From contig NZ_JAVJQO010000008.1 in NCBI RefSeq assembly GCF_040218225.1, positions 558,001 through 622,000 on the forward strand: a stretch of 64,000 nt of DNA. The letters run 5' to 3'. The notes beneath the pieces are model-generated. The model saw nothing but the letters and a program-made list of their open reading frames with translations. It was not told the DNA's origin and ran no database searches. Each line of letters opens with the position of its first letter. Within the stretch, counting starts at the first letter, position 1. The position numbers and the translations under genes were made by a program. Below, one piece after another: positions 1 through 64,000 of the stretch. This DNA is from Gracilimonas sp. Its GTDB lineage: Bacteria > Bacteroidota > Rhodothermia > Balneolales > Balneolaceae.

Positions 1-693
1 ATTGTATCAGCAATTGTAGTAGCCGCAGTAAGTTTCTGGCTTGGGTATAAACGGCTTTTGTATCTCGATCAACTCACTGCCCGGAATATATCCTACTCTT
101 TGATTGGGGTGCTTTCCCTTTTCCTGATTCTGCAATGGATGCACCGAATCGGATATTTTCCGGAAGCCATAGCCGGTGCTGTAATGGCTAACGTCTATTC
201 TTCATTATTTGGCGTTTTTATGGGGGCAGCCGTTCAGCAATTTCAGCAAAAAACCAACTGTGGTGAAATTATATATGTGAACCGGTCTTTTTGGACGGAT
301 ATTTTTCCAAGCATAGTAACCATAGGTATCATTCTTTTTGGAATTCAAAGAACTTCGTTGTTTTCTGATCTGCCCTTTACGCCCATTCGCGTGACTTCCG
401 GTCTTTCTATAATCGCTATTGGGGCCTATAGTTTTACCATCAGGTTGGTTCCTGAACTTCGTAAGAATGGTTTGATTCTTCTCGACCGAAAAATTAGCTG
501 GGATGATTTCTTTACCTATTCCTGGTATTCGGAAGGAGTCATTGAAATTGAATATAAACGGGATGAGAAAATTAGAAGCTTCAAAACCATGATCCCGAAT
601 GAGGACCATCAGTTGATTGAAAAAATTCTCTCTGAAAAGATTGCCGAAAAGCTGGAGAAAGACGAATTTGATGAATATGAAGAACTGGAGTGA
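1..693 (+). CDS. Membrane protein of unknown function, 5' end outside the window
   Basis: The reading frame is open from base 1, so the true start lies to the left; the in-frame TTG at 58 is probably internal. The visible part has about five hydrophobic stretches in its first two thirds (one runs off the left edge), then a soluble, charged C-terminal tail of about 80 residues ending in a Glu/Asp-rich segment. This suggests an inner-membrane protein with a cytoplasmic tail. I do not recognise the family. The stop codon runs directly into a tandem heptamer array. Confidence 0.6.
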   Translation: MVSAIVVAAVSFWLGYKRLLYLDQLTARNISYSLIGVLSLFLILQWMHRIGYFPEAIAGAVMANVYSSLFGVFMGAAVQQFQQKTNCGEIIYVNRSFWTDIFPSIVTIGIILFGIQRTSLFSDLPFTPIRVTSGLSIIAIGAYSFTIRLVPELRKNGLILLDRKISWDDFFTYSWYSEGVIEIEYKRDEKIRSFKTMIPNEDHQLIEKILSEKIAEKLEKDEFDEYEELE

Positions 694-749
694 CAGTTGA
701 CAGTTGACAGTTGACAGTTGACGGTTGACGGTTGACGGTTGACGGTTGA
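694..749. repeat. Tandem heptamer repeat, 8 copies
   Basis: Eight perfect 7-bp units in a row: four CAGTTGA followed by four CGGTTGA. The array starts at the first base after the stop of the upstream gene. The clean switch from one unit type to the other suggests expansion by slipped-strand copying. No gene lies in it; it separates the membrane protein from yajQ. Confidence 0.95.
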
Positions 750-805
750 ATGTAATTTTATCCTGATCTAAACCTAATTTTAAATTCCTAATCCTTAATT
801 CCCCA

Positions 806-1294
806 ATGGCCTCTTTTGATATTGTTAATAAAGTGAACGCACAGGAAGTTGATAATGCCATCAACAATACACTGAAAGAAATAAATACCCGCTACGATTT
901 TCGCGGACTTCATACCGAAGTGGAATTCCATAAAAAAGAAAACCGCATTCATCTGGTAGCTGCAGAGAGCATGAAACTGGAAGCCGTAAAAGATATGCTG
1001 AGTAAGAATTTCATCAAGCGGGGAATCAGCTCAAAAGTGCTGGATTTCGGTGAACCGGAAGGAACCTCCCAGGGACATCTTAAGATGGATGTAACGTTAA
1101 AAGAAGGCATAGACCGGGAAACGGCTAAGAAAATCACCAAAGAGATAAAAGGGATGGGAATCAAAGTTCAACCCCAGATTCAGGAAGACCAGGTGCGGGT
1201 AGAAGGAAAGAAAATTGATGACTTACAGGCGGTGATCAAAAACCTGAAGGCTAAAGATTTTGGCATACCCCTTCAGTTTGTGAATATGAAGTAA
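806..1294 (+). CDS. yajQ: YajQ family nucleotide-binding protein (DUF520)
   Basis: A 162-residue cytoplasmic protein matching the YajQ/DUF520 family in length and sequence. It opens with MASFDIVNKV, has the YDFRG segment near residue 31, and ends with the family-typical DFGIPLQFVNMK. YajQ proteins have two ferredoxin-like domains and bind nucleotides; in Xanthomonas a homologue is a cyclic di-GMP effector. The ATG start at 806 has no strong ribosome binding site, as usual in this group. Function in this organism is inferred from the family only. It stands alone, with repeats on both sides. Confidence 0.93.
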   Translation: MASFDIVNKVNAQEVDNAINNTLKEINTRYDFRGLHTEVEFHKKENRIHLVAAESMKLEAVKDMLSKNFIKRGISSKVLDFGEPEGTSQGHLKMDVTLKEGIDRETAKKITKEIKGMGIKVQPQIQEDQVRVEGKKIDDLQAVIKNLKAKDFGIPLQFVNMK

Positions 1295-1296
1295 AG

Positions 1297-1320
1297 AGTG
1301 ATATGGTGATATAGTGATTA
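1297..1320. repeat. Octamer array, left arm bracketing the S23 gene
   Basis: Three octamer copies: AGTGATAT, GGTGATAT and a degenerate AGTGATTA. They are the reverse complement of the unit in the array at 1782-1823. The last three bases (1318-1320) are the stop codon of the minus-strand S23 gene, so the array and the gene end are fused. Confidence 0.85.
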
Positions 1321-1716
1321 ATGTAGGGTTCTGTTATTACAGATCATGCTTTGTAGCAACTTTGCAATAGAGGTAAGCATATCAATTCGTGTTTGCGATA
1401 TTTCTTCTCCAACTATATGTCTGCTTTTGAAATACCAGTCTCTTGCCTCTCTTGTTGATCCCAAAGCTATTTCACAAAACCGAGCCTTTTCTTTATTCGA
1501 AAATCTTGAATAACCTTCCGTTATATTTGCACTTATTGACCCAACTGATCTATACAATTGATCAGCTAAAGCAAAGCGTTTTTCTGTGATAATTTTATTA
1601 GAATCTTCCCAGCATATATCCGAAAGAAAAAGACCTAACCGGTAAGCTTCAATTTTCCAGACTACATCACTCCTTATTTCATTTGGTACTTTTTGCTCCC
1701 ATTCTTTAAATCTCAT
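1318..1716 (-). CDS. Four-helix-bundle protein, S23 / rRNA intervening-sequence family
   Basis: A 132-residue, probably all-helical protein. The segment from about residue 48 (RFALADQLYRSVGSISANIT, then EGYSR) is the hallmark of the four helix bundle or 23S rRNA-intervening-sequence family. It continues with FCEIALGSTREARDW. Relatives are encoded inside the intervening sequences of Leptospira 23S rRNA genes and as scattered intergenic genes in Bacteroidota; the Avd accessory protein of diversity-generating retroelements has the same fold. The molecular role is unknown. Here the gene lies antisense between yajQ and a CoA-binding protein, bracketed by two octamer arrays in opposite orientation, which resembles a small insertable unit. 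Confidence 0.88.
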   Translation of the reverse strand: MRFKEWEQKVPNEIRSDVVWKIEAYRLGLFLSDICWEDSNKIITEKRFALADQLYRSVGSISANITEGYSRFSNKEKARFCEIALGSTREARDWYFKSRHIVGEEISQTRIDMLTSIAKLLQSMICNNRTLH

Positions 1717-1781
1717 CTCACAAATTTTGTTGCTATTCTAAGGGTAAGAGCAACTTCAACCGAATTCCTTACAAAAAACTA

Positions 1782-1823
1782 CCATATCACCATATCACCA
1801 TATCACCATATCACTATATCACC
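1782..1823. repeat. Octamer array, right arm bracketing the S23 gene
   Basis: Four perfect tandem copies of CCATATCA followed by one CTATATCA and a partial CC. The complement of this unit is arrayed at 1297-1320 on the other side of the S23 gene, so a transcript across the unit could fold back on itself. A 14-bp stretch, ATCACTATATCACC, is shared exactly with the complement of the left arm. Confidence 0.92.
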
Positions 1824-1833
1824 TAACCACCCC

Positions 1834-2262
1834 TCACTTAAAATACCGATCCCATTCTACCATAATGCATTTGTTGCGGACATAGGGCAGTTCATGTTCT
1901 TTAGCAATTTGCTCAGCTTCAGGAGATGAAACATCCAACTGAGTCCACACCACAGGATTTTGGCCGGTTTGTTCTTTCCAGTCTGCTACATCCTGAGTTG
2001 CTTCTGCCGCATATTTAGAATTACGGAACACGTTGACCACATCGACTTGAATATCTTCAGGGATATTTGCCAGACTATTGTAGCATTTCTCCCCATAGAT
2101 TTCTTCCGCTTCCGGATTAATAGGTATTACTCTATACCCTCTCTCCTGCAAAAAACGGGCTGCATAGTTACTGGTGCGATATATGTTGGGTGAGCAGCCA
2201 ATCATGGCTATTGTTTTGGCTTCTGAGAGCACCTCATTGATATTACTAATTGTTTCAATCAT
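1834..2262 (-). CDS. CoA-binding domain protein (YccU-like)
   Basis: A 142-residue single-domain Rossmann protein of the CoA-binding family (COG1832, YccU-like). The glycine-rich turn TIAMIGCSPN lies near residue 17, followed by YAARFLQERGYRVIPINP and later VVNVFRNSK. The family resembles the N-terminal domain of succinyl-CoA synthetase alpha subunits, but no catalytic role is established for the stand-alone form. The gene is monocistronic and divergent from the FKBP gene, with about 90 bases between them for both promoters. Confidence 0.88.
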   Translation of the reverse strand: MIETISNINEVLSEAKTIAMIGCSPNIYRTSNYAARFLQERGYRVIPINPEAEEIYGEKCYNSLANIPEDIQVDVVNVFRNSKYAAEATQDVADWKEQTGQNPVVWTQLDVSSPEAEQIAKEHELPYVRNKCIMVEWDRYFK

Positions 2263-2351
2263 TAAAACCTGTCTTGATAACCGTCAATTGTATTCAAATA
2301 TCCTTATCTTTAGGCACTAAATCACTATAAACTAAAATTAAACGATTTATT

Positions 2352-2783
2352 TTGTCTAAAGTAAAAGACGGTGACACCGTAAAAGTCCACTACACTGGAA
2401 AATTAGAAGACGGATCAGTTTTTGATTCTTCTGTATCAAGAGACCCATTAGAAGTAACATTGGGTGAAGGGAAATTGATTCCAGGTTTTGAAAAAGCTGT
2501 TGTTGGTTTAGAAGTTGGAGATAAGACCACAGCTAATATTGAATCTGCCGATGCATATGGAGAGCGCAGAGAAGACCTGGAAGTGACAATCGAACGCGAA
2601 CAACTTCCTGAAGATATTGAGCCTGAAGTTGGAATGCAGCTTCAACTGAATCAGCCTAACGGCCAGCCTGTACCTGTACAAATCACTAAAGTAGAAGAGG
2701 AAAACATCATCATTGATGCGAACCATCCTCTGGCAGGTAAAGACCTGACTTTTGATATCGAGTTGATTGAAATCGTAAACTGA
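2352..2783 (+). CDS. FKBP-type peptidyl-prolyl isomerase, SlyD-like
   Basis: A 143-residue protein that speeds proline cis-trans isomerisation. The FKBP core is clear at the start (VKVHYTGKLEDGSVFDSS, residues 10-27), with ELGEGKLIPGFEKAVVGL-type residues following. An inserted flap of about 60 residues replaces the usual FKBP loop, as in SlyD; the end returns to the FKBP strand LTFDIELIEI. No signal peptide, so cytoplasmic. The His-rich metal-binding tail of E. coli SlyD is absent. The start is TTG: no in-frame ATG or GTG precedes the domain. A strong terminator follows. Confidence 0.93.
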   Translation: MSKVKDGDTVKVHYTGKLEDGSVFDSSVSRDPLEVTLGEGKLIPGFEKAVVGLEVGDKTTANIESADAYGERREDLEVTIEREQLPEDIEPEVGMQLQLNQPNGQPVPVQITKVEEENIIIDANHPLAGKDLTFDIELIEIVN

Positions 2784-2807
2784 TTCAACTTCTTCGAAAC
2801 GTAATTG

Positions 2808-2840
2808 ATGGAGTTCTTCGAGAGAAGGACTCCATTTTTT
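2808..2840 (+). terminator. Rho-independent terminator after the FKBP gene
   Basis: ATGGAGT at 2808 pairs with ACTCCAT at 2829, extended inward by TTC/GAA pairs around a GAGA-type loop, and followed by a run of T. It ends the FKBP transcript before the methyltransferase gene. Confidence 0.85.
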
Positions 2841-2869
2841 ATATCTGCTCTTAATACCTAAAAAATACC

Positions 2870-4015
2870 ATGGCTGATTTTTCTGAAAAAAGCACCATTT
2901 CTATAACCTGCCCCAAGCGAATCACCCCCTACCTGAAAAAAGAACTGGAAGATCTGGACTTTCCCATTCTTAAAGTTCGTCATGCCGGTATTGAAACAGA
3001 GGGCTCTTTGAACGACTGTATGTTACTGAATCTATCACTTAGAACAGCACACCGGGTTCATTTCAGGCTTAAAGACTGCCGGCCACAAAATGCAGATCAG
3101 TTGTACAACGAGCTGGTTAAGATTCCATGGGAAGATTATATCGACAAGCATGGATATGTAAGCGTCACTTCGTTCATCAATAATAAGACAGTGACAAATA
3201 CACAGTTCGCCAATATGAAAGTGAAGGATGCTATCGTAGATCGCATCCGGCAAAAGACCGGCACCCGACCCGATTCAGGACCTAACCTGAACAAGAGCGT
3301 TGTATTTGTGTTTTGGAAAAATGACCGGGCACAAATCTACCTGGATACCTCCGGTGAATCTGTATCCCGGCGGGGTTACCGTACAGAAACCAGTACGGCC
3401 CCCATGCAGGAAACACTGGCAGCTGCTCTAATCCTGGCAAGTAAATGGAAGCCCGGAAATCATTTTATCAATCCTATGTGTGGAAGTGGCACAATTGCCA
3501 TTGAAGCAGCTCTTCAAGCCCTGAATAAGGCTCCGGGACTCCTCCGGCCTAATTATGGAATCAAGCATATTCTCGGCTTTGATGAAGACCGCTGGAATGA
3601 TTTACGCTCTGATCTAAAGAATAAATCCAATAAAGACTTTGAAGGCCGTATTATAGCCACCGACCATGACATCCGTGCCGTAAATGCCACCCGCAAGAAT
3701 GCAAGAACGGCTGGCTTGGATCATTTGATTGAAGTGAGAAAATGTGACTTCAGTGAAACAGAAATTCCTGAAGGTGATCCGGGTGTTATAATGCTTAACC
3801 CACCTTATGGCGATCGCATTGGCAATGAGAAAGAATTGGAACCGGTGTATGAGGGGATCGGAGATTATTTCAAGCAAGAAGCGACCGGCTGGTGGGGCTA
3901 TGTATTTACTGGAAATTTTGATCTTGCTAAGAAAATCGGGCTACGAACTAATCAGCGTATTGAGTTTTATAACTCTACTATTGATGCTCGTTTACTCGAG
4001 TATGAGCTGTACTAA
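2870..4015 (+). CDS. THUMP-domain class I SAM-dependent RNA methyltransferase (RlmL/Trm-like)
   Basis: A 381-residue protein with an N-terminal ferredoxin-like/THUMP region (about residues 10-155) that binds RNA, and a C-terminal Rossmann methyltransferase domain. The SAM-binding motif NPMCGSGTIAIEAA lies near residue 203 and the catalytic NPPYG motif of base N-methyltransferases near residue 310. This is the architecture of RlmL (23S rRNA m2G2445) and related N2-guanine methyltransferases; the exact target cannot be read from sequence. The length fits the single-domain form, not the RlmKL fusion. It overlaps the convergent glycosyltransferase gene by four bases. Confidence 0.92.
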   Translation: MADFSEKSTISITCPKRITPYLKKELEDLDFPILKVRHAGIETEGSLNDCMLLNLSLRTAHRVHFRLKDCRPQNADQLYNELVKIPWEDYIDKHGYVSVTSFINNKTVTNTQFANMKVKDAIVDRIRQKTGTRPDSGPNLNKSVVFVFWKNDRAQIYLDTSGESVSRRGYRTETSTAPMQETLAAALILASKWKPGNHFINPMCGSGTIAIEAALQALNKAPGLLRPNYGIKHILGFDEDRWNDLRSDLKNKSNKDFEGRIIATDHDIRAVNATRKNARTAGLDHLIEVRKCDFSETEIPEGDPGVIMLNPPYGDRIGNEKELEPVYEGIGDYFKQEATGWWGYVFTGNFDLAKKIGLRTNQRIEFYNSTIDARLLEYELY

Positions 4016-5256
4016 TCAGAATTCTTGGCCTCTATCCATTTGCTCATAAACCTGGTGCTGGCAACCGTATGATGTTGTAAGATAGATCCTATAAAGTTCT
4101 GGTGTCTATGCGCTTCCAAGTTTTTATGGATTTCTTTCATCCGTTCTATTAGACGCACTGAATGGAGTTCTTTATCGAATCTTCCGCGGGTAATTTCCGG
4201 GCTTCTCCTCTGCTTCTCTCTCCAAAGATCTTCGTCGTTATAAAGTTGAACGGCACGTTGAGCAAACTCTTTCGGGTTATCTGTTATAAACCCCGGCCAG
4301 GGCAAATTACCATGCATGCCTTCAGCGCCAATAGAGGTCGTAATACTGGGAGTACCACATTGCATGGCTTCAACAAGCTTCCCTTTTAGTCCGGCCCCAA
4401 AACGAAGCGGAGCCAACAAAATACGGGCATTTCCTACCACTTCTTTAGCACTATCTGCCCTGCCTTTGATCAGAAAGCCTTCTTGTTCATCATGCAACTG
4501 CTGTACTTTTTGAGAAGAATACGCTCCATAAATATGAAGCTCTGCATCAGATACCTCTGCCCTGATCAAAGGCCAGATCTCTTCCTTCAAATACAAGACA
4601 GCATTCCAGTTTGGCTTATGCAGAAAGTTCCCAATAGATATAAAGTGATTCCTTTTACCATATGGCAGCCAATTATTTAATGTATTCTCATCAATCTTGT
4701 TTAGAAGGAATGGCAAATACAGCAGCAAGCTTTCATCAACCTTAAATACATTTGCAAGAAGGCTCATTTCATACTCAGAAATAATCAGGGAGAGATCACA
4801 CCGAAGAATGCTGGCAACTTCCCGTTTTGCCAAATCATTGAATAGATCTGATTCTTTAAAACCTCTGCCCTTTTTCCAGGCCCTATATCTCGCCTCCCTC
4901 AGACAATGAAGGTCTTCGGTATCCAAAACCCGAAGTGCGCCAGGGCAATGATCGGCTACCCGCCACCCAAACTGCTCCTCCGTCATAAATCGGTCAAAAA
5001 GAACGATATCAGGATTTAAAGCCTTAACAAACTCATCAAAAGAAGAACTATTAAGTTCTATGCGCTCTTTCTTTATTCCAAAATCATCAAGGTTAATAGC
5101 ATATTGACTATCAGAAGCAGCCGAAGCAAACGTAATTTCCCATCCCTCAGATTTAAATACATCGATTAGCTCCATCATTCTTGAACCTGCCGCAGAAGAA
5201 TCTGGTTCAGGCCATACTTTTCCAATTATCAATACTTTTAACTCATTGCTAGTCAT
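4012..5256 (-). CDS. Glycosyltransferase, GT-B fold (family 4-like)
   Basis: A 414-residue cytoplasmic protein with two Rossmann-like halves. The N-terminal acceptor half starts LKVLIIGKVWPEPDSSAAGS. The C-terminal nucleotide-sugar half has the family-typical segment ILLAPLRFGAGLKGKLVEAM near residues 283-302, containing the donor-binding Glu, then CGTPSITTSIGAEG. It probably transfers a sugar in surface-polysaccharide or glycoprotein synthesis; donor and acceptor are unknown. It is not in a polysaccharide operon here: the neighbours are a convergent RNA methyltransferase and a divergent exported protein. Confidence 0.88.
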   Translation of the reverse strand: MTSNELKVLIIGKVWPEPDSSAAGSRMMELIDVFKSEGWEITFASAASDSQYAINLDDFGIKKERIELNSSSFDEFVKALNPDIVLFDRFMTEEQFGWRVADHCPGALRVLDTEDLHCLREARYRAWKKGRGFKESDLFNDLAKREVASILRCDLSLIISEYEMSLLANVFKVDESLLLYLPFLLNKIDENTLNNWLPYGKRNHFISIGNFLHKPNWNAVLYLKEEIWPLIRAEVSDAELHIYGAYSSQKVQQLHDEQEGFLIKGRADSAKEVVGNARILLAPLRFGAGLKGKLVEAMQCGTPSITTSIGAEGMHGNLPWPGFITDNPKEFAQRAVQLYNDEDLWREKQRRSPEITRGRFDKELHSVRLIERMKEIHKNLEAHRHQNFIGSILQHHTVASTRFMSKWIEAKNSD

Positions 5257-5392
5257 GGAATAAATTAAACTGACTATTTTTATTAATTATATAATTTAGG
5301 ACATTTACCCGTCGTTTAAGTTACTGTTAATAACTCGAGCGGTACAAACATTGTCGATTGAGTAGGTACAAATAAATAATCAGGGAAACATT

Positions 5393-6262
5393 ATGAAATC
5401 ATCAAAACTATGGGTCGCCTTTCTGTCACTTTTTCTTATCGCCGGATTTGTAACCCAAATTCACGCACAAACGGAAAGTGATTCAACCAAAACTTATATC
5501 ATTATTAAAAATGACGGGTCAAGATATGTAGGGAAAATTATATCTCAGGATGCACGTGAAGTCATTCTGCTAACCAGGGAACTTGGGGAAATAGCTATTC
5601 CCAAACATGAAATAAAAGAAATGCGAGAGCTTTCGGAGGAAGAAATTACGGATGACGGTCGACTGCGAAGAGAAAGCACGTTTGCTACCCGGTACTATAT
5701 TTCTACGAATGCCAATCCAATTTCCAAAGGGGAGAATTATATTATCTGGAACCTATACGGACCGGATGTGCAATTCGGGGTTAGTGACAACTTTGGCATT
5801 GGCCTGATGACCACCTGGTTTGGCTCTCCAATCGTCGGCTCTGCAAAGTATAGTTTTTATAAAAAAGGCAACCTTGGAATCGCGGTAGGAACTTTATTAG
5901 GAACCGGCTCCTGGGCTGAACCTCAGTATGGAGTAGCTGTTCCTTTTGGTTCCATTACTTTTGGTGAAATTGACAAAAATATTTCAATTTCACTTGGGCA
6001 AGGTCTTGCCTTCGGCCCCGGAGTATCTGAAAGCACAACTTTGATCTCCTTTGCTGGCATGAACAGAGTGAGTGATCGGGTAAGTCTTGTAGTTGATTCG
6101 TTTATTTTCACAGGTGAATATCCCGCTGCCTTAATTATACCTGCAATAAGATTACACTCTGGTCCTGACAAAGCTTTCCAGCTTGGCTTTGCCGGTGTAG
6201 CAGCTGATGGTGAATTATTACCAGTGCCTCTTCCATTCCTGCAGTGGTACAGAGCTCTTTAA
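5393..6262 (+). CDS. Exported outer-membrane-type protein of unknown function
   Basis: A 289-residue protein with a clear signal peptide (cleavage after IHAQ, about residue 26). Residues 33-75 form a small beta-rich module of the type NDGSRYVGKI...LGEIAIPKHEI, seen at the front of many Bacteroidota outer-membrane proteins. The rest is glycine- and aromatic-rich with alternating strands and no transmembrane helix, suggesting a small beta-barrel. An AGGGA ribosome binding site lies shortly before the ATG, stronger than for most genes here. It is a monocistronic gene between two minus-strand genes. I cannot assign a function. Confidence 0.7.
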   Translation: MKSSKLWVAFLSLFLIAGFVTQIHAQTESDSTKTYIIIKNDGSRYVGKIISQDAREVILLTRELGEIAIPKHEIKEMRELSEEEITDDGRLRRESTFATRYYISTNANPISKGENYIIWNLYGPDVQFGVSDNFGIGLMTTWFGSPIVGSAKYSFYKKGNLGIAVGTLLGTGSWAEPQYGVAVPFGSITFGEIDKNISISLGQGLAFGPGVSESTTLISFAGMNRVSDRVSLVVDSFIFTGEYPAALIIPAIRLHSGPDKAFQLGFAGVAADGELLPVPLPFLQWYRAL

Positions 6263-6304
6263 TAATTTGGTCTATTGAAAAGGCTTGATATTTACTATAA
6301 ACTT

Positions 6305-6344
6305 GCATCCGGAGAGTGTGGTTAATTACTCCGGGTGCCGGTTT
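6305..6344. terminator. Hairpin terminator between convergent genes
   Basis: GCATCCGGAG at 6305 pairs with CTCCGGGTGC at 6329 (ten pairs, one G-T wobble) around a 14-base loop, followed shortly by TTTT. It serves the upstream plus-strand gene and lies just before the end of the convergent lipoprotein gene. Confidence 0.6.
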
Positions 6345-6350
6345 TAAAGC

Positions 6351-6839
6351 TCAATCTCTACAATCACTATAAAGCGTTTCCATCTTATTAAATCGAACAG
6401 GCCATCCTTTCTCATTAATAGAAAATAAATGTAATGGTTGAGTTGATGCTTCAGTAACCCCACAATTTGTACCCGGGCGTATTTCCTTATAGCTAATTGA
6501 TATATGATCATCCTCTCTTATCACGCTCAGATCAGATATTTCGTACCCTCCTGAATACTTTAAGTCAAGCATAATTAAAATAACTGTATGGTTTTTGAAG
6601 TCTATTTTTGGAGATTCTGGAAATGGTTGCTGACTTTTAAAAATTTTAGTCCATACCTGATCAAATTCGTCCTGATTTTTAATTACCCTCTCAATTGGGT
6701 TTTCTGAATAATATCCATTATCCCTTTTTTCAATGGTCTCGACAACTAAATCAGCTAGTGACTCACCACCGAATATCCCAGAACAACCACATAGAAAAAG
6801 CACAATTATAAAAGATTGAATCCCAAAAGATGTTTTCAT
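6351..6839 (-). CDS. Lipoprotein with a PrcB_C-like domain
   Basis: A 162-residue protein with a lipoprotein signal: a hydrophobic stretch ending in the lipobox LCGC, so Cys19 would be lipidated after export. The mature part resembles the PrcB_C domain (protease-complex stability): a hydrophobic strand, then GGYEISDLSV, and near the end RPGTNCGVTEA followed by a threonine-glutamine-proline. This fits the family pattern of a glycine-rich turn and a proline-glycine-cysteine turn. Family assignment is by eye. It is a stand-alone gene upstream of the O-methyltransferase on the other side of a short gap; no PrcA-type protease is nearby. Confidence 0.65.
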   Translation of the reverse strand: MKTSFGIQSFIIVLFLCGCSGIFGGESLADLVVETIEKRDNGYYSENPIERVIKNQDEFDQVWTKIFKSQQPFPESPKIDFKNHTVILIMLDLKYSGGYEISDLSVIREDDHISISYKEIRPGTNCGVTEASTQPLHLFSINEKGWPVRFNKMETLYSDCRD

Positions 6840-6869
6840 AAAACCTTACTCTGACTGAAATTGTTATAT

Positions 6870-7529
6870 TTATTTCTTCCTGATAATAGTAACCCCATCT
6901 CTTACTGGCAACAACACTTGTTCCACCCTGTCATCATCAGAAACTTTTTTATTGAATACATCAAGTGCCTCGGATTTATGATCATGAGGCTCTAATACCG
7001 TTCCATCCCACAAAACATTATCAACAATCATTACTCCACCAGTCTTCAAAAGAGGGAGCGTTTGATTAAAATAAGCTTCGTAACTCAACTTATCGGCATC
7101 TATAAATATCAGATCGAACTCCCCCTCTAGTTCTGTAATCAACTCACGGGCATTTCCTTCAAGCAAAGTAATTTTCTCATCCTTGTCAAATCTCTCAAAA
7201 TGCCTGGAAGCCAGCTCCTGATAGCGGATGTTCATTTCTATGGTGATAATTTCTCCGTCTTCAGGAAGAACCTCAGCCATCATCAGCGCAGAATAACCTG
7301 TAAAAGTCCCGATCTCTAAAATCCGCTTAGCCCCACTGATCCTTACAAGCATTTTCAACAACTGACCCACCAAATTTCCGCTCAGCATGTCGATATACTC
7401 CAACTCGGCATCAGAAGACTCTACCAGCGCCTGCACGTCTTCTGACTCAGGTGTGGTCATTCTGCGCGCATATTGCTCTACATTTGTATTAGTGATTTGA
7501 ACGATCGATTTATCTCTGTGCTTCTTCAT
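6870..7529 (-). CDS. O-methyltransferase, caffeoyl-CoA OMT-like (family 3)
   Basis: A 219-residue SAM-dependent methyltransferase of the bacterial catechol/caffeoyl-CoA O-methyltransferase family. The SAM motif ILEIGTFTGYSALMMAEVLP starts near residue 90, the metal-binding motif FIDADKLSYEAYF near residue 140, and the conserved MIVDNVLWDGTV near residue 168. These enzymes use a divalent metal to methylate a vicinal diol, but bacterial members are promiscuous and the natural substrate is unknown. No signal peptide. The start is just left of the divergent acyltransferase gene, with about 50 bases between them. Confidence 0.92.
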   Translation of the reverse strand: MKKHRDKSIVQITNTNVEQYARRMTTPESEDVQALVESSDAELEYIDMLSGNLVGQLLKMLVRISGAKRILEIGTFTGYSALMMAEVLPEDGEIITIEMNIRYQELASRHFERFDKDEKITLLEGNARELITELEGEFDLIFIDADKLSYEAYFNQTLPLLKTGGVMIVDNVLWDGTVLEPHDHKSEALDVFNKKVSDDDRVEQVLLPVRDGVTIIRKK

Positions 7530-7578
7530 GATTGAAAGATAAGGTACAACCCCCTATTATCACCAAAAAAAGAACACA

Positions 7579-8244
7579 TTGAATTTCATACCCGCAAACG
7601 AATCCCGCTTTTTTATCTGGTTCTTTGATCATTACACCCGCTGGTCTTTGAAAAGACGATTTAAGCAATTATGGATTAAACAGAATTACCAGCCCACTTC
7701 TACCTCCAGAACTGTCTATTTTTTGAACCACAATTTATGGTGGGATGGCTTAATCCCGTTGTACCTGAATGAAAACATCTTTCACCAAAAAGCCCGCGCC
7801 CTGATGGAAGACAAACAGATGCAGCAGTACACATTCTTTAGCAAAATCGGGGCGTTCTCCATTAACCTTGAAAATCCAAAAGCATCCATTCAATCCCTTC
7901 GGTATGCTGTGGAATCTTTGCAGCGAGAAAATTCCTGCCTGTTTATTTATCCTGAAGGAACCATTACACCCGCCTCAGATTCTGCTCCAGATTTCAAAGA
8001 AGGACTAGCCTGGCTGTACTCCAAAACGGAAAATGTCGACTATGTTCCTATCCATATTTACGCTCATTTCCTTAGAAGCAGTAAACCCGAGCTTTATATA
8101 TCAATAGGAAAATCAGTTGATTATTATAAGTCAATGAGCAGAAATGAATTAACTGAATTATTTGAGGCTGATATTCAACACTTAAATGAGCAAACCAGAC
8201 AAGTAGCCGGATTTTCTGATGAGGGATTCAAACCTCAATTTTAG
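7579..8244 (+). CDS. PlsC-type 1-acyltransferase, candidate carotenoid-glycoside acyltransferase
   Basis: A 221-residue acyltransferase of the PlsC superfamily. The catalytic HX4D motif is in FLNHNLWWDG (His near residue 51) and the acceptor-binding motif YPEGT is near residue 124. The start is TTG; no other start fits. Length and the aromatic WW in motif I differ from housekeeping PlsC. The next genes are a carotenoid hydratase and a GT2 glycosyltransferase, so a CruD-like role, adding a fatty acyl group to a carotenoid sugar, is plausible. That role is inference from neighbours; a phospholipid acyltransferase is the alternative. Confidence 0.85.
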   Translation: MNFIPANESRFFIWFFDHYTRWSLKRRFKQLWIKQNYQPTSTSRTVYFLNHNLWWDGLIPLYLNENIFHQKARALMEDKQMQQYTFFSKIGAFSINLENPKASIQSLRYAVESLQRENSCLFIYPEGTITPASDSAPDFKEGLAWLYSKTENVDYVPIHIYAHFLRSSKPELYISIGKSVDYYKSMSRNELTELFEADIQHLNEQTRQVAGFSDEGFKPQF

Positions 8245-8259
8245 CCTAAATAATTTAGG

Positions 8260-9327
8260 TTACCATGTCCACGGATATAATAAGCGTGATTTCTGAACCC
8301 AGTGCGGCCTTTGCTCCCTGTAGTTTAACCGCATATGCACTAATGGCCAGAACATCTTTTTATAAATATTTTCAGGATATATATACTCTGAAATTCCATG
8401 CGCCGCATATACTTGACCGTTGTAGTTAACAATAGATTCACCTTTAAATCTTTGATAGAAAGGGCCATCGTCTATTTTAGTGCTACATTGAATATTTACA
8501 GTAGTTTCACCTTCTTTTAACTCAATTTTCCGGGCTGATTTCAAACCAAACCAATTTCGGGTGAAATAGCTCATTTCGGCATCGCTAAACTTCTCCAACA
8601 CCTGTTGATTATCCCGGTCGATTAGCCATGCCTCAAACTGCTCGGTGTTCCGTTTTTGCATCAGGTAATAAACAAGAGTGAAATCCTTGAAGTGATACCT
8701 TCCCCAATACCAATCCCTGAAACTTTCTTTCATGGGTTCCTGCCCGGTGTTATGATCATGGTATCCATTGCCTGTAAAGTTCAGGACCTCTTCCCCATTC
8801 TTGCCGACTACTTCCAGCTGCGCTTTAACCGAAGTTCCCGGAGTAAGCAAGTTCCAGCTGTGGCGATCTTCACTGACCGACTGAATAAGATTCTCGTTTC
8901 CTTTAGTTGCCTCGCCTTTTATTCGGCCGTGAACTTTGTGACCAGAAGGTAATTCCTGACCTAGCTTAATCTCAAAACTCAACTCATTATTTTTGAACAC
9001 ATATTCTACCGAGTTCTGCTCAACCGACAGAGTTTTAGTCTCATCGTCCCACGTGAATTCATCCTTTCCAAATTCGAGGAAGCTATAATAAACCGTTTTT
9101 CCACCCTTATATAGTGAAACACTAATAGCCGGATAAGAGACCCTGCCAACCTGACCCGCCTCCAGATCCTTAATGTATTGAGTAGAAAAGGGATTGGTTT
9201 GATAGAATATAATCACAAACCCCTGCTGTCCATCCTCACTTAACCCATCAAAATACCACCATTCGTATCCACCGAACGACTTATTAAAATCTGGAGTTAT
9301 TTGCCTTACATCTGTAGATATATTCAT
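8260..9327 (-). CDS. crtC: Carotenoid 1,2-hydratase (CrtC-like)
   Basis: A 355-residue protein with the CrtC (hydroxyneurosporene synthase) pattern: GGYEWWYFDGLSEDGQQGF near residue 19, NGYHDHNTGQ near residue 187 and FRDWYWGRYHF near residue 203. CrtC adds water to the C1,2 double bond of an acyclic carotenoid end group, making the tertiary hydroxyl that can then be methylated or glycosylated. No signal peptide is visible. It is convergent with the acyltransferase and divergent from the GT2 gene. Related hydratase-fold proteins act on other lipids, so the substrate is inferred. No phytoene or lycopene genes are in the window. Confidence 0.8.
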   Translation of the reverse strand: MNISTDVRQITPDFNKSFGGYEWWYFDGLSEDGQQGFVIIFYQTNPFSTQYIKDLEAGQVGRVSYPAISVSLYKGGKTVYYSFLEFGKDEFTWDDETKTLSVEQNSVEYVFKNNELSFEIKLGQELPSGHKVHGRIKGEATKGNENLIQSVSEDRHSWNLLTPGTSVKAQLEVVGKNGEEVLNFTGNGYHDHNTGQEPMKESFRDWYWGRYHFKDFTLVYYLMQKRNTEQFEAWLIDRDNQQVLEKFSDAEMSYFTRNWFGLKSARKIELKEGETTVNIQCSTKIDDGPFYQRFKGESIVNYNGQVYAAHGISEYIYPENIYKKMFWPLVHMRLNYREQRPHWVQKSRLLYPWTW

Positions 9328-9386
9328 GCTAAAATAAAATAATCGTGTTGGTGAACGGCAACGCTCTGTTTGCTAACTTTCGTTCA

Positions 9387-10538
9387 ATGGACATACTTCT
9401 TTACATCGCAGCAACTTACATCGTATTTACCATTTTTGTGTTTATACGAAATTGGTTTGAATTCCACTCGCTGTCAAATCAATCTTATGGTAAACAGGAT
9501 TTCAGTTCCGCCCCTCTTGTCAGTATTTGTATCCCAGCCCGAAACGAGGAGACCGTAATTGAGCGATGTGTAACATCCGCACTTAAACAAGACTATCCCA
9601 ATTTTGAAGTACTGGTACTGGATGATAATTCCACGGACCAAACTACCGATATACTTAACAAACTATCCGGCATTATTAACAACCTTCACCATCTTAAAGG
9701 ACAGCCCAAACCTGATGAATGGCTGGGTAAACCCTGGGCGTGCCATCAATTGAGCGAAAAAGCAACTGGAGAATATTTAATATTCATTGATGCAGATGTG
9801 TGGCTGGAAGAAGATGCTATCAAAAAAGCTGTTAATGCGTTAAAAGCGTCTGACGCTATTACCGTTTGGCCTAAACAGCAGGTACAAACCTTTTGGGAAA
9901 AGCTCATTATTCCCATGATTTACTACGGCTTGTACACTTTATTACCGGCAAAGTATGTAGAACAAAACCCAAAATGGCTGCCAGCAAGTCTTAGAAAGAA
10001 AATGGCTCCCCAATTTGCGGCCGCCTGTGGACAGTTTATTGGATTTAACAGGAAAACATACACAGACATCGGTGGTCATACTTCCGTTAAACAGGATATT
10101 GTAGAAGATGTTCAACTTGCAAAAACCATTAAACGCCACGATTTAAAAATTACTATGTATGATGGAATCGGAACAGTAAACTGCAGGATGTACCGGTCTC
10201 ATTCTGAAATCTTTGAAGGGCTACGTAAAAACTTTTTTGTCGGCTTTGGAAGGAATGTACCTCTCTTTCTCTTTATGGCCATTATGCAATTCATAGTGTT
10301 TGTAGTTCCGGTATTGGCTTTGATCTTTGGAAATCCAGACTCACAAAAATTCGCAGCTGTTCTTATTAGTATTATTTTAATACAGCGCTGGCTGATGGAT
10401 TATAAGTTTGGGTGGAATCCTTTGATCAGCCTTTTACAGCCGTTTACTATTATTTGGTATGAGGTTCTTGGCATTCGTTGCCTTTGGGATCATTTCACCG
10501 GAAGAAAGGCCAGTTGGAAAGGCCGCGAAGTCGGATAA
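9387..10538 (+). CDS. Membrane GT2 glycosyltransferase (CruC-like candidate)
   Basis: A family 2 glycosyltransferase of about 383 residues. An N-terminal membrane helix (IAATYIVFTIFVFI) precedes the GT-A domain with VSICIPARNEETVIERC, the DDNSTD segment, the metal-binding DADVW motif, and a later GQFIGFNRKTY. Two or three C-terminal membrane segments follow. The frame is open upstream to a GTG at 9345, but ATG 9387 places the hydrophobic helix at the N terminus and is preferred. Neighbouring CrtC hydratase and acyltransferase genes suggest it glycosylates a carotenoid hydroxyl, as CruC does in green sulfur bacteria. Substrate is inference. Confidence 0.85.
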   Translation: MDILLYIAATYIVFTIFVFIRNWFEFHSLSNQSYGKQDFSSAPLVSICIPARNEETVIERCVTSALKQDYPNFEVLVLDDNSTDQTTDILNKLSGIINNLHHLKGQPKPDEWLGKPWACHQLSEKATGEYLIFIDADVWLEEDAIKKAVNALKASDAITVWPKQQVQTFWEKLIIPMIYYGLYTLLPAKYVEQNPKWLPASLRKKMAPQFAAACGQFIGFNRKTYTDIGGHTSVKQDIVEDVQLAKTIKRHDLKITMYDGIGTVNCRMYRSHSEIFEGLRKNFFVGFGRNVPLFLFMAIMQFIVFVVPVLALIFGNPDSQKFAAVLISIILIQRWLMDYKFGWNPLISLLQPFTIIWYEVLGIRCLWDHFTGRKASWKGREVG

Positions 10539-10604
10539 AAATTTATCTGTTCTTCACTAATAATCGTTTTCTTTTTTGCAGATACATAGACATATTTGAG
10601 GTGT

Positions 10605-11522
10605 ATGAAAGCATTGATCGACAAATACCTGAAATACCTGAGCGTAGAACGCAATGCTTCCGAACATACTATTATCTCTTATCAAAATGACCTCACTTCT
10701 TTTCTTGAATTTACGGCTCAAGTAAACGAACAAGATGCTTCACAGGTTGATGTGACTACCATCACCCGATTGAATATCAGGTTATGGCTGGGTGATTTAT
10801 CAGAAAAAGGGTTAGCCAAAACTTCAATAGCCCGTAAGGTTGCCGCGCTTCGTTCATTTTTTAAATATTGTTTTAAAAGAGGTCATGTCGACAAAAATCC
10901 GGCTCACCTGCTCGTAGTACCAAAAAAAGAACAGACGTTGCCAAAAACAGCTACGGTCGAAGACATCAACCGAATGATGGAAACCGTAGATATTGAAACA
11001 GCTAAAGGGCTTCAGGATCGGGCTATTCTGGAACTATTCTATGGAACAGGAATGCGGCTAAGTGAGCTTACCGGGCTCAATCTATCCAACATTGATTTAA
11101 AGCAACGTCAGGTTACAGTTCATGGTAAAGGCAATAAACAGCGGATAATTCCATTGGGTAATACAGTGGTAACCATTCTAAATCAATTCTTAGAAAAAAG
11201 ACCTGAATTGTACGGAGAACGAACAGACGGAGACGCAAAAAAGGCGTTATTCCTGGCAGCCAATGGTCAGCGTATGTACGACCGGGCTGTACGGTATATG
11301 GTAGAAGATTATTTAAAACAAACCAGTGAGGTTACTCAAAAAAGTCCGCATGTTCTGCGCCATAGTTTTGCTACCCATATGCTGGATAACGGAGCGGACA
11401 TAAGAATCATCAAAGAGTTTTTGGGTCACGCTAATTTAGCGGCAACGCAGGTTTATACACATACAAGTATGGAAAGACTTAAAAATGTGTATGAGCAGGC
11501 TCATCCAAGAGCGAAAACGTAA
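10605..11522 (+). CDS. xerC: Tyrosine recombinase XerC
   Basis: A 305-residue site-specific recombinase that resolves chromosome dimers at dif. An N-terminal SAM-like DNA-binding domain (about residues 1-95) is followed by the catalytic domain with Arg151 (GMRLSEL), His249 and Arg252 (HVLRHSFATH), His275 (LGHA) and nucleophile Tyr284 (QVYTHT). It ends with HPRA as XerC does. ATG 10605 is chosen over an upstream TTG because GAGG sits just before it and the protein then starts like other Xer proteins. It begins a co-oriented cluster with hpf and hprK. It is the housekeeping enzyme, distinct from the integron integrase at 50.5 kb. Confidence 0.92.
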   Translation: MKALIDKYLKYLSVERNASEHTIISYQNDLTSFLEFTAQVNEQDASQVDVTTITRLNIRLWLGDLSEKGLAKTSIARKVAALRSFFKYCFKRGHVDKNPAHLLVVPKKEQTLPKTATVEDINRMMETVDIETAKGLQDRAILELFYGTGMRLSELTGLNLSNIDLKQRQVTVHGKGNKQRIIPLGNTVVTILNQFLEKRPELYGERTDGDAKKALFLAANGQRMYDRAVRYMVEDYLKQTSEVTQKSPHVLRHSFATHMLDNGADIRIIKEFLGHANLAATQVYTHTSMERLKNVYEQAHPRAKT

Positions 11523-11553
11523 TAATTACATAACTAAAATTAGGAGTAGAAGT

Positions 11554-11853
11554 ATGAAAACTACATTCACAGCACGCCATTTTGAAGCAAGCGCTGATCT
11601 TCAACAATATTGCAGAGACAGTGTGGAAAAACTTGAACAGTTTTATGACCGGATCGTAATGTGTGATATTATTCTTGAACCTACTCCTTCTGACGAAAAC
11701 CCACAGCAGGCTGAAATCATTGTTAAAGTGCCGCGAAAAATATTAACAGCTAAAGAATCTGCTTCTTCCTACGAGCAGGCCATTCATAATGCTGTTGAAA
11801 CAGTAAGTCGGCAATTGAAGAAGTACAAAGAAAAAATGCATGCCGTTAACTAA
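11554..11853 (+). CDS. hpf: Ribosome hibernation promoting factor (HPF/RaiA family)
   Basis: A 99-residue protein of the short HPF/YfiA type that binds the 30S decoding centre and inactivates ribosomes in stationary phase. It has the family start TFTARHFEASADLQQYC and the later ESASSYEQAIHNAVETVSRQ pattern, and a basic tail. ATG 11554 is preceded by AGGAG at good spacing, which fixes the start; the open frame continues upstream into the end of xerC. It lies about 30 bases after xerC and 19 before hprK, probably one transcript. Confidence 0.92.
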   Translation: MKTTFTARHFEASADLQQYCRDSVEKLEQFYDRIVMCDIILEPTPSDENPQQAEIIVKVPRKILTAKESASSYEQAIHNAVETVSRQLKKYKEKMHAVN

Positions 11854-11872
11854 TATTTTTAATTAATCTCTT

Positions 11873-12904
11873 ATGCCATTTTCACCCCAGGCCCCAATCC
11901 CGCGCAAGGATAAGATTAGTGTAGCTTATCTTATCAATAAGCTACGAGAACGTGTCAATATAAATATAGAAGCATGTGTTTCTGATAATTGTGCCGGAGA
12001 CCATTTTGTGGTTGAAGCTGATTTACACCGACCGGGATTGGCGCTTGCCGGGTATAATGAGCTATTTACTTATCAACGAATTCAGATAATTGGGAATACG
12101 GAAACCCAGTTTCTGGAAAACATGGGTAAAGACAAACAGGAAGAATCATTCCGCCATATTACCAAGTTCGATATTCCGGTTATCTTTTTGACTGATGGAA
12201 ATCAACTTCCCGAAAATTTATTGCAGATCGCCAAAGAGGCAAGCATACCGATTTATTCAACACCACTGGAGACTACCCGATTCATGTATATTCTACGGGA
12301 TTTTCTGGAAGACCAATTTGCCATACAGACTATGGTGCACGGATCTATGATGGATGTGTACGGAATAGGAATTTTAGTTGCCGGAAAATCCGGGATCGGT
12401 AAAAGTGAGGTCGCACTGGACTTAGTTGAACGCGGCCACCGCTTGGTTGCTGATGACGTTGTCATGCTTACCAAAAAGAACAATGTACTAATGTCGTCGG
12501 CTACCGAAATGAGCAAGCACTTCATGGAAATACGCGGACTCGGTATTGTAGACGTGATGTCCATGTTTGGAATACGCGCCATCCGCTATCAAAAGAGGTT
12601 GGAGGTAGTATTGGAATTAACCCTTTGGGATGAAACCAGAGAAGTTGAACGAACGGGATTAAACCATGATTCGGTGAATGTATTAGGACTGGAAATTCCT
12701 CTCATTCACCTCCCCATCACACCAGGTAAAAACATTACCGTTATCGCTGAAGTAATTGCAATGAATTATTTATTGAAACATTATGGGTACGATCCCGCAA
12801 AAGCATTCCAGGAAAGAATCCAATCAAGCATAAGTGAAAAAACAAAAGGAAGGGATATGACTCCGAAAAGAGCTATCGAGTACTTTGAAGGGGATATCGA
12901 ATAA
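11873..12904 (+). CDS. hprK: HPr kinase/phosphorylase
   Basis: A 343-residue bifunctional enzyme that phosphorylates a serine of HPr or an HPr-like protein and reverses the reaction. The N-terminal domain is followed by the Walker A loop GKSGIGKS at residues 171-178 and the family signature MEIRGLGIVDVMSMFG near residue 220. The C-terminal region is rich in charged residues. It directly follows hpf; in Proteobacteria hpf and hprK also sit close together with PTS regulatory genes. No HPr or PTS gene is visible in this window, so its partner is not shown here. Confidence 0.93.
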   Translation: MPFSPQAPIPRKDKISVAYLINKLRERVNINIEACVSDNCAGDHFVVEADLHRPGLALAGYNELFTYQRIQIIGNTETQFLENMGKDKQEESFRHITKFDIPVIFLTDGNQLPENLLQIAKEASIPIYSTPLETTRFMYILRDFLEDQFAIQTMVHGSMMDVYGIGILVAGKSGIGKSEVALDLVERGHRLVADDVVMLTKKNNVLMSSATEMSKHFMEIRGLGIVDVMSMFGIRAIRYQKRLEVVLELTLWDETREVERTGLNHDSVNVLGLEIPLIHLPITPGKNITVIAEVIAMNYLLKHYGYDPAKAFQERIQSSISEKTKGRDMTPKRAIEYFEGDIE

Positions 12905-12988
12905 ACTGTAACATTAGAGTTCTGGCTTACTCTTTGAATGTGATACGAAGGTTACTATCTTAGGCAAGTTTTGGAACAAGGTTAGTAT

Positions 12989-13963
12989 ATGTCAATAAAA
13001 AATCACTATTACTACGACGAAACGAATTGCGAATTTGTACCTATTGAGTACAATCGCCTTGAGCAGGTTGTCTACAATCTTTCAATTTGGATCTTATCTG
13101 GTGTTGTACTGACTGGTATAGGTATCATCCTACTCTCTACCTACATCGGCACACCTGCTGAGCTCGCCCTTAAAGCTGAAAATGAAGCCTTATACGAACA
13201 GCTTGAAAGCACAAAAGATGCGCTTGTTAATCTCGATGATCAAATCACTGCGATTGCTAAAAAAGATAATGAGATGTACCGCTCTGTTTTGGGTATGGAT
13301 CAAATTTCCTACGAAGAAAGACAGGCTGGTGTTGGTGGTTCTGACCCTTACAATGAGTTTGATGTATACAATGAATCTACCTCAGAATTATTGAAGTGGA
13401 CCGCTTCCAAAGTGGATAATTTGGAGCGCCGTATTGGAATTCAGAAATTGAGTTTTGAAGAAATTAAGAGCCAATACAATGTGAATAAAGAAAAAATGGC
13501 TCATATCCCTGCTATTAAACCCACCTCGGGTATTTTGTTGAGTGGATACGGTGTACGGTACCACCCTATTCTTAAATATAACCGCCGCCATAACGGGTTA
13601 GATTTCCGGGCAGATATTGGAGATGCGGTATTTACAACCGGTAATGGAAAAATCCGGTTTGCAGGACGTAAAGGAACCCTGGGTTTGGTTGTCATTGTAG
13701 ATCATGGCTTTGGATACGAAACATTGTACGCTCACCTATCTGGCTTAGCTAAAGGCATCAAAAACGGCAGTAAAGTCGAACGTGGGCAACAAATTGGTAT
13801 GGCTGGAGATTCAGGCTTGTCTGAAGGTCCTCACCTCCATTATGAAGTTCATTTCAAAGGAGAGCCTGTAGATCCAATCTATTATCTCTTTGCAGATACT
13901 TCTCCTGAAGAATACGCCATGTTCAAAGAGATATCGGAGACGAATAACAACTCTCTTGACTAA
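12989..13963 (+). CDS. M23 family peptidoglycan endopeptidase, membrane anchored
   Basis: A 324-residue protein with one membrane helix (about residues 33-53), then a coiled-coil-like stretch (about 60-170), then a C-terminal LytM/M23 domain. The zinc site is recognisable: a His followed by HNGLDFRA near residue 200, and GPHLHYEVHFKGEPVDP near residue 281 with the HxH ligands. Such proteins cleave stem-peptide cross-links or, when the site is degenerate, activate amidases; here the ligands look complete. The domain faces the periplasm. The gene is monocistronic and ends at a clear terminator. Confidence 0.92.
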   Translation: MSIKNHYYYDETNCEFVPIEYNRLEQVVYNLSIWILSGVVLTGIGIILLSTYIGTPAELALKAENEALYEQLESTKDALVNLDDQITAIAKKDNEMYRSVLGMDQISYEERQAGVGGSDPYNEFDVYNESTSELLKWTASKVDNLERRIGIQKLSFEEIKSQYNVNKEKMAHIPAIKPTSGILLSGYGVRYHPILKYNRRHNGLDFRADIGDAVFTTGNGKIRFAGRKGTLGLVVIVDHGFGYETLYAHLSGLAKGIKNGSKVERGQQIGMAGDSGLSEGPHLHYEVHFKGEPVDPIYYLFADTSPEEYAMFKEISETNNNSLD

Positions 13964-13971
13964 CAAAATTT

Positions 13972-13997
13972 TAAAGCCTCATTCGGGGCTTTTTTTG
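13972..13997 (+). terminator. Rho-independent terminator after the M23 peptidase gene
   Basis: AAAGCC and GGCTTT form a stem around a short loop, followed by a run of seven T. It lies ten bases after the stop codon. Confidence 0.85.
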
Positions 13998-14057
13998 TGG
14001 CATTGAATTTCACTTTTGCCTTTCTTTGGTTCATTCTTATTTAAAAGTGAATCCCCT

Positions 14058-15437
14058 ATGCTCATGAAACGCTTCTCTATTATCGTTCTTGTTACCTTAC
14101 TTTCCTTTTCTGCAACACTTATGGCACAATCAGTGCTTAACTCAGAGCATAAGGAACATGTTCAGCAACTCATTCGAAAAGCAATGGGTAGTGATATAGC
14201 CTGGGAACGGCTTACCTATATGGCTGATACATTCGGGCCCCGTTTCAGTGGATCAGAAAACCTGGAGAATTCCATCGACTGGATTGTAGAGACCATGAAG
14301 CAAGATGGTTTTGATAAGGTTTGGACGCAGCCCGTTATGGTTCCTCATTGGGTGCGTGGGGAAGAGTCAGCAACCCTGATTTCACCCCGGGAAAAGAATT
14401 TACCTATGCTGAGCCTTGGAGGTACCGTTGCCACTCCTCAAGAAGGAATCACTGCTGATGTTATCGTTGTAAAAAGCTTTGATGAACTGGAGAAAGTCAA
14501 AGGTCAGGTTAAAGGTAAAATCGTTCTCTATAATGCTGAATTTACATCCTATGGTCGAACTGTCCAATACCGGGTTAACGGAGCCATTGAAGCCGCAAAA
14601 CACGGAGCCGTGGCAAGTATCATTCGATCCGTTGGCCCTTATTCCATGAAAACTCCTCATACCGGTACCATGTATTATGATGATCAAGTTAAAAAAATTC
14701 CCCATGCTGCCATTACTGTCGAGGATGCCATGCTTATTCAGCGGTTATATGATCGTGGTGAAAAGATTAAAATCAACTTGAACATGCAGGCTGAAACCCT
14801 GCCAGATACGGAATCCAGAAATGTAATCGCTGAGATAAAAGGCTCAGAGTTTCCGGATGAAATTATTGTAATGGGCGGACATATTGATTCATGGGATGTT
14901 GGACAAGGCGTGATGGACGACGGTGGTGGCTGTGTTGCTGCCTGGGAAGCGGTACGGTTAATGAATGAACTTGGTATCAAGCCAAAACGAACCATTCGCG
15001 TGGTACTCTGGACCAATGAAGAAAATGGGTTGCGTGGAGCTGAAGAATATCACCGCTGGGTTAAAGAAGATGAAAAATCGTTGCAAAACCATGTATTGGC
15101 CATTGAATCTGATGCCGGCGTATTTGATCCGATTGGATTTGGTTTTTCAGGAAGCGAGCGTGCTTATGAAATTCTTTCCGAGATTGGCTCTACCCTTCAG
15201 CCTATTGAATCCGGACAGGTAACCAAAGGTGGCGGAGGAGCTGATATCGGTCCCCTGATGCGTGACGGTGTTCCGGGAATGGGCCTGGTTGTAGATGGAT
15301 CTCGTTACTTCTGGTATCATCATACAGATGCCGACACCATGGATAAGCTGGATAAGGAAGACTTCAATGAATGTGTAGCCACCATGGCTGTATTTGCTTA
15401 TGCCGTTGCTGATATAGAAGAAAAACTTCCCTGGTAA
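14058..15437 (+). CDS. M28 family zinc metallopeptidase (carboxypeptidase Q-like), secreted
   Basis: An exported peptidase of about 459 residues. From ATG 14058 (or ATG 14064 two codons later) it has a typical signal peptide ending at LMAQ; the open frame continues to 14016 but would add residues in front of the signal. An inserted PA-like domain covers about residues 95-215. The two-zinc M28 site is complete: GGHIDSWD near residue 273, DDGGG, NEENG near 320, an Asp after ESDAG, and the final His in YHHTDADT. It probably cleaves peptides in the periplasm or outside the cell. No operon partners. Confidence 0.92.
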   Translation: MLMKRFSIIVLVTLLSFSATLMAQSVLNSEHKEHVQQLIRKAMGSDIAWERLTYMADTFGPRFSGSENLENSIDWIVETMKQDGFDKVWTQPVMVPHWVRGEESATLISPREKNLPMLSLGGTVATPQEGITADVIVVKSFDELEKVKGQVKGKIVLYNAEFTSYGRTVQYRVNGAIEAAKHGAVASIIRSVGPYSMKTPHTGTMYYDDQVKKIPHAAITVEDAMLIQRLYDRGEKIKINLNMQAETLPDTESRNVIAEIKGSEFPDEIIVMGGHIDSWDVGQGVMDDGGGCVAAWEAVRLMNELGIKPKRTIRVVLWTNEENGLRGAEEYHRWVKEDEKSLQNHVLAIESDAGVFDPIGFGFSGSERAYEILSEIGSTLQPIESGQVTKGGGGADIGPLMRDGVPGMGLVVDGSRYFWYHHTDADTMDKLDKEDFNECVATMAVFAYAVADIEEKLPW

Positions 15438-15446
15438 AAAAATAAA

Positions 15447-16130
15447 TTAGCTTTTGTTTTCCAGAAAGGCTTGCTCCAGCTGCTCCCCGGCTTTAATAGA
15501 CTTTCTGAGCCACTGATATTTTAACTCCTCTATTTCCTCTTCTGAGAGCTTCCAGTCAATACTTGACGCTCTTAGTCGGCGGGTTAGGTTATAGAGGCAG
15601 ACAGCCGCACTAACCGAGATGTTGAAGCTTTCACTGAAGCCGGCCATAGGTATTTTCACAAATCCGTCTGCCAGTTCTTTGGCCCGATCACTAATTCCAT
15701 CCAGTTCGGTACCAAAAACAAGAGCCGTCTTTTGATCCAGAGGCAAATCATTCAGGTTAGTATCATTTTCGTGAGGTGAAGTTGCAATCACTTTATAACC
15801 CTGCTCTTTCAACTTGTTGAAACAAAGCTCTGTATTGTCTGATTTAGGATTTTTATACCGATGTAGAGTCAGCCATTGATCGGCGCCAATGGTCACCTGA
15901 TTCGAAGCATCAAACTCGTTGGTGTTCTCAATGATATGTACATCCTGAATTCCAAACCCATCGCAGCTCCTTAGCACAGCGCTGGCATTATGAGGCTGGT
16001 AAATATCTTCTACAACTACGCTCAAATAGCGGGTTCTTTGCTGAGCCACTTCCTCAATTTTATCCCATCGGGCTTCCGTAGCAAAATCTCTAAGATATTC
16101 CGTTAAAGCCCGTCTTTTAGATGAATCCAT
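15447..16130 (-). CDS. trmH: tRNA (guanosine-18-2'-O)-methyltransferase TrmH
   Basis: A SPOUT-fold methyltransferase of about 227 residues. The knot motifs are visible: N-terminal QPHNASAVLRSCDGFGI, then ALVFGTELDGIS and the final IPMAGFSESFNISVSAAVCL. The C-terminal TrmH-specific tail (WKLSEEEIEELKYQWLRKSI) supports TrmH rather than RlmB; it methylates G18 in the tRNA D-loop. The open frame reaches back to 16163, but that would start inside the terminator at 16140-16180, so ATG 16130 is taken as the start. It lies downstream of the response regulator but is separated from it by that terminator. Confidence 0.92.
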   Translation of the reverse strand: MDSSKRRALTEYLRDFATEARWDKIEEVAQQRTRYLSVVVEDIYQPHNASAVLRSCDGFGIQDVHIIENTNEFDASNQVTIGADQWLTLHRYKNPKSDNTELCFNKLKEQGYKVIATSPHENDTNLNDLPLDQKTALVFGTELDGISDRAKELADGFVKIPMAGFSESFNISVSAAVCLYNLTRRLRASSIDWKLSEEEIEELKYQWLRKSIKAGEQLEQAFLENKS

Positions 16131-16139
16131 AAGCCTAAA

Positions 16140-16180
16140 TAAAAAAGCCCCGTACACAATCAATTATGTACGAGGCTGAC
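16140..16180 (-). terminator. Rho-independent terminator after the response regulator gene
   Basis: On the minus strand AGCCTCGTACA pairs with TGTACGGGGCT with one mismatch, around a loop of about ten bases, and is followed by a run of T. It ends the response regulator transcript and rules out the longer TrmH reading. Confidence 0.85.
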
Positions 16181-16196
16181 AAAATCATTTAAAATT

Positions 16197-16868
16197 TCAT
16201 TCGCACCGGAATACAAATCCTTTTTTACGAATGGTTTCTATGTAGTCCACATCAGTATGCTCTCGGATTTTCTTTCTCAGGTAACTGATGTACACATTGA
16301 TATAATTAGTCTGGGTATCGAAATGTATATCCCAGACTTTCTCAGCCAGTTCTTCCTGTGTAATTACACGATTTCTGTTTTTAAGGAAGTAGACCAGTAA
16401 GTTAAATTCGTTATTTGTTAGCTGAACTTTCTCACTATTGATTGAGAACTCTCGCTTCAATAAATCTACTTTAAGTTCTCCACAGGTGAGTTGTTGCTCC
16501 CCTCCCGACTCCGTTCGCCTTTTGATGGCATCCATTCTGGCAATAAGCTCTTCGGTATTAAATGGCTTGGTCAGGTAATCATCCGCACCAACTTTCAAGC
16601 ACTTTACCTTCACATCTGTTTCCTGCTCTCCAGAAAGAATCAGCACCGGTGTGGTAACATTCTTATCCCGAATGTTTTTACAAACCTCATAGCCGTCTCC
16701 ATCAGGTAATCCCAAATCGAGGATGATCATATCAAAATCATTCCCTACGGCATTGGCTTCTCCATCTGTAGCATTATCAGCGGTGGAAACTGAATTTCCG
16801 TTGTGCTCGAGAACGGCCTTTACAAGCGTACGAACAGACGGATCGTCTTCGATTACTAGTATATTCAT
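16197..16868 (-). CDS. OmpR/PhoB family response regulator, orphan
   Basis: A 223-residue two-domain regulator. The receiver domain (about 1-115) has the acidic pair near residues 8-9, phospho-acceptor Asp51 in IILDLGLPDGDGYEVC, and a Lys near 101 in DDYLTKPF. The winged-helix DNA-binding domain (about 125-222) ends with NYINVYISYLRKKI and ETIRKKGFVF. No histidine kinase gene is next to it, so its partner lies elsewhere. Its targets cannot be deduced. The region before its start is AT-rich and about 120 bases long. Confidence 0.92.
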   Translation of the reverse strand: MNILVIEDDPSVRTLVKAVLEHNGNSVSTADNATDGEANAVGNDFDMIILDLGLPDGDGYEVCKNIRDKNVTTPVLILSGEQETDVKVKCLKVGADDYLTKPFNTEELIARMDAIKRRTESGGEQQLTCGELKVDLLKREFSINSEKVQLTNNEFNLLVYFLKNRNRVITQEELAEKVWDIHFDTQTNYINVYISYLRKKIREHTDVDYIETIRKKGFVFRCE

Positions 16869-16989
16869 TTAACTTCGCAGGGTTTATTTGTAGCGGTTTT
16901 CAGAGATATCGTAATGATTTATGAACTGCTTTGCAATAGTTTAATTAAAATAACTTAACAAACATTAGAATTAAAAGTATAATAAAAAT

Positions 16990-17691
16990 TCAACCTGACT
17001 CAACATAACCTAACTCCTTCAGCCAGTTGTATGCTTCGTCCACAAAAATCGGCTCAAGTTTATGTCCCGCATCTACCAATTTAAACATAGCGTTAAAACC
17101 TTCCTCTTTCAGAAGTTCCACACACTTTTGCTGGGGCTGGGGATATACACTATCATCGTCTTTTCCATGCAGGGCTAAAATATTTATGTGCTGAGCCGGC
17201 TCTCTTTTACCATCAAAAGCTTCCGTTTTTATCCTTCCCCCCACTACTATTAGTTCATTCACATGTTTCCAGCGAGAGAGGGCAAAGTATCCCCCAAGAT
17301 ATCCGCCCATGGAATATCCAAACACGCACAAACGACTGATTTCAATCACATCGACCAGTCCATCTACAATTTCCTGTATAAACTCTGATGCAATCTCCAT
17401 AGACTTAATAAACTGCCCCTGGTTTCCATCATATAAATACCAAGCTCTTCCCCATTTAGATACATTTACTTTTCGGGATGTATCGTAAATGGGATACGGG
17501 CCCTGAACAAATAAATGATAGGCCTCAAGATTGAGCATATCTTCCATTTTCTTTTCCAGAAACTCAATGTTTTGATTATAGCCATGCAGATACAGGATGA
17601 GAGGCTTTTTTCCTTTCTTTCCTGTTTCGATCAATTTGTAGGGAACCTCGATCTTGAATGAAGTTTTACCTGAAATCAGAACGTCGCGCAT
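16990..17691 (-). CDS. Alpha/beta hydrolase (esterase-like)
   Basis: A 233-residue serine hydrolase. The oxyanion-hole region PLILYLHGYNQN is near residue 30, the nucleophile elbow GYSMGG near residue 144, and the acid and His positions fit LALHGKDDDSVYP and DAGHKLEPIF near the C terminus. This is the dienelactone hydrolase/phospholipase-carboxylesterase type. No signal peptide is seen, so it is probably cytoplasmic. Substrate unknown. It lies upstream of the response regulator on the same strand with about 120 bases between, so separate transcription is likely. Confidence 0.88.
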   Translation of the reverse strand: MRDVLISGKTSFKIEVPYKLIETGKKGKKPLILYLHGYNQNIEFLEKKMEDMLNLEAYHLFVQGPYPIYDTSRKVNVSKWGRAWYLYDGNQGQFIKSMEIASEFIQEIVDGLVDVIEISRLCVFGYSMGGYLGGYFALSRWKHVNELIVVGGRIKTEAFDGKREPAQHINILALHGKDDDSVYPQPQQKCVELLKEEGFNAMFKLVDAGHKLEPIFVDEAYNWLKELGYVESG

Positions 17692-17831
17692 AAATGAAGT
17701 AATTTTTTGATGAGGCCATAATTACCACAAATTCCATAAAACACAAAAGTAAATTAATTGGGATTCTGAATTGGGTTTTGAAGGGATTCCTATTAATTTC
17801 GGCAAAATATTTTAACTCAACTATTTTCAAG

Positions 17832-18827
17832 ATGGCTGTAATTCGTAACGACTGGACAAAAGAAGAAATCTCCGATATCTATAACACCCCACTTATGGAG
17901 TTAATCTATCGGGCCCAAACGGTTCACCGCGAACATCATGAAACCGGGGAAGTTCAGGTTTGTACGTTACTGTCCATCAAAACCGGAGGCTGCTCTGAAG
18001 ATTGCGCTTATTGTCCCCAATCCGCCCGCTACGACACCGATGTAAACGCACAGAAAATGATGCCAAAGGAAATGATTCTGGCATCCGCAGAACGAGCCAA
18101 AGAAGCAGGAAGTACCCGTTTTTGCATGGGAGCCGCCTGGAGAAGCGCTCGTAAAACCAAAGATTTTGATAAGGTCCTAGACGTCGTTTCTGAAATTGCA
18201 GATATGGGACTGGAAGTATGCGCAACCCTTGGAATGCTGGATGACGACCAGGCCAAGAAACTGAAAGAAGCCGGACTTTATGCCTACAATCATAATCTGG
18301 ACAGCAGCGAAGATTTCTACAAAAAGATCATTACTACCCGCAGTTATGACGACCGTCTCGATACCATTAAAAAAGTACAGGACAATGACATTTCTGTATG
18401 CTCTGGCGGTATTATAGGAATGGGAGAAACTCATGATGACCGTATTGGGCTTCTTTACACCCTCTCAAATCTTGACAAGCATCCTGAATCGGTTCCGGTT
18501 AATGCACTGATTGCTGTAGAAGGAACCCCGATGGAAAATCAGCCTAAGGTGCCAAGCTGGGACATGGCTCGTATGATTGCGACAGCCCGAATTCTGATGC
18601 CGGAATCTATGGTTCGCCTTTCGGCTGGAAGGGTTCGTATGAATTTTGAAGAACAGGCACTATGTTTCATGGCCGGAGCGAATTCTATCTTTACCGGAGA
18701 AAAGCTCCTCACCACCGACAACAACGAGCTGGAAGAAGACATGCATATGTTCGAGCTTTTTGGGCTGAAACCCCGTCCGGCTTATAAGAATGCCAAACCA
18801 GAACATGTGCCCGAAGCAATTGCTTAA
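17832..18827 (+). CDS. bioB: Biotin synthase
   Basis: A radical-SAM enzyme of 331 residues that inserts sulfur into dethiobiotin. The 4Fe-4S cysteines are Cys54, Cys58 and Cys61 (CSEDCAYC), and further conserved segments FCMGAAWR and YNHNLDSS support BioB. The C-terminal half has RLSAGRVRM and ANSIFTGEKLLTT, which are family-typical. ATG 17832 is chosen because homologues start near here; the open frame begins at 17778. Other bio genes are not adjacent, so the pathway is split in this genome. Confidence 0.96.
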   Translation: MAVIRNDWTKEEISDIYNTPLMELIYRAQTVHREHHETGEVQVCTLLSIKTGGCSEDCAYCPQSARYDTDVNAQKMMPKEMILASAERAKEAGSTRFCMGAAWRSARKTKDFDKVLDVVSEIADMGLEVCATLGMLDDDQAKKLKEAGLYAYNHNLDSSEDFYKKIITTRSYDDRLDTIKKVQDNDISVCSGGIIGMGETHDDRIGLLYTLSNLDKHPESVPVNALIAVEGTPMENQPKVPSWDMARMIATARILMPESMVRLSAGRVRMNFEEQALCFMAGANSIFTGEKLLTTDNNELEEDMHMFELFGLKPRPAYKNAKPEHVPEAIA

Positions 18828-18902
18828 TTCTCAGTACCGGAGTTATTGCTAATTTAACCCTCTATTAAAGATTAGGTAATACGTGTATTTCATATTGGAA
18901 GT

Positions 18903-19499
18903 ATGAAAACGTATTACCAATTTCTATTTCTTATACCTGCAATAATCATCTCTTCAACCCTCTTTTGCTCTGCTCAAGAAATAAAAGATGAAGTTGAAAA
19001 ATCGATAGACCGGAACGAAATGCCTGCCTCTGCCCTGTCTTTGATAAATCAATTTTGGAAAGAGGAGAAAAAAGCAGATTTTTACCGCCAATCAGACGGT
19101 GAAATGATCAGCTATGAAGTGAAGCTGAATTGGGAAGATCACCAGTACAGTATCGAATTTGATTCAACAGGTTCGCTCATTGATGTTGAGCAGATTATTG
19201 AAATCGAAGAACTTCCCGAGGCTTTACGGAACACCATCACAGAAGAAATAGACAAACAGTACTCAAAATTCAAATTTACCAGAGTTCAGCGTCAATTTTC
19301 TGCTTCAGGAAACGATGACGAAGAGGTTTTGGAAAATATCCTTGAAGAAGATTTCGAAGACCTTTTGATTCGTTACGAAATTGAAATTGACGGACAAAAC
19401 AAAGATGAGCTCGGTTCATTTGAGATGCTGTTTGACGTAAACGGTAATTTCATTCAGAAACGTAAAATTGTGAGACGTTCGCTGGATAATATTTGGTAA
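18903..19499 (+). CDS. Exported protein, possibly PepSY-like
   Basis: A 198-residue protein with a signal peptide ending near CSAQ (residue 25). The mature part is acidic and contains two stretches with the PepSY-like pattern of a helix followed by strands, such as YEVKLNWEDHQYSIEFDSTG and YEIEIDGQN. Family placement is tentative. It is followed after three bases by a DUF2490 gene, so the two are very likely co-transcribed and may act together in the periplasm or outer membrane. Confidence 0.65.
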   Translation: MKTYYQFLFLIPAIIISSTLFCSAQEIKDEVEKSIDRNEMPASALSLINQFWKEEKKADFYRQSDGEMISYEVKLNWEDHQYSIEFDSTGSLIDVEQIIEIEELPEALRNTITEEIDKQYSKFKFTRVQRQFSASGNDDEEVLENILEEDFEDLLIRYEIEIDGQNKDELGSFEMLFDVNGNFIQKRKIVRRSLDNIW

Positions 19500-19502
19500 T
19501 AC

Positions 19503-20186
19503 ATGAACTTTTTAAAAGTCCGTGCACTTTTGGTGGCAGCCATGCTGCTTCCGGTTTGTGCATTTTCGCAGCAGGCGGAGCTTATATGGAATCCGGAGCT
19601 TTCCTATTCGTGGAAATCATCCGACCGTTTAGGATTCAATACCAAGCTTTCGGTATTTAACTCTATTCGTGATTTCGATAATAGTGCTGCCATTCAATAT
19701 ATAGAACCCCAGTTTTCTTTTTCCTACGGGCTCTCTGCAGGCACTAAAATAGGCGGTGGATATTACTACCGGCTTTCCACTCCTCTTATTGATGGCTATC
19801 AATATGAGCACCGGTTTTTGCAACAAATTGGGTTTGTTTCTTATTTAGGAGACCGTCGGTTGGCACACCGGCTTCGGCTTGAACAGAGGGTACGGTCCAG
19901 TTCCTACCAAAACAGATTGCGCTATAGATTGAGTTACGACTTTCCCTTAGAAGGCGAAAAGCTGGACGCCGGAGAAAAGTATCTGATTCTGAAAGATGAG
20001 ATGATGACTGCCTTCAACAAAAATGAAGCGGATGCAGAGAACCGGGCTTCGGTTGGATTAGGCTGGTATTTCAATTCAAAGCAGAAATTTGAATTGGGAC
20101 TTCAATATCGTACGCAAGATATTTTCAGTGACGGTGGCATTAGTCATCTGTTCCTGATCAGTACTTCTTACTATCTGAATAGATAG
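19503..20186 (+). CDS. DUF2490 family outer-membrane beta-barrel protein
   Basis: A 227-residue protein with a signal peptide ending at AFSQ (about residue 23). The mature chain has alternating aromatic strands typical of a small barrel, with the DUF2490 features YYYRLSTP, HRLRLEQRV and the long RLSYDFPLEG segment, and it ends in a hydrophobic-aromatic strand (FLISTSYYLNR). DUF2490 proteins are exported and their role is unknown. It follows the preceding exported protein with a three-base gap. Confidence 0.82.
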   Translation: MNFLKVRALLVAAMLLPVCAFSQQAELIWNPELSYSWKSSDRLGFNTKLSVFNSIRDFDNSAAIQYIEPQFSFSYGLSAGTKIGGGYYYRLSTPLIDGYQYEHRFLQQIGFVSYLGDRRLAHRLRLEQRVRSSSYQNRLRYRLSYDFPLEGEKLDAGEKYLILKDEMMTAFNKNEADAENRASVGLGWYFNSKQKFELGLQYRTQDIFSDGGISHLFLISTSYYLNR

Positions 20187-20196
20187 GAAATCAGAC

Positions 20197-20553
20197 TTAC
20201 CAGCCATTAGGCGTTAATTTTAGCACATAAATGATGGGTGACTTCCAGGTAAAGGCTGAATAGATTGCCATTATCAAAAAGGAAATATGCATGAAGGGAG
20301 TCATGGCAGAAAAGAATGCTCCCAGAAATCCTACTGTCATTTTAGCCATAGAAGTGGATATTAACCACCATAGTCCTTCAAAAAATACCAGAGTAGTTAT
20401 AAAGTACATCAAGCCGACGACATACTTGTTGGCATCCTGCCGTAGCTTTTCTTCAATATCGATCTTTCGATATTCCTGAGCTAAATCCCTGCCTATATCG
20501 TTCTCAAACTCTTTTTGATCCAGCTCCTGCTCTATTTCATTCTTTCTCTTCAT
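20197..20553 (-). CDS. Small inner-membrane protein of unknown function
   Basis: A 118-residue protein with a charged, helical N-terminal 44 residues, then two hydrophobic segments (about 46-66 and 75-105). It overlaps the start of the adjacent VOC gene by 17 bases, so the two are translated from one message, VOC first. No recognisable family. Confidence 0.6.
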   Translation of the reverse strand: MKRKNEIEQELDQKEFENDIGRDLAQEYRKIDIEEKLRQDANKYVVGLMYFITTLVFFEGLWWLISTSMAKMTVGFLGAFFSAMTPFMHISFLIMAIYSAFTWKSPIIYVLKLTPNGW

Positions 20554-20923
20554 AAAAGTATTCGATCATGTTCCCATCAGGATCGGCCACAAATAGAAAA
20601 CGGCCTTTCTTACGATTCGCAGGGCCACTCATAATGGTTACTTCCTTTTCACGGAAATACTTGGCTAGCTCATCCACTTTTTTGGGATCGTCCACATAAA
20701 AACCGAAGTGATCGACCCGAAAATCTCTTGAAGTTGGGTCGTAGCTGGTTTCGGCTTCCACAATTACAAGCGTATCTTCTTTGCCAATTCTATACACGGC
20801 CATACTCTGCCCCATCGTTTTAACAAGTTCAAGGCCCAGGATATCACCATAAAATTCTTTGGAAGCGTCTATACGATTTACTCTGATGGTGATGTGATTT
20901 AATCCGGATGGTTGAAAGTCCAT
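20537..20923 (-). CDS. VOC (glyoxalase/dioxygenase fold) protein
   Basis: A 128-residue single VOC domain. It starts LNHITIRVNRIDASKEFYGD, has the strand VDHFGFYVDD in the middle and ends FLFVADPDGNMIEYFYE, with His and Glu residues in the metal-ligand positions. Such proteins act on small metabolites (lyase, dioxygenase or resistance roles); the substrate is unknown. No signal peptide. The following gene overlaps its end, as described there. Confidence 0.85.
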   Translation of the reverse strand: MDFQPSGLNHITIRVNRIDASKEFYGDILGLELVKTMGQSMAVYRIGKEDTLVIVEAETSYDPTSRDFRVDHFGFYVDDPKKVDELAKYFREKEVTIMSGPANRKKGRFLFVADPDGNMIEYFYEEKE

Positions 20924-21081
20924 ATTGATATCTATAGATGTTTAAATTGATTTTTTCATCGCATTTAACATACAACCCTCTTTTTAAATTCCAAATTCTA
21001 AAAATGGCCGTTCTTGTATTCCGGTTTGTTTTTTGAAGGCTGTAGTTTGATATTTGTGCACTTTAATCAATGAGGTAAAAA

Positions 21082-21765
21082 GTGTCCACACTCTACATAG
21101 TAGCTACGCCAATCGGGAACTTACAGGATTTTTCACCAAGAGCCGTTGAGGTGCTCAAATCTGTGGATTATATCGCTTGCGAAGACACCCGCACGTCTGG
21201 TCATCTGCTGCAACGGTTCCAAATCGACAAACCAACGTTCTCGTTTCATCAGCATAATGAGCATCGCAAAGTTGGTCACCTCATGAATATCCTCGATGCC
21301 AACCAGAATGTAGCTTTAATCAGTGATGCCGGCATGCCAGGGATTTCCGATCCTGGTTTCCTGGCCGTAAGAGCGGCTCAAAATGGAAATCATACCGTGA
21401 GTGTTATTCCCGGTCCAGACGCAGCCACAACCGCGGTTGTAGCCAGCGGACTTCCCTGCGATCGATACATATTTGAAGGGTTTCTTCCTCACAAAAAAGG
21501 TCGTCAAAAAAGACTGGGACAATTATCAGAAGAAGAACTCACTATTATCATTTATGAAAGTCCAAACCGGCTGCTGAAGTTACTGGGAGAACTGGAAGAA
21601 CATTTTGAACCTGACCGTCTGGCAGCGGTGGCTCGCGAACTCACCAAGAAATTTGAGGAGGTGAACCGCGGCACAATAAGTGAGCTCAAGAAAGAGTTTG
21701 AAAGCCGTGATTCGATCAAAGGTGAAATAGTAGTAATCGTATCAGGAAAAGGATATTCGGAATGA
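21082..21765 (+). CDS. rsmI: 16S rRNA (cytidine-1402-2'-O)-methyltransferase RsmI
   Basis: A 227-residue tetrapyrrole-methylase-fold enzyme that 2'-O-methylates C1402 in the ribosomal P site. It has the hallmark start LYIVATPIGNLQDFSPRAVE and then CEDTRTSGHLL, DAGMPGISDPG and the YESPNRL motif. The start is GTG. Slightly shorter than E. coli RsmI (about 286), lacking the C-terminal extra domain. It overlaps lnt by four bases (ATGA), so the two are translationally coupled. Confidence 0.94.
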   Translation: MSTLYIVATPIGNLQDFSPRAVEVLKSVDYIACEDTRTSGHLLQRFQIDKPTFSFHQHNEHRKVGHLMNILDANQNVALISDAGMPGISDPGFLAVRAAQNGNHTVSVIPGPDAATTAVVASGLPCDRYIFEGFLPHKKGRQKRLGQLSEEELTIIIYESPNRLLKLLGELEEHFEPDRLAAVARELTKKFEEVNRGTISELKKEFESRDSIKGEIVVIVSGKGYSE

Positions 21766-23315
21766 ACGTGAAAGAACTGCTGAATAATAAATGGGTAATT
21801 TCGGTACTTGCGGGAATTTTGTTGGGACTCAGCTTCCCTCCTGTGAACCTCTCATTCCTGAGTTTTCCGGCATTTATTCTGTTGTTCTATTTGTCAGACA
21901 AGTGTGACTCTTACAAACAAGTAGCTTATTACAGTTATGCAGGCTTCGTGGTTTGGAACCTGATTGGTACCTATTGGCTTATGATGGCCAGCCTTGGCGC
22001 CGGAATAGCGGCTATTCTTGCCAACAGTGTTCTTATGACCATCCCGTTATGTCTGGCAAAATTCTTTTCCCAAAAAAGTAACTCTCCGATTCTGGTAGCT
22101 TTACTTCAAACTGCTGCTTGGGTCAGCTACGAGTTCTTACATCACCAGTGGGATTTATCCTGGACCTGGCTTTCGATTGGCAATGCCTGGTCCAATTTCA
22201 TTGGGGTGATCCAGTATATTTCCTTTACCGGCCATCTTGGCATTACTTTCTGGGTGGTTCTGAGCTCTGCACTCACCTACCAGGTTATCAAAAGCAAAGA
22301 ACGGAATCTTGCCTACGTAACTTTAGGCGTTTTCCTGATTTTCCCAATATGGTCATTTCTACTCTTTGAAAGTGAAACCGAGACTGGCAACTCCGATCTA
22401 ACTCACGTAGCTATCATCCAGCCGAACCATGATTCTTACCAGGAATATGGAGGAATGAGTGACCTCAAAGAAGTGATTGACAGCCTTTTTACGCTTACCA
22501 GCAGAACCATAACACCGCAAACTGAGCTCATTATATGGCCTGAGAATGCCATTGATGGATTTATTTTTACTAACTCCAGAACAGCCTTAAGAATTGCAGA
22601 TTCAGCAAAAGCATGGAATAAAAACTTTGTGGTTGGAACCGGTCTTTATAAAACCTATTCCAAAGACACAGATATTCTTTACAGAGGCACTCTAAATTCA
22701 GGCAAACCCTATAATGTCTTTAATGCCGCTCTTTTTGTGGATGCCAATGGCGAAATCTCCGATTATGAAAAGGCCAACTTAGTGCCCATTGTGGAGCGTA
22801 TTCCTTTTGTCGAAACCCTTAACACAATGGATGTTTTTGACTGGGTTGACTGGGGAAACATCGCTGGGTTTGGTAAAGGCTCCCGGCCAGATATGATTGA
22901 AACCGATACCTTTAGTACACCAGGATTAGTTTGTTATGATTCGGTCTACCCGTCCTGGATTCGTAAGTTTGTTCAGAAAGATGCTTCTTTTCTTACCATT
23001 ATAACCAATGATGGCTGGTGGGGCGATACCAGCGGACATCATCAGCATTTTGCCTATGCACGTCTTCGGGCTATCGAGTTTGACCGGTGGATTGCCCGCA
23101 GTGCCAATAATGGAATTTCAGGAATCATTGCCCCCAATGGTTCTATCGTTCAAAAAACTGATTATTGGGTACGAACCGGATTTATAGGAACAGTTCAAAA
23201 CTTAGAAACCCAAACAATCTACACCCGGTTTGGAAACTGGCTCTCTCTTCTGTGCCTGATGTTTACCTTTTCTGGTTGGGGCTTCTATAGATTCAGTAAC
23301 AGAAATTCAGATTAA
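21762..23315 (+). CDS. lnt: Apolipoprotein N-acyltransferase
   Basis: A 517-residue inner-membrane enzyme that adds the third acyl chain to lipoproteins. Five to six N-terminal membrane helices (about residues 1-200) precede a periplasmic nitrilase-like domain (about 215-480), then a last helix. The catalytic triad is present at Glu261 (IIWPEN), Lys337 (DYEKANLVP) and Cys391 (GLVCYDSVYP). The start overlaps rsmI. The lipoproteins in this window (for example at 6351-6839 and the cassette at 53009-53725) would be its substrates. Confidence 0.94.
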   Translation: MNVKELLNNKWVISVLAGILLGLSFPPVNLSFLSFPAFILLFYLSDKCDSYKQVAYYSYAGFVVWNLIGTYWLMMASLGAGIAAILANSVLMTIPLCLAKFFSQKSNSPILVALLQTAAWVSYEFLHHQWDLSWTWLSIGNAWSNFIGVIQYISFTGHLGITFWVVLSSALTYQVIKSKERNLAYVTLGVFLIFPIWSFLLFESETETGNSDLTHVAIIQPNHDSYQEYGGMSDLKEVIDSLFTLTSRTITPQTELIIWPENAIDGFIFTNSRTALRIADSAKAWNKNFVVGTGLYKTYSKDTDILYRGTLNSGKPYNVFNAALFVDANGEISDYEKANLVPIVERIPFVETLNTMDVFDWVDWGNIAGFGKGSRPDMIETDTFSTPGLVCYDSVYPSWIRKFVQKDASFLTIITNDGWWGDTSGHHQHFAYARLRAIEFDRWIARSANNGISGIIAPNGSIVQKTDYWVRTGFIGTVQNLETQTIYTRFGNWLSLLCLMFTFSGWGFYRFSNRNSD

Positions 23316-23316
23316 A

Positions 23317-26300
23317 TTATCTGGACTGAATGGAAATCTTAAAGTTGAACCGGATTTCATGATTTGTTCTCGGGAAGTAGGCCGACGACTTAGGATTCAC
23401 TTTCGTGTAGGTATACTCGAAGTTGGAAGTCACCGTTTGTGAGAACCGGTATCCAATAACCACAGATCCGTTTATTCGATTCTGCCCGGTCACAAATGGA
23501 TCGGTATAGTCATACTGGCTTACATCGGGTACAAAGTCCACATCACTTAATACTTCATCAATATCAGAACTCAGGGTGTATTTACTTTCTGTATCGTCGG
23601 CGTACCCACCATTGATGGTAAGAGTAATGTTATTCTTTATTTTAGGGAATAAGGGAATGGTTACATTCTTAAAGGTATAGTTGATGGAGGTGCTTAATCC
23701 CTGTGAAGTGCGCTCTGTCACAGATCTACTGGAAAGTGCCAGACTACTTGTCTTACTTCTGTCGAAGCTGATTTGTGTACGTAAGTCTGACTGCCACGTA
23801 ACGTTTAACTGAATAAGCGGAGAGAAACGCTGCTCAACGTTTATTGAGTTAGGTTCGTACAACTCTTTCCTGTCAATTACACTGAAGTCTCCTAGTCCCT
23901 GAGGGTCTTGGATACCTGTAAGTGTGTTCAAACTCCATCCCAGACGATAGGTGCCGGTATATCCGTGAGTCAGCGTGGCCGCTCTCATATTATCCCCGAT
24001 AATAGGTATAAAACTTTGAACGCCTGACCACGTTACCCGCCAGTTTGGTTTGGGAATCGGGGTATACCCTTTTTCACCTACGGCTCCGGTACCTCCTCCC
24101 AGATACGCCTTTCGGAAATCTTCCTCAAGGGTGTTTCGGTTTAATACAATACGTCCATCTCCGTTACCGCCATTTTCAACATCATCAGAAATAATACCAT
24201 CTTCGCGGTTGGCATCAGCAAAAGCCGTCTTAAGCTGACGTTCGTATAAATCCCGGTATCCGCCACCAAATGCCCAAACAGAAGAACTGATGTTTCCGCT
24301 CGACGAGATGGTTGAAGAGAAATCACCGGCTGGTGTTAGCGTGATTGTATTTGTTTGACGCTCATCCCAATTTGTTGACCAGTTTAAATCGACCGTAAAA
24401 TTTTTAAACAGGTTGAGCTTGGTACCCATCGTAATTTTATCGGAATAGGTATTATTCTTTGGAAGGTTTATAGAATTACCAGACGGACTTTGCTGGATGA
24501 GCTGCGACCTGGGCAACTCTTCATCTATTCCAAGCCTGTATCCGAAAGGTGGAGAAAAGTTGCCATCTGCCTCACTGGCAAGAGCGTGGAATATTTGTGA
24601 ATCTCCGCTATAACCTGCCTGATTTGACGTTTTATTCTGGTTGTAGGTAATATCAATGCTTTCCAAGCTAAAAATGGCAAGTATGGCTTTTCGCCCCAGG
24701 TACTGCAGGTCTTTTAAGAGATCAGGTGAAGCCGGTTCAGCATTTTCAGAATTACTATTCTTCGCCTTTTTTCTATCCGAAGTTTCTTTTTCGTCTGCCT
24801 CTTCAAGCCGATTGAAAAACCCTATTTTGTCAATGAGACTACCCACTCCAAACTTAAAAGTATGATCCAGACGAAATCGATTGGAAACTCCCGCTCCCAA
24901 ACCTGAACCGCTTGGGCTATTCGTCCATCCAAACCCTCCAGCATAAGAGGCTGAATAGGTAAGCCATTTAAGAGCTTCAATATTGTTTAATTTTGGACGC
25001 CAGCTTGCCGTATAGGTCTCGTCATAATTTGATCTTCTGGCTGAAAGTGAATCCGTAAGCAGATTATTGAGTACCTCAAATGTGGGTGTCAGCTGATAGG
25101 AATTACTATCGGCGGCAAGCCCGGTTTTATTAACATTCTCACGCCCGGCACTAGACAAGTCATAATTTGTAGTAGTACGGAAAGAAATCGGGATACTTGG
25201 TGTGAAATTGTAGTTAAAGCCGAAACCAGATCGTTCATTGAAAGTATGGCTTTGCTGCAAGGGCTGAATCTCTTCCACTCCTTCATCATCAAATTCCGGT
25301 CTTCTTCTCTTTTCCGTATATGATCGATTCAGGTTGGCTGATGCATTTATCGATGATGGCATATAACCTAATCTGATTCTGGAAAGTGCTCCCACCACAG
25401 GTACATCTTCGGTAAAGCCGAAAGGCTGCCACAGCTTCACATTATTAAAGGAAAGACTATACTGAATGCCAGCATTATAATTCCAATCATCCTGAAATTG
25501 AATTTCCGGGTTCTTAGCACTTCCCTCGTTGTAAACATAATTCAATCGGGTTTTATCGATGGTGTACTGAGCTAGTTTACTCTTGGAATTCTGTTTGGAG
25601 ATGTTTGATACGTTTACGGAGAAATTATCCCGAACGGTTTCTACTTCATTAATACGTTCATTGATAATCGTTTCCTTTTCAGACTCAGTAAGCTGCTCAT
25701 TGCTATTGGTAGCATTGATAAAATCATCTAAACGAATATCACCCTGATTAGGCAAATACTTAGGTGTGGAAATATTCTTTCGGCTTGAAACTGTGACCGG
25801 GAAGTTCCACCCATAACGATCCGGAATCAGCTTATGCAGGTTAACCGTTGAGCTGAGATCGTACCCAATTTCATCAGCTACGCTTCGGTTACCCAAACGG
25901 GACTCAAGTCCGCCAAAACCAGTTGTGGTTCTGGTAAAATTAGTATTGAAGGTTGCAAAGTCCGCAAATTTAAAGCTTGCATTTGCATTAGCCTTCCATC
26001 CTTTCTCATTATCAAAACCAGATACACGAAGTTCATTAAGCCAAAACTCAGCATTTAGTATATCCGAGCCCGGCGAGTTTACATCATCAGGGTCAAAAGG
26101 ATTTCTGATACCCATCCCTATTTCAGATATACGACCCAGCGAAGGATTTCCTTTTATAGCTACTACTGCCCCTTCTACAGCATCATCTTCTTCAGGAGAG
26201 AGTTCTCGTTCAAACTTCTGAGTTGGATCCGAAACTCCTTGTTGATCCCTCAACTGCTTTAGTTCATTAAAAGCAGCCAGCACAATATTCATGCTGTTTT

Positions 26301-29300
26301 CTTCGTACAGCCAAACTTGTTCGGCATCCATTTCTAATTCACCACCACCATCAGCACTATACGGTGAGTAAGGATAATCAGGATCAGAAGGTGTTACTGG
26401 TTGTCTGTATTCATAATAGTTAGCATTCAGGTCGGTACCCATCCTGATAACCAATTCAGCTCGCCCTCTCTCTTCTGGTCCATCTCCATAACCTTCACCA
26501 TGAACAAACATTCTCATGTTAGAGTAATTAAGAAGATTCAATCCTCCCGGATATATCCGCTTAACCATCTGGATTTGTCCTGAACCCAAATTATCGACAC
26601 CCAATACAATAGACTGTTCATTCGCAAGAGACTGAACCTGTACACCCCTGTTTATAGCTCGTATAGAGCCATCAGGCTGTCGGTAAGGAACGGGCTGCCG
26701 GCTTGCATTTTCTTCTATATTGATGGTAGCTACTCTGAAATCGCCGGTGAAATTTTGCCCTTCATCAATATTTTCAACTTTGCGCCACTGACTTCCAATA
26801 AATTCGAACGTAGCAAACCGCATGGTAAAAGGCTTTTCATATCCTGACATCCACATTCGAATGTGACTTATATTCTGAAAACCTTCGATATCGCCGACTT
26901 TACGTTTGAAATCAGAGAGTGGAATACGAACCAGATGCCAACGATCAGCTTGCCGGGAGGCATTTACCTTATCAACTATATATGTACCGTCGCTGCCATC
27001 TGTATCTATTGTTAATTCTGTCGCCGGATTTAAATTGACTTCATATTGATAATAATTGTTGTTGGTCTCAATGTTAGCCCGGCTTACAAGCCCCTCGGTA
27101 TCGGGACGTGGTGTAATGGCTCGTTTGTCGCCACCAGCTGCCGGGGTATTACCCTCATGATATCCCATTACTCTGTAAAAGCGTTCCTGAAGTGGCAAGT
27201 CCTGAACCTGGGATTCTCCGTAAAAAATGTAGTCATCATTGGATGGATCGGCCAGAATGGACTGAAATACATCGCTTTCCTCTCCATAGGCAATCCTCAT
27301 GGAATCTATAAATGGGCTAAATAATGCTGTTTCCACTTTTTGGTCATCAAACCCATTCCTGCTCGGAACTCCGTCAAAACCGACATCCTCAAGCTCTCTG
27401 TTATCATTCGAAAACTGACCTTGCGGAGCTGTTGGGTTAGCAGGCACGTAGGAACGTGGGTTTTCCTGGAAAGTATCCAGCTCAAGGTTTTCAAGATTAT
27501 TGGCCAGCCCATCCTCGGTATTTAAATCAAAGTTGGGAACAACATCTTCCGAAATAGTACCGATTTCGATATAGATTTTGCCATCATAACTTTGGATATC
27601 CTCAGCGGTTGGTTCTCTGCCATCCGGTAAAATAGGCTGTACCCAGAATTCAATAAATTCAATATTATTCTGTGTGAGATCTTCCTGCCCTGACGGAAGA
27701 GCCGCAGTCATCCCACCCCATTGATTTTCCGGCTCATTTTCGAGCTTATTTCTCAGGTCCCTGTTGTAGTTATAAGGTCCCCTCTGTGCTGGATTATAGT
27801 ATATATCCAGTGTATTAATAACTTCATCTTGCGCATTGTTGGTTTCCCTTCCAGGAAAAACTTCTTCTGTTGGCGTAGTCTCAGATTCCGGGGTACTACG
27901 AGCATTACCCAAAATGCTGGTTATATTTCTTGGGATGGTATACCAGGAAAACTGACTCCGTAAATCTGAACGAGCAATCTTTGACTCTAATGAGTTGTTC
28001 AATGGAGTTTCCGGATTATCAAAAAATGTTTGATCCGGAGCATAACCGGGAATAGCAGCAGGTGCAGCAGCTAAATTCCATCGGGTTGGACTTGTGAATG
28101 AAATACTGATTTCGGAGCCTTCAAAATCATCTATGAATGAAAGTCCATTTTCCTCATCCTTAAATAACTCTCCATTTTCAACAGCATCTCTAACCGCATT
28201 TGTTTGTGCCACATCAGGACGGAGCTGAGCAAATTCACCGCTTAAGCTTATGTTAGATTCTGCTTTGGTTTGAAGAAGGGGAATTTTGTCAATAAAGCGG
28301 GTGAGCCAGGGGGTTTCAAATTCAGCGTCCGCGTCCACCCCAAGTATGGTGTTATTAATAGACTCATTGCCAATCCTGATTTTATCAGAAAGTGGCTGCT
28401 CTTTTAATTTGAAGTAAGTTCCGCCGATGCTAATGTCTTCATTAACCTGATACTCTGCCCTAAGTCCTGTGAAATTCTTCTGTCCAATTACATTCAGCTG
28501 ATTGTTTTCATATTCAATACGAATATCCTGCCCTGATGCAAGATACTGCTCACTCAAAATCGTAATACTTCCAAATGAATAATCAACTTCATAGTCTACT
28601 CCTTCCGTAAGCTGAGCCCCATTAGCAAAGACTTTAACGGAACCCTCCACAAGACTAAAGCCAAGAGTAAAGTTTCCGGAAACACCACCTTTAGAAGTTC
28701 CCTCAATACGATAATAGGAATTCTTTGGGCTTTCATCAGCTGTGGTCTGTTTTTCATTATACAGTTCGGTGTATGAAAGTGCATTTATCAAAGAATCGGA
28801 TGCAGAAGTGGATTCCAATAGTTCTTTGACTCTATTGCCGAAAGGCTCCAGATATGGAAACATAATACTTCCACTTCGGGGATCCAGAACATACCCGGAA
28901 AAGTCAATAAGGTTGTCAGGTTGTGCAGCGCCCTGAGTATTCACCCTGTCTAAACCCAAAACCTGAAGTAGCGGATTATTAAGGTTCGGAAGGTTGGTGT
29001 CATCAACATTACCCTGTGTAAATTTAACCTCAAGTTCTAAACCGTCTGGAGTTAAATTTGATACCCCCAAAGAATAGAAGTTTCGCATGGTCAGTGGCCA
29101 TGACTTCAGATCCGGAGTTGGGTTATCCGTTCGCAAGAGCTTCAAATAAGTTAGCTCATTAGCATTTCTTGAAGAAATATCCCCAATTGAAGATGGTGCA
29201 CTCTCACCTGCAACCGGTTGCCTTATAAAAGAAACAGCTACATATGATCCTGAACTAAGTGCTCGGTTAAGGCTGATAAAACCTAATGCTTTGTCAATGG

Positions 29301-30609
29301 TATAATCAGCACCTTCCGTTAAAGGCCGGAAATATCCATTGTAAAAATCATTACCAGCTACCCCAAAATCTTCAGCTGATGCACTCAGGTTACTCCGGTT
29401 TTGGGAAAGAGCGCTTTCATCAATAATATCCGCTTCCTCAGAAGGCAATCCGTACGTACCATCACCCTGGTCGTTCACGCCCAAATCTACAAATGCAGCA
29501 GCCCGAATAGCTTCATCAGCCGTGGTGTTAATTTGAGGTTCAGAAATCCACACCCTTATATCAGAAATTTGATAAGCCTGCACCTTTTGCTGTGGATTTG
29601 ATACGTTGGATTCGAACTCTTGACGATTATAGAAATCTATAAAAAAGTGCCTGTTGTTCTGATATTCAACAGGCCGGATAGAAAAATTTGTCTCCTGCGA
29701 ACCACCCGTAATGGTTTGGGTATCACTCTCTCCTTTTTGCTGAGATACTACAGAAGTAAGACGTAAAGACCCTAACTCAGCTATCGATTTTATACCAAAA
29801 AGTGACGCGCCGCCACGAATAAGAGAGTTTCCCGTCTCCATCGACACGTTACCCATCTCAATACGCTTAATAATCTCATCCTCATAGCCCTCATAGACAA
29901 TACTAAGCCGGTTTTGAAAGTCGAAAGCACGCTCTGTATCCCAGTCGGTGGCAATGGTCAGTTTATCTCCAATCGTTCCCTGAATATTTAACTGCAGATT
30001 CTGGTTAAAGGTGGGATCTACCCTCCGCTGTAAATCAGGCTCAATAGTCGGGTTTTCAATATTCTGTATGGAAACCCCAACATTCATATTTGCCGAACCA
30101 TTAACGCGGAGGTTCACCTCCGGCTTTCCAAAGATAGTAGTAAATACCGAAGATTGACCGCCCGGTATTTGGAGACTGAAATCAAGTAACCCCTGTTGCT
30201 GCTGACTTTCCTTCTTACCCTCTTCTATCAGATCAAACCTTATCTGCTGCTCCTGTTGCTTTCTCTTATCTGCCGCATACTGCTCAAAATTAGAAATCTG
30301 AGGAATAGAAACATCCATTCCATCTATTCTATGAACCGTTCGATAGGTATCTACAGAATCCCAGGTAGTTTGATACTGTTCTTTGGGTAATTTGATGTAG
30401 TATAGTTTTCCGGGATTAACTACTCTCCTGTTGCTCACAGGACCTTTGGGTGGTTTGTAGATAAACTTCACCCCTTCAAGGGTACTATCAGCCTCGCTAA
30501 CTGTTTTTGTAGTATCGCTGGTATCTTGTGCAGATACACCAACCAACAGCAATCCATTCATTAAACACACGAATGGCAGGTAATAAACTAACTTAAAAAA
30601 AGAATGCAC
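23317..30609 (-). CDS. sprA: SprA, outer-membrane pore of the type IX secretion system
   Basis: A 2430-residue exported protein, close to the 2403 residues of Flavobacterium johnsoniae SprA (Sov in Porphyromonas). A signal peptide is at the N terminus and the mature chain starts with the family region VKFIYKPPKGPVSNRRVVNP. Long repetitive strands follow, with many phrases such as GDKLTIATDWDTERAFDFQN and AKAILAIFSLESIDITYNQN. The C-terminal end is an aromatic strand (NHEIRFNFKISI). SprA forms a 36-strand barrel through which folded proteins with a C-terminal sorting tail leave the cell. It ends two bases after lnt on the opposite strand. No other T9SS core gene is in the window. Confidence 0.95.
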   Translation of the reverse strand: MHSFFKLVYYLPFVCLMNGLLLVGVSAQDTSDTTKTVSEADSTLEGVKFIYKPPKGPVSNRRVVNPGKLYYIKLPKEQYQTTWDSVDTYRTVHRIDGMDVSIPQISNFEQYAADKRKQQEQQIRFDLIEEGKKESQQQQGLLDFSLQIPGGQSSVFTTIFGKPEVNLRVNGSANMNVGVSIQNIENPTIEPDLQRRVDPTFNQNLQLNIQGTIGDKLTIATDWDTERAFDFQNRLSIVYEGYEDEIIKRIEMGNVSMETGNSLIRGGASLFGIKSIAELGSLRLTSVVSQQKGESDTQTITGGSQETNFSIRPVEYQNNRHFFIDFYNRQEFESNVSNPQQKVQAYQISDIRVWISEPQINTTADEAIRAAAFVDLGVNDQGDGTYGLPSEEADIIDESALSQNRSNLSASAEDFGVAGNDFYNGYFRPLTEGADYTIDKALGFISLNRALSSGSYVAVSFIRQPVAGESAPSSIGDISSRNANELTYLKLLRTDNPTPDLKSWPLTMRNFYSLGVSNLTPDGLELEVKFTQGNVDDTNLPNLNNPLLQVLGLDRVNTQGAAQPDNLIDFSGYVLDPRSGSIMFPYLEPFGNRVKELLESTSASDSLINALSYTELYNEKQTTADESPKNSYYRIEGTSKGGVSGNFTLGFSLVEGSVKVFANGAQLTEGVDYEVDYSFGSITILSEQYLASGQDIRIEYENNQLNVIGQKNFTGLRAEYQVNEDISIGGTYFKLKEQPLSDKIRIGNESINNTILGVDADAEFETPWLTRFIDKIPLLQTKAESNISLSGEFAQLRPDVAQTNAVRDAVENGELFKDEENGLSFIDDFEGSEISISFTSPTRWNLAAAPAAIPGYAPDQTFFDNPETPLNNSLESKIARSDLRSQFSWYTIPRNITSILGNARSTPESETTPTEEVFPGRETNNAQDEVINTLDIYYNPAQRGPYNYNRDLRNKLENEPENQWGGMTAALPSGQEDLTQNNIEFIEFWVQPILPDGREPTAEDIQSYDGKIYIEIGTISEDVVPNFDLNTEDGLANNLENLELDTFQENPRSYVPANPTAPQGQFSNDNRELEDVGFDGVPSRNGFDDQKVETALFSPFIDSMRIAYGEESDVFQSILADPSNDDYIFYGESQVQDLPLQERFYRVMGYHEGNTPAAGGDKRAITPRPDTEGLVSRANIETNNNYYQYEVNLNPATELTIDTDGSDGTYIVDKVNASRQADRWHLVRIPLSDFKRKVGDIEGFQNISHIRMWMSGYEKPFTMRFATFEFIGSQWRKVENIDEGQNFTGDFRVATINIEENASRQPVPYRQPDGSIRAINRGVQVQSLANEQSIVLGVDNLGSGQIQMVKRIYPGGLNLLNYSNMRMFVHGEGYGDGPEERGRAELVIRMGTDLNANYYEYRQPVTPSDPDYPYSPYSADGGGELEMDAEQVWLYEENSMNIVLAAFNELKQLRDQQGVSDPTQKFERELSPEEDDAVEGAVVAIKGNPSLGRISEIGMGIRNPFDPDDVNSPGSDILNAEFWLNELRVSGFDNEKGWKANANASFKFADFATFNTNFTRTTTGFGGLESRLGNRSVADEIGYDLSSTVNLHKLIPDRYGWNFPVTVSSRKNISTPKYLPNQGDIRLDDFINATNSNEQLTESEKETIINERINEVETVRDNFSVNVSNISKQNSKSKLAQYTIDKTRLNYVYNEGSAKNPEIQFQDDWNYNAGIQYSLSFNNVKLWQPFGFTEDVPVVGALSRIRLGYMPSSINASANLNRSYTEKRRRPEFDDEGVEEIQPLQQSHTFNERSGFGFNYNFTPSIPISFRTTTNYDLSSAGRENVNKTGLAADSNSYQLTPTFEVLNNLLTDSLSARRSNYDETYTASWRPKLNNIEALKWLTYSASYAGGFGWTNSPSGSGLGAGVSNRFRLDHTFKFGVGSLIDKIGFFNRLEEADEKETSDRKKAKNSNSENAEPASPDLLKDLQYLGRKAILAIFSLESIDITYNQNKTSNQAGYSGDSQIFHALASEADGNFSPPFGYRLGIDEELPRSQLIQQSPSGNSINLPKNNTYSDKITMGTKLNLFKNFTVDLNWSTNWDERQTNTITLTPAGDFSSTISSSGNISSSVWAFGGGYRDLYERQLKTAFADANREDGIISDDVENGGNGDGRIVLNRNTLEEDFRKAYLGGGTGAVGEKGYTPIPKPNWRVTWSGVQSFIPIIGDNMRAATLTHGYTGTYRLGWSLNTLTGIQDPQGLGDFSVIDRKELYEPNSINVEQRFSPLIQLNVTWQSDLRTQISFDRSKTSSLALSSRSVTERTSQGLSTSINYTFKNVTIPLFPKIKNNITLTINGGYADDTESKYTLSSDIDEVLSDVDFVPDVSQYDYTDPFVTGQNRINGSVVIGYRFSQTVTSNFEYTYTKVNPKSSAYFPRTNHEIRFNFKISIQSR

Positions 30610-30836
30610 CGGCTTTATTTACTGACTCGGTTATTACTTATAATCTGTAGCGTTGGGCGATAGGCTGATCTGTTTTTATTCTAAATTAGTTTGTAGATGA
30701 ATGGGTGCGGTCGATAATACTATATATTTGAATATGTTGAAAGTATAATACAACAATCTATCCTTTAATTTATAAGCTGAAAATGTCTATTATTTACGTC
30801 TGTAAAAATTAAAAAGTACTTGAGCAACAGCAAGCT
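30610..30836. promoter_or_regulatory. Divergent intergenic region between sprA and the LptF/G genes
   Basis: This AT-rich stretch of 227 bases must hold the promoters for sprA (minus) and the LptF/LptG pair (plus). I see no clear terminator, repeat or convincing promoter boxes. Confidence 0.4.
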
Positions 30837-32264
30837 TTGAATAAATTTATCAACAAACTTCAGATAGACCTGCTTAAAAGGCACTTAAGTCCTTTTTTGT
30901 TCTGTTTTTTTACGCTGATGTTTTTGCTATTGATGCAGTTTTTAATTCTCCACATCGATAAGCTGATCGGCAAAGACATACCGGTACTTATTATTATCGA
31001 ACTTATAGTTACCAATTTAGCCTATATGGTGGTTTTAGCAGCTCCAATGGCTGTTCTTGTGGCTACGCTGATGGCTTTTGGCAAATTCTCGGAACTAAAT
31101 GAACTTACAGCACTGCGGGCATCCGGAATTAACCCACTGAAAATTATTCGTCCGGTATTGATTGCTTCTATCGTTCTTTTTGTTGGTTTAGCATGGTTTT
31201 CAAATAACATATTACCGGAAGCCAATCAAAAGGCACGATCGCTTTTTATAGATATCCGCCTCAAAAAGCCCGGATTCGATCTCAAACCCAATACCTTTTA
31301 TGATGGGATTGAGGGCTATACCTTTTTGGTTGAACGCATTGACAGTGAAACAGACAGTCTTTACGAAATCACTCTTTTTCAGAAGCCTGAAAACAACCGT
31401 GATCGCGCTTACATCGTAGCAGATAAAGGCCTGCTGGTTAGTAAAGGGGAGCAAGCTCTTACCCTTCACCTGATTAATGGTACCAGCTTAAAATTTCTTG
31501 CTGGAGACCGAAGAAATAAAACCATGATCGAGAGAAATAATTTCAAAAAACACATCATGACATTAGACCTCTCTGACATGTCTTTTATGCGTTCTGACCC
31601 TGAAAACCGAAACAGAAGTGATCGCACTATGGGCTCCAGAGCCATGATTGCCGTTGTTGATTCCCTGTTTGCTGAAATACAAGACCAGCGAGATTTTATG
31701 AGCAAAAATACCATGATTTATCCCGCTGATGAATACAATGGTGGAGAATCTTTTTTCAATCCCAGAAAAGTTTTACCCGATACCCTGGAAAATATTAGCT
31801 GGATTGAAAGCCCTTATCTGGTCACAAATACATTCGAAAAGGCGGAGATACAGCGTTCATTTGTTTGGGAATCAATCCGGCAAATGAAAGAATACCGCAC
31901 CAAACTTGAATCAGTCCAGGCTAATATTGAATGGAGGCAAAAGCGAATAGCACGCTACCTTGTCGAAATCCATAAAAAACTTTCCATCCCCTTTGCCTGT
32001 GTAGTATTCATTCTTTTTGGAGCCCCGATCGGCATCATGACAAAAAGAGGAAATTTTGGTTTTGCTGCGCTTATAAGCACGGCTGTTTTAACGTTTTATT
32101 GGGTTTCGCTTATTCAGGGCGAAAAATTAGCTGACCGACTTTTTATAACGCCACTTATTGGTATGTGGACCTTTAACGTCTTGCTTTCTCTTGCTGGCAT
32201 TTATCTGATTATACATCTGACAACTGATATTCGAATTACCAAACTTTTCAAAAACCGTGATTAA
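30837..32264 (+). CDS. lptF: LptF/LptG family lipopolysaccharide-export permease
   Basis: A 475-residue YjgP/YjgQ-family permease. Three N-terminal membrane helices (about 15-120) contain LMAFGKFSELNELTALRASG, the family cytoplasmic motif that contacts the LptB ATPase. A large periplasmic beta-jellyroll follows, then three C-terminal helices (about 375-470). The periplasmic domain has an extra stretch around residues 250-380. The start is TTG. It overlaps the next gene by eight bases, so the pair forms an LptF-LptG unit. Which of the two is F and which G is assigned by order only. Confidence 0.88.
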   Translation: MNKFINKLQIDLLKRHLSPFLFCFFTLMFLLLMQFLILHIDKLIGKDIPVLIIIELIVTNLAYMVVLAAPMAVLVATLMAFGKFSELNELTALRASGINPLKIIRPVLIASIVLFVGLAWFSNNILPEANQKARSLFIDIRLKKPGFDLKPNTFYDGIEGYTFLVERIDSETDSLYEITLFQKPENNRDRAYIVADKGLLVSKGEQALTLHLINGTSLKFLAGDRRNKTMIERNNFKKHIMTLDLSDMSFMRSDPENRNRSDRTMGSRAMIAVVDSLFAEIQDQRDFMSKNTMIYPADEYNGGESFFNPRKVLPDTLENISWIESPYLVTNTFEKAEIQRSFVWESIRQMKEYRTKLESVQANIEWRQKRIARYLVEIHKKLSIPFACVVFILFGAPIGIMTKRGNFGFAALISTAVLTFYWVSLIQGEKLADRLFITPLIGMWTFNVLLSLAGIYLIIHLTTDIRITKLFKNRD

Positions 32265-33339
32265 ACATTTTGATAAGTACATTTTTCTGCGCCTGGTAAC
32301 CATCACAGCTTTTGTTCTCCTGATGTTGATCTTCATTTTTATCATGATTGATTTCTCCGAGAATAGTGATGATTTCGCTGATCAGGGAGCACAGATGGCC
32401 GAGATATTCAGGAATTATTATTTGAATTATGTTCCTGAAATGACCCGATTGGTTCTGCCTGTCGCTGTTTTCGTGGCTTGTTTATTTCTTACAGGTCAAC
32501 TTTCAGATCGCCTGGAAATTACGGCACTCAAAGCTGCAGGTGTAAGCCTATATCGACTCATTGTCCCCTACATTGTTTTCGCTGCATTTTGTTCAGCAGG
32601 TATCAGTCTTCTGGATGCTTATATCATACCCAAATCAAACGCCCAGAGAATTGCATTCGAGGAACAATACCTGCAAAGCAAATCAGAAAATATTGACCGA
32701 AGCGACATTTACAGGCAGCCCTCTGCTGACACTAAATTACAGGTGAATTATTTTGACAAAAACCAGCAAATCGCTTATCGGATCCGGCTTATTCAGTTCC
32801 AGGATCAACAGATACTCAAAAGTACTACAGCAAACCGAATGGAATGGGTGGATTCCACACAAAACTGGAGACTTGAAAATGTAACTGAAAGGATATTTAC
32901 AGACAATGGATACGAGGAACAAGATTACCTTACAAAAGACACCTTGCTGAATGTGTTTCCCCGCGATTTGGCCCGTACCACTTCTGACATCTATCAGCTT
33001 ACATATGCAGAAGCCCGCGATTACATTGCTTCCATTGAGAGAAGTGGAGCCGGAGGGATTGAAATACCGCAAGTGCAGTTCTATGGAAGATTGGCTTATC
33101 CATTTTCTATTATTGTAGTCATTATAGTGGGATTCGCTTTCGCCAGTGTCCGCCGAAGAGGTGGCAAAGGAGTTTACCTGGCGGCAGGATTAACCATTAG
33201 TTTTCTATATCTGGCCTTCATGAAGATCATTGAGCCATTTGGGTATTACGGCACCCTTTCTCCGGAATTAGCTGCTACCCTGCCCCACATTTTCTTCTTT
33301 CTTGTAGGGATAGGCTTATTGATTGAGGCTAAAAAATAA
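32257..33339 (+). CDS. lptG: LptF/LptG family lipopolysaccharide-export permease
   Basis: A 360-residue permease of the same family. The N-terminal helices, the motif LEITALKAAGVSLYRLIVPY (about 86-105), a periplasmic domain, and C-terminal helices from about 270 are all present. Normal length for the family. The start is GTG inside the end of the first gene. With LptB, C and A it would move lipopolysaccharide from the inner membrane; those partners are not in the window. A hairpin-rich intergenic block follows it. Confidence 0.88.
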   Translation: MIKHFDKYIFLRLVTITAFVLLMLIFIFIMIDFSENSDDFADQGAQMAEIFRNYYLNYVPEMTRLVLPVAVFVACLFLTGQLSDRLEITALKAAGVSLYRLIVPYIVFAAFCSAGISLLDAYIIPKSNAQRIAFEEQYLQSKSENIDRSDIYRQPSADTKLQVNYFDKNQQIAYRIRLIQFQDQQILKSTTANRMEWVDSTQNWRLENVTERIFTDNGYEEQDYLTKDTLLNVFPRDLARTTSDIYQLTYAEARDYIASIERSGAGGIEIPQVQFYGRLAYPFSIIVVIIVGFAFASVRRRGGKGVYLAAGLTISFLYLAFMKIIEPFGYYGTLSPELAATLPHIFFFLVGIGLLIEAKK

Positions 33340-33449
33340 AAGCCCGTTTCGCTCCGAGTCGGAGCGTCAGAGCGAGTTAAATAGAATACTTCAACATTGA
33401 ATGTTGAGTGTTCCTTACCTGACTGACGGCAGGGGCAGGTTCGAAGTTC
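33340..33449. repeat. Hairpin-rich intergenic mosaic
   Basis: Three short inverted repeats follow one another: GCTCCGA/TCGGAGC at about 33350, CAACATT/AATGTTG at about 33391, and a CCTG...CAGG pair around 33418-33440. None has a run of T, so these are not ordinary terminators. The blocks look like pieces of dispersed repeat elements. No gene fits here. Confidence 0.55.
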
Positions 33450-33767
33450 TTAAGCTTCCGGTTGCGGACCTCTATACATGTGCATATCCACTTTTTCGTT
33501 TGAACTGATAGCACCATGTTCTTTCTCGTAGCGGGCTACATTGTCATTCAGGGCATTGGCTAACCTTTTTGCATGATCCGGTGTCAGAATCATTCTTTTA
33601 ACCACTTTTGCTTTAGGAACTCCTGGCATCACCGCAATAAAATCCAGAATAAATTCAGATGGAGAATGCGTGATCATCACAAGATTTGAATAGGTACCCG
33701 TTGCCTCCTCTTCTTTTAGTTCAATCTCCATTTTTCCGGGATTCATCGTCTGATCTTTCTTAGCCAT
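33450..33767 (-). CDS. DUF3467 family protein
   Basis: A 105-residue protein with the DUF3467 pattern: a strand with TYSNLVMITHSPSEFILDF, then MPGVPKAKVVKRMILTPDHA and the helix KRLANALNDNVARYE. No signal peptide or membrane segment. The role of the family is unknown. Its 3' end is adjacent to the hairpin-rich block. Confidence 0.85.
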   Translation of the reverse strand: MAKKDQTMNPGKMEIELKEEEATGTYSNLVMITHSPSEFILDFIAVMPGVPKAKVVKRMILTPDHAKRLANALNDNVARYEKEHGAISSNEKVDMHMYRGPQPEA

Positions 33768-33810
33768 AAAATCGTTTTCTTAAGTATTGATTAAACTTAG
33801 ATACAAATAA

Positions 33811-34803
33811 TTATTCTTCGTCCTTGAGGAAACCCTGCTCTTTCATCCATTCGTCATTATACACCTTACCGATGTAGCGGGTACCACTGTCTGGCATTAT
33901 AATAACCATTATGTCATCCTTTCCTAAAGGATTCTCTTCAATGTAGTCCAATGCTCCTTTTACGGCTGCGCCACACGACCAGCCAATCAACAGTCCTTCT
34001 TCCTGAGCAAGTCTTCTCGTAACCAGTGCCGAATCCTTGTCATTAACCTGAATCACTTCATCAATATAATCGAAGTCTATGGTTCCTGGAATGATATCTT
34101 CGCCAATTCCTTCCGTCATATAGGGCTTGATCTCATCCTTATCGAATTCACCGGTTTCGAAGTATTTTTTATACACCGACCCAACGCTGTCAATTCCAAT
34201 GACTTTAATATCAGGATTCTGTTCTTTCAGATATTTTCCAGCCCCGGAAATAGTACCACCGGTACCCATACCAGCTACATAATGCGTAACCTTTCCTTCA
34301 GTTTGCTCCCAAATTTCAGGGCCAGTGGTTTCGTAATGAGCGGCAAAGTTGCTCTTGTTATCGTACTGATTGGGATAATATGAATTCTCAATTTCCTCGC
34401 TTAATCTTTTAGCGACCGAATAATAACTATCGGGATGATCAGCTTCTACATTTGTTGGACACACGATCACCTCTGCCCCTAATGCCCTCAGTAAATCTAC
34501 TTTCGATTTACTCTGCTTATCTGTTGTTGTGAAAATACATTTGTAGCCACGGGTTACAGCTACAAGTGCCAGACCCATTCCGGTATTTCCGGATGTACCT
34601 TCAATGATGGTACCACCAGGTTTTAACAACCCCTTTTTCTCGGCATCGTCAATCATTTTAATTGCAATACGGTCTTTAATACTGTGGCCGGGATTAAAAT
34701 ATTCTACTTTAGCTAAAAGTGTGCCTTCGGAATTACCATTTACATGATTCAGTTTGATGAGCGGTGTATTTCCTACCGCTTCCAGAATGGAATTGTGATA
34801 CAT
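33811..34803 (-). CDS. Cystathionine beta-synthase / cysteine synthase family, PLP-dependent
   Basis: A 330-residue fold-type II PLP enzyme. The PLP lysine is in the motif NPGHSIKDRIA near residue 43; the phosphate-binding and substrate loop EGTSGNTGMGLALVA is near residue 69. The GMGTGGTISGAGKYL segment and the final DSGTRYIGKVYNDEWM are shared with cystathionine beta-synthases, while the regulatory CBS tandem domain is absent. It therefore makes either cysteine from O-acetylserine or cystathionine from serine and homocysteine; the end motif favours the latter. Monocistronic. Confidence 0.88.
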   Translation of the reverse strand: MYHNSILEAVGNTPLIKLNHVNGNSEGTLLAKVEYFNPGHSIKDRIAIKMIDDAEKKGLLKPGGTIIEGTSGNTGMGLALVAVTRGYKCIFTTTDKQSKSKVDLLRALGAEVIVCPTNVEADHPDSYYSVAKRLSEEIENSYYPNQYDNKSNFAAHYETTGPEIWEQTEGKVTHYVAGMGTGGTISGAGKYLKEQNPDIKVIGIDSVGSVYKKYFETGEFDKDEIKPYMTEGIGEDIIPGTIDFDYIDEVIQVNDKDSALVTRRLAQEEGLLIGWSCGAAVKGALDYIEENPLGKDDIMVIIMPDSGTRYIGKVYNDEWMKEQGFLKDEE

Positions 34804-34984
34804 AAATTCTTTCGTATTGATGTTTCTTATCTAATTCCCAAAACTAAGAAATAATTCACCGAGAGGCTGAGATATATTGAAAGAAAGTTTATCCGCACTT
34901 AAAGGAATACTCCAAATATTCAATTTTAATCTAACCTCATTAACGCTTATTTTCTTGCAGAATTAATTAAACTCATCTCAATTC

Positions 34985-35260
34985 ATGTTTATACATCAGC
35001 AAAAACCCAAAGACTTTGACTGCGGCTACAATTTAGACTTAATGATTGCGGCTCTTCCCCGAATCGAAGACACCGAAGAGCGCGTATCTTATGCCAAGCG
35101 CGTAGTGGGTCTCATCAAACAGAGCCACCCTACCTGGGTTGATGATAATGGTAAAAGTGAAGCTGCATGGAATCATTTCTTTAAGCTTGCCGAGTACGAA
35201 CCTACTGAGCATGGAATCTATAATCCCTACGCTACTGGTGAAGACGACGACGCTCAGTAA
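34985..35260 (+). CDS. Small conserved protein, possibly DUF4290
   Basis: A 91-residue cytoplasmic protein with the pattern CGYNLDLMIAALPRIEDTEE followed by RVSYAKRVVGLI, which resembles the Bacteroidota family DUF4290, but it is about half the usual length and ends in an acidic tail. It may be a short member or a truncated copy. No function is known. It lies about 130 bases before menF and is probably a separate transcript. Confidence 0.6.
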   Translation: MFIHQQKPKDFDCGYNLDLMIAALPRIEDTEERVSYAKRVVGLIKQSHPTWVDDNGKSEAAWNHFFKLAEYEPTEHGIYNPYATGEDDDAQ

Positions 35261-35391
35261 TAGTTAGTCGCACCATTTCCTTAAGTATTCTGCACTGTTT
35301 CTGACTTCTGCAGAGGATCTCTTATCCATTCAAAAATTAGGAACTAAAATTAGTTTAACATTGCTGTAATAATCCGTACTTTCAATTTAGA

Positions 35392-36879
35392 TTGAAAACT
35401 AAAAACAGCAGATTTATGGGTTCACAGAATCCGGCTTTAAATGATGTGAAAGATTGCTTCAGGGAACAGGTTTCGAGACTTGACCTGTCTGAGGCCATTG
35501 ATCTTATCTCTGAAAACCAAAAACAGTTTCAATATCTCTCCTTTTCTATTCAGATTCCTGCAGTTGATGCGCTTGCTGTATTAGAACAATATCCGGATAA
35601 GAACACCTTCCAATACTACTGGGAAAAGCCATCTGCTGAATTTTCCATTGCGGCAGCGGGTTCGCTTGCCCGTATTCAGACCACAGGTCAGCAACGCTTT
35701 CGTAGTGCCTCTGATCAGGGAAAAGAACTGCTCAGTAAGGTACATCACATTTCCAACCTGAAACACCATCTGGCATCCGTTCACTTGTTAGGCGGATTTT
35801 CATTCTTCGATCACAATGTTGGCAAACAATGGAGAGAATTTGGGGCTGGGTCATTTAACTTACCTGAATGGGTTTTGGTGAGAGAAGGAAAATTTACCGT
35901 ATTAACGGTTACAAAAAAGATTGATTCGTCCGATTCAGAGTCTGAAATCTATCATTCATTTGTACACACATTCGACAAGCTTGATCGAATCTGTGATGCC
36001 GGCACCTATAACATTGAGTCCAAGAAATCCTTTACATCCAAAATAGAGACCCCGGGTATAGAATCTGAAGACTACAAAAAGTGGGTTGATTCTGTAGAAA
36101 ATGCCACCGATCTGATAAAATCAGAAGAATTCAAGAAAATCGTACTTGCTCGCGAGCTTACAGTAAAATTAAGAGAACCTGTATCGGATACCCGTCTTTT
36201 AAATTACCTCCGAAATCAATATCCCGATTGTTATTCTTTTTTAGTTAGTCAGGATGGGAAATCCAGCTTTATTGGAAGCACGCCTGAACGGCTGGCCTCT
36301 TTTCACGACCGGGAAGTTCTGACCGAAGGGTTGGCTGGCAGTATTTCCAGAGGTAAGACAGCCTCTGAAGACGCCGTACTTGAATATGAACTTCTTCATA
36401 GCCAGAAAGACCTGAGTGAACATGCTTTTGTGTTAGACGCTATCGAGGAAAACCTGCAGCGCTATTCTGATGTATTTGAACATCCTGTTTCTCCCGGTGT
36501 AAAAAAGCTTTCCAATGTACAGCATCTTTACACCCCGGTTCATGCCCGAATCAAAAAAGGCGTTTCGCGCACTGAGGTACTTTCCCGCCTCCATCCTACA
36601 CCGGCCGTTGGCGGATATCCCCGAGAAGCTGCTATGCCGTATATCAGCAAACTCGAACATTTTGACCGCGGCTGGTACGCTGCTCCTATCGGCTGGATTA
36701 ATGCGAATGGCGAAGGAGAGTTCGTAGTGGCAATCCGCAGCGGATTAATTAAATCTAATGAGGTGAGATTTTTCGCAGGATGTGGTATTGTTGAGGACTC
36801 AAACCCTCAAAAAGAATGGGATGAAACAAATCTTAAGTTCATCCCCATGCTAACTGCGTTGGAACATGCAAGAAAATGA
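35392..36879 (+). CDS. menF: Isochorismate synthase MenF
   Basis: A 495-residue chorismate-utilising enzyme, the first step of the classical menaquinone pathway. The catalytic domain is C-terminal: KIVLARELTVKL near residue 248, GSTPERLASF near 301, HPTPAVGGYPREAA near 402, and FDRGWYAAPIGW near 424, with the metal-binding Glu residues and the Lys general base in the expected positions. The start is TTG, with an ATG eight codons downstream (35416) as the alternative. The last 14 bases overlap menD. Confidence 0.92.
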   Translation: MKTKNSRFMGSQNPALNDVKDCFREQVSRLDLSEAIDLISENQKQFQYLSFSIQIPAVDALAVLEQYPDKNTFQYYWEKPSAEFSIAAAGSLARIQTTGQQRFRSASDQGKELLSKVHHISNLKHHLASVHLLGGFSFFDHNVGKQWREFGAGSFNLPEWVLVREGKFTVLTVTKKIDSSDSESEIYHSFVHTFDKLDRICDAGTYNIESKKSFTSKIETPGIESEDYKKWVDSVENATDLIKSEEFKKIVLARELTVKLREPVSDTRLLNYLRNQYPDCYSFLVSQDGKSSFIGSTPERLASFHDREVLTEGLAGSISRGKTASEDAVLEYELLHSQKDLSEHAFVLDAIEENLQRYSDVFEHPVSPGVKKLSNVQHLYTPVHARIKKGVSRTEVLSRLHPTPAVGGYPREAAMPYISKLEHFDRGWYAAPIGWINANGEGEFVVAIRSGLIKSNEVRFFAGCGIVEDSNPQKEWDETNLKFIPMLTALEHARK

Positions 36880-38581
36880 ACCTCAGAATGCCGCTTTTAA
36901 CTGGAGTACTACTTTTGTCCGCTCCCTGTTTGAAGAAGGTATTGAACACGTTGTAATTTCACCGGGCTCACGCTCTACGGCCCTGACTCTGGCTTTTTCA
37001 GCCCATTCAGGATTTAAAAAACATATCGGCATTGATGAGCGCTCAGCAGCCTTCACAGCACTTGGAATAGGAAAATATACAGGTAAACCAGCCGTGCTTA
37101 TTTGCACTTCAGGAACAGCTGCTGCCAATTATTTCCCTGCTGTGATTGAAGCTTCACAGTCTGGCATCCCGATGATTGTGGTAAGTGCGGATCGCCCTCC
37201 ACATTATCGTGGACTTGGAGCCTCCCAAACGATTGATCAGTTAAAGTTATTCGGGAGTTATACGGTGTTTTTTCATGAAGTGGGCGAACCCGACTCTCAT
37301 GAAAAAAGTAAAAATCGCCTCAAACTGGCTGCATCTCAGGCCGTTCAAATCTCTATCGAAAAAAGTGGCGTATCTCATTTGAACTTCCCGTTTTCAAAAC
37401 CTTTTGAGCCAGACAGGAAATACCTTAAGCAGGTTGAGTTTGAAAATGAAAAGCAATCCCGCCGCCCTTCTCCCAAATACACCTATGAAACCGGGAAAAT
37501 GGAGCTGGGAGAAACTTTTTGGTCTGATCTGATCTCAGCTGAACGGCCTCTGATCGTTGTCGGACCTACTTCAAAATCCGATAAACTTGATTTTATTACA
37601 CAGCTCGCCCGCACTCTGGATGCACCCGTGTTAGCCGAGCCGGGTTCCCAGGTACCCACATCGCGACATACTATACAGGGTTTCGATGGTTTTTTGAGAA
37701 ATAATGAAAACTGGGAAGAATTGAATGCCGACTTAATTCTTCGCTTTGGCTCACAGCCTGTTAGTAAAGCAGTAAATCAATATCTTGATAAGCACTCTGA
37801 CACCATGCAGATTAGCTTTATGAATCCCAATCAATGGATTGATGGAAGTCTTTCTTCTCAAAAACAGATTATGCTTAAAGGGGCACTTCTGATTCCCGAA
37901 GTGACTGGATCGGCCGGAAAAGACTGGCTCAAAAGATGGAAAAAAGCTGAAAAAGATTTTAAAGCTTTTCGTGAAGAGCATCTTCACCCCTCCGCCCCTA
38001 TTACCGATGGCTATGTATTTTCCAAGATCATGGAAACCATCCCTAAAAAAGCATTTACCATGCTTTCGAATTCTTTTCCGGTTCGGGATATGTCGCTTTT
38101 TGGGGAATTTGATGGAAAGGAAATCTTTGTGAATCGTGGAGCGGCCGGTATCGATGGAATTACATCAACGGCTTTGGGATTAAGTATTGCTGCTGAGAAA
38201 CCGGGAGTACTTTTTGTGGGTGATATTGCCTTCCTCCATGACACTAATGCCTTACTGATGGCCAGGGAAGTTTCACAACCACTCGTCATCGTTATTCTGA
38301 ATAACGGAGGCGGAACCATATTCCGAATGCTTCCGGTTCATCAAATCAAGGACAAATACACTACCTACTTTGAAACCCCACAAAAAGTAAAGATTGCCGC
38401 ACTTTGCAGGGCACACAATATTGATCATACCCTCGTTTCGAGACCGGAGCAAATTATTGCTACCTTTGACAAACTCATTCAAAAAAATGGAGTTCATGTT
38501 ATGGAATGTATGACCGGTGCTGATGAATCGATGGAACAACGCCACGCCCTTTGGAATTTTAAGGTGACTGAAAGCTCATGA
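36866..38581 (+). CDS. menD: SEPHCHC synthase MenD (thiamine-diphosphate enzyme)
   Basis: A 571-residue enzyme that joins isochorismate and 2-oxoglutarate, releasing CO2. The N-terminal half has HVVISPGSRSTALTLAF near residue 29 and IGIDERSAAF, and the ThDP-binding region near residue 435 onward includes VGDIAFLHDTNALLMA. The catalytic Glu is in the N-terminal segment (DERSAAF). The gene overlaps menF and menH (ATGA), so translation is coupled. Confidence 0.94.
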   Translation: MQENEPQNAAFNWSTTFVRSLFEEGIEHVVISPGSRSTALTLAFSAHSGFKKHIGIDERSAAFTALGIGKYTGKPAVLICTSGTAAANYFPAVIEASQSGIPMIVVSADRPPHYRGLGASQTIDQLKLFGSYTVFFHEVGEPDSHEKSKNRLKLAASQAVQISIEKSGVSHLNFPFSKPFEPDRKYLKQVEFENEKQSRRPSPKYTYETGKMELGETFWSDLISAERPLIVVGPTSKSDKLDFITQLARTLDAPVLAEPGSQVPTSRHTIQGFDGFLRNNENWEELNADLILRFGSQPVSKAVNQYLDKHSDTMQISFMNPNQWIDGSLSSQKQIMLKGALLIPEVTGSAGKDWLKRWKKAEKDFKAFREEHLHPSAPITDGYVFSKIMETIPKKAFTMLSNSFPVRDMSLFGEFDGKEIFVNRGAAGIDGITSTALGLSIAAEKPGVLFVGDIAFLHDTNALLMAREVSQPLVIVILNNGGGTIFRMLPVHQIKDKYTTYFETPQKVKIAALCRAHNIDHTLVSRPEQIIATFDKLIQKNGVHVMECMTGADESMEQRHALWNFKVTESS

Positions 38582-39399
38582 ATATCCGCGTAAGAGGAAT
38601 CTCTTATCACTTTGATATTCACCAGGAAAATGAAACACTGCCTTCACTTGTACTTCTTCATGGTTTCATGGGCAGCGGAAGGCAATTTGATCATCTGATT
38701 CCTGAGCTCAAGAAATTCTGCAATCCCATCACCATTGATCTTTTGGGGCACGGACAAACCGAAGGAGCAGAACTGCACTATCGTTTTTCAACCAAAGAAC
38801 AAGTCGCAGACGTAACCAAGCTGATCAGTGAACAGCTGCAAATTCCTCTTTTCCTATATGGATATAGCATGGGAGGACGATTAGCCCTTCAGCTTGCCTT
38901 GCACCGCCCCGATCTATACAAAGGTCTGATTCTTGAAAGCAGCACCTTTGGCATTGAAGGAGAAACAGAACGACAGGCCCGGCAAGCCCTGGATGCCCGC
39001 CGATCAGATGCCATCACCGGAAATTTTAAAGGCTTTTTGGAGGAGTGGACAGAAATGCCTCTTTTCAATTCCGGAAATCCAGCGCCTGAACTGGTTGCGA
39101 AAATGGCAGAAATTCAGCAAGACCAAGAACCTTTCTGGCTGGCCAACAGCTTGCAGGGTTTTGGCACCGGAACCATGCCGTGCGTTCGGGATTTTCTGGG
39201 TGAAATTCCTATTCCCGTACAACTACTGGTTGGGGAAAAGGATTCGAAATTTCTGCACATTAACCGGCAAATGGAAAAAGAGCTCCGTGAACCGGAATTA
39301 GCGGTTGTGAAAGACGTCGGCCACCGCGTACATTTGGATCAACCGGAACAACTGATGGCTCAACTTAAAAACTTTATTCAAAAAAGACCTTTATCATGA
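38578..39399 (+). CDS. menH: SHCHC synthase MenH (alpha/beta hydrolase)
   Basis: A 273-residue alpha/beta hydrolase that removes pyruvate from SEPHCHC. The oxyanion loop LLHGFMGSGRQFDHL is near residue 26, the nucleophile elbow GYSMGGRLALQLAL near 95, and the catalytic His in VGHRVHLDQPEQL near residue 245. The place between menD and menB fixes its role; hydrolases of this fold are not otherwise distinguishable. Overlaps both neighbours by four bases. Confidence 0.92.
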   Translation: MNIRVRGISYHFDIHQENETLPSLVLLHGFMGSGRQFDHLIPELKKFCNPITIDLLGHGQTEGAELHYRFSTKEQVADVTKLISEQLQIPLFLYGYSMGGRLALQLALHRPDLYKGLILESSTFGIEGETERQARQALDARRSDAITGNFKGFLEEWTEMPLFNSGNPAPELVAKMAEIQQDQEPFWLANSLQGFGTGTMPCVRDFLGEIPIPVQLLVGEKDSKFLHINRQMEKELREPELAVVKDVGHRVHLDQPEQLMAQLKNFIQKRPLS

Positions 39400-40232
39400 A
39401 CTGGCAAACTGTCAAAGAATACGAAGACATCACCTATAAAAAATCGAACGGAGTGGCACGTATTGCTTTTAACCGTCCTGAAATCCGGAATGCGTTTCGC
39501 CCCAAGACCGTGTTTGAGTTGTATGAGGCTTTAAGTGATGCCAAAGAGGATAATGATATCGGAGTGGTTCTTTTAAGTGGAGAAGGTCCTTCTCCCAAAG
39601 ATGGGAAGTGGGCATTCTGCTCCGGCGGTGACCAAAATGTGCGTTCCAAAACCGGTTATAAAGCGGATGATGGTATTGCCCGGCTGAATATCCTGGAAGT
39701 ACAGCGACTCATCCGGTTCATGCCTAAAGTGGTAATTGCCGTGGTTCCCGGCTGGGCCGTGGGTGGCGGACACAGTCTACATGTAGTTTGTGACCTCACC
39801 TTAGCCAGTAAAGAGAACGCCATTTTCAAACAAACCGATGCGGATGTTGCCAGCTTTGACGGCGGATTCGGTTCTGCCCTGCTCGCCCGACAGGTAGGAC
39901 AAAAACGCGCCCGGGAAATTTTCTTCCTCGGAGCCAACTATTCCGCCCAGGAAGCTTTTGAAATGGGAATGGTGAACCAGGTTGTTCCGCATGAAGAACT
40001 CGAGGAAACGGCTTATGAATGGGCACAGGAAATATTGGCTAAAAGTCCGACAGCCATCAAAATGATCAAGTTTGCCTTTAACGCCATTGACGACGGCATG
40101 GTTGGTCAGCAGGTATTTGCCGGAGAAGCTACCCGGTTAGCTTATATGACCGACGAAGCCGAAGAAGGTCGCAATGCCTTCCTGGAAAAACGTAAGCCCA
40201 ACTGGGACAAATTTGACCGTTCACCTTCTTAA
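39396..40232 (+). CDS. menB: 1,4-dihydroxy-2-naphthoyl-CoA synthase MenB
   Basis: A 278-residue crotonase-fold enzyme that cyclises o-succinylbenzoyl-CoA. The crotonase motifs WAFCSGGDQNVR near residue 70 and GWAVGGGHSLHVVCDL near 115 are present, with the MenB-specific VASFDGGFGSALLA near residue 149. The C-terminal end is FLEKRKPNWDKF. It is the last gene of the menF-D-H-B block. The substrate-making enzymes MenC and MenE lie about 7 kb downstream. Confidence 0.95.
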   Translation: MNWQTVKEYEDITYKKSNGVARIAFNRPEIRNAFRPKTVFELYEALSDAKEDNDIGVVLLSGEGPSPKDGKWAFCSGGDQNVRSKTGYKADDGIARLNILEVQRLIRFMPKVVIAVVPGWAVGGGHSLHVVCDLTLASKENAIFKQTDADVASFDGGFGSALLARQVGQKRAREIFFLGANYSAQEAFEMGMVNQVVPHEELEETAYEWAQEILAKSPTAIKMIKFAFNAIDDGMVGQQVFAGEATRLAYMTDEAEEGRNAFLEKRKPNWDKFDRSPS

Positions 40233-40262
40233 AACCGCCACGAAAACTCCAAAGCACTAAAT

Positions 40263-40541
40263 ATGAATATTAAACACGACACTACCGAAACTAAAGGCTC
40301 CTTCTACATAGAGCAGGAAGGTAAGCGTGTGGCTGAAATGACCTATTCCAAAGCCGGCCCGGAACGCATTATCATAGATCATACAGAAGTTTCTGATGAA
40401 ACCCGCGGTGAGGGTTTAGGGAAGAAATTAGTTTATGAGGCTGTAGAATATGCCCGGAAAAACAATTTGAAGATTTTACCACTATGCCCTTTTGCCCGTT
40501 CGGTGTTTAGCAAAAATTCTGAAATCAGAGATGTGACTTAG
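40263..40541 (+). CDS. Small GNAT-type N-acetyltransferase (YjdJ/Acetyltransf_CG-like)
   Basis: A 92-residue protein with the compact acetyl-CoA fold: MNIKHDTTETKGSFYIEQEG, then TEVSDETRGEGLGKKLVYEA (the acetyl-CoA-binding loop RGEGLG) and a final LPLCPFARSVF. Members of this family lack the N-terminal half of normal GNAT enzymes, and the substrate is unknown. It follows menB by 30 bases in the same direction and may be on the same transcript. Confidence 0.88.
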   Translation: MNIKHDTTETKGSFYIEQEGKRVAEMTYSKAGPERIIIDHTEVSDETRGEGLGKKLVYEAVEYARKNNLKILPLCPFARSVFSKNSEIRDVT

Positions 40542-40549
40542 ATAGTGTC

Positions 40550-41761
40550 TTATTCATGCCGAATGGCATCGACTGGAGTTAAATTAGCTGCTTTCCAGGC
40601 GGGATAGGTCCCAAAAACCATACCTACGATAATAGCTACAATCAATACCACACCAACGGTATCTACACTAAGTGCTGCCTGAAATCCAAGATCGGTAAAA
40701 CGGTTTATGATTTCGACCAGTCCAAAAACTCCGGCTACCCCCACTATCCATCCGATGATGCAGCCAACGATGGAGATGGTCACAGACTCTGAAATAAACT
40801 GCATCACGATATCTTTCTTTCGGGCTCCGGTTGCCTTACGAATTCCAATTTCTTTCGTCCGCTCCGTTACTGAAATCAGTAATACATTCATAATTCCGAT
40901 GCCTCCCACCAGCACAGAAATACCCGTTATTGCTCCCATCACCAGCTTAAAAACAAGGATTCCCTGACTCAGTTGCTGCACCCTTCCTTCATAAGTAAAA
41001 ACACTGAACGCTTCTTTACCCTCTTCATAATTCTGATCCAGCCAGTTTTCGACCGCAGAGCGCATTTCCGGTAAATCTTCTACTCTTCTGCTTTTAAAAA
41101 CGATATTTGGAGAGTTACTGCCCTTCACATATTCCTGATATGATCTCATGGGTATCATGGCCTGAGCGCCCCTGGATTCGTCATTTAAAATTCCAATTAT
41201 TTCATATGACTCGTTTTCAAAAGTGATGCTTTGGCCAATCAGCTCTTTTACATTGGAAGACCATTTCTCAGCCAGGGGTTTTGTCAGAACGGTTTTCTTT
41301 GCAGCATTTTCCACATCCGATTTACTGAAATAGCTTCCTTCAATTTCAGCTTCGGCAAAGTGTGGTACATTTTCCAGGGTAGCCTGAATATAGATTGCCA
41401 GCGAAGAGTCATTTAAGGTTGCCAGACGTGAACTATTTGCTAGCAACTCCGTGTAGCCCCACTGTGAAGTTCTTTCTTCCAAAGCCCGGGCCTCAGCGAT
41501 TCCGAACTGGTAAACCGTATCCCTGGGAACCCGCACATCATTGACGATGTCAACCGTCTTGGGAGTTATGGTCATCATTTGAACAGAAGTAGTGGTTTCA
41601 ATTTGTTCGCGGCCGGTTTGCTCCAGTCCATCTCCAAGAGCTAGAATAGCTACCAAAGATGCCACGCCAATAATAATTCCAAGTGTGGAGAGAAAGGTGT
41701 GAAGCGGATTGGCCTTAATATTCTGAAGGGCAATGGACACCGATTTAATGATCTGCTGCAT
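40550..41761 (-). CDS. MacB/FtsX-type ABC transporter permease
   Basis: A permease of about 403 residues with the MacB architecture: one N-terminal helix (LHTFLSTLGIIIGVASLVAI), a large periplasmic MacB_PCD domain (about 45-265), and three C-terminal helices with the FtsX motif VLLISVTERTKEIGIRKATG near residue 300. It exports or signals across the inner membrane with an ATPase and a membrane fusion protein, neither of which is adjacent. ATG 41761 is preferred; ATG 41809 is possible, and the 41836 start lies inside a terminator. Confidence 0.88.
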   Translation of the reverse strand: MQQIIKSVSIALQNIKANPLHTFLSTLGIIIGVASLVAILALGDGLEQTGREQIETTTSVQMMTITPKTVDIVNDVRVPRDTVYQFGIAEARALEERTSQWGYTELLANSSRLATLNDSSLAIYIQATLENVPHFAEAEIEGSYFSKSDVENAAKKTVLTKPLAEKWSSNVKELIGQSITFENESYEIIGILNDESRGAQAMIPMRSYQEYVKGSNSPNIVFKSRRVEDLPEMRSAVENWLDQNYEEGKEAFSVFTYEGRVQQLSQGILVFKLVMGAITGISVLVGGIGIMNVLLISVTERTKEIGIRKATGARKKDIVMQFISESVTISIVGCIIGWIVGVAGVFGLVEIINRFTDLGFQAALSVDTVGVVLIVAIIVGMVFGTYPAWKAANLTPVDAIRHE

Positions 41762-41821
41762 ATCTGTTTTTTTGGTTAGATGTGAAGATTTACGCCAACT
41801 CACTTTCATTGTTTCAGCATC

Positions 41822-41856
41822 AAAAAAAAGCCCCACTCCTTTGGAGCGAGGCTCAT
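41822..41856 (-). terminator. Rho-independent terminator after the small membrane protein gene
   Basis: On the minus strand AGCCTCGCTCC pairs with GGAGTGGGGCT (one mismatch) and is followed by a run of eight T. It separates the small membrane protein gene from the permease gene. Confidence 0.88.
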
Positions 41857-41877
41857 ATTAAAGCAGAGTCTTATGTA

Positions 41878-42138
41878 CTACATCGACTCAAACCCACCGG
41901 CACCCGACATCATTGCCCCAAAGAAAATGAAGGCAAATACCAGATAGAGTACAAATCCAACTGCAAAAATAATCAGCGTAGCTTTAGCCCAATTCTTTTT
42001 ATTTGGATTGGTGCTGTCACTAAATGCCCAAACTAACAGCATAATAAACCCGATAACCGGTATGAATGAAATTAAAACCGAAATAACCCAGTCTTTAAGA
42101 CTCATTACCGGTGCTGTTTCCCCTTGGATATTTTCCAT
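41878..42138 (-). CDS. Small two-helix membrane protein
   Basis: An 86-residue protein with two hydrophobic segments (about 14-38 and 50-78) separated by a polar loop DSTNPNKKNW. It has the size and pattern of small uncharacterised membrane proteins of Bacteroidota. No function can be assigned. Its transcript ends at the terminator just described. Confidence 0.72.
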   Translation of the reverse strand: MENIQGETAPVMSLKDWVISVLISFIPVIGFIMLLVWAFSDSTNPNKKNWAKATLIIFAVGFVLYLVFAFIFFGAMMSGAGGFESM

Positions 42139-42226
42139 AGTAGTCTCCGTTAGTTAAAAGTATACCGGAAATATGTACAAAACGGATGTTTCTTACAAGT
42201 AGATGCGCACCAACGAATAGCCTTTC

Positions 42227-42679
42227 TTATCTGACCTCTATCGTCATCGAGGAAGTATCGGATTCAATTATGAAATGAGCGTCTTTCCAGGAAGCAGGGC
42301 CAAATCGACCTCTTGCATTATTTGAAAAGCCATAAGCCTCTTTCGGGATACCCAGTAAATTCGAATCCAGCTCACCATTCACATTCTTATCGTGATATAC
42401 TGCGATAGCATATTCACCAAAAATAAGACTGTCCTGAGACCAAACTACTGTTGAATTATCAACAGGAAGTACAACCGCATAGAGTGGGTTCTCTTTTTCG
42501 TTGTACTCTTTTTCGGAGTTGAATAAAGCAATTCTGATCTCTCCTTCTACTTTATCAATACCTTCTATCTTTAGTTCAAAGTTCGACATTCTTTGGTGGT
42601 TTTCGGGATAGGATATTTCCTGGGCACAAAGCGTAAGGGAAACACAGAAAAGTGCGCATAGAAACAAAATGTGCTTCAT
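42227..42679 (-). CDS. DUF2141 family exported protein
   Basis: A 150-residue protein with a signal peptide ending at LCAQ (about residue 20). The mature part matches DUF2141: GEIRIALFNSEKEY near residue 46, then FGEYAIAVYHDKNVNGELDS near residue 87 and IPKEAYGFSNNARGRFGPAS near 110. Function unknown. Probably periplasmic; it forms no operon with its neighbours. Confidence 0.88.
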   Translation of the reverse strand: MKHILFLCALFCVSLTLCAQEISYPENHQRMSNFELKIEGIDKVEGEIRIALFNSEKEYNEKENPLYAVVLPVDNSTVVWSQDSLIFGEYAIAVYHDKNVNGELDSNLLGIPKEAYGFSNNARGRFGPASWKDAHFIIESDTSSMTIEVR

Positions 42680-42744
42680 CGGGACTCAAACTAATTTGTA
42701 GATGAAAATTATTTATATCAATAAACTTATGAAACTAAAATCAC

Positions 42745-43083
42745 TTAAAATAGTTTCATTCCATTTGGTACTTTTTTGTCGGTAGTGGCAAGTACAACAT
42801 TCCCATTCTTGTCGGGAAAACCGGTTACCAAACATTCAGACATAAACGGCCCAATTTGTTTAGGCGGAAAGTTTACAACCGCTATCACCTGTTTGCCCTC
42901 TAATTCTTTGGGTTCATAGTGTTCGGTAATTTGAGCCGATGACTTCCGAATACCAAGCTGTTCACCAAAATCTATGGTAAGCTTATAAGCAGGCTTTATA
43001 GCTTCAGAAAATTCTTCCGCTTTAAGTATGGTGCCTGTTCTTATTTCAACTTGCTCAAACTCTTTCCAGCTAATTTCATTCAT
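42745..43083 (-). CDS. csaA: CsaA-type tRNA-binding/chaperone protein
   Basis: A single OB-fold tRNA-binding domain of about 112 residues. It starts at ATG 43083 (NEISWKEFEQVEIRTGTILK) and has AYKLTIDFGEQLGIRKSSAQ, GKQVIAVVNFPPKQIGPFMS and the final LATTDKKVPNGMKLF, which is the CsaA signature. CsaA binds tRNA and in Bacillus acts as a chaperone for exported proteins. The open frame runs to 43110, but homologues begin at 43083. Confidence 0.9.
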   Translation of the reverse strand: MNEISWKEFEQVEIRTGTILKAEEFSEAIKPAYKLTIDFGEQLGIRKSSAQITEHYEPKELEGKQVIAVVNFPPKQIGPFMSECLVTGFPDKNGNVVLATTDKKVPNGMKLF

Positions 43084-43212
43084 ATTTTTTATCAGCATTT
43101 TGATTTTCAACTGTGAAACCTTTGGACAAAGCTAGTGATAGTTTTTAAAAAATCTACACCTGGCCTATAGACTTGTCTAGCCACAATTTGCAATAAACAT
43201 CTTCCAAAATCA

Positions 43213-43251
43213 TAAAAGCCCTTCTCTCTTTTTTGAAAGCAGGGCTTTTAT
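43213..43251. terminator. Two-way hairpin terminator
   Basis: AAAAGCCCT and AGGGCTTTT form a stem around a loop of about 19 bases. It has A and T runs on its two sides, and lies between the T9SS client gene (which ends at 43280 on the minus strand) and csaA. Confidence 0.75.
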
Positions 43252-43279
43252 GGATGGAATATTTGCTTAACAGAGTGGT

Positions 43280-44539
43280 CTATTTAATCAATGTCATAGA
43301 TCGAACCAGCTGATTCTGACCAGACACCAACTTGTAATAATAAATCCCGCTCGAAAGCGAAGAGGCATTAAAGCCCACTACATGATTTCCTGCATTTTGA
43401 TTGGTATTTACTAAAGTAGCCACGCGTTCGCCCAATACATTATAAACTTCCAAAAGTACTTTGCCCGGAGCCGAGATCTCATAAGCAATTTGTGTAGTTG
43501 GGTTAAATGGATTCGGGTAGTTCTGAGAGAGTTTGAAGGTAGCAACCTTATCGTCGTACTCCGGAACTGATGTCACCATACCGTACTCATAGAGCGTCCG
43601 GCTTTCGTCGTCCCATATCGTTCCATCAAATGAATAGGTTGCCAGGTCTTCAGAAATTTTACCATTTTCGTAGGTATAGCTATTTCTGTACTCCGAAACC
43701 CAACTGGCTTCACTTTCATAATAGTACTCTTCTACCATTTCAGTGACCATATCACCGTCATAATTCAGTATAGTTCTTGAATAAGGCACCCAAACTTCAT
43801 CGTCAGTATAATATTCGTCATTGTATACCTCTACAAAAAAGAACTCATTGAAAACATTTTTCAAATATTCATCAAAAGACAAGCCTGCATAGGTGTACCT
43901 GTCTATGTAAGATGATTCATAATAGGCTTCAACGAATGCATTTTCCCTGTTAACGAAATAGCCGGTCAATTCCGGTTCCTCATCTTCTCCAGTCAGAGTG
44001 TTGTAAATGAGTATCGAATCAGGTGTAATGTATTCGAGCTCAATTTTCTCAGAATATGATTCTCCTTCATAGGTTTCCGAAAAAGTAGCCGAATCAAGCC
44101 GACCTGACTCCGAGTAATGGAATGTTTGAGTAAACACATCTCCCAATAACCCATAGGAGTAACTTACAGGAAGCCCGTCTTCAGTAAATACGAATGTGTA
44201 AGAACCATCCCCTTCCCATCCTTCTTCGCTATAAAATTGCCAGTTTTGGGTAATCGTAAGACGATCGGCACTGTATGAATAGTTAATCCGATAGGCATTC
44301 ATCCAACCTTCTTCCGAAGTCCACTGCAAGGTACTTCGCCCGATGTCATTATCGGTTTTATACCTGGAGTTGAGAACCTGAAATGGCAGCAATGGTTTTT
44401 CAGTACTCTTGACTAGCAATGCTGACTTTTTTGTTTTTCGCTCATTATCAAATGATGATTGAGCCATAATGTCTGCACTGGTTATTAAGGAAAGCATAAC
44501 CATACCAGCTACAATACTATTTATAGTTTTCTTATACAT
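43280..44539 (-). CDS. Secreted protein with type IX (type A) sorting domain
   Basis: A 419-residue exported protein: signal peptide to about residue 27 (ADIMAQ), a middle part of beta-rich tyrosine- and acid-rich repeats of the kind YYESEASWVSEYRNSYTYEN, and a C-terminal T9SS sorting tail. The tail starts QNYPNPFNPTTQIAYEI near residue 345 and ends with SGIYYYKLVSGQNQLVRS and a final lysine. The tail sends it through the SprA pore, after which it is normally cleaved and anchored. The function of the passenger is unknown; the repeats resemble wall-associated tandem modules. It is the only clear T9SS client in this window. Confidence 0.9.
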   Translation of the reverse strand: MYKKTINSIVAGMVMLSLITSADIMAQSSFDNERKTKKSALLVKSTEKPLLPFQVLNSRYKTDNDIGRSTLQWTSEEGWMNAYRINYSYSADRLTITQNWQFYSEEGWEGDGSYTFVFTEDGLPVSYSYGLLGDVFTQTFHYSESGRLDSATFSETYEGESYSEKIELEYITPDSILIYNTLTGEDEEPELTGYFVNRENAFVEAYYESSYIDRYTYAGLSFDEYLKNVFNEFFFVEVYNDEYYTDDEVWVPYSRTILNYDGDMVTEMVEEYYYESEASWVSEYRNSYTYENGKISEDLATYSFDGTIWDDESRTLYEYGMVTSVPEYDDKVATFKLSQNYPNPFNPTTQIAYEISAPGKVLLEVYNVLGERVATLVNTNQNAGNHVVGFNASSLSSGIYYYKLVSGQNQLVRSMTLIK

Positions 44540-44633
44540 ATACCCCTCTCTAATTTTGTTTTTTTGTTTGATCCGGTAACCGTATGCCGAACAAACAAAT
44601 ATGCTTTAAAATCTGATTTTTAAAAATTAGAAA

Positions 44634-44669
44634 AAAAGCCCTGCCTCCTTTCGGAAACAGGGCTTTTAT
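44634..44669 (-). terminator. Rho-independent terminator after glutamine synthetase GSII
   Basis: On the minus strand AAAAGCCCTG pairs with CAGGGCTTTT around GTTTCCGAAAGGAG-type loop bases, followed by a run of T. It lies just after the glnII stop codon. Confidence 0.88.
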
Positions 44670-44692
44670 CTTTTCAATAAGTTTTAGCCAGC

Positions 44693-45703
44693 TTATGAAA
44701 CTGAATTTACCGTCTTAATAATACGGCCTGCTACTTTATAAGGATCTGCATTGGAAGCTGGTCGGCGATCTTCAAGGCGGCCTACCCATCCGTCTTCAAC
44801 GGTTGTTACCGGAATACGAATGGAAGCACCGCGATCAGAAACACCATAACTAAATTTATCTATGGATTGTGTTTCGTGCTTACCGGTTAGTCGCTGATCG
44901 TTGTCAGCGCCATATACATCAATGTGCTCCTTAATGTAATTTCCAAAAGCATCACAAACTTGCTTCATATACTTCTCACCGCCTTCATCTCTCATTTTAC
45001 CATTTGAGAAGTTGGCATGCATTCCAGAACCATTCCAGTCGGTATCGCCCAGTGGTTTTGGATGCCAGTCGATAGCCAAACCATATTTCTCAGCTGTTCT
45101 TTCAATCAGGTAGCGGGCCACCCAGATTTGATCTCCGGCACTGTGTGCACCTTTAGCAAAAATCTGGAACTCCCACTGACCAGCTGCAACCTCAGCGTTA
45201 ATCCCTTCAACATTAAGACCTGCTTCAAGGCAAAGATCTAAGTGCTCGTCAATAATGTCGCGCCCAAAAGCTCTGGTACCGCCTACTCCACAATAATAGG
45301 GTCCCTGAGGTGCCGGGTATCCACCAACTGGAAATCCAAGTGGCAATCCGGTTTCAGGATCATGTAAAAAATACTCTTGTTCAAAACCGAACCAAAAATC
45401 GTCACTATCGTCATCAATTGCAGCACGTCCATTGGTTTCATGAGGTGTACCGTCAGCATTCAGTACCTCTGTCATTACCAGGAATCCGTTTTCACGGTCA
45501 GGATCAGGGAAAATAGCTACAGGTTTAAGCAAGCAATCGGAAGAATCGCCGGTAGCCTGATTGGTTGAACTACCATCAAAGTTCCATATCGGGCAGTCTT
45601 CCAGCTTTCCACTGAAATCGTGCACCACTTTGGTTTTACTTCTCAATAGCTGGGTTGGTTTGAAACCATCAAGCCATATATACTCAAGTTTGGAATACGC
45701 CAT
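44693..45703 (-). CDS. glnII: Glutamine synthetase type II (beta-Grasp, eukaryote-like)
   Basis: A 336-residue glutamine synthetase of type II, which is shorter than type I (about 470) and resembles the eukaryotic and rhizobial enzyme. Diagnostic segments are the start KLEYIWLDGFKP, WNFDGSSTNQA, the ligand-rich FGFEQEYFL near residue 109, QGPYYCGVGG near residue 135, NAEVAAGQWEFQI near 169 and DWNGSGMHANFS near 226. It makes glutamine from glutamate, ammonia and ATP. The adenylylation site of type I enzymes is absent. The 280-base region before it is AT-rich and has no clear boxes. Confidence 0.95.
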   Translation of the reverse strand: MAYSKLEYIWLDGFKPTQLLRSKTKVVHDFSGKLEDCPIWNFDGSSTNQATGDSSDCLLKPVAIFPDPDRENGFLVMTEVLNADGTPHETNGRAAIDDDSDDFWFGFEQEYFLHDPETGLPLGFPVGGYPAPQGPYYCGVGGTRAFGRDIIDEHLDLCLEAGLNVEGINAEVAAGQWEFQIFAKGAHSAGDQIWVARYLIERTAEKYGLAIDWHPKPLGDTDWNGSGMHANFSNGKMRDEGGEKYMKQVCDAFGNYIKEHIDVYGADNDQRLTGKHETQSIDKFSYGVSDRGASIRIPVTTVEDGWVGRLEDRRPASNADPYKVAGRIIKTVNSVS

Positions 45704-45983
45704 ATGAATAAAAAGTTATTTTGGTGTTTCGAAATTAAACAGTGAGAATATAAAGCACTTTTAAGAAAAAGCTCAAATTATTTAATCAAAATTTTATTAA
45801 CTATTAAATAATATAGCTTTTATAAATTCACACCTTAATTATTTTACCTGCAACCGCTTCCACCGAGCTGCTTACTTAATTTATTTTTTCTGTGAATTGA
45901 AATGACTTCACTTTTTAAGCCCTTTCCAAAAGTTGTATCTTCGCTCACAAAGTTATCCACAACCATTCACCAAAAATTTCACG

Positions 45984-46871
45984 TTGAAAGAATCAAAATT
46001 TGCACTTTGGGTTGAAGCTGCCCGTCCCAAAACCCTTGCCGCTGCGCTTGTTCCCGTATTGGTGGGAGCCTCTCTTGCATGGCAGGCAGAATCGCTAAAC
46101 TGGATCAATTCTTTGGTAGCACTGGTCTGTGCATTCCTGATTCAAATAGGTACGAATTTCGCCAATGACTACTTTGACTTTGTGAAAGGTTCAGACACTG
46201 ATGAGCGCATAGGATTTCGCCGGGCAACCGCTGCCGGACTCATCTCAGCCGGTGCCATGAAAAAAGCGACTATCCTGACCATGGGACTTGCCTTCTTTTT
46301 AGGACTTTACTTGGTATGGGCCGCAGGTTGGGTAGTTTTGGCAATTGGAGTTTTGTCCCTGATTTTTGGCGTGCTCTATACCGGCGGACCTTTTCCCCTG
46401 GGTTACAATGGACTGGGTGATATTTTTGTGTTCATCTTCTTCGGGATTGTAGCCGTCATGACCACTTATTACGTAAATACCCTTGAATGGTCGGAAGCTT
46501 CCTTCTGGGCCTCTCTGGCCGTAGGCGGATTATGTGTGAATATTCTGGTGGTTAACAACCTGAGGGATGTGGAGCAGGACAAAAAATCAGGCAAACGAAC
46601 CATTGGCGTACTTTTTGGAGAAACCACACTGAAGCTCGAATATCTGTTGATGGTAGCTCTGGCTTTTGCCATCCCTCCCCATTTCTATGTACAGCTTGGA
46701 TATAATATCTGGATTATGCTTCCTTACATCAGTCTGCCCCTGGCTGGATTCTACACGTACAGAATCTGGACGGAAAAGGATAAATCACAATTAAACCCGA
46801 TGCTTGAACGAACCGCTCAGTACATGGTAGTGTTTGGTATTCTCTTCTCCATTGGAATTCTGATGAACTAA
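45984..46871 (+). CDS. menA: 1,4-dihydroxy-2-naphthoate polyprenyltransferase MenA
   Basis: A UbiA-family membrane enzyme of about 295 residues with eight to nine helices that attaches the isoprenoid tail. It starts KFALWVEAARPKTLAAALVP and has the aspartate-rich prenyl-diphosphate motif NDYFDFVKGSDTDERIG near residue 70 and DVEQDKKSGKRTIGVLFGE near residue 197. The frame is open to TTG 45933; TTG 45984 is preferred because homologues start here. It ends one base into menC. With menC and menE it makes the second menaquinone block. Confidence 0.92.
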   Translation: MKESKFALWVEAARPKTLAAALVPVLVGASLAWQAESLNWINSLVALVCAFLIQIGTNFANDYFDFVKGSDTDERIGFRRATAAGLISAGAMKKATILTMGLAFFLGLYLVWAAGWVVLAIGVLSLIFGVLYTGGPFPLGYNGLGDIFVFIFFGIVAVMTTYYVNTLEWSEASFWASLAVGGLCVNILVVNNLRDVEQDKKSGKRTIGVLFGETTLKLEYLLMVALAFAIPPHFYVQLGYNIWIMLPYISLPLAGFYTYRIWTEKDKSQLNPMLERTAQYMVVFGILFSIGILMN

Positions 46872-47941
46872 TGCTGGACTATTACACATATCGCCTTCCC
46901 TTCAAGCAGCCCTTTCGCAGTGCTGTGAATACATTCTCACACCGTGAAGGCATTATCCTGGTTTACACGGAAGGTGACATCGAAGCTTATGGAGAGATCG
47001 CCCCGCTTCCCGGATTCTCTGATGAAAGTCTGACGCAGATTAAGGAAGTCCTGAAGGTAAATCACGCACACCTTCAGCAGGCCCTTCAATCCGTTGACGG
47101 GAAGCAAATGCTTCATGTCCTGGAACAAATTCATCAGTTCCCTTCCCTCAGCTTTGGTCTGGATACTTTAGTGCATGACCTGGAAGCTAAAAAGGCCGGT
47201 AAATCTCTGGGGGATTTTCTGTTCCCTGACTTCCCGGATTCTGTAATTGCCAATGGTACTTTATCTCTACAGGAACCAGCCACCGTTATAACCAAGGCAA
47301 AAGCATTGGTTCAGCAGGGTTTTAAAACCTTAAAAGTAAAAGTTGGGGAGAACTTTAATTCTGAACTGAAGCTGTTGCAGGATCTTCGAAACCAGTTTCC
47401 GAACATTACTATACGTATAGACGCCAATCAAAGCTGGGCAAAAAGTGAAGCCATACAGAATCTAAAGGCTTTGGATTCGTTGGAAATAGAGTATTGCGAA
47501 CAACCGGTTCCCAAAGAAAAAATTACTGATTTAGCTGCCGTCAAAGAAGCGGTTAACATTCCCATAGCCGCCGATGAATCTTTGCGGAACAAACAGGATG
47601 CAACTGAACTATCAGAACTGGAAGCGACCAACCTATTTATTATAAAGCCTATGCTTTTGGGTACATTTGATAATATTTTCGTAACAAAAAGCACGGCTGA
47701 TACTCATAATATAGAAGTGGTGGTTACCACTGTGTTGGAATCAGCGATTGGAAGAGCAATGACATCCATTCTTGCAGCGGGTTTGGGAAATCAAAAACGG
47801 GCACATGGTTTGGCTACCGGAAGCTTGTTACAAAATGACACCAGTACGGATGAATGGCTGAACCAGCCGGTGATCACATTTCCCGAAAAAGCAGGCTTGG
47901 GAATTACAGTGGATAAGGAAGGATTAAAAAAGTTATTTTAA
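46871..47941 (+). CDS. menC: o-succinylbenzoate synthase MenC
   Basis: A 356-residue enolase-superfamily dehydratase. The first acid-base Lys is in FKTLKVKVG (near residue 157), the metal ligands are in IRIDANQSW, EYCEQPV and IAADESLR, and the second Lys is in LFIIKPMLLG (near 259). An N-terminal capping domain fills residues 1-105. It dehydrates SHCHC to o-succinylbenzoate. It overlaps menA by one base and lies five bases before menE, so one transcript is likely. Confidence 0.93.
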   Translation: MLDYYTYRLPFKQPFRSAVNTFSHREGIILVYTEGDIEAYGEIAPLPGFSDESLTQIKEVLKVNHAHLQQALQSVDGKQMLHVLEQIHQFPSLSFGLDTLVHDLEAKKAGKSLGDFLFPDFPDSVIANGTLSLQEPATVITKAKALVQQGFKTLKVKVGENFNSELKLLQDLRNQFPNITIRIDANQSWAKSEAIQNLKALDSLEIEYCEQPVPKEKITDLAAVKEAVNIPIAADESLRNKQDATELSELEATNLFIIKPMLLGTFDNIFVTKSTADTHNIEVVVTTVLESAIGRAMTSILAAGLGNQKRAHGLATGSLLQNDTSTDEWLNQPVITFPEKAGLGITVDKEGLKKLF

Positions 47942-47945
47942 GTAT

Positions 47946-49430
47946 ATGTTCAAATCACGGCTACATATGTTTGAGTTTAAGAAAAAGGAAACACCTCATG
48001 TGTTTCTGTCTTCTCAGCACGGTATGTACACGTATAGTGATTTAGAACGCTTCACTGCTTTTTTTAAGGATCTGGTTGAAGAAAAAGCAGACTCGCTCAA
48101 ATGGCCGGTAGCTTTTCTTTCCGAATCGAGCGATATGCTGATTTTTGGCATTGCCGCCTGCTGGAAATTGGGTATCCCCTTCGTTCCCATCAATCCAAAG
48201 GTGAAAAATGAAGAACTCAAAGAATATATTGACGCGCTAAAGCCTGTTCTCATTTTTTCAGACACCAAAAACCGAAGCCGGCTTGGTGATGAAAACGTCA
48301 TCAAGATGGACGAGAATTTTTTCCTTAATTCTTTTACTCATGATGTCCGGAATGTTGAACTTCCCGATCCGGATTCGATTAAAGATTCCCAGATCTTTGG
48401 ATATTTCTTTACTTCAGGTACCACCAGCAAACCCAAGATTGTTCCTCTAAAACGGCGTCAGATTTTAAGTGCTGCCGAAGCTTCTGCTCAAAACTTCAAA
48501 CCCGATCCCAACCATTTCTGGCTGCTCTGTCTCCCGCTGAATCACATTGGAGGCATTTCCATTATTCTCCGCTCGGTTATTTATGATACGGCTATTTACC
48601 GCCTGGGAGAATTCCACGAAGAAATGGTGAAAGAGTTTTTGGGTGAAAACAAACGCTTCCAGGCCGCATCCCTCGTTCCAACCATGCTGAAGCGCTTGCT
48701 GGATGATCCGCTTTTCAAAACACACCGTGAGTTTAAATCTATTTTACTGGGCGGCGGACCTATTTCTGAAACACTGCTGAAAAAATCGGCTGAGCGCGGC
48801 ATTCCCATCGTGTCCAGTTATGGCATGACGGAAACCTGTGCCCAAATTATTGCCAATCCTCTGCTCGCTCCTTCAGGTATGTATACCCCACTGAAAAGTG
48901 TAGGCAAACCTTTTCCTCCAAATGAAATGCAGATCCGTGATGATAACGGAAAGGTGCTGGGTAAAAACCAGTCAGGTGCGCTGTGGCTGAAAGGTCCACA
49001 GGTGTTTGATGGTTATTATGACAGCGAAGAAAATGAAAACCGGTTCGACAAAGACGGCTGGTTTAACACCGGCGATTACGGTCACATGAATGGTTTCGGG
49101 CATTTGTTTATTGAATCCCGCCGAAGTGATCTCATTATTACCGGTGGCGAGAACGTGAATCCCACCGAAGTAGAAGAAGCCATGCGCAAGCTCGCCACTA
49201 TTGAAGAGGCCGTGGTAATTGGCCTGCCTGATGAAGAATGGGGGCAAAAAGTAACCGCCGTAGTAACGCTTAAAAATGGTAAAACACCCGGGCTTGAAGA
49301 AATACGGGAAGAATTAAAATCTCATCTTACTGACTTCAAGATTCCTAAAGAGCTTAAGATTGTTAAAGACTTCCCTAAAACCAGCACCGGCAAGGTAAAG
49401 CGCTGGGAGCTGGTGAAGCAGTTTAAGTGA
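47946..49430 (+). CDS. menE: o-succinylbenzoate-CoA ligase MenE
   Basis: A 494-residue acyl-CoA synthetase of the ANL superfamily. The ATP-binding loop FFTSGTTSKPKIVPLKRR is near residue 156, the YGMTETCAQI segment near 295, the WFNTGDYGHM region near 360 and the C-terminal lysine motif in TGKVKRWELV near residue 482. It activates o-succinylbenzoate for MenB. The menC-menE order supports MenE over a general acyl-CoA ligase. It is the last gene before the accessory region. Confidence 0.92.
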   Translation: MFKSRLHMFEFKKKETPHVFLSSQHGMYTYSDLERFTAFFKDLVEEKADSLKWPVAFLSESSDMLIFGIAACWKLGIPFVPINPKVKNEELKEYIDALKPVLIFSDTKNRSRLGDENVIKMDENFFLNSFTHDVRNVELPDPDSIKDSQIFGYFFTSGTTSKPKIVPLKRRQILSAAEASAQNFKPDPNHFWLLCLPLNHIGGISIILRSVIYDTAIYRLGEFHEEMVKEFLGENKRFQAASLVPTMLKRLLDDPLFKTHREFKSILLGGGPISETLLKKSAERGIPIVSSYGMTETCAQIIANPLLAPSGMYTPLKSVGKPFPPNEMQIRDDNGKVLGKNQSGALWLKGPQVFDGYYDSEENENRFDKDGWFNTGDYGHMNGFGHLFIESRRSDLIITGGENVNPTEVEEAMRKLATIEEAVVIGLPDEEWGQKVTAVVTLKNGKTPGLEEIREELKSHLTDFKIPKELKIVKDFPKTSTGKVKRWELVKQFK

Positions 49431-49446
49431 GTGGGTCATTCCTGCT

Positions 49447-49850
49447 CCTATCCCGTCATTCCTGTGCAGGCAGGAATCTAGTTGCTGTTTTCCAGCTCAT
49501 CTGCCCTTTCATACTACAAGATCCCGGCCTACGCTGCGGGATGACTCGAAGCTATTTCTTATTTCCTAACCCTATCCCGTCATTCCACGCAGGCAGGAAT
49601 CTGGTTGCTGTTTTCTACGCTCTTTTCCCTTACTTACTACAAGATCCCGGCATTCGCCGCGGGATGACTCGAAGCTATTTCTTATTTCTTAACCCTATCC
49701 TGTCATTCCTGTGGAGGCAGGAATCTGGTTGCTGTTCTCCAGCTCACCTGCCCTTTCTCACCACAAGATCCCGGCCTACGCTGCGGGATGACCGGAGTAA
49801 TTTCTTACTTCCTACCCTTACTTCCTCATTCCTGCCCCGCCGGATGACTA
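49447..49850. repeat. REP/BIME-like tandem repeat array, first part
   Basis: Three near-identical units spaced 123-124 bases apart start at about 49447, 49571 and 49694, with a degenerate fourth trace at 49818-49850. Each unit has two hairpins: ATTCCTG/CAGGAAT at one end and ATCCCG/CGGGAT at the other. Its outer ends, GTCATTCC and GGGATGAC, also pair, as in REP elements. The first unit core is 49455-49545. A reading frame across this stretch is only repeat and is not a gene. Confidence 0.9.
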
Positions 49851-49856
49851 TAACTC

Positions 49857-50165
49857 TTAGAAGTGGAACCTTCCCCCAGAAGTGATCTCCTTCCAGAGGT
49901 CTTTCATATCCGGGTTATTAGCTCTTATCAAATTAAGCTTCCATTCTCTTTTCCATTTCTTTATCTGTTTCTCTCTCCGAATTGCTTCGTACATATTCTG
50001 GTGTGATTCGTAATAAACCAGGTTCTTTACTTCATACTTCTTAGTAAATTCTGATCCTTCTCCTTTTTTGTGCTTAAGAACACGGTTGACTAAGTCACTT
50101 GTTACGCCGGTGTATAGTACGGTTCGCTTTCTGTTTGTTAGTATGTAAACGTATCCCTCTTTCAT
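49857..50165 (-). CDS. GIY-YIG nuclease superfamily protein (UPF0213/YhbQ-like)
   Basis: A 102-residue single-domain GIY-YIG protein: GYVYILTN (the GIY part), then LYTGVTSDLVNRVLKHK (YIG part with the catalytic Arg), and the Glu-containing helix MYEAIRREKQIKKWKREWK. Stand-alone domains of this type are common in Bacteroidota, and their role in DNA repair or element turnover is uncertain. It is encoded on the minus strand between the two halves of the 124-bp repeat array, which suggests it arrived with, or acts on, those repeats. It could equally be an unrelated resident. Confidence 0.88.
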   Translation of the reverse strand: MKEGYVYILTNRKRTVLYTGVTSDLVNRVLKHKKGEGSEFTKKYEVKNLVYYESHQNMYEAIRREKQIKKWKREWKLNLIRANNPDMKDLWKEITSGGRFHF

Positions 50166-50188
50166 TTTCTTTGTTTTGTACTGTGATC

Positions 50189-50460
50189 TTACGCCGTCAT
50201 TCCTGCGGAGGCAGGAATCTGGTTGCTGTTCTCCAGCTCACCTTCCCTTTATCACCACAAGATCCCGGCATTCGCCGCGGGATGACTCGAAGCCATTTCT
50301 TATTTCTTAACCCTATCCCGTCATTCCTGTGCAGGCAGGAATCTGGTTGCTGTTTTCCAGCTCATCTGCCCTTTCATACTACAAGATCCCGGCCTACGCT
50401 GCGGGATGACCGGAGTAATTTCTTATTTCCTAACCCTATCCTATCATTCCTCCTCCTATT
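50189..50460. repeat. REP/BIME-like tandem repeat array, second part
   Basis: Two more copies of the same unit, 125 bases apart (key GTCATTCC sequences at about 50195 and 50320), plus a degenerate end at 50440-50460. Copies differ from those at 49447-49850 by a few bases. They end just before intI. A reading frame across them is not a gene. Confidence 0.88.
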
Positions 50461-50473
50461 TCGGATGGCCGAT

Positions 50474-51436
50474 TTACAACGCATCCACGGGGCTTTTGAT
50501 GTAGTTGCCGCCTTTGTTAATCACGTGTGTGTAAATCATAGTTGTCTTCAGGTTTTTATGGCCGAGGAGCTCCTGTACGGTGCGGATGTCGTAGCCATTT
50601 TGGAGCAGATGCGTGGCAAAAGAGTGCCGGAAGGTATGACAGGTTACTTTTTTCCGTATACCTGTTTTTGTTACTGCTTTCTTTAGTTTTCGCTGGACCT
50701 GACGGCTTGAAATATGATAGCGGTGTTCTGCCCCAGTTCGTGGATCTTTTGAAATTCTTGAAGCCGGAAACAGGTATTGCCACCCCAATCTCGATTGCTC
50801 ATCAGGATATTTGCGAGCGAGTGCTTTTGGCAGAAGAGCTTTTCCAAATCCATCTACCAGGTCTTTTTTGTGGATCACCTCCACTTTTTGTATTTGCCAC
50901 CGAAGCTTGGGAATACTTTTCTGGGGCAATAAGCTCACCCGGTCTTTGTCTCCTTTTCCTGAACGAACCCACAATTGTTCATTTTCAAAGTCAACATCCT
51001 GCACTCGCAGCCGAAGGCATTCTGAAATTCTTATCCCGCTGCCATAAAGCAACTCACAGATCATCAGGGTTCGCCCGCGTAGTTGTTCCAGAATCATCAT
51101 CGCTTCTTTGTGAGACAGAACCACCGGCAGTTTACGGGGTTTCTTTGCTCTTTTTAAATTATCGAGCTTTAGGCTTTCTCTTCCCAGAACATGCTTATAG
51201 AGAAACAGCAAGGCAGAGAGCGCCTGATTTTGGGTGCCAGCAGCCACATTTTGTTCATTAGCCAGATCATTGAGAAATTGTTCAATTTGCCTGTCCCCTA
51301 ACTTTTTGGGGTGAACCGTTCCATGAAACCGTATATACCTTATAATCCAGTTGGTATAAGCCTGCTCGGTCCGGTAGCTATAATTCCTTCTTCGTATTTC
51401 TTCTCTAACACTTTGTAATAACTTCGATTTGCCCAT
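50474..51436 (-). CDS. intI: Integron integrase IntI
   Basis: A 320-residue tyrosine recombinase with the integron-specific features. The core is complete: Arg136 (GIRISECLRL), His267 and Arg270 (CHTFRHSFATH), His293 (LLGHKN) and nucleophile Tyr302 (TMIYTHV). Between the first Arg and the HxxR box it has the extra integron-only region (ALLPKALARKYPDEQSRLGW and onward), and it ends GGNYIKSPVDAL, the pattern that closes IntI proteins (the KVGGAGVRSPLDAL type). It inserts and excises cassettes at attI and attC. It reads away from the cassette array, the classic arrangement, and nothing suggests it is inactive. Confidence 0.96.
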   Translation of the reverse strand: MGKSKLLQSVREEIRRRNYSYRTEQAYTNWIIRYIRFHGTVHPKKLGDRQIEQFLNDLANEQNVAAGTQNQALSALLFLYKHVLGRESLKLDNLKRAKKPRKLPVVLSHKEAMMILEQLRGRTLMICELLYGSGIRISECLRLRVQDVDFENEQLWVRSGKGDKDRVSLLPQKSIPKLRWQIQKVEVIHKKDLVDGFGKALLPKALARKYPDEQSRLGWQYLFPASRISKDPRTGAEHRYHISSRQVQRKLKKAVTKTGIRKKVTCHTFRHSFATHLLQNGYDIRTVQELLGHKNLKTTMIYTHVINKGGNYIKSPVDAL

Positions 51437-51642
51437 AACGCCATTGCAAAAGTTTTCATTGTTGTTATATTGTTAGAGCGATGGGAAAGCAAATCCTTAC
51501 AAAAAAGTTGGATATTATCCGACGAGGTTATGCGACATCCCCTTCGCATAAAAACCCAAAAGATGCGTTTGGGTGCTATTATGGATGATTTTCGGATGTT
51601 ATACGACGTCTCATAAGATAGCCCATGTCGCATATTAATATG
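51437..51642. promoter_or_regulatory. intI upstream region and attI-like recombination site
   Basis: This 206-base gap holds the intI promoter and the primary attachment site. Three direct repeats TTATNCGAC (51515, 51528, 51599) could be integrase binding sites. Two perfect inverted repeats are TTATGCGA/TCGCATAA (51528/51544) and ACCCAAA/TTTGGGT (51554/51568). A 12-base palindrome CATATTAATATG (51631-51642) touches the crossover, which lies between G51642 and T51643 in GTTATAGCGC. The attI limits and promoters are inferred. Confidence 0.75.
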
Positions 51643-51663
51643 TTATAGCGCTAATCATTAAGA

Positions 51664-52173
51664 ATGCGATTTCCTACTTCATTTATACTTCTTTTTATTA
51701 TTCTGCTTTTGCCAGTGTATTCAATGGCACAAATACGTCCAAATTACGAGTCGGTAGTTAAGGAAGTATTGAAATTGAGTGCAGCAGAAAAAGTTGTTAC
51801 AGATTCTTTGCTAATTACGTCCTACCCTAAAACAGCCGATGAGCACAAATTGCTTCATCAGATAGTTGAAAATGACTCAACTTCGGAAAAAATTTATTTA
51901 CAAGGATTTCGAAACCGAGATCTACTAGTTGAGAAAAGTGTAAGAAATGGAAACTTGGAATTACTAAAAGCCCATCTAATTTTATCCATATTTATTGAAG
52001 GAGATGAAGCAATGTGGTTTGTTGAAAATCTCGACCCAATGTTAAGTGGTCCAGAAATCAGCAAAATCTGTTCGACAACTAAAGAAGTTGTTGAAGAAGT
52101 AGGTAAATCAGAATTACACTTAATCTCAGACTTGATCCAAAATTGTGAATCAGGTGCTTGGAGCAAGTACTAA
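51664..52173 (+). CDS. Cassette 1: exported protein of unknown function
   Basis: A 169-residue protein with a signal peptide ending at SMAQ (about residue 23) and a mature helical, acidic domain (for example EKVVTDSLLITSYPKTADEH). No family is recognised. It is the first cassette: the cassette runs from T51643 to G52296, so the gene starts 21 bases inside it and stops three bases before the attC. Being next to attI it is the most recently gained or most strongly expressed cassette, if the usual integron rule holds. Base composition is lower in G+C than the surrounding genes. Confidence 0.75.
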   Translation: MRFPTSFILLFIILLLPVYSMAQIRPNYESVVKEVLKLSAAEKVVTDSLLITSYPKTADEHKLLHQIVENDSTSEKIYLQGFRNRDLLVEKSVRNGNLELLKAHLILSIFIEGDEAMWFVENLDPMLSGPEISKICSTTKEVVEEVGKSELHLISDLIQNCESGAWSKY

Positions 52174-52175
52174 TC

Positions 52176-52302
52176 GCGCTATAACAAGGCGTTTTAAATC
52201 GGACGCGGACAGGGTGCGATGGAAACTTGATTGCCAGGAATTAATTTTGCTACTTCAACTAAATTATAATCCCCGCGCCGTTTAAACGCTGGGTCGTTAT
52301 AC
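52176..52302 (+). other. attC1, integron recombination site (family A)
   Basis: A 127-base imperfect inverted repeat. The left box GCGCTATAAC (52176-52185) is the exact complement of GTTATAGCGC at the start of cassette 1 (51642), and the right box is GTTATAC at 52296. The arms AAGGCGTTTTAAAT and CGTTTAAACGCTG pair imperfectly, with a central region not shared with family B. Confidence 0.93.
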
Positions 52303-52314
52303 CGCTTAATCCAT

Positions 52315-52860
52315 ATGGTAAAATCTTTTATACCAATTATAGTTTTGATTTTCATTTGGGCAAATTCTGCACTTGCTCAAAATGCAGAAGAAATTCAATC
52401 GCAACAGAAGGAAGTGATTCTACATTTTTATCAACTTCTTTTGCAAGAAACACCAGTAACTGTAAGTCAGGCTCATGAAATATTTAATCCTGAGCAGATG
52501 TGGAATATTGAATACTACGATGAAAGTCTTTCCGCAGAACAAAAATCTGCATTTTACGATGGTGATCCTGATACTTTGATTAGCCGAACATTTAAAAAGA
52601 TTGATAATTATAAGTCAGACCTAATTCCGAATTATTCCAGTGAAACTTCCTTTTCCGAATTAATTGAAAGCTTTACCATAGAATTAATTAATTCAAGGGG
52701 TGATGAACAGATTAGAGTCAATCAGTATCAGGTAATTTCATCAATAGATGAGAATTGGAAAGTCATATTTGATTTCTATGGCCATCCCTTTCAACAAATT
52801 TCAAAAATTATAATTGGAGAAAGAAAAGATATCTTAAAAGAAATTGGATTATCCGATTAA
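52315..52860 (+). CDS. Cassette 2: exported protein of unknown function
   Basis: A 181-residue protein with a signal peptide ending at ALAQ (about residue 22). The mature chain has a helix-rich first half with QQKEVILHFYQLLLQETPVT and then strands, ending DFYGHPFQQISKIIIGERKD. No family is recognised; the fold resembles small SnoaL/NTF2-like or lipocalin-like domains, but I would not assign one. It fills the cassette from T52297 to G52987. A low-G+C gene, unlike the neighbouring chromosomal genes. Confidence 0.72.
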   Translation: MVKSFIPIIVLIFIWANSALAQNAEEIQSQQKEVILHFYQLLLQETPVTVSQAHEIFNPEQMWNIEYYDESLSAEQKSAFYDGDPDTLISRTFKKIDNYKSDLIPNYSSETSFSELIESFTIELINSRGDEQIRVNQYQVISSIDENWKVIFDFYGHPFQQISKIIIGERKDILKEIGLSD

Positions 52861-52867
52861 ACAAAGC

Positions 52868-52993
52868 GCGGTATAACAAGGCGTTTTAAATCGGACGCGG
52901 ACGGGGTGCGATGGAACTTGACTGCCAGGAATTAATTTCGCTACTTCAACTAAATTATAATCCCCGCGCCGTTTAAACGCTGGGTCGTTAGTT
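52868..52993 (+). other. attC2, integron recombination site (family A)
   Basis: A 126-base site. The left box GCGGTATAAC (52868) is the exact complement of GTTATACCGC at the start of cassette 2 (52296). The right box GTTAGTT is at 52987. Nearly identical to attC1 in its arms and centre. Confidence 0.93.
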
Positions 52994-53008
52994 GGCCTAA
53001 ACCAATCT

Positions 53009-53725
53009 ATGAGTAAAGCATTTTTAAAAATCTTTCTTGGGTTACTTTTAAGCTCTTTTTTGACTTCCTGTGCCATTCACCAGCCGATGAGTGAAATGGT
53101 TATGTTTCAACAGAAGAAAGCTCTCTCCGACTCAACTTTTTTTTCCAAATACAGTCATAGTATCGGCAGCTTCAGTTCTGACCATTTTTTGGAATCTGCG
53201 GTGTTAGATTATATCGGCTATAATTCTCAAAGTGAAAGGAAAAAACAGTATGGCAATCCCTTTGCTTTAACTACCAATTTAATCTTCTTAAATGAAAACC
53301 ATCAAAACTTAGGTTTTTCTATTGCACTGGCTCCCCTAATTGCAGGAACAGGTGTTGATCTTACATATAATGTTTTTGGAAAATATTACCTGACAGCTGC
53401 CGGTGGGATGGGACGAGACTTTAGGGATTTTCAACACCAGTTTATCTTTCAGCGAAGATTAATGGACGGAAACCCCTTTGGACTTTCCCTTGGAGCTGTT
53501 TGGAGGAAAAATTATAGATATGTAAGTATCACTACAGAATCTGTATTTGGAAGTTCTCAAGATTTTTATTCTCAGTCGTTCGGAATACGTTCGGTATTTA
53601 CTTTATCGCCAATTTCTGAATATGGGTCATCAAAATTATTTTTGCACGGAACTGGATCTTTCAATTATGACATTACTATGGAGGCTTTTTACCCTAAAAT
53701 TGGAATATCCGTTGGCATATATTAA
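53009..53725 (+). CDS. Cassette 3: lipoprotein, possible outer-membrane barrel
   Basis: A 238-residue protein with a lipoprotein signal ending in the lipobox LTSC near residue 21. The mature chain has many alternating strands (NLGFSIALAPLIAGTGVDLT, KYYLTAAGGMGRDF, NPFGLSLGAVWRKNYRY), suggesting a small outer-membrane beta-barrel with an extra lipid anchor. No family is recognised. The cassette runs from T52988 to G53850. Its attC belongs to a different family from that of the two cassettes before it. Confidence 0.72.
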   Translation: MSKAFLKIFLGLLLSSFLTSCAIHQPMSEMVMFQQKKALSDSTFFSKYSHSIGSFSSDHFLESAVLDYIGYNSQSERKKQYGNPFALTTNLIFLNENHQNLGFSIALAPLIAGTGVDLTYNVFGKYYLTAAGGMGRDFRDFQHQFIFQRRLMDGNPFGLSLGAVWRKNYRYVSITTESVFGSSQDFYSQSFGIRSVFTLSPISEYGSSKLFLHGTGSFNYDITMEAFYPKIGISVGIY

Positions 53726-53730
53726 ACCTC

Positions 53731-53856
53731 GGCCAACTAACAAGCGCATTAACTGGGACGCGGACGTAGCTTTGGTTTCTAGAGTTGCTTGTTTAAAATT
53801 ATTAGCCGTTTATTAACTCATAATCTCCGCGCCCGTTATGCGCTGGGTCGTTAGGT
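53731..53856 (+). other. attC3, integron recombination site (family B)
   Basis: A 126-base site. The left box GGCCAACTAAC (53731) is the exact complement of GTTAGTTGGCC at the start of cassette 3 (52987). The right box GTTAGGT is at 53850. The left arm reads AAGCGCATTAACTGG, unlike family A. Confidence 0.93.
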
Positions 53857-53886
53857 GTACCTCTCTCTCTATTAAATTATAGTTGA

Positions 53887-54456
53887 ATGTATTTTAAAAG
53901 TATTTTTGTGCTTATAGGTGTTTTAATAATCTCCTCCACTTGCTACTCCCAAAGCGATGTTAGTGTTGATAGCACTTCCTATAATAGTATAATTGGTATG
54001 GAGCGAAGTGAAGCGTATAAAAAACTTGGAGTAAGTTACTCAGGTGGTACGATTATCGGTTGGGTAGAACCTTCACCAAGACCAATCATGACACATTCTT
54101 TCGCCCATGCAACCTTTGACAGTAAAAATATCTTTATGCTCATGAGGGTAGATGATCGGAGTCACGAGAAAATGGATAGCCCCTCTTTTGTCCTCGATCA
54201 AATGATAATCAGTGCAGATAATCCTGATTACCTCATTTCATATATGGGTTGTACACTAAATGGTCAAAGTTATTATCCAGACGGGGCAATTATTGCAGTA
54301 TATAAAGATAATGGGCAGAAGGTTGTAACAGATATTGAGAAGGCATGGAAGGCTAGTTTTAGGGAGAATAAATTCATTGAAATATCGCCTAAAAATATAC
54401 AATGTAAGTTAACATCTGGGAGTTACATTTTGCTTGATAGTACAGAACTTAAATAA
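53887..54456 (+). CDS. Cassette 4: exported protein of unknown function
   Basis: A 189-residue protein with a signal peptide ending at CYSQ (about residue 22). The mature chain starts SDVSVDSTSYNSIIGMERSE and has the short patterns GGTIIGWVEPSPRPIMTHS and FDSKNIFMLMRVDDRS. No family is recognised. The cassette runs from T53851 to G54578. The stop codon is two bases before the attC left box. Confidence 0.72.
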   Translation: MYFKSIFVLIGVLIISSTCYSQSDVSVDSTSYNSIIGMERSEAYKKLGVSYSGGTIIGWVEPSPRPIMTHSFAHATFDSKNIFMLMRVDDRSHEKMDSPSFVLDQMIISADNPDYLISYMGCTLNGQSYYPDGAIIAVYKDNGQKVVTDIEKAWKASFRENKFIEISPKNIQCKLTSGSYILLDSTELK

Positions 54457-54457
54457 A

Positions 54458-54584
54458 GTACACCTAACAAGCGCATTAACTGGGGACGCGGACATAGCTT
54501 CGGATTCCGGAGTTGCTTGTTTTAACTTTTTAGCCGTTAATTAACTCATAATCTCCGCGCCCGTTATGCGCTGGGTCGTTATAG
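54458..54584 (+). other. attC4, integron recombination site (family B)
   Basis: A 127-base site. The left box GTACACCTAAC (54458) is the exact complement of GTTAGGTGTAC at the start of cassette 4 (53850). The right box GTTATAG is at 54578. It is nearly identical to attC3 except in the boxes. Confidence 0.93.
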
Positions 54585-54612
54585 GGCTTTTTCAAATTCC
54601 ATTCTACTTGAT

Positions 54613-55650
54613 ATGAATAGAGTAATAAAAAGGCAACACTCTTCAACAATTGAGAACTTCGAAAGAATTTCAGAATATGAGAATGATGTTGACCTAAAAA
54701 GTGAAATTGAGTCTGGTTTAAGTTCAATTTTCCTAATCTCAAATAAGATTCCTCTCAGAGATGTTTACGACTTCTTTTCAGGTGAAAATTTTTCGGTTCT
54801 TGAAAGTTTTGAAGAATTGGAAGCTTCTTATCATTTGGCTAAATATGGTTTTTATAAACAATCTATGGTTAGTCTTAGAATAGCATTAGATATTGGCCTA
54901 TTATCAATATTTTGGTCAATAATCGGAATTGAAAGTAATAGATTTAAAGAATGGTATTCATCAAAATCTGATACGCCAAGAAAAGACAAAAATTTTTGGC
55001 AGACTTTAAACTCAAATGATAGTATTTCAAAATTTAATGAGAAGTTTGATCTAAAAGAAGAAATAGAAAGTTTAGGTGCACTATCAGACTTCGTACACAC
55101 AAAGGGTTTGTGGTATTCAAATTTTTCTGATGTCAAGAGAAAAATAAAAGGTCAAGATGAATTTAAAGATTTTAAAATTTGGTTCGGTAACTTTAAAAAA
55201 GTTATAAGAATACTTGAAATACTACATTTATTAAAATACCCAACCATGTGTCTGGATTATTCAACCGAATTCCTCCTCTCCAAGTTTGGTACGCTTGATA
55301 AGATCCCTCAATTTGGAGGCGGGCTTGGTGATGAAAAAAAGTATGTTTTTTCCTTTCTATCCAAGAAAGAGAAACAATTAATTGAAGAATTGTCTAATGA
55401 AAATGAAGAGGTTCAAAACATAAAAAAATATATTTCTGAATTACCTGATTTGAGTGAAAAAGAAATAAGAACTTTGGTTTTTAAAGAACAAAAGAAAAAC
55501 ATTGGTAACAGCGGGTTTGATAATTGGAGCCAATACTCTCACGTATATGATCACAGAATAGATGATGAAATGAAGAATGATCTCAAAGAATGGGCACAGA
55601 AAAATAATTTAATGTCTATTGATGACATAATTAAAAATCATCAGTCATAA
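54613..55650 (+). CDS. Cassette 5: cytoplasmic protein of unknown function
   Basis: A 345-residue protein, the largest cassette gene and the only one without an export signal. It is rich in Lys, Glu and Phe, and mostly helical with a moderately hydrophobic stretch ALDIGLLSIFWSIIGIE near residues 95-111, which may be a buried helix. The C-terminal third is strongly charged (KNDLKEWAQKNNLMSIDDI). I recognise no family; a defence function is possible in a cassette but not shown. Cassette limits are T54579 to G55780. Very low G+C compared with the genome. Confidence 0.72.
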   Translation: MNRVIKRQHSSTIENFERISEYENDVDLKSEIESGLSSIFLISNKIPLRDVYDFFSGENFSVLESFEELEASYHLAKYGFYKQSMVSLRIALDIGLLSIFWSIIGIESNRFKEWYSSKSDTPRKDKNFWQTLNSNDSISKFNEKFDLKEEIESLGALSDFVHTKGLWYSNFSDVKRKIKGQDEFKDFKIWFGNFKKVIRILEILHLLKYPTMCLDYSTEFLLSKFGTLDKIPQFGGGLGDEKKYVFSFLSKKEKQLIEELSNENEEVQNIKKYISELPDLSEKEIRTLVFKEQKKNIGNSGFDNWSQYSHVYDHRIDDEMKNDLKEWAQKNNLMSIDDIIKNHQS

Positions 55651-55659
55651 ATTCAAAGC

Positions 55660-55786
55660 GCCCTATAACAATGCGTTTTAAATCGGACGCGGACGGGGTT
55701 CTATGGGAACTTGATTGCCAGGAATTAATTCCGCTACTTCAACTAACTCATAATCCCCGCGCCGTTTAAACGCCGGGTCGTTATAC
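55660..55786 (+). other. attC5, integron recombination site (family A)
   Basis: A 127-base site. The left box GCCCTATAAC (55660) is the exact complement of GTTATAGGGC at the start of cassette 5 (54578). The right box GTTATAC is at 55780. Similar to attC1 and attC2. Confidence 0.93.
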
Positions 55787-55806
55787 CAACTAATGAATTT
55801 AACATT

Positions 55807-56328
55807 ATGATTCGCCTTCTTTTTCTCTTTGTTTTCGCTCTTTTTACCTCTCATCTATCCCTCGCTCAGACCGGGCCTAATGTTGAGAAATCAAAGAGTT
55901 TTGAACAGAGTAATGATTCTTCCCAGAATTTTCATCCACAATTACTAGCTATATCAGTAAAAAACTTAGATGCCTCAGTTAAATGGTATGCTGATGTACT
56001 TGGCTTTACCAAGATTGAAAATTATGATTTCCCTGATGATCAAATGCGACTTTCCTTTATGGAGAGAAATGGTTTTGAGCTGGAACTGATCGAAATTGCT
56101 GACACCCCTTCTTTTTCGGCACCAAATCCTGAGAACCCGGCTACCCGGCGCGGGCTTGTTAAGTTTGCCTTCTATAGTGACGTTATAGACTCTTTGTACG
56201 CCTCAGCTGTAAAAGCTGAAGCAAAGGTTCAGTCCTCGATACGTAACAGCAATCGAACGGGCGGGCGCTTTTTTATCTTACTCGACCCAGATGGAAATTG
56301 GGTCCAGGTTTTTGGCCCCGCCGAGTAG
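55807..56328 (+). CDS. Cassette 6: exported VOC/glyoxalase-fold protein
   Basis: A 173-residue protein with a signal peptide (cleavage near SLAQ, residue 21), a linker of about 22 residues rich in Ser and Asn, and one VOC domain: PQLLAISVKNLDASVKWYAD near residue 44, ELELIEIADTPSF, then FFILLDPDGNWVQVFGP at the end. Metal-ligand positions are partly occupied, so activity is uncertain. An exported VOC protein is unusual: most are cytoplasmic. It starts after attC5 at T55781, but no attC of its own follows; the cassette is fused to a broken toxin gene by a deletion. Confidence 0.8.
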   Translation: MIRLLFLFVFALFTSHLSLAQTGPNVEKSKSFEQSNDSSQNFHPQLLAISVKNLDASVKWYADVLGFTKIENYDFPDDQMRLSFMERNGFELELIEIADTPSFSAPNPENPATRRGLVKFAFYSDVIDSLYASAVKAEAKVQSSIRNSNRTGGRFFILLDPDGNWVQVFGPAE

Positions 56329-56400
56329 TCGGATTCTAAGGAGAAGCCTCTCTTCATTCTGCTACTGATGTTTAAAAGAAGCGAGAAAGAGTATTCAAAA

Positions 56401-56539
56401 GTGACTATTAAATTTCATTCAGAAGCCAGAAAAGAATTCTTTGAAAGGAATCATCTACTCTGTGGAAGACGAGCTTATCACAATAACTGCTGTCAAGCAT
56501 ATGAAACGAAAACCGGGTTATTGGGAGTCAAGAAAATAA
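56401..56539 (+). pseudogene. Cassette 7 remnant: broken RelE/ParE-family toxin
   Basis: The start (GTG 56401, TIKFHSEARKEFFE) reads like the N terminus of a RelE/ParE toxin. After about residue 15 the frame must shift by one (near 56447) to continue as IIYSVEDELITITAVKHMKR and KPGYWESRK, the typical toxin C terminus, ending at TAA 56537. The middle of about 50 residues is missing, so this is a deletion-plus-shift pseudogene. A TGA overlapping the GTG at 56401 (GTGA) suggests an antitoxin gene used to end here, but only 11 codons of that frame are left. Confidence 0.75.
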
Positions 56540-56542
56540 CCG

Positions 56543-56571
56543 TTGACATAACAATGCGTTTTAAATCGGAT
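56543..56571 (+). other. Truncated attC, left half only
   Basis: GTTGACATAACAATGCGTTT and the following AAATCGGA match the left box and arm of the family A attC sites. No right arm follows: the sequence turns into unrelated DNA at about 56571. The box, GTTGACATAAC, does not match the start of cassette 6 (GTTATACCAAC), so it belonged to another cassette, the toxin one. It marks the end of the integron. Confidence 0.85.
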
Positions 56572-56671
56572 ACTGAATAAAGCAGCATCTCTTCCATCAT
56601 TCAAATTTCCCCTCAAAAAAGTCACTGGGTTTGGTTAGATTTGATCTCTATCAAAATGACCATCTTCAGAT

Positions 56672-58030
56672 ATGAAAAATACCAGCGAAATCCTTGAATC
56701 TCTGAAAGCTTCCGATATCCAAAAAGTGAAGCTTGCCATTACCGACATTGACGGGATTCTGCGGGGGAAACTAATCTCAAAAGATAAATTCTTTAAAACC
56801 GTTAACGACAAGCTGGGCTTTTGTAACGTAGTGTTTGGCTGGGATGCAAACGATGCCGTTTATGACAACTCGGAAGTCACCGGCTGGCATACCGGCTTCC
56901 CGGATTCTATGGCCAGTATCGACCTTATCACTTTCCGTAAGATTCCCTGGGACAATAATACTCCTTTCTTTCTGGGCGATTTCCACCAGTCGGAGGATAT
57001 AGAAGATGTTTGTCCGAGATCACTGCTTAAAAAAATAGCTGCTCAATCCGGGGAAATGGGTTTTATTCCCAAATTCTCCAATGAGTTTGAATGGTTTAAC
57101 TTCAAGGAAACACCTCAATCCCTGAAGGATAAAGACGGCATCAAACCCACTCCCCTTACTCCGGGTATGTTTGGATATTCAATCCTAAGGTCTTCCCAGA
57201 ACTCTGAATATTTTAATGAGCTTTTTGATTTGCTGACAAAATTCGGCATTCCCATCGAAGGCATTCACACTGAAACCGGAGATGGAGTATACGAAGCCTG
57301 CATAGAATATACCGATGTACTGGAGGCAGCGGACCGTGCGGTGCTCTTTAAAACCGGGGTGAAGGAAATTGCCTATCGCCATGAGATTATTGCCAGCTTT
57401 ATGGCCAAGTGGAATACGAATCTTCCGGGTTGCAGCGGGCATATTCACCAAAGCCTGTGGGATGAGAAAGAAAAGAATAACCTTTTCTTTGATGGCAAGG
57501 ATTCAAACAAAATGAGCGATACGCTGAAGCATTATCTGGCCGGACAACTGCATTGTCTGCCACACATCCTGCCGATGTATGCGCCTACCGTTAACAGCTA
57601 TAAACGCCTGGTGGAAGGTTCCTGGGCAGCCACTTCGGTAAGCTGGGGCATTGAAAACCGGACGACAGCAATGCGTGTAATCAATCATGGCGAAGATTCC
57701 ATGCGGCTGGAAACCCGCGTTCCCGGTGCCGATGCAAATCCGTATCTGTCTATGGCAGCGAGCCTGGCTTCGGGCTTGTATGGCATCAAAAACAAACTGC
57801 CTCTGAACATTGAGCCTACCCAAGGAAATGAATATGACAATGAGGCTACCCTCTCCCTTCCGAAGACACTTACAGAAGCAACGGAACAGATGAAATCTTC
57901 GGATATTGCTACAGAATTGTTTGGAGAGTCATTTGTGAATCACTTTATTAAAACTCGCGAATGGGAATGGCAACAGTTCAACAGCAAAGTGACCGACTGG
58001 GAATTAAAACGCTATTTTGAAATTATTTAA
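56672..58030 (+). CDS. Glutamine-synthetase-family ligase (GlnA/PuuA-like)
   Basis: A 452-residue member of the glutamine synthetase superfamily, type I-like in length. It has the beta-grasp N-terminal domain (to about residue 115), then FSNEFEWFNF near residue 130, HTETGDGVYEACIEY near residue 209, and CSGHIHQSLWDE near 256. Its closing segment is RVPGADANPYLSMAASLASG near 349. The GPG loop of true GS is GDG here, as in divergent members such as PuuA (gamma-glutamylputrescine synthetase). It probably joins glutamate to an amine other than ammonia. The housekeeping GS is GSII at 45 kb. It begins a trio with a kinase and a phosphatase. Confidence 0.88.
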   Translation: MKNTSEILESLKASDIQKVKLAITDIDGILRGKLISKDKFFKTVNDKLGFCNVVFGWDANDAVYDNSEVTGWHTGFPDSMASIDLITFRKIPWDNNTPFFLGDFHQSEDIEDVCPRSLLKKIAAQSGEMGFIPKFSNEFEWFNFKETPQSLKDKDGIKPTPLTPGMFGYSILRSSQNSEYFNELFDLLTKFGIPIEGIHTETGDGVYEACIEYTDVLEAADRAVLFKTGVKEIAYRHEIIASFMAKWNTNLPGCSGHIHQSLWDEKEKNNLFFDGKDSNKMSDTLKHYLAGQLHCLPHILPMYAPTVNSYKRLVEGSWAATSVSWGIENRTTAMRVINHGEDSMRLETRVPGADANPYLSMAASLASGLYGIKNKLPLNIEPTQGNEYDNEATLSLPKTLTEATEQMKSSDIATELFGESFVNHFIKTREWEWQQFNSKVTDWELKRYFEII

Positions 58031-58042
58031 CCTACGTTTTTT

Positions 58043-59086
58043 ATGTCATTTATTGATTTTAATGAGATTGTAAAGGAAGCCTGGCGAGCGTACGATCCAA
58101 CCCGCACTATTATTACCATTACCGATATCAGTGCCAAGGTTTCTACCAATCACGTATACCGGGTTACCTTTAAGGATGGGAATATCATCATTGCCAAGCT
58201 GTCCTATTTCGGGAAGTACGAGCACTTTGTGGAAGATCACTCGATTATCAATTCGCTTTCCAACAACCTGCCCGATCCGTTTGAAAATTTCCTGGCCCGT
58301 TCCCTCATCAAAGAGAATTCTCTGTTTGTACATCGCCATACGGATGATGTAATTGATGCCTGGGTGGTCTTTTACCGGCCGATTAAAATCAAGCGTAAGC
58401 TCCCAAAACGACTGAATGAAGATCAAATCCAAAAGCTGGCGAAGGAGTTTGCCCGTTTTCATAAGGCGTGTCACACCATTCGGAATACCCTGCCTCCCTC
58501 TTCTAAAACACTTAAGGTGGATGTGGAACATTTGCTGGAAATCATGCGAACGGATTCTGGTCAGCACGAATTCAGGATGCATCACGAACAAATTGAAAAG
58601 CACTGCAACCTTTTTCTGGAAAACGTAGATAAGCTGGATGCCAATAACCTGGATACCATCCCTGTTTTCGTGGACTGGAACATTGGCAACTTCTCAGTCA
58701 ACCCGCAATTCAAGCTGTTTTCCCGCTGGGATTATGACTGGTTCCGAATGAGTTCCCGTATGATCGATTTCTACTTTTTTGCCCGGATTTCTTCGGATGT
58801 AGGCGACCGAACCGTATTCAGTTACGATGTAGATCCACTTATGGAAGATCGTTTTATTGTCTTCCTGAAAGCTTATCACAAAGAATATCCGCTTACCGAA
58901 ACTGAAATCCGTTTTCTGAAAGAAGCCTACCGCTTTTTTATTCTGAATTATGTTGTTAAATATGGCAAGTATTTCTTCCACGAGATTTTTGCCACCAAGC
59001 TACAGCAGGAAGCATATGAGCGATATCTTCCCCTGCTCGACAAGAAATTTGATCCCGAACCTCTTCTAAACGCATTGCACTTATAA
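58043..59086 (+). CDS. APH-fold small-molecule kinase (phosphotransferase)
   Basis: A 347-residue protein of the aminoglycoside phosphotransferase/choline kinase fold. The ATP-binding Lys is in IIAKLSYFGKYEHFVED near residue 50; the catalytic loop is VFVDWNIGNFSV near residue 210 (HGDLHxGN-like, with the Asp and Asn kept); and the metal-binding Asp is in RWDYDWFRMSSRMIDFYFFA near residue 230. Such kinases phosphorylate amines, sugars or amino alcohols. It lies 12 bases after the GS-like gene and one base before the phosphatase, so it is in the same operon. Confidence 0.85.
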   Translation: MSFIDFNEIVKEAWRAYDPTRTIITITDISAKVSTNHVYRVTFKDGNIIIAKLSYFGKYEHFVEDHSIINSLSNNLPDPFENFLARSLIKENSLFVHRHTDDVIDAWVVFYRPIKIKRKLPKRLNEDQIQKLAKEFARFHKACHTIRNTLPPSSKTLKVDVEHLLEIMRTDSGQHEFRMHHEQIEKHCNLFLENVDKLDANNLDTIPVFVDWNIGNFSVNPQFKLFSRWDYDWFRMSSRMIDFYFFARISSDVGDRTVFSYDVDPLMEDRFIVFLKAYHKEYPLTETEIRFLKEAYRFFILNYVVKYGKYFFHEIFATKLQQEAYERYLPLLDKKFDPEPLLNALHL

Positions 59087-59087
59087 C

Positions 59088-59942
59088 ATGAACATGAGAA
59101 CCCCCTCCTTTCGCGAGATCGCAAAAAACTTTAAAGTTATATTTCTGGATTCCTATGGCGTGCTTAAGAACCATAAGGGCTTGATTGAAGGCGTGCCTGA
59201 AACCATCGCTTTTTTGCGGGAAGAAGGCATCACCTTTCGGGTGTTAACCAATGATGCCTCCCGAAGTCAACACCAACAGGCGGTAGTATTTGATCAGCTG
59301 GGACTAAAGGATCTTGACGAGGAAGAAATCATCACTTCCGGCATGCTGGCCAAGCAGTTCCTTCAGCATAAAATCAAAGAAGGGAAAATCGCCTACCTGG
59401 GAACAGAGAATTCTGCCGAGTATATTCTACAATCCGGGTTGGAGCACATTGCCGTTCGAAATATCGACCTTAATAACCTGGATGATATTTCCGCTTTTGT
59501 GTTTCTGGATGATGAGGGATTTGACTGGAATACCGATATTGACACCACCGTGAATTTCCTGCGCCGCAAAACCGTGCCCGTAATCGTTGCCAACTCGGAT
59601 AAATACTATCCGGTCTCAAAAAATGACGTTTCTGTAGCCACCGGCGGCATTGCCAAACTGTGCGAGAGTATGCTGAACAAGAAATTTATCCATTTCGGCA
59701 AACCCGATACCCAGATGTTCAACTACGCTTTTGAGCACATCAACCAAAACGGACAAATATTCGACAAAGAAGAAATCCTGATGGTTGGCGATACACTAAG
59801 TACCGACATCTTAGGTGGCAATAAGTTTGGGCTGAAAACCATGCTGGTTCTGTCTGGTAACACCCGCGCTGAAAATGCGGATCTCTGGATCAATTCTTCC
59901 GGCATCATTCCGGATTATATCTGCGATTCTATCCTGGGATAA
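59088..59942 (+). CDS. HAD-superfamily class IIA hydrolase (NagD/CECR5-like)
   Basis: A 284-residue HAD phosphatase of class IIA (NagD-like). Motif I is IFLDSYGVLKNHKG near residue 20 (nucleophile Asp at position 1, Tyr where most HADs have the second Asp), motif II is VLTNDASRSQ near residue 46, and motif IV is MVGDTLSTDILGGN near residue 229. The DxxGV pattern without the second Asp is shared with the TIGR01459/CECR5-like subgroup, so activity may be unusual. It follows the kinase gene by one base; the two could act on the same substrate in opposite or successive steps. Confidence 0.85.
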   Translation: MNMRTPSFREIAKNFKVIFLDSYGVLKNHKGLIEGVPETIAFLREEGITFRVLTNDASRSQHQQAVVFDQLGLKDLDEEEIITSGMLAKQFLQHKIKEGKIAYLGTENSAEYILQSGLEHIAVRNIDLNNLDDISAFVFLDDEGFDWNTDIDTTVNFLRRKTVPVIVANSDKYYPVSKNDVSVATGGIAKLCESMLNKKFIHFGKPDTQMFNYAFEHINQNGQIFDKEEILMVGDTLSTDILGGNKFGLKTMLVLSGNTRAENADLWINSSGIIPDYICDSILG

Positions 59943-60009
59943 TTTCTGGTTTAAACCTGAAAATACTCCAGATAGCCTGTTTAATAGCCAGCTGGTGGTA
60001 AATTTTGAT

Positions 60010-61305
60010 TTATTTCAGACCAACCCGTTCAAAAATCACATCCACATTGCGGGTATGATGATTCAGGTCGAAAGCTTCATTAATCTCATCCTGACTTAAA
60101 GCTTCCGTAACGTTCTCATCAGCTTCAACAATGGGTTTGAACAGAGTCTGCTCTTCCCATGATTTCATTGCCAGAGGCTGAACGGTGTCGTAAGCTTTTT
60201 CCCTTGGCATTCCTTTATCGATCAGCTTGTGGAGTAGGCGCTGAGAAAATACCAATCCTTGTGTTTTCCAGATGTTGGATTCCATATTATCCTCAAATAC
60301 CACCAGGTTCTCAATCACTCCGGCAAAACGATTCAGCATATAATCCAGTAAGGTGGTAGCATCTGGCAGGATAATCCGTTCGGCCGATGAGTGAGAAATA
60401 TCCCGTTCGTGCCAAAGCGGGATGTTTTCATAAGCGGTAACCATATATCCTCTCAACACACGGGCACAGCCTGAGATATTTTCAGAACTGATAGGGTTTC
60501 GTTTATGCGGCATAGAAGATGAGCCCTTCTGTCCTTTGCGGAATGCTTCTTCCGCTTCCCGAAGCTCACTGCGCTGCAGGTGGCGAACTTCCACGGCCAT
60601 CTTTTCCATAGTAGAACCAATCAGTGCCAGCGTTGACAAATAATAGGCGTGTCGGTCACGCTGTAAGGTTTGGGTTGAAATTGGCGCCGGTTCCAACCCC
60701 AGTTTCTCGCAGGTATATTTTTCAACTTCAGGTGGTATGTTGGCAAAAGTTCCAACCGACCCGGATAATTTACCGAACTCAACATCGGCAGCCGCCTTTT
60801 TAAACCGTTCGAGATTTCTTTCCATCTCTGCATACCAAAGTGCACATTTCAGACCGAAAGTTGTTGGCTCAGCGTGGATACCGTGCGTGCGCCCCATCAT
60901 TACGGTGTACTTATGCTTTTTTGCTTTTTCGGCTAGTACATCAACGATTCGCTCCAGGCCTTCCAGCAAGATAGCATTGGCCTTCTTCAGACGAACCCCC
61001 CAGGCGGTATCAACCACATCAGTTGAGGTTAATCCATAATGCACCCATTTCTTTTCATCGCCGAGCGTTTCGGATACCGCACGGGTAAAGGCAACCACGT
61101 CATGTCGGGTTTCGGCTTCAATCTCTTTAATACGGTCTACATCAAAAGAGGCGTTTTCGTAGAGTTTATCGACATCCTCCATCGGTATTTTACCGAGCTT
61201 GGCCCATGCCCAGCAAGCCGCTAATTCTACCTCCAGCCAGGCTTGAAATTGTTGTTCATCTGTCCAAAGGTCAGACATTTCCTTGCGGGAATAGCGAGCG
61301 ATCAT
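60010..61305 (-). CDS. purB: Adenylosuccinate lyase
   Basis: A 431-residue fumarase/aspartase-superfamily lyase that works twice in purine synthesis. It has [20 protein letters not shown] at the start, [13 protein letters not shown] near residue 91, [17 protein letters not shown] near residue 138, and the catalytic signature [16 protein letters not shown] near residue 258. Full length. Its 3' end faces the HAD gene. Monocistronic, on the strand opposite amt. Confidence 0.96.
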
Positions 61306-61601
61306 GCGATATTTTTTTTGAATTAAAAATTACCTGCTAAAGATAATGCTTTTCTTTTTCAGGATTAAAAAAGGATTCAACTAAAAAAGTGAAAGGGCTT
61401 TTCTCACCGATACAAACCATTAAAATCGCTTCCATAACTAAATACGTAATTACTTGCACTGCATGTTTTTAAATAATGTTTATGATGTATTATTATTAAA
61501 AAAATATGTTTGATTATTAATTTTGCCTAACTATTTTAACTAACGATTTAATTAATCATTTTAGCTTTCACTCACTCAACCTTAATTAAAAGACTTATAA
61601 C
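61306..61601 (+). promoter_or_regulatory. AT-rich region before amt, possible promoter
   Basis: A 296-base gene-free stretch separating purB from amt, very AT-rich. A TTTG at 61509 followed after 19 bases by TATTTTAA at 61532 resembles the -33/-7 pattern of Bacteroidota promoters (TTTG, TAnnTTTG), but the second box is imperfect. No sigma-54 box was found. Confidence 0.3.
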
Positions 61602-63026
61602 ATGAAGTTACGATATGGAATAATCTTAACCACACTCATGCTGCTTTTTGCGGATCCCGCTCTGGCAGTTTCGGAAGGTGCAAACGTAGCCAATGATGAA
61701 GTAGAAGTAGCCAATAATGATACTTTTCAGGCTTACGGAAATGAATACTCAACCATCGATGAATTCAAGGCATCAACGGATTACATCAAATTCATTATCG
61801 ATAATCTTTGGATTTTGATTGCAGCATTTATGGTATTGATGATGCACCTGGGTTTTGCTACAGTAGAAAGCGGACTTACTCAGGCCAAGAATGCCGTTAA
61901 TGTAATCTATAAGAATGTGTTCATCCTCACGGTAGGGATCATTCTTTATGCGTTCATTGGATTTCAAATAATGTACCCCGGCGACTTTAATGGTTTCTTC
62001 GGTTTTGGTGGGTTCGGCATTGGGTTTGATCCATCAGATCCTGTTGGTATGCTTACTCCGGCTTATGGACTGGATATGACTATCTGGACGGATTTCATCT
62101 TCCAGGCTATGTTTGCAGCAACTGCAGCTACTATTGTTTCAGGTTGCGTTACCGGCAGGATTAAGCTTCCCTCTTTTATGCTTTTTGGGGTACTGCTGCT
62201 CGCATTCTGCTATCCGGTAACGGGAAGCTGGCACTGGGGTGGCGGCTGGTTGTCCGAACTTGGATTCTATGACTTTGCCGGTTCTACCCTTGTTCATGCC
62301 GTAGGTGGTTTTGCAGGACTCGCTTGTGTACTTCTTTTAGGACCCCGTACAGGTAAATATGAAGGTGGAAAGATTCATGGTATCCCGGCTCACAATATTC
62401 CTTTAGCAACTATTGGTGTATTTCTGCTTTTCCTTGGCTGGTTTGGATTTAATGGTGGTTCTGTACTCAGTGCAGATCCCGAAACTGTTTCCTATGTATT
62501 CGTAACCACTGCTTTGGCAGCCTGTGCCGGTGCATTGGCTTCTATGATCACCACACAAATCACCATGAAGTCGCTGGATGCCCCTATGGCCCTGAATGGT
62601 ATTTTGGCAGGATTGGTGGGAATTACCGCAGGCGCGGATGTTGTCTCGCTTACTGATGCTGTTTTAATCGGTGCCATTGCCGGTGTACTGGTAGTACTCG
62701 CCATCCTGATGTTTGACAAGTTAAGAATTGATGACCCTGTTGGTGCCATCTCCGTACACGGTGTTTGTGGTATTTGGGGAACTCTTGCTGTAGGAATTTT
62801 CTCTGCTGACTACAGCTTTGGAATCCAGTTGCTTGGAACATTATCTATTGCTGCATTTACCTTCATATTTTCTTTGATCGTATTCGGAGCTATAAAAGCT
62901 ACCATTGGTGTCCGGGTTTCTAAAGAAGTTGAATCCGACGGACTCGATATTTCGGAGCATAAAAATCATGCTTATCCAGATTTCTCACCTGTTAAGACTT
63001 CAGAATTGGGAGCTTTTGCCGACTAA
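61602..63026 (+). CDS. amt: Ammonium transporter Amt
   Basis: A 474-residue membrane transporter with a signal peptide and an extra extracytoplasmic stretch of about 30 residues before the first helix, then eleven helices. Family features include GFATVESGLTQAKNAVNVIY near residue 88, DFAGSTLVHAVGGFAGLA near 225 (first pore His), FLGWFGFNGGS near 282, and the second pore His in AISVHGVCGIWG near 387. It brings ammonium into the cell. No glnK/PII gene accompanies it; instead a TorF-like porin gene follows 200 bases downstream. Confidence 0.95.
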   Translation: MKLRYGIILTTLMLLFADPALAVSEGANVANDEVEVANNDTFQAYGNEYSTIDEFKASTDYIKFIIDNLWILIAAFMVLMMHLGFATVESGLTQAKNAVNVIYKNVFILTVGIILYAFIGFQIMYPGDFNGFFGFGGFGIGFDPSDPVGMLTPAYGLDMTIWTDFIFQAMFAATAATIVSGCVTGRIKLPSFMLFGVLLLAFCYPVTGSWHWGGGWLSELGFYDFAGSTLVHAVGGFAGLACVLLLGPRTGKYEGGKIHGIPAHNIPLATIGVFLLFLGWFGFNGGSVLSADPETVSYVFVTTALAACAGALASMITTQITMKSLDAPMALNGILAGLVGITAGADVVSLTDAVLIGAIAGVLVVLAILMFDKLRIDDPVGAISVHGVCGIWGTLAVGIFSADYSFGIQLLGTLSIAAFTFIFSLIVFGAIKATIGVRVSKEVESDGLDISEHKNHAYPDFSPVKTSELGAFAD

Positions 63027-63060
63027 GGCGCAGGCTTGACCTAAATTTCATTTGATTCTC

Positions 63061-63090
63061 CTTACCCGGTTCGGTTAATCAGGCCGGGTA
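63061..63090 (+). terminator. Hairpin between amt and the porin gene
   Basis: CTTACCCGG and CCGGGTAAG form a perfect nine-pair stem around a 12-base loop. It has no run of T, so it may act as a weak terminator, an attenuator or an RNA-stability element between amt and the porin gene. The sequence resembles the terminator after the porin gene. Confidence 0.6.
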
Positions 63091-63225
63091 AGACAGAATC
63101 TAATTTCACTCAATTAACTCTCACTAACATATCTCTATTCACTTGATATGTCCCAACCATTGCTGTGTCCATAAATCACAGCAAATACACTCACTCACAA
63201 AACTTATTAGAAGAGGACTATTAAC

Positions 63226-63903
63226 ATGAAAACTTCAAACAAAATATCAACAATTCTTAAAGCACTTTCCCTTGGTTTTGTCATCATAATGCTATTCGGA
63301 CTTACAGATCTGAACACGGTAAAAGCTCAGGAATTCAGTACCGGTGTAGATTTGTATAGCACTTATGTATGGCGTGGTGTTTCCTACTCAGGTCCATCTT
63401 TACAGCCGGCCGTAGAATTTAGCAGCGGTGGTTTTGCCATTGGTGCCTGGGGCTCACAAGGCTATGATGGCTTTCAGGAAATGGATCTTTATGCAGGTTA
63501 CAGCTTCGACTTTGGGTTAAGCCTTGGTGTTACCGATTACTGGTACCCTGGAGCTGCAGGTTCTGGTCCGTGGTTAGATGGTGACAGTCATGCCTATGAA
63601 CTCAACCTTGGATATAGCGTTGAAGATTTTTCCCTGTCAGGAAATTATATTTTTGCAGGTGAAGGCTCTGTAGGAAATGACATTTATTTTGAAGCCAGCT
63701 ACTCATTTAATGAAGCCAGCATATTCCTTGGTGCCGGAGATGGGTGGCATAGCTCAGATACCGAATTCGCATTGGTCAACGTGGGCGTTAGCACCAGCAA
63801 GGATATCGTAATTACCGATACATTTACCATTCCATTAAGTGGTGCGGTGATCTTTAACCCGGATACAGAACAGCTCTATATTTTAGCTGGCCTATCATTC
63901 TAA
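63226..63903 (+). CDS. TorF family putative porin (TIGR02001-like)
   Basis: A 225-residue outer-membrane beta-barrel with a signal peptide ending at VKAQ (about residue 35). The family start FSTGVDLYSTYVWRGVSYSG is clear, followed by glycine-aromatic strands and an ending LYILAGLSF with terminal Phe. TorF-like proteins often sit beside amt genes and may supply ammonium or other small solutes across the outer membrane; this role is inference. An AGAGGA ribosome binding site precedes the ATG at about ten bases. The spacing from amt, about 200 bases with a hairpin, allows separate expression. Confidence 0.85.
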   Translation: MKTSNKISTILKALSLGFVIIMLFGLTDLNTVKAQEFSTGVDLYSTYVWRGVSYSGPSLQPAVEFSSGGFAIGAWGSQGYDGFQEMDLYAGYSFDFGLSLGVTDYWYPGAAGSGPWLDGDSHAYELNLGYSVEDFSLSGNYIFAGEGSVGNDIYFEASYSFNEASIFLGAGDGWHSSDTEFALVNVGVSTSKDIVITDTFTIPLSGAVIFNPDTEQLYILAGLSF

Positions 63904-63950
63904 GATAAACGAAAAAGCTACTTTTCTACTTAACAACTTAGCTAACTAAG

Positions 63951-63984
63951 GCCGGGTAATCAGGATCGATGCCCGGCTTTCTTT
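63951..63984 (+). terminator. Rho-independent terminator after the porin gene
   Basis: GCCGGG and CCCGGC form a stem around a 15-base loop, followed by TTTCTTTTT. It ends the amt-porin region. Confidence 0.85.
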
Positions 63985-64000
63985 TTCACTGAACTGGAAT

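Follow-up and report, generated by a model that had tools for sequence, protein, structure and literature searches.

The salinixanthin pathway of the Rhodothermales (Rhodothermus marinus, Salinibacter ruber) uses CruF, CruC and CruD, and in R. marinus the acyl-hexosyl part of the pigment gives fragments at m/z 341 and 359 (PMC5822342). In Chlorobaculum tepidum, the account in PMC6166724 has OH-gamma-carotene glucoside laurate made by CrtC, CruC and CruD in sequence, and in Thermus thermophilus TT_P0062 and TT_P0061 are given as CruC and CruD in PMC4021367. The DNA analysed here, a 64,000-nucleotide stretch (the window), is from a red-orange marine bacterium of the order Balneolales.

Three adjacent genes in the window have their enzyme families in common, by homology, with the chlorobactene glucoside laurate branch of C. 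tepidum, the hydratase being of the CrtC type and not CruF. Among 13 FMO-bearing green sulfur genomes, the GT2 glycosyltransferase found a full-length match in every one (1e-94 to 1e-110), with a second, weaker match in five, and the acyltransferase found one in 12. In the green sulfur genomes that we opened the genes were dispersed, with no GT2 match in the CrtC loci (L112-L121, L126, L128), whereas in the Balneolales window they are adjacent. Green sulfur bacteria also possess FMO, which is absent from the window genome, and the polyene therefore cannot be assumed to be chlorobactene. The Rhodothermales are a sister order in the same class, and in two of their genomes (G233, G237) the GT2 and acyltransferase genes again lie beside the hydratase, all within about 4 kb, however the hydratase there is CruF (PF04240), where ours is CrtC-like. 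A further likeness to the salinixanthin pathway is that the window genome carries a CrtO-like and a CrtD-like gene. In the thermozeaxanthin cluster of T. thermophilus pTT27 (TT_P0057-TT_P0066), a GT2 homologue (E 1e-37) adjoins a PlsC-like acyltransferase and a lycopene cyclase, but the hydroxyl comes from a P450 gene product (listed as CrtZ in PMC4021367) and not from CrtC, and the Thermus CruD matches our acyltransferase profile weakly (26 bits), which weighs against reading the trio as a module.

The kinds of enzyme are already known; what is new is their tie to the Balneolales, the unusually compact trio, and CrtC where the Rhodothermales use CruF. In the open-licence PMC literature we found neither a description of these genes in Balneolales nor enzyme or pigment data for any of its members. 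Judged from sequence, the trio is very probably a tailoring module that acts on the psi end in a C40 carotenoid pathway, the core genes of which are found in other parts of the genome.

The trio and its predicted CrtC-like hydratase

The trio consists of the following features:

7579..8244, + strand: PlsC-like, candidate CruD-like acyltransferase, 221 aa, TTG start
8260..9327, - strand: putative CrtC-like carotenoid 1',2'-hydratase, 355 aa, ATG start
9345..10538, + strand: CruC-like membrane GT2 glycosyltransferase, 397 aa, GTG start

The first-pass annotation had an acyltransferase, a CrtC-like gene and a GT2 gene side by side, and all three open-reading frames were recovered at the coordinates and strands that it gave, separated by 15 bp and 17 bp. 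Its view that they do not form one operon in this genome also holds, as the middle gene lies on the - strand and the outer two on the + strand. An in-frame ATG at position 9387, matching the start of many homologues, is a likely alternative start for the GT2 gene. Scanning for promoters and terminators returned sites no commoner than in shuffled sequences.

Family models placed the CrtC-like protein only broadly. In Pfam it matched DA_N (PF24137) at 30.5 bits, over the cut-off, with AsqO_C below its cut-off, and it had no match to PF07143, the Pfam CrtC model. The best NCBIfam model was carotenoid 1,2-hydratase (NF045922), at 60.6 bits against a cut-off of 400; on this model two green-sulfur CrtC-type proteins scored 26 and 35, and an annotated purple sulfur CrtC scored 280. 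As the model is narrow and the score falls below its cut-off, we assign the product to the wider CrtC superfamily and not to that equivalog. Against the FMO-bearing green sulfur bacteria, the Balneolales CrtC profile gave matches of about 1e-38 to 1e-69, most of them spanning almost all of the profile. Residues H239, W241, Y266 and D268 are described as essential in RgCrtC in PMC4717167; the spacing of this tetrad is present in a plasmid-borne purple sulfur CrtC, and H156, W158, Y189 and D191 of the window protein, its candidate catalytic residues, align with the tetrad of the latter. All four are kept in 121 of 122 distinct homologues, and the lone exception (G047) has lost all four in a genome which carries the unrelated hydratase CruF. 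PF07143 picked up one protein in the whole genome, AttH-like and encoded next to an ABC transporter (C3:211 kb); it is without the tetrad and was rejected as the hydratase.

CrtC and CruF rarely share a genome. Across 394 genomes of the phylum, the CrtC profile (A1) matched in 155 and CruF in 106, with both in 4 where 41.7 would be expected if they were independent, a comparison confounded by phylogeny. CruF (PF04240) had no match in the window genome, and occurred in two of 77 relatives, one without a CrtC-like match, the other with only the tetrad-less homologue. Among the genomes listed, 19 of the same class but of other orders had no CrtC-like match. FMO was found in 13 of 21 genomes tested, these being all 13 tested from the CrtC-bearing families f26, f39, f23 and f53. 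The earlier assignment of this gene as CrtC-like is thus well supported, by green-sulfur homology, by the catalytic tetrad and by avoidance of the alternative hydratase CruF, and the product of 8260-9327 is best regarded as a predicted CrtC-type hydratase.

The AlphaFold model of the protein (pLDDT 89.6) shows the predicted CrtC/AttH-type two-domain beta fold, though having a fold in common does not establish the reaction. Its nearest folds (Foldseek, VIA-align) were headed by the Diels-Alderases Phm7, Fsa2 and CghA (Z 27-28.5), ahead of AttH (Z 22.6 over 279 residues) and kievitone hydratase (Z 21.2 over 277), with 25-phosphosteroid lyase also among the nearest solved folds; absence of a family from the VIA-align list does not exclude that family. 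This ranking, together with the DA_N match, would fit a protein acting on another terpenoid or on a polyketide and not on a carotenoid. We consider this very unlikely: the window protein keeps the CrtC tetrad, which the AttH-like paralogue encoded in its genome lacks; CrtC and CruF seldom occur together, and the homologue in G047, which has CruF, is without the tetrad; and the gene is linked to carotenoid transferases. Kievitone hydratase and 25-phosphosteroid lyase themselves attach a group to, or take one from, a tertiary carbon of an isoprenoid, which also counts against this alternative.

The glycosyltransferase and acyltransferase

The GT2 protein matched Glycos_transf_2 (PF00535, 102.4 bits) and was the only protein of the window genome that the GT2 profile picked up at E<=1e-30, with D94, D149, D151 and D255 invariant in the alignment (DAD at 149-151). 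Its best NCBIfam model was the hopanoid protein HpnB (TIGR03469), at 173.6 bits against a cut-off of 379, followed by CruG, at 86.6 bits against 600. By profile score it therefore belongs to the same GT2 subfamily as HpnB, however a true HpnB from a hopanoid cluster scored 539 bits on this model, whilst a green-sulfur GT2 scored 206 and GT2s from crt clusters 91-139, so that 174 bits is at the level of carotenoid GT2s. Once the three long rows were left out, the tree grouped it with the green-sulfur GT2s (86/90); deep branches did not resolve in this tree or in the one that included those rows, and a Balneolales plus HpnB clade was not rejected (p-AU 0.509). When ten plasmid GT2 regions were opened, seven proved to be carotenoid clusters, one hopanoid, one without annotation and one other. 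Clear green-sulfur homologues, and homologues in carotenoid operons of unrelated bacteria, support the proposed GT2 assignment.

The acyltransferase matched PF01553 over the cut-off (36.3 bits), whilst in NCBIfam it reached 25.9 bits on AGP_acyltrn (TIGR00530), far under the cut-off of 103. Its motif NHNLWWDG contains H51-x4-D56, which we take to be the HX4D of the PlsC/LPLAT superfamily, and H51, W54, W55 and D56 are invariant in the alignment (A3). Its assignment likewise stands: green sulfur bacteria have homologues of it, others occur in carotenoid operons, and one of these operons is from a Balneolales genome and carries CruF. Grouping with lipid enzymes had been named beforehand as the outcome that would speak against a carotenoid role, and was not seen for the acyltransferase, where 34 candidate carotenoid rows separated from 2 true PlsC rows, the only lipid rows in the tree and one of them the genome's own PlsC (100/100).

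The HpnB model's first place and the p-AU value would both fit a hopanoid or other lipid glycosyltransferase (HpnB-like) beside a phospholipid acyltransferase, with their place next to the CrtC-like gene a historical one. We hold this to be very unlikely, given the score of true HpnB, given that homologues of the two transferases occur together in crt operons, and given that the genome's own PlsC was not among the matches of the acyltransferase profile, even with the limit relaxed to E<=10. The window genome has a single SQS_PSY (CrtB-type) protein, closest to phytoene synthase, and so lacks an HpnC/HpnD pair. All three trio proteins do fall under the curated NCBIfam cut-off of their best model, which weighs against a carotenoid module.

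Linkage of the trio across genomes

Of 80 named loci retrieved along with the CrtC alignment, linkage was assessed in the 64 that have 1.5 kb or more of sequence to either side. A GT2 gene lay <=700 bp from the CrtC-like gene in 51 of the 64 (none adjoining in 13), an acyltransferase lay <=900 bp away in 30 (missing nearby in 34), and both were beside it in 29. The clustering had been called suggestive at first sight, and linkage is indeed above chance. The order acyltransferase, CrtC, GT2 recurred in L127, which comes from a different family and from a genome negative for FMO, and the trio of an Ignavibacteria MAG (L206) is one operon with overlapping open-reading frames. Named strains with the trio include Gracilimonas mengyeensis DSM 21985 and Fodinibius roseus DSM 21986. 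The transferases also keep company where the hydratase is CruF: their homologues are neighbours in the G047 operon (crtI-crtB-x-crtYcd-crtD-AT-GT2-cruF) and adjoin each other in the CruF-bearing G046. Others were found in carotenoid clusters of Cytobacillus, Azospirillum, Gluconobacter, Microvirga and Deinococcus, and in 12 of 16 plasmid acyltransferase records, among the matches listed, a GT2 match lay <=2 kb away. Two genomes (G053, G071) possess the GT2 with no hydratase detected, which weighs against the module. That the trio is only a shared Balneolales syntenic block with no common function is barely credible: synteny within family f1 does extend to many of the genes around it (xerC-like, hprK-like and others), but the GT2-CrtC neighbourhood is retained in the differing contexts of families f31, f46 and f52, the pair forms an overlapping operon with the acyltransferase in the Ignavibacteria MAG, and in G054 the trio is retained despite a different left flank.

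Proposed pathway and its reach

The analysis establishes the gene content, the homology, the retention of both the catalytic residues and the linkage, and the avoidance of CruF. Elsewhere in the window genome we found CrtI (613 bits, over the cut-off), with CrtD-like (363 bits) and CrtO-like (380 bits) proteins both below theirs. The neighbourhoods of crtB, crtI and the crtD-like and crtO-like genes were opened in search of a crt cluster; the trio was in none of them and the core genes are dispersed. A CarR-type lycopene cyclase (TIGR03462) occurs in three of 77 relatives, and the window-genome copy reads in two frames, leaving no intact lycopene cyclase of the CarR-type family searched, which weighs against the module.

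We infer the enzyme activities, sugar, acyl chain and polyene end groups as follows. In the first step (8260-9327), the CrtC-type enzyme would protonate the terminal 1',2' double bond via the acidic aspartate D191, assisted by Y189, H156 and W158, and water would quench the tertiary cation to give a 1'-hydroxy carotenoid. The membrane GT2 (9345-10538) would then move a sugar, probably glucose, onto the 1'-hydroxyl, and the PlsC-type acyltransferase (7579-8244) would finally esterify that sugar with a fatty acyl chain, iso-C15:0 being among the main fatty acids of the family. With CrtB, CrtI, a CrtD-like 3',4'-desaturase and a CrtO-like ketolase in the genome, the pathway would most likely end in a hydrophobic 1'-hydroxy carotenoid acyl glycoside, similar in kind to chlorobactene glucoside laurate and salinixanthin, which would be seated in the membrane. 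Salinixanthin is a rhodopsin antenna, and by analogy the pigment may serve as one.

A wider proposal seems to us evenly balanced between right and wrong: that salinixanthin-like acyl-glucosyl (keto)carotenoids are made throughout the order Balneolales, a green-sulfur-type CrtC filling the role that the unrelated CruF has in the sister order, and that the hydratase was switched in two Balneolales lineages, G046 pairing its native GT2 and acyltransferase with CruF, and G047 acquiring an entire CruF operon as all the catalytic residues of its former CrtC were lost, the transferases being an ancient cassette which accepts either hydratase. Reading the trio as a tailoring module predicts pigment chemistry throughout an order of marine and salt-lake bacteria, with all three tailoring enzymes named. 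The compact CrtC-CruC-CruD cassette, including the overlapping-operon form of the Ignavibacteria MAG, would be fit for heterologous production of carotenoid acyl glycosides, and G047, with CruF and a CrtC relative lacking the four catalytic residues, offers a natural experiment on the exchange of unrelated hydratases.

The trio and its genomic context

The first-pass annotation had placed an acyltransferase, a CrtC-like protein and a membrane GT2 glycosyltransferase side by side in the window (G000 contig C8, 558001-622000). The claimed positions match the open-reading frames exactly, and domain searches concur with all three labels, with the caution that the CrtC and GT2 scores lie below cut-off.

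Features of the trio region
7579-8244, + strand, acyltransferase (ORF position confirmed, domain searches)
8260-9327, - strand, CrtC-like protein (ORF position confirmed, domain searches)
9345-10538, + strand, membrane GT2 (ORF position confirmed, domain searches)
Upstream of the trio, opposite strand, O-methyltransferase-like gene (named by eye from translation)
Downstream of the trio, XerC-type recombinase gene (named by eye from translation)

The genes are convergent and then divergent, with spacings of 15 bp (acyltransferase/CrtC) and 17 bp (CrtC/GT2). In the best reading, the three encode homologues of CrtC, CruC and CruD and would hydrate a carotenoid, glycosylate it and acylate it. Neither these kinds of enzyme nor the pathway is novel; what is new is the compact module across Balneolales, the presence of CrtC where the sister order Rhodothermales uses CruF, and a genome (G047) that has gained CruF and in whose CrtC relative the active site is gone. 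Elsewhere in the window (35392-49430) lies an ordinary menaquinone-type gene run (menF, menD, menH, menB, menA, menC and menE like, by eye).

The only SQS_PSY protein encoded by the window genome scores best against phytoene synthase (286 bits, vs 221 for HpnD and 151 for HpnC). The genome also encodes a CrtI over cut-off (613 bits), and CrtD-like (363 bits, cut-off 500) and CrtO-like (380 bits, cut-off 1000) proteins; none of these genes, including that for the SQS_PSY protein, is linked to the trio. The crtB-trio distance is ~133 kb here vs ~15 kb in G051 (L083 and L096, G051:C1). The sole cyclase seen is a CarR/CrtYcd-type lycopene cyclase gene (L095:9235-10039; G000:C6, near 330 kb), which falls into two reading frames when compared with G047 and is therefore broken or carries a sequencing error; within family f1 this cyclase type occurs in the window genome only, perhaps in an acquired region. 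Gracilimonas species are reported to be red, pink or orange, to lack flexirubin in the cases assayed, and to have iso-C15:0 among their main fatty acids (PMC5167729).

Linkage of the three genes in other genomes

The acyltransferase(+)-CrtC(-)-GT2(+) order was found again in Balneolales families f1, f4 and f5, whilst in family f3 (L058) the acyltransferase and CrtC are together and the GT2 is located elsewhere. Much of this order is general synteny within f1, and loci outside Balneolales are better evidence. A profile built from 18 Balneolales CrtC-like proteins matched 155 of 394 phylum genomes, including many from families f26, f39, f23 and f53, which we take as green sulfur bacteria because all 13 tested members carry the FMO antenna protein (PF02327) and none of eight other genomes tested does. 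A same-subfamily GT2 was nearby in four of 17 distant CrtC loci opened (L123, L124, L125 and L127), and L127 holds the complete trio in an arrangement identical to the window's.

Of 80 named loci scanned, 64 extend for 1.5 kb or more in each direction and were counted: a GT2 lay ≤700 bp from the CrtC-like gene in 51, an acyltransferase ≤900 bp away in 30, and both in 29. The 13 loci lacking the GT2 comprise eight from Balneolales (L153, L157, L158, L162, L181, L194, L195, L199) and five of Acidobacteriota type (L202, L207-L210); these five are Pyrinomonadaceae/Blastocatellia-type CrtC-like homologues with neither GT2 nor acyltransferase adjoining. In an Ignavibacteria MAG (L206), the trio forms a single overlapping operon.

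Trio of L206
384-1115, acyltransferase
1106-2134, CrtC
2131-3315, GT2

At green sulfur loci L112, L117 and L126 the CrtC-type gene lies near Rieske- and/or cytochrome b-looking genes (by eye from translations), a neighbourhood seen in several green sulfur lineages, from which the Balneolales linkage differs.

The probable CrtC-like hydratase and its possible replacement by CruF

The window CrtC-like protein had no match to Pfam PF07143 and scored 60.6 bits against the NCBIfam CrtC model (cut-off 400). In C. tepidum, OH-gamma-carotene glucoside laurate is reportedly produced via CrtC, CruC and CruD (PMC6166724), and in Rubrivivax CrtC, alanine at H239, W241, Y266 or D268 is reported to abolish activity, the aspartate being the proposed protonator of the double bond (PMC4717167). 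An annotated Thiodictyon plasmid CrtC, adjoining two crtD genes, has these essential residues at identical spacing and also keeps the non-essential H264 position; window H156, W158, Y189 and D191 align with its essential residues. All four are kept in 121 of 122 distinct homologues (each ≥320 aa). Fungal Diels-Alderases are the best structural matches of an AlphaFold model (pLDDT 89.6, pTM 0.90), at Z 27-28.5; AttH follows with 22.6, kievitone hydratase with 21.2 and 25-phosphosteroid lyase with 19.3. Such matches fit the CrtC family, the fold alone being no proof of reaction.

CruF (PF04240) is a 1',2'-hydratase unrelated to CrtC. Among 77 relatives, CruF occurs in two (G046 and G047) and a CrtC-like gene in 70; a search of G046 for the latter gave no match. 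The divergent G047 homologue (28% identity; L059:9004-10017, G047:C2) is the sole one of the 122 to have lost all four catalytic residues, and may be a decaying relic following a hydratase swap. Across the 394 genomes, CrtC was found in 155, CruF in 106 and both in four (G154, G179, G265, G302), against 41.7 expected if independent, a comparison confounded by ancestry; among the matches listed, none of 34 CruF-bearing same-class genomes outside the order was CrtC-positive. CruF matches in Rhodothermales (G300, G267, G104 and others) lie in open frames of 580-930 aa, whose length suggests fusions of CruF with another domain, and such a fusion is reported from Thermomicrobium (PMC2615216).

The two transferases in carotenoid clusters

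In G047, homologues of both window TRANSFERASES (acyltransferase, GT2) lie within a single operon, ordered crtI, crtB, 227-aa protein, crtYcd, crtD, acyltransferase, GT2, cruF (the crtI and crtD labels rest on similarity and gene position), and in G046 the two homologues adjoin each other. In Rhodothermales, cruF, acyltransferase and GT2 span ≤2.4 kb in G237 and ≤3.9 kb in G233. In G084 the acyltransferase is close to cruF and the GT2 distant, resembling the layout reported for R. marinus, with cruD inside the cluster and cruC elsewhere; that study reportedly found neither CrtC nor CruF (PMC5822342).

Among 72,556 plasmids, the GT2 matched 89 records and the acyltransferase 16, in at least 12 of which a GT2 match lay ≤2 kb away (among the matches listed); CP029831, CP071630, CP048283 and NC_016585 had the acyltransferase and no GT2 match among the 60 listed. 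Ten plasmid GT2 regions were opened, and seven are carotenoid clusters (Thermus, Staphylococcus, Cytobacillus, Azospirillum, Deinococcus, Gluconobacter, Microvirga), one is a hopanoid cluster (Mycetohabitans), one has no annotation (Cupriavidus) and one is neither (Acaryochloris). A T. thermophilus model assigns TT_P0062 as CruC and TT_P0061 as CruD (PMC4021367); the Thermus acyltransferase itself is a weak match (26 bits).

The first-pass annotation had named a placement of the GT2 and acyltransferase with lipid enzymes as refuting its reading. In the acyltransferase tree, 34 candidate carotenoid rows split from two true PlsC rows, one from the window genome and the other from G051, with 100/100 support. 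The window rows fall inside Balneolales groups that include G046, at 98/94 for the acyltransferase and 100/100 for the GT2. The deep branches of the GT2 tree are poorly supported; green-sulfur rows form one group (98/96), and removal of three long rows joined Balneolales with green-sulfur/Ignavibacteria at 86/90, but the AU test did not reject a Balneolales and HpnB clade (p-AU 0.509). The top NCBIfam model for the window GT2 is hopanoid HpnB (173.6 bits, cut-off 379), and here the score test is clearer than the tree: against TIGR03469, a true HpnB scores 539 bits, a green-sulfur GT2 206, the window GT2 174, and the GT2s of three carotenoid clusters 91, 139 and 139.

Follow-up and report, generated by a model that had tools for sequence, protein, structure and literature searches.

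A conserved operon encoding a glutamine-synthetase-family ligase, an APH-fold kinase and a class IIA HAD protein in Bacteroidota and Balneolota

Near the end of the 64,000-nucleotide stretch of DNA analysed here (the window; its genome is designated G000, and other G and L numbers denote the genomes and loci surveyed), three genes follow one another on the + strand. The first (56672-58030) encodes a glutamine-synthetase-family ligase of 452 aa (PF00120, 324 bits), referred to below as the trio ligase. The second (58043-59086) encodes KIN, a 347-aa kinase of an unnamed family recognised by its predicted APH/choline-kinase fold and invariant catalytic residues, and the third (59088-59942) encodes HAD, a 284-aa class IIA HAD protein with the motif I sequence DSYGV that scored over the TIGR01460 cut-off. 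The tight spacing described in the initial annotation, with gaps of 12 bases between ligase and KIN and 1 base between KIN and HAD, agreed with the ORF positions. The ligase had also been described as separate from a GSII at 45 kb, and a distinct GSII (GlnII) gene was found at 44693-45703 on the − strand, with NF041605 as its best match (404.5 bits, below the cut-off of 500). The trio is followed by the gene of an ammonium transporter, Amt (61602-63026, + strand; TIGR00836, 379 bits, over cut-off), and is preceded by that of an integron integrase of the tyrosine recombinase type (50477-51436, − strand; TIGR02249, 446 bits).

A cassette-like array extends after the integrase at about 51664-56570 and carries direct repeats of the ATAACAATGCGTTTTAAATCGGA family in 4 copies. 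It parts the trio from the GSII gene and the men genes of the window (44693-49430). The last shared 23-base repeat, at 56548-56570, lies about 100 bases ahead of the ligase gene; the trio itself was not accepted as an integron cassette, given its conservation among relatives.

In order to assess this conservation, KIN was sought in 394 genomes of the phylum, of which 43 matched (two only weakly), and also in genome contigs, where 311 relatives passed and 80 loci were kept. Both KIN and HAD were present in 106 of 110 loci, on the same strand in all 106 pairs and with a median gap of 6.5 bases, and the trio ligase lay within the same locus in 61 of the 110 (median gap 11 bases). These locus counts are not genome counts, because some genomes enter twice, once per collection (for example L022/L042 and L050/L224). 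The trio arrangement is not due to chance and has been kept across many Bacteroidota and Balneolota; it is known in Balneolaceae, Chitinophagales and Cytophagales. KIN gave no match in plasmids at E 1e-5. Across 54 genomes, HAD orthologues occurred in 34/34 genomes with KIN and in 0/20 without it, and the ligase at an identity of at least 50% in 27/34 and 0/20, respectively. KIN and HAD are thus near-obligate partners. Among 299 genomes of Chitinophagales, the ligase was found in 87, KIN in 39 and both in 29. Co-occurrence in relatives, which the initial annotation had named as the test of the grouping, was therefore strong, also where the genes are unlinked.

The surroundings of the trio were then compared at the 84 KIN loci of at least 12 kb, where GSII was found in 17 and GSIII and Amt in 5 each; which side of the trio they occupy varies by lineage. 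GSII adjoins the trio in many relatives and is about 11 kb distant in the window. At three loci (L138, L139 and L140), menE, menC and menA lie opposite a GSII-ligase-KIN-HAD series. A CarB-like N-terminal half was observed as a separate ORF at L042:6102-7745, L040:5958-7649 and L022:1-1245, with the same end point in all three; L022 and L042 are probably one genome. This ORF lies upstream of KIN, with a gap of about 250 bases in L042, and was taken as unrelated; c56, c85 and other inserted genes were likewise read as unrelated neighbours.

The trio ligase is of the same superfamily as the gamma-glutamylputrescine synthetase PuuA, but its score against the PuuA equivalog (NF045547) was 215.6 bits, far below the 650-bit cut-off. 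It also fell below the cut-offs of three further NCBIfam equivalogs, namely GlnA (228 against a cut-off of 429), type III GS (222 against 470) and PRK09469. Assignment as PuuA, GlnA or type III GS was therefore ruled out by the curated cut-offs. The metal, ATP and glutamate residues E138, E140, E201, E208, H257, R312, R330, R335, E347 and R349 were invariant in 70 trio ligase sequences, while the ammonia-site flap glutamate (E327 of GSI) was replaced by tryptophan (W318) in 70/70 and the D50 position was variable. PauA7 and GlnA4 have likewise lost both acids (PMC6529630). This combination of retained catalytic residues and a missing flap glutamate is that of a GlnA4-like enzyme, GlnA4 of Streptomyces coelicolor being a glutamine-synthetase-family gamma-glutamylethanolamide synthetase without the flap residue (PMC6529630). 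The residue pattern, together with the orthologues in ethanolamine operons described below, supports the earlier suggestion of a ligase making gamma-glutamyl amides, which would be distinct from the ammonia-using glutamine synthetases.

In genomes without KIN, the ligase was mostly encoded in operons of the type Eat-ligase-FeADH-PuuD-ALDH, comprising an ethanolamine permease, an iron alcohol dehydrogenase, a PuuD-like hydrolase and an aldehyde dehydrogenase, with the reservation that not all members are present at every such locus and that some loci are cut by contig ends. The permease scored over the TIGR00908 equivalog cut-off in L127 and L122. The ligases of the ethanolamine operons form one clade (100/94) nested in the radiation of the trio ligases; only three conservative columns differ between the two sets and the active-site columns are alike. 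Because such close orthologues sit in operons with an ethanolamine permease, an alcohol dehydrogenase and an aldehyde dehydrogenase, an amino alcohol is the likely amine of the trio ligase, which is probably a gamma-glutamyl amino-alcohol synthetase, using for example ethanolamine. Ligase and KIN-HAD were at separate sites in G126 and G627, with the ligase in an ethanolamine operon; in G521 and G541 the ligase was also away from KIN, with no ethanolamine operon around it. Since complete ethanolamine operons coexist elsewhere in the genomes G126 and G627, KIN-HAD does not seem to be a simple substitute for the oxidative branch.

A second ligase family, about 35% identical to the trio ligase, was mostly adjoined by genes for an SDR, an ALDH and a GATase, with a permease as well in L122 and L123; the exception is L126, where all four are absent beside the ligase. 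In their make-up (GS, SDR, ALDH and GATase, some with permease), these operons match the glnA4 ethanolamine cluster of Streptomyces (PMC6529630), and such operons were observed at L122:7973-13488, L123, L121, L124 and L125 in Bacteroidota and Balneolota. Among 68 distinct genomes with KIN (both panels), 53 carry the trio ligase and 13 only the second family; G502 has a divergent ligase that directly adjoins KIN, and G199 has neither the trio ligase nor the second family. The second family was present in 13/15 genomes with KIN that lack the trio ligase against 1/27 genomes lacking both KIN and the trio ligase (Fisher p about 5e-8, for comparison genomes not matched for ancestry), which is suggestive of a link between the second family and KIN across genomes.

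KIN itself gave no Pfam match at E 0.001 and no NCBIfam match over cut-off, the PF01636 (APH) profile scoring 12.2 bits against the window protein (E 0.16) where its gathering score is 23.2. A profile search of PDB sequences returned nothing real. The AlphaFold model of KIN (pLDDT 89.9) nevertheless bears out the APH/choline-kinase fold proposed in the initial annotation, with VIA matches at Z 17-20 (maximum 20.2). The near-ties were amicoumacin kinase, YihE, NahK, homoserine kinase, aminopropanol kinase and choline kinases and, because the best matches tie in this way, the fold cannot name the substrate. Residues K52, D65, D211, N216, D230 and D232 were invariant in 122 sequences, and these include the ATP lysine (K52), the catalytic aspartate (D211) and the metal asparagine and aspartate (N216 and D230). 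KIN thus shares the fold and the catalytic Asp/Asn/Asp set of the APH, choline kinase and aminopropanol kinase (6ef6) enzymes, with a sequence likeness that is barely detectable. Based on the model and these residues, KIN is a kinase of the APH/choline-kinase fold from an unnamed family.

HAD was assigned to class IIA with 138.4 bits against TIGR01460 (cut-off 100.15). Its conserved residues include the nucleophile D21, T54 of motif II, K205 of motif III, and D235 and D240 of motif IV. The altered motif I noted at the outset is a family trait, as D-[SA]-[YF]-G-V was found in 115/115 readable sequences; position 23, two residues after the nucleophile, is Tyr or Phe throughout and the usual acid/base Asp is absent. 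Ordinary phosphomonoesterase chemistry is uncertain for HAD because this Asp is gone. HAD also matched PDB 2hx1 over its full length (304.5 bits), a 'predicted sugar phosphatase' whose record assigns it no function and in which motif I likewise departs from DxDGV and reads DAFGV.

Searches for the oxidative ethanolamine route were made in the trio genomes. No FeADH of the ethanolamine pathway was found in 26 trio genomes, apart from a weak match in G545 whose frame is interrupted by a stop, and the window genome gave no match to FeADH at E 1e-40, to SDR at 1e-60 or to the GATase query at 1e-8. Among the genomes tested, the SDR occurred only in three control genomes carrying the second ligase family, as did strong GATase matches, with weak ones in four trio genomes. 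Hydrolases of the generic PF07722 family were present in all 37 genomes, with and without KIN alike. The Balneolota trio genomes, including that of the window, contained only distant APC transporters (26-29% identity in the window genome) and no close match to the ethanolamine permease, while close Eat relatives (41-47%) were found in some Bacteroidota trio genomes (G099, G214, G249, G363 and G371). These permease, FeADH, SDR and GATase searches gave no sign of the oxidative route in the window genome. The trio differs from the glnA4 cluster in having a kinase and a HAD protein, whereas the dehydrogenases, the GATase and (in Balneolota) the permease of that cluster are without a close match in the trio genomes tested.

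Literature searches turned up neither a study of the ligase-KIN-HAD set nor a named pathway that combines the three, in keeping with the initial annotation, which knew of none. The operon, the folds, the intact catalytic sets of the ligase and KIN and the co-distribution of the genes can be read from the sequences and, with these in hand, we tentatively propose a reading whose chances we place somewhat short of even: the trio may form a gamma-glutamylation module that is linked to nitrogen assimilation and takes an ethanolamine-like amino alcohol as its amine. The ligase would join glutamate to the amine at the expense of ATP, and KIN and HAD would work one after the other, on either the amino alcohol or the gamma-glutamyl amide. 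The reactions of these two proteins, and their order, are conjecture, as is the phosphorylation and later release of an intermediate suggested in the initial annotation. KIN might phosphorylate the hydroxyl, after which HAD would strip the phosphate from the product; or HAD might dephosphorylate a compound such as phosphoethanolamine, and the amine so released would be used by the ligase. Counting against such a module are the absence of close FeADH, SDR and GATase matches from the trio genomes tested and of a close permease match from the Balneolota ones, the lack of the motif I Asp in HAD, the presence of KIN in G199 without either ligase, and the occurrence of KIN-HAD alongside complete ethanolamine operons. 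Rather unlikely, in our estimation, is the bolder form of the proposal, namely that Bacteroidota and Balneolota have a so far undescribed pathway for amine nitrogen. In it KIN, as a new APH-fold kinase family, and the Asp-less HAD would process a gamma-glutamyl amino alcohol, phosphorylation chemistry replacing the alcohol and aldehyde dehydrogenases and the gamma-glutamyl hydrolase.

Other explanations were weighed against the gamma-glutamylation module. KIN and HAD could serve the turnover of ethanolamine and phosphoethanolamine, for example from lipids, with the ligases of either family being a separate drain on the same ethanolamine pool. The choline-kinase fold of KIN, its co-occurrence with unlinked ethanolamine operons and the absence of the permease from all 84 KIN loci of at least 12 kb (0/84) are consistent with this; yet a kinase and a phosphatase working on one metabolite would make a futile cycle, and HAD lacks the motif I Asp, so that we consider this explanation unlikely. 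The target could also be protein and not metabolite: KIN and HAD would then form a reversible regulatory pair, phosphate being added to and removed from enzymes of the glutamine synthetase family or a nitrogen regulator. In several lineages the pair does recur beside the trio ligase, GSII, GSIII and Amt, and the fold of KIN is about equally near to YihE and to small-molecule kinases. Nevertheless, one or other ligase is nearly always present in genomes with KIN, which points to amine ligation; most of the APH-fold neighbours act on small molecules, and no regulatory domain was seen. A regulatory pair is accordingly given a slim chance.

The motif I of HAD suggests a further possibility. LHPP, a HAD protein that also lacks this Asp and has Ser in its place, takes phospholysine, phosphohistidine and pyrophosphate as substrates (PMC11277029), and the invariant Tyr/Phe at the same position of the trio HAD could mark a similar P-N, P-O-P or acyl-phosphate hydrolase. 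Together with KIN, it would use ATP to hydrolyse or repair a labile intermediate of the ligases that carries phosphate. LHPP differs in having Ser and not Tyr/Phe at this position, and the trio HAD has a kinase as operon partner; the chance we allow this explanation is slimmer still.

Overall, the trio offers a testable biochemical setting, that of amino-alcohol gamma-glutamylation and nitrogen assimilation, for an unnamed kinase family and for a likewise unassigned HAD family, to which 2hx1 is a relative of solved structure. If KIN and HAD act on the product or the substrate of the ligase, the trio would represent a new way of using or storing amine nitrogen; if they act on proteins instead, they would be a kinase/phosphatase pair linked to glutamine synthetases.
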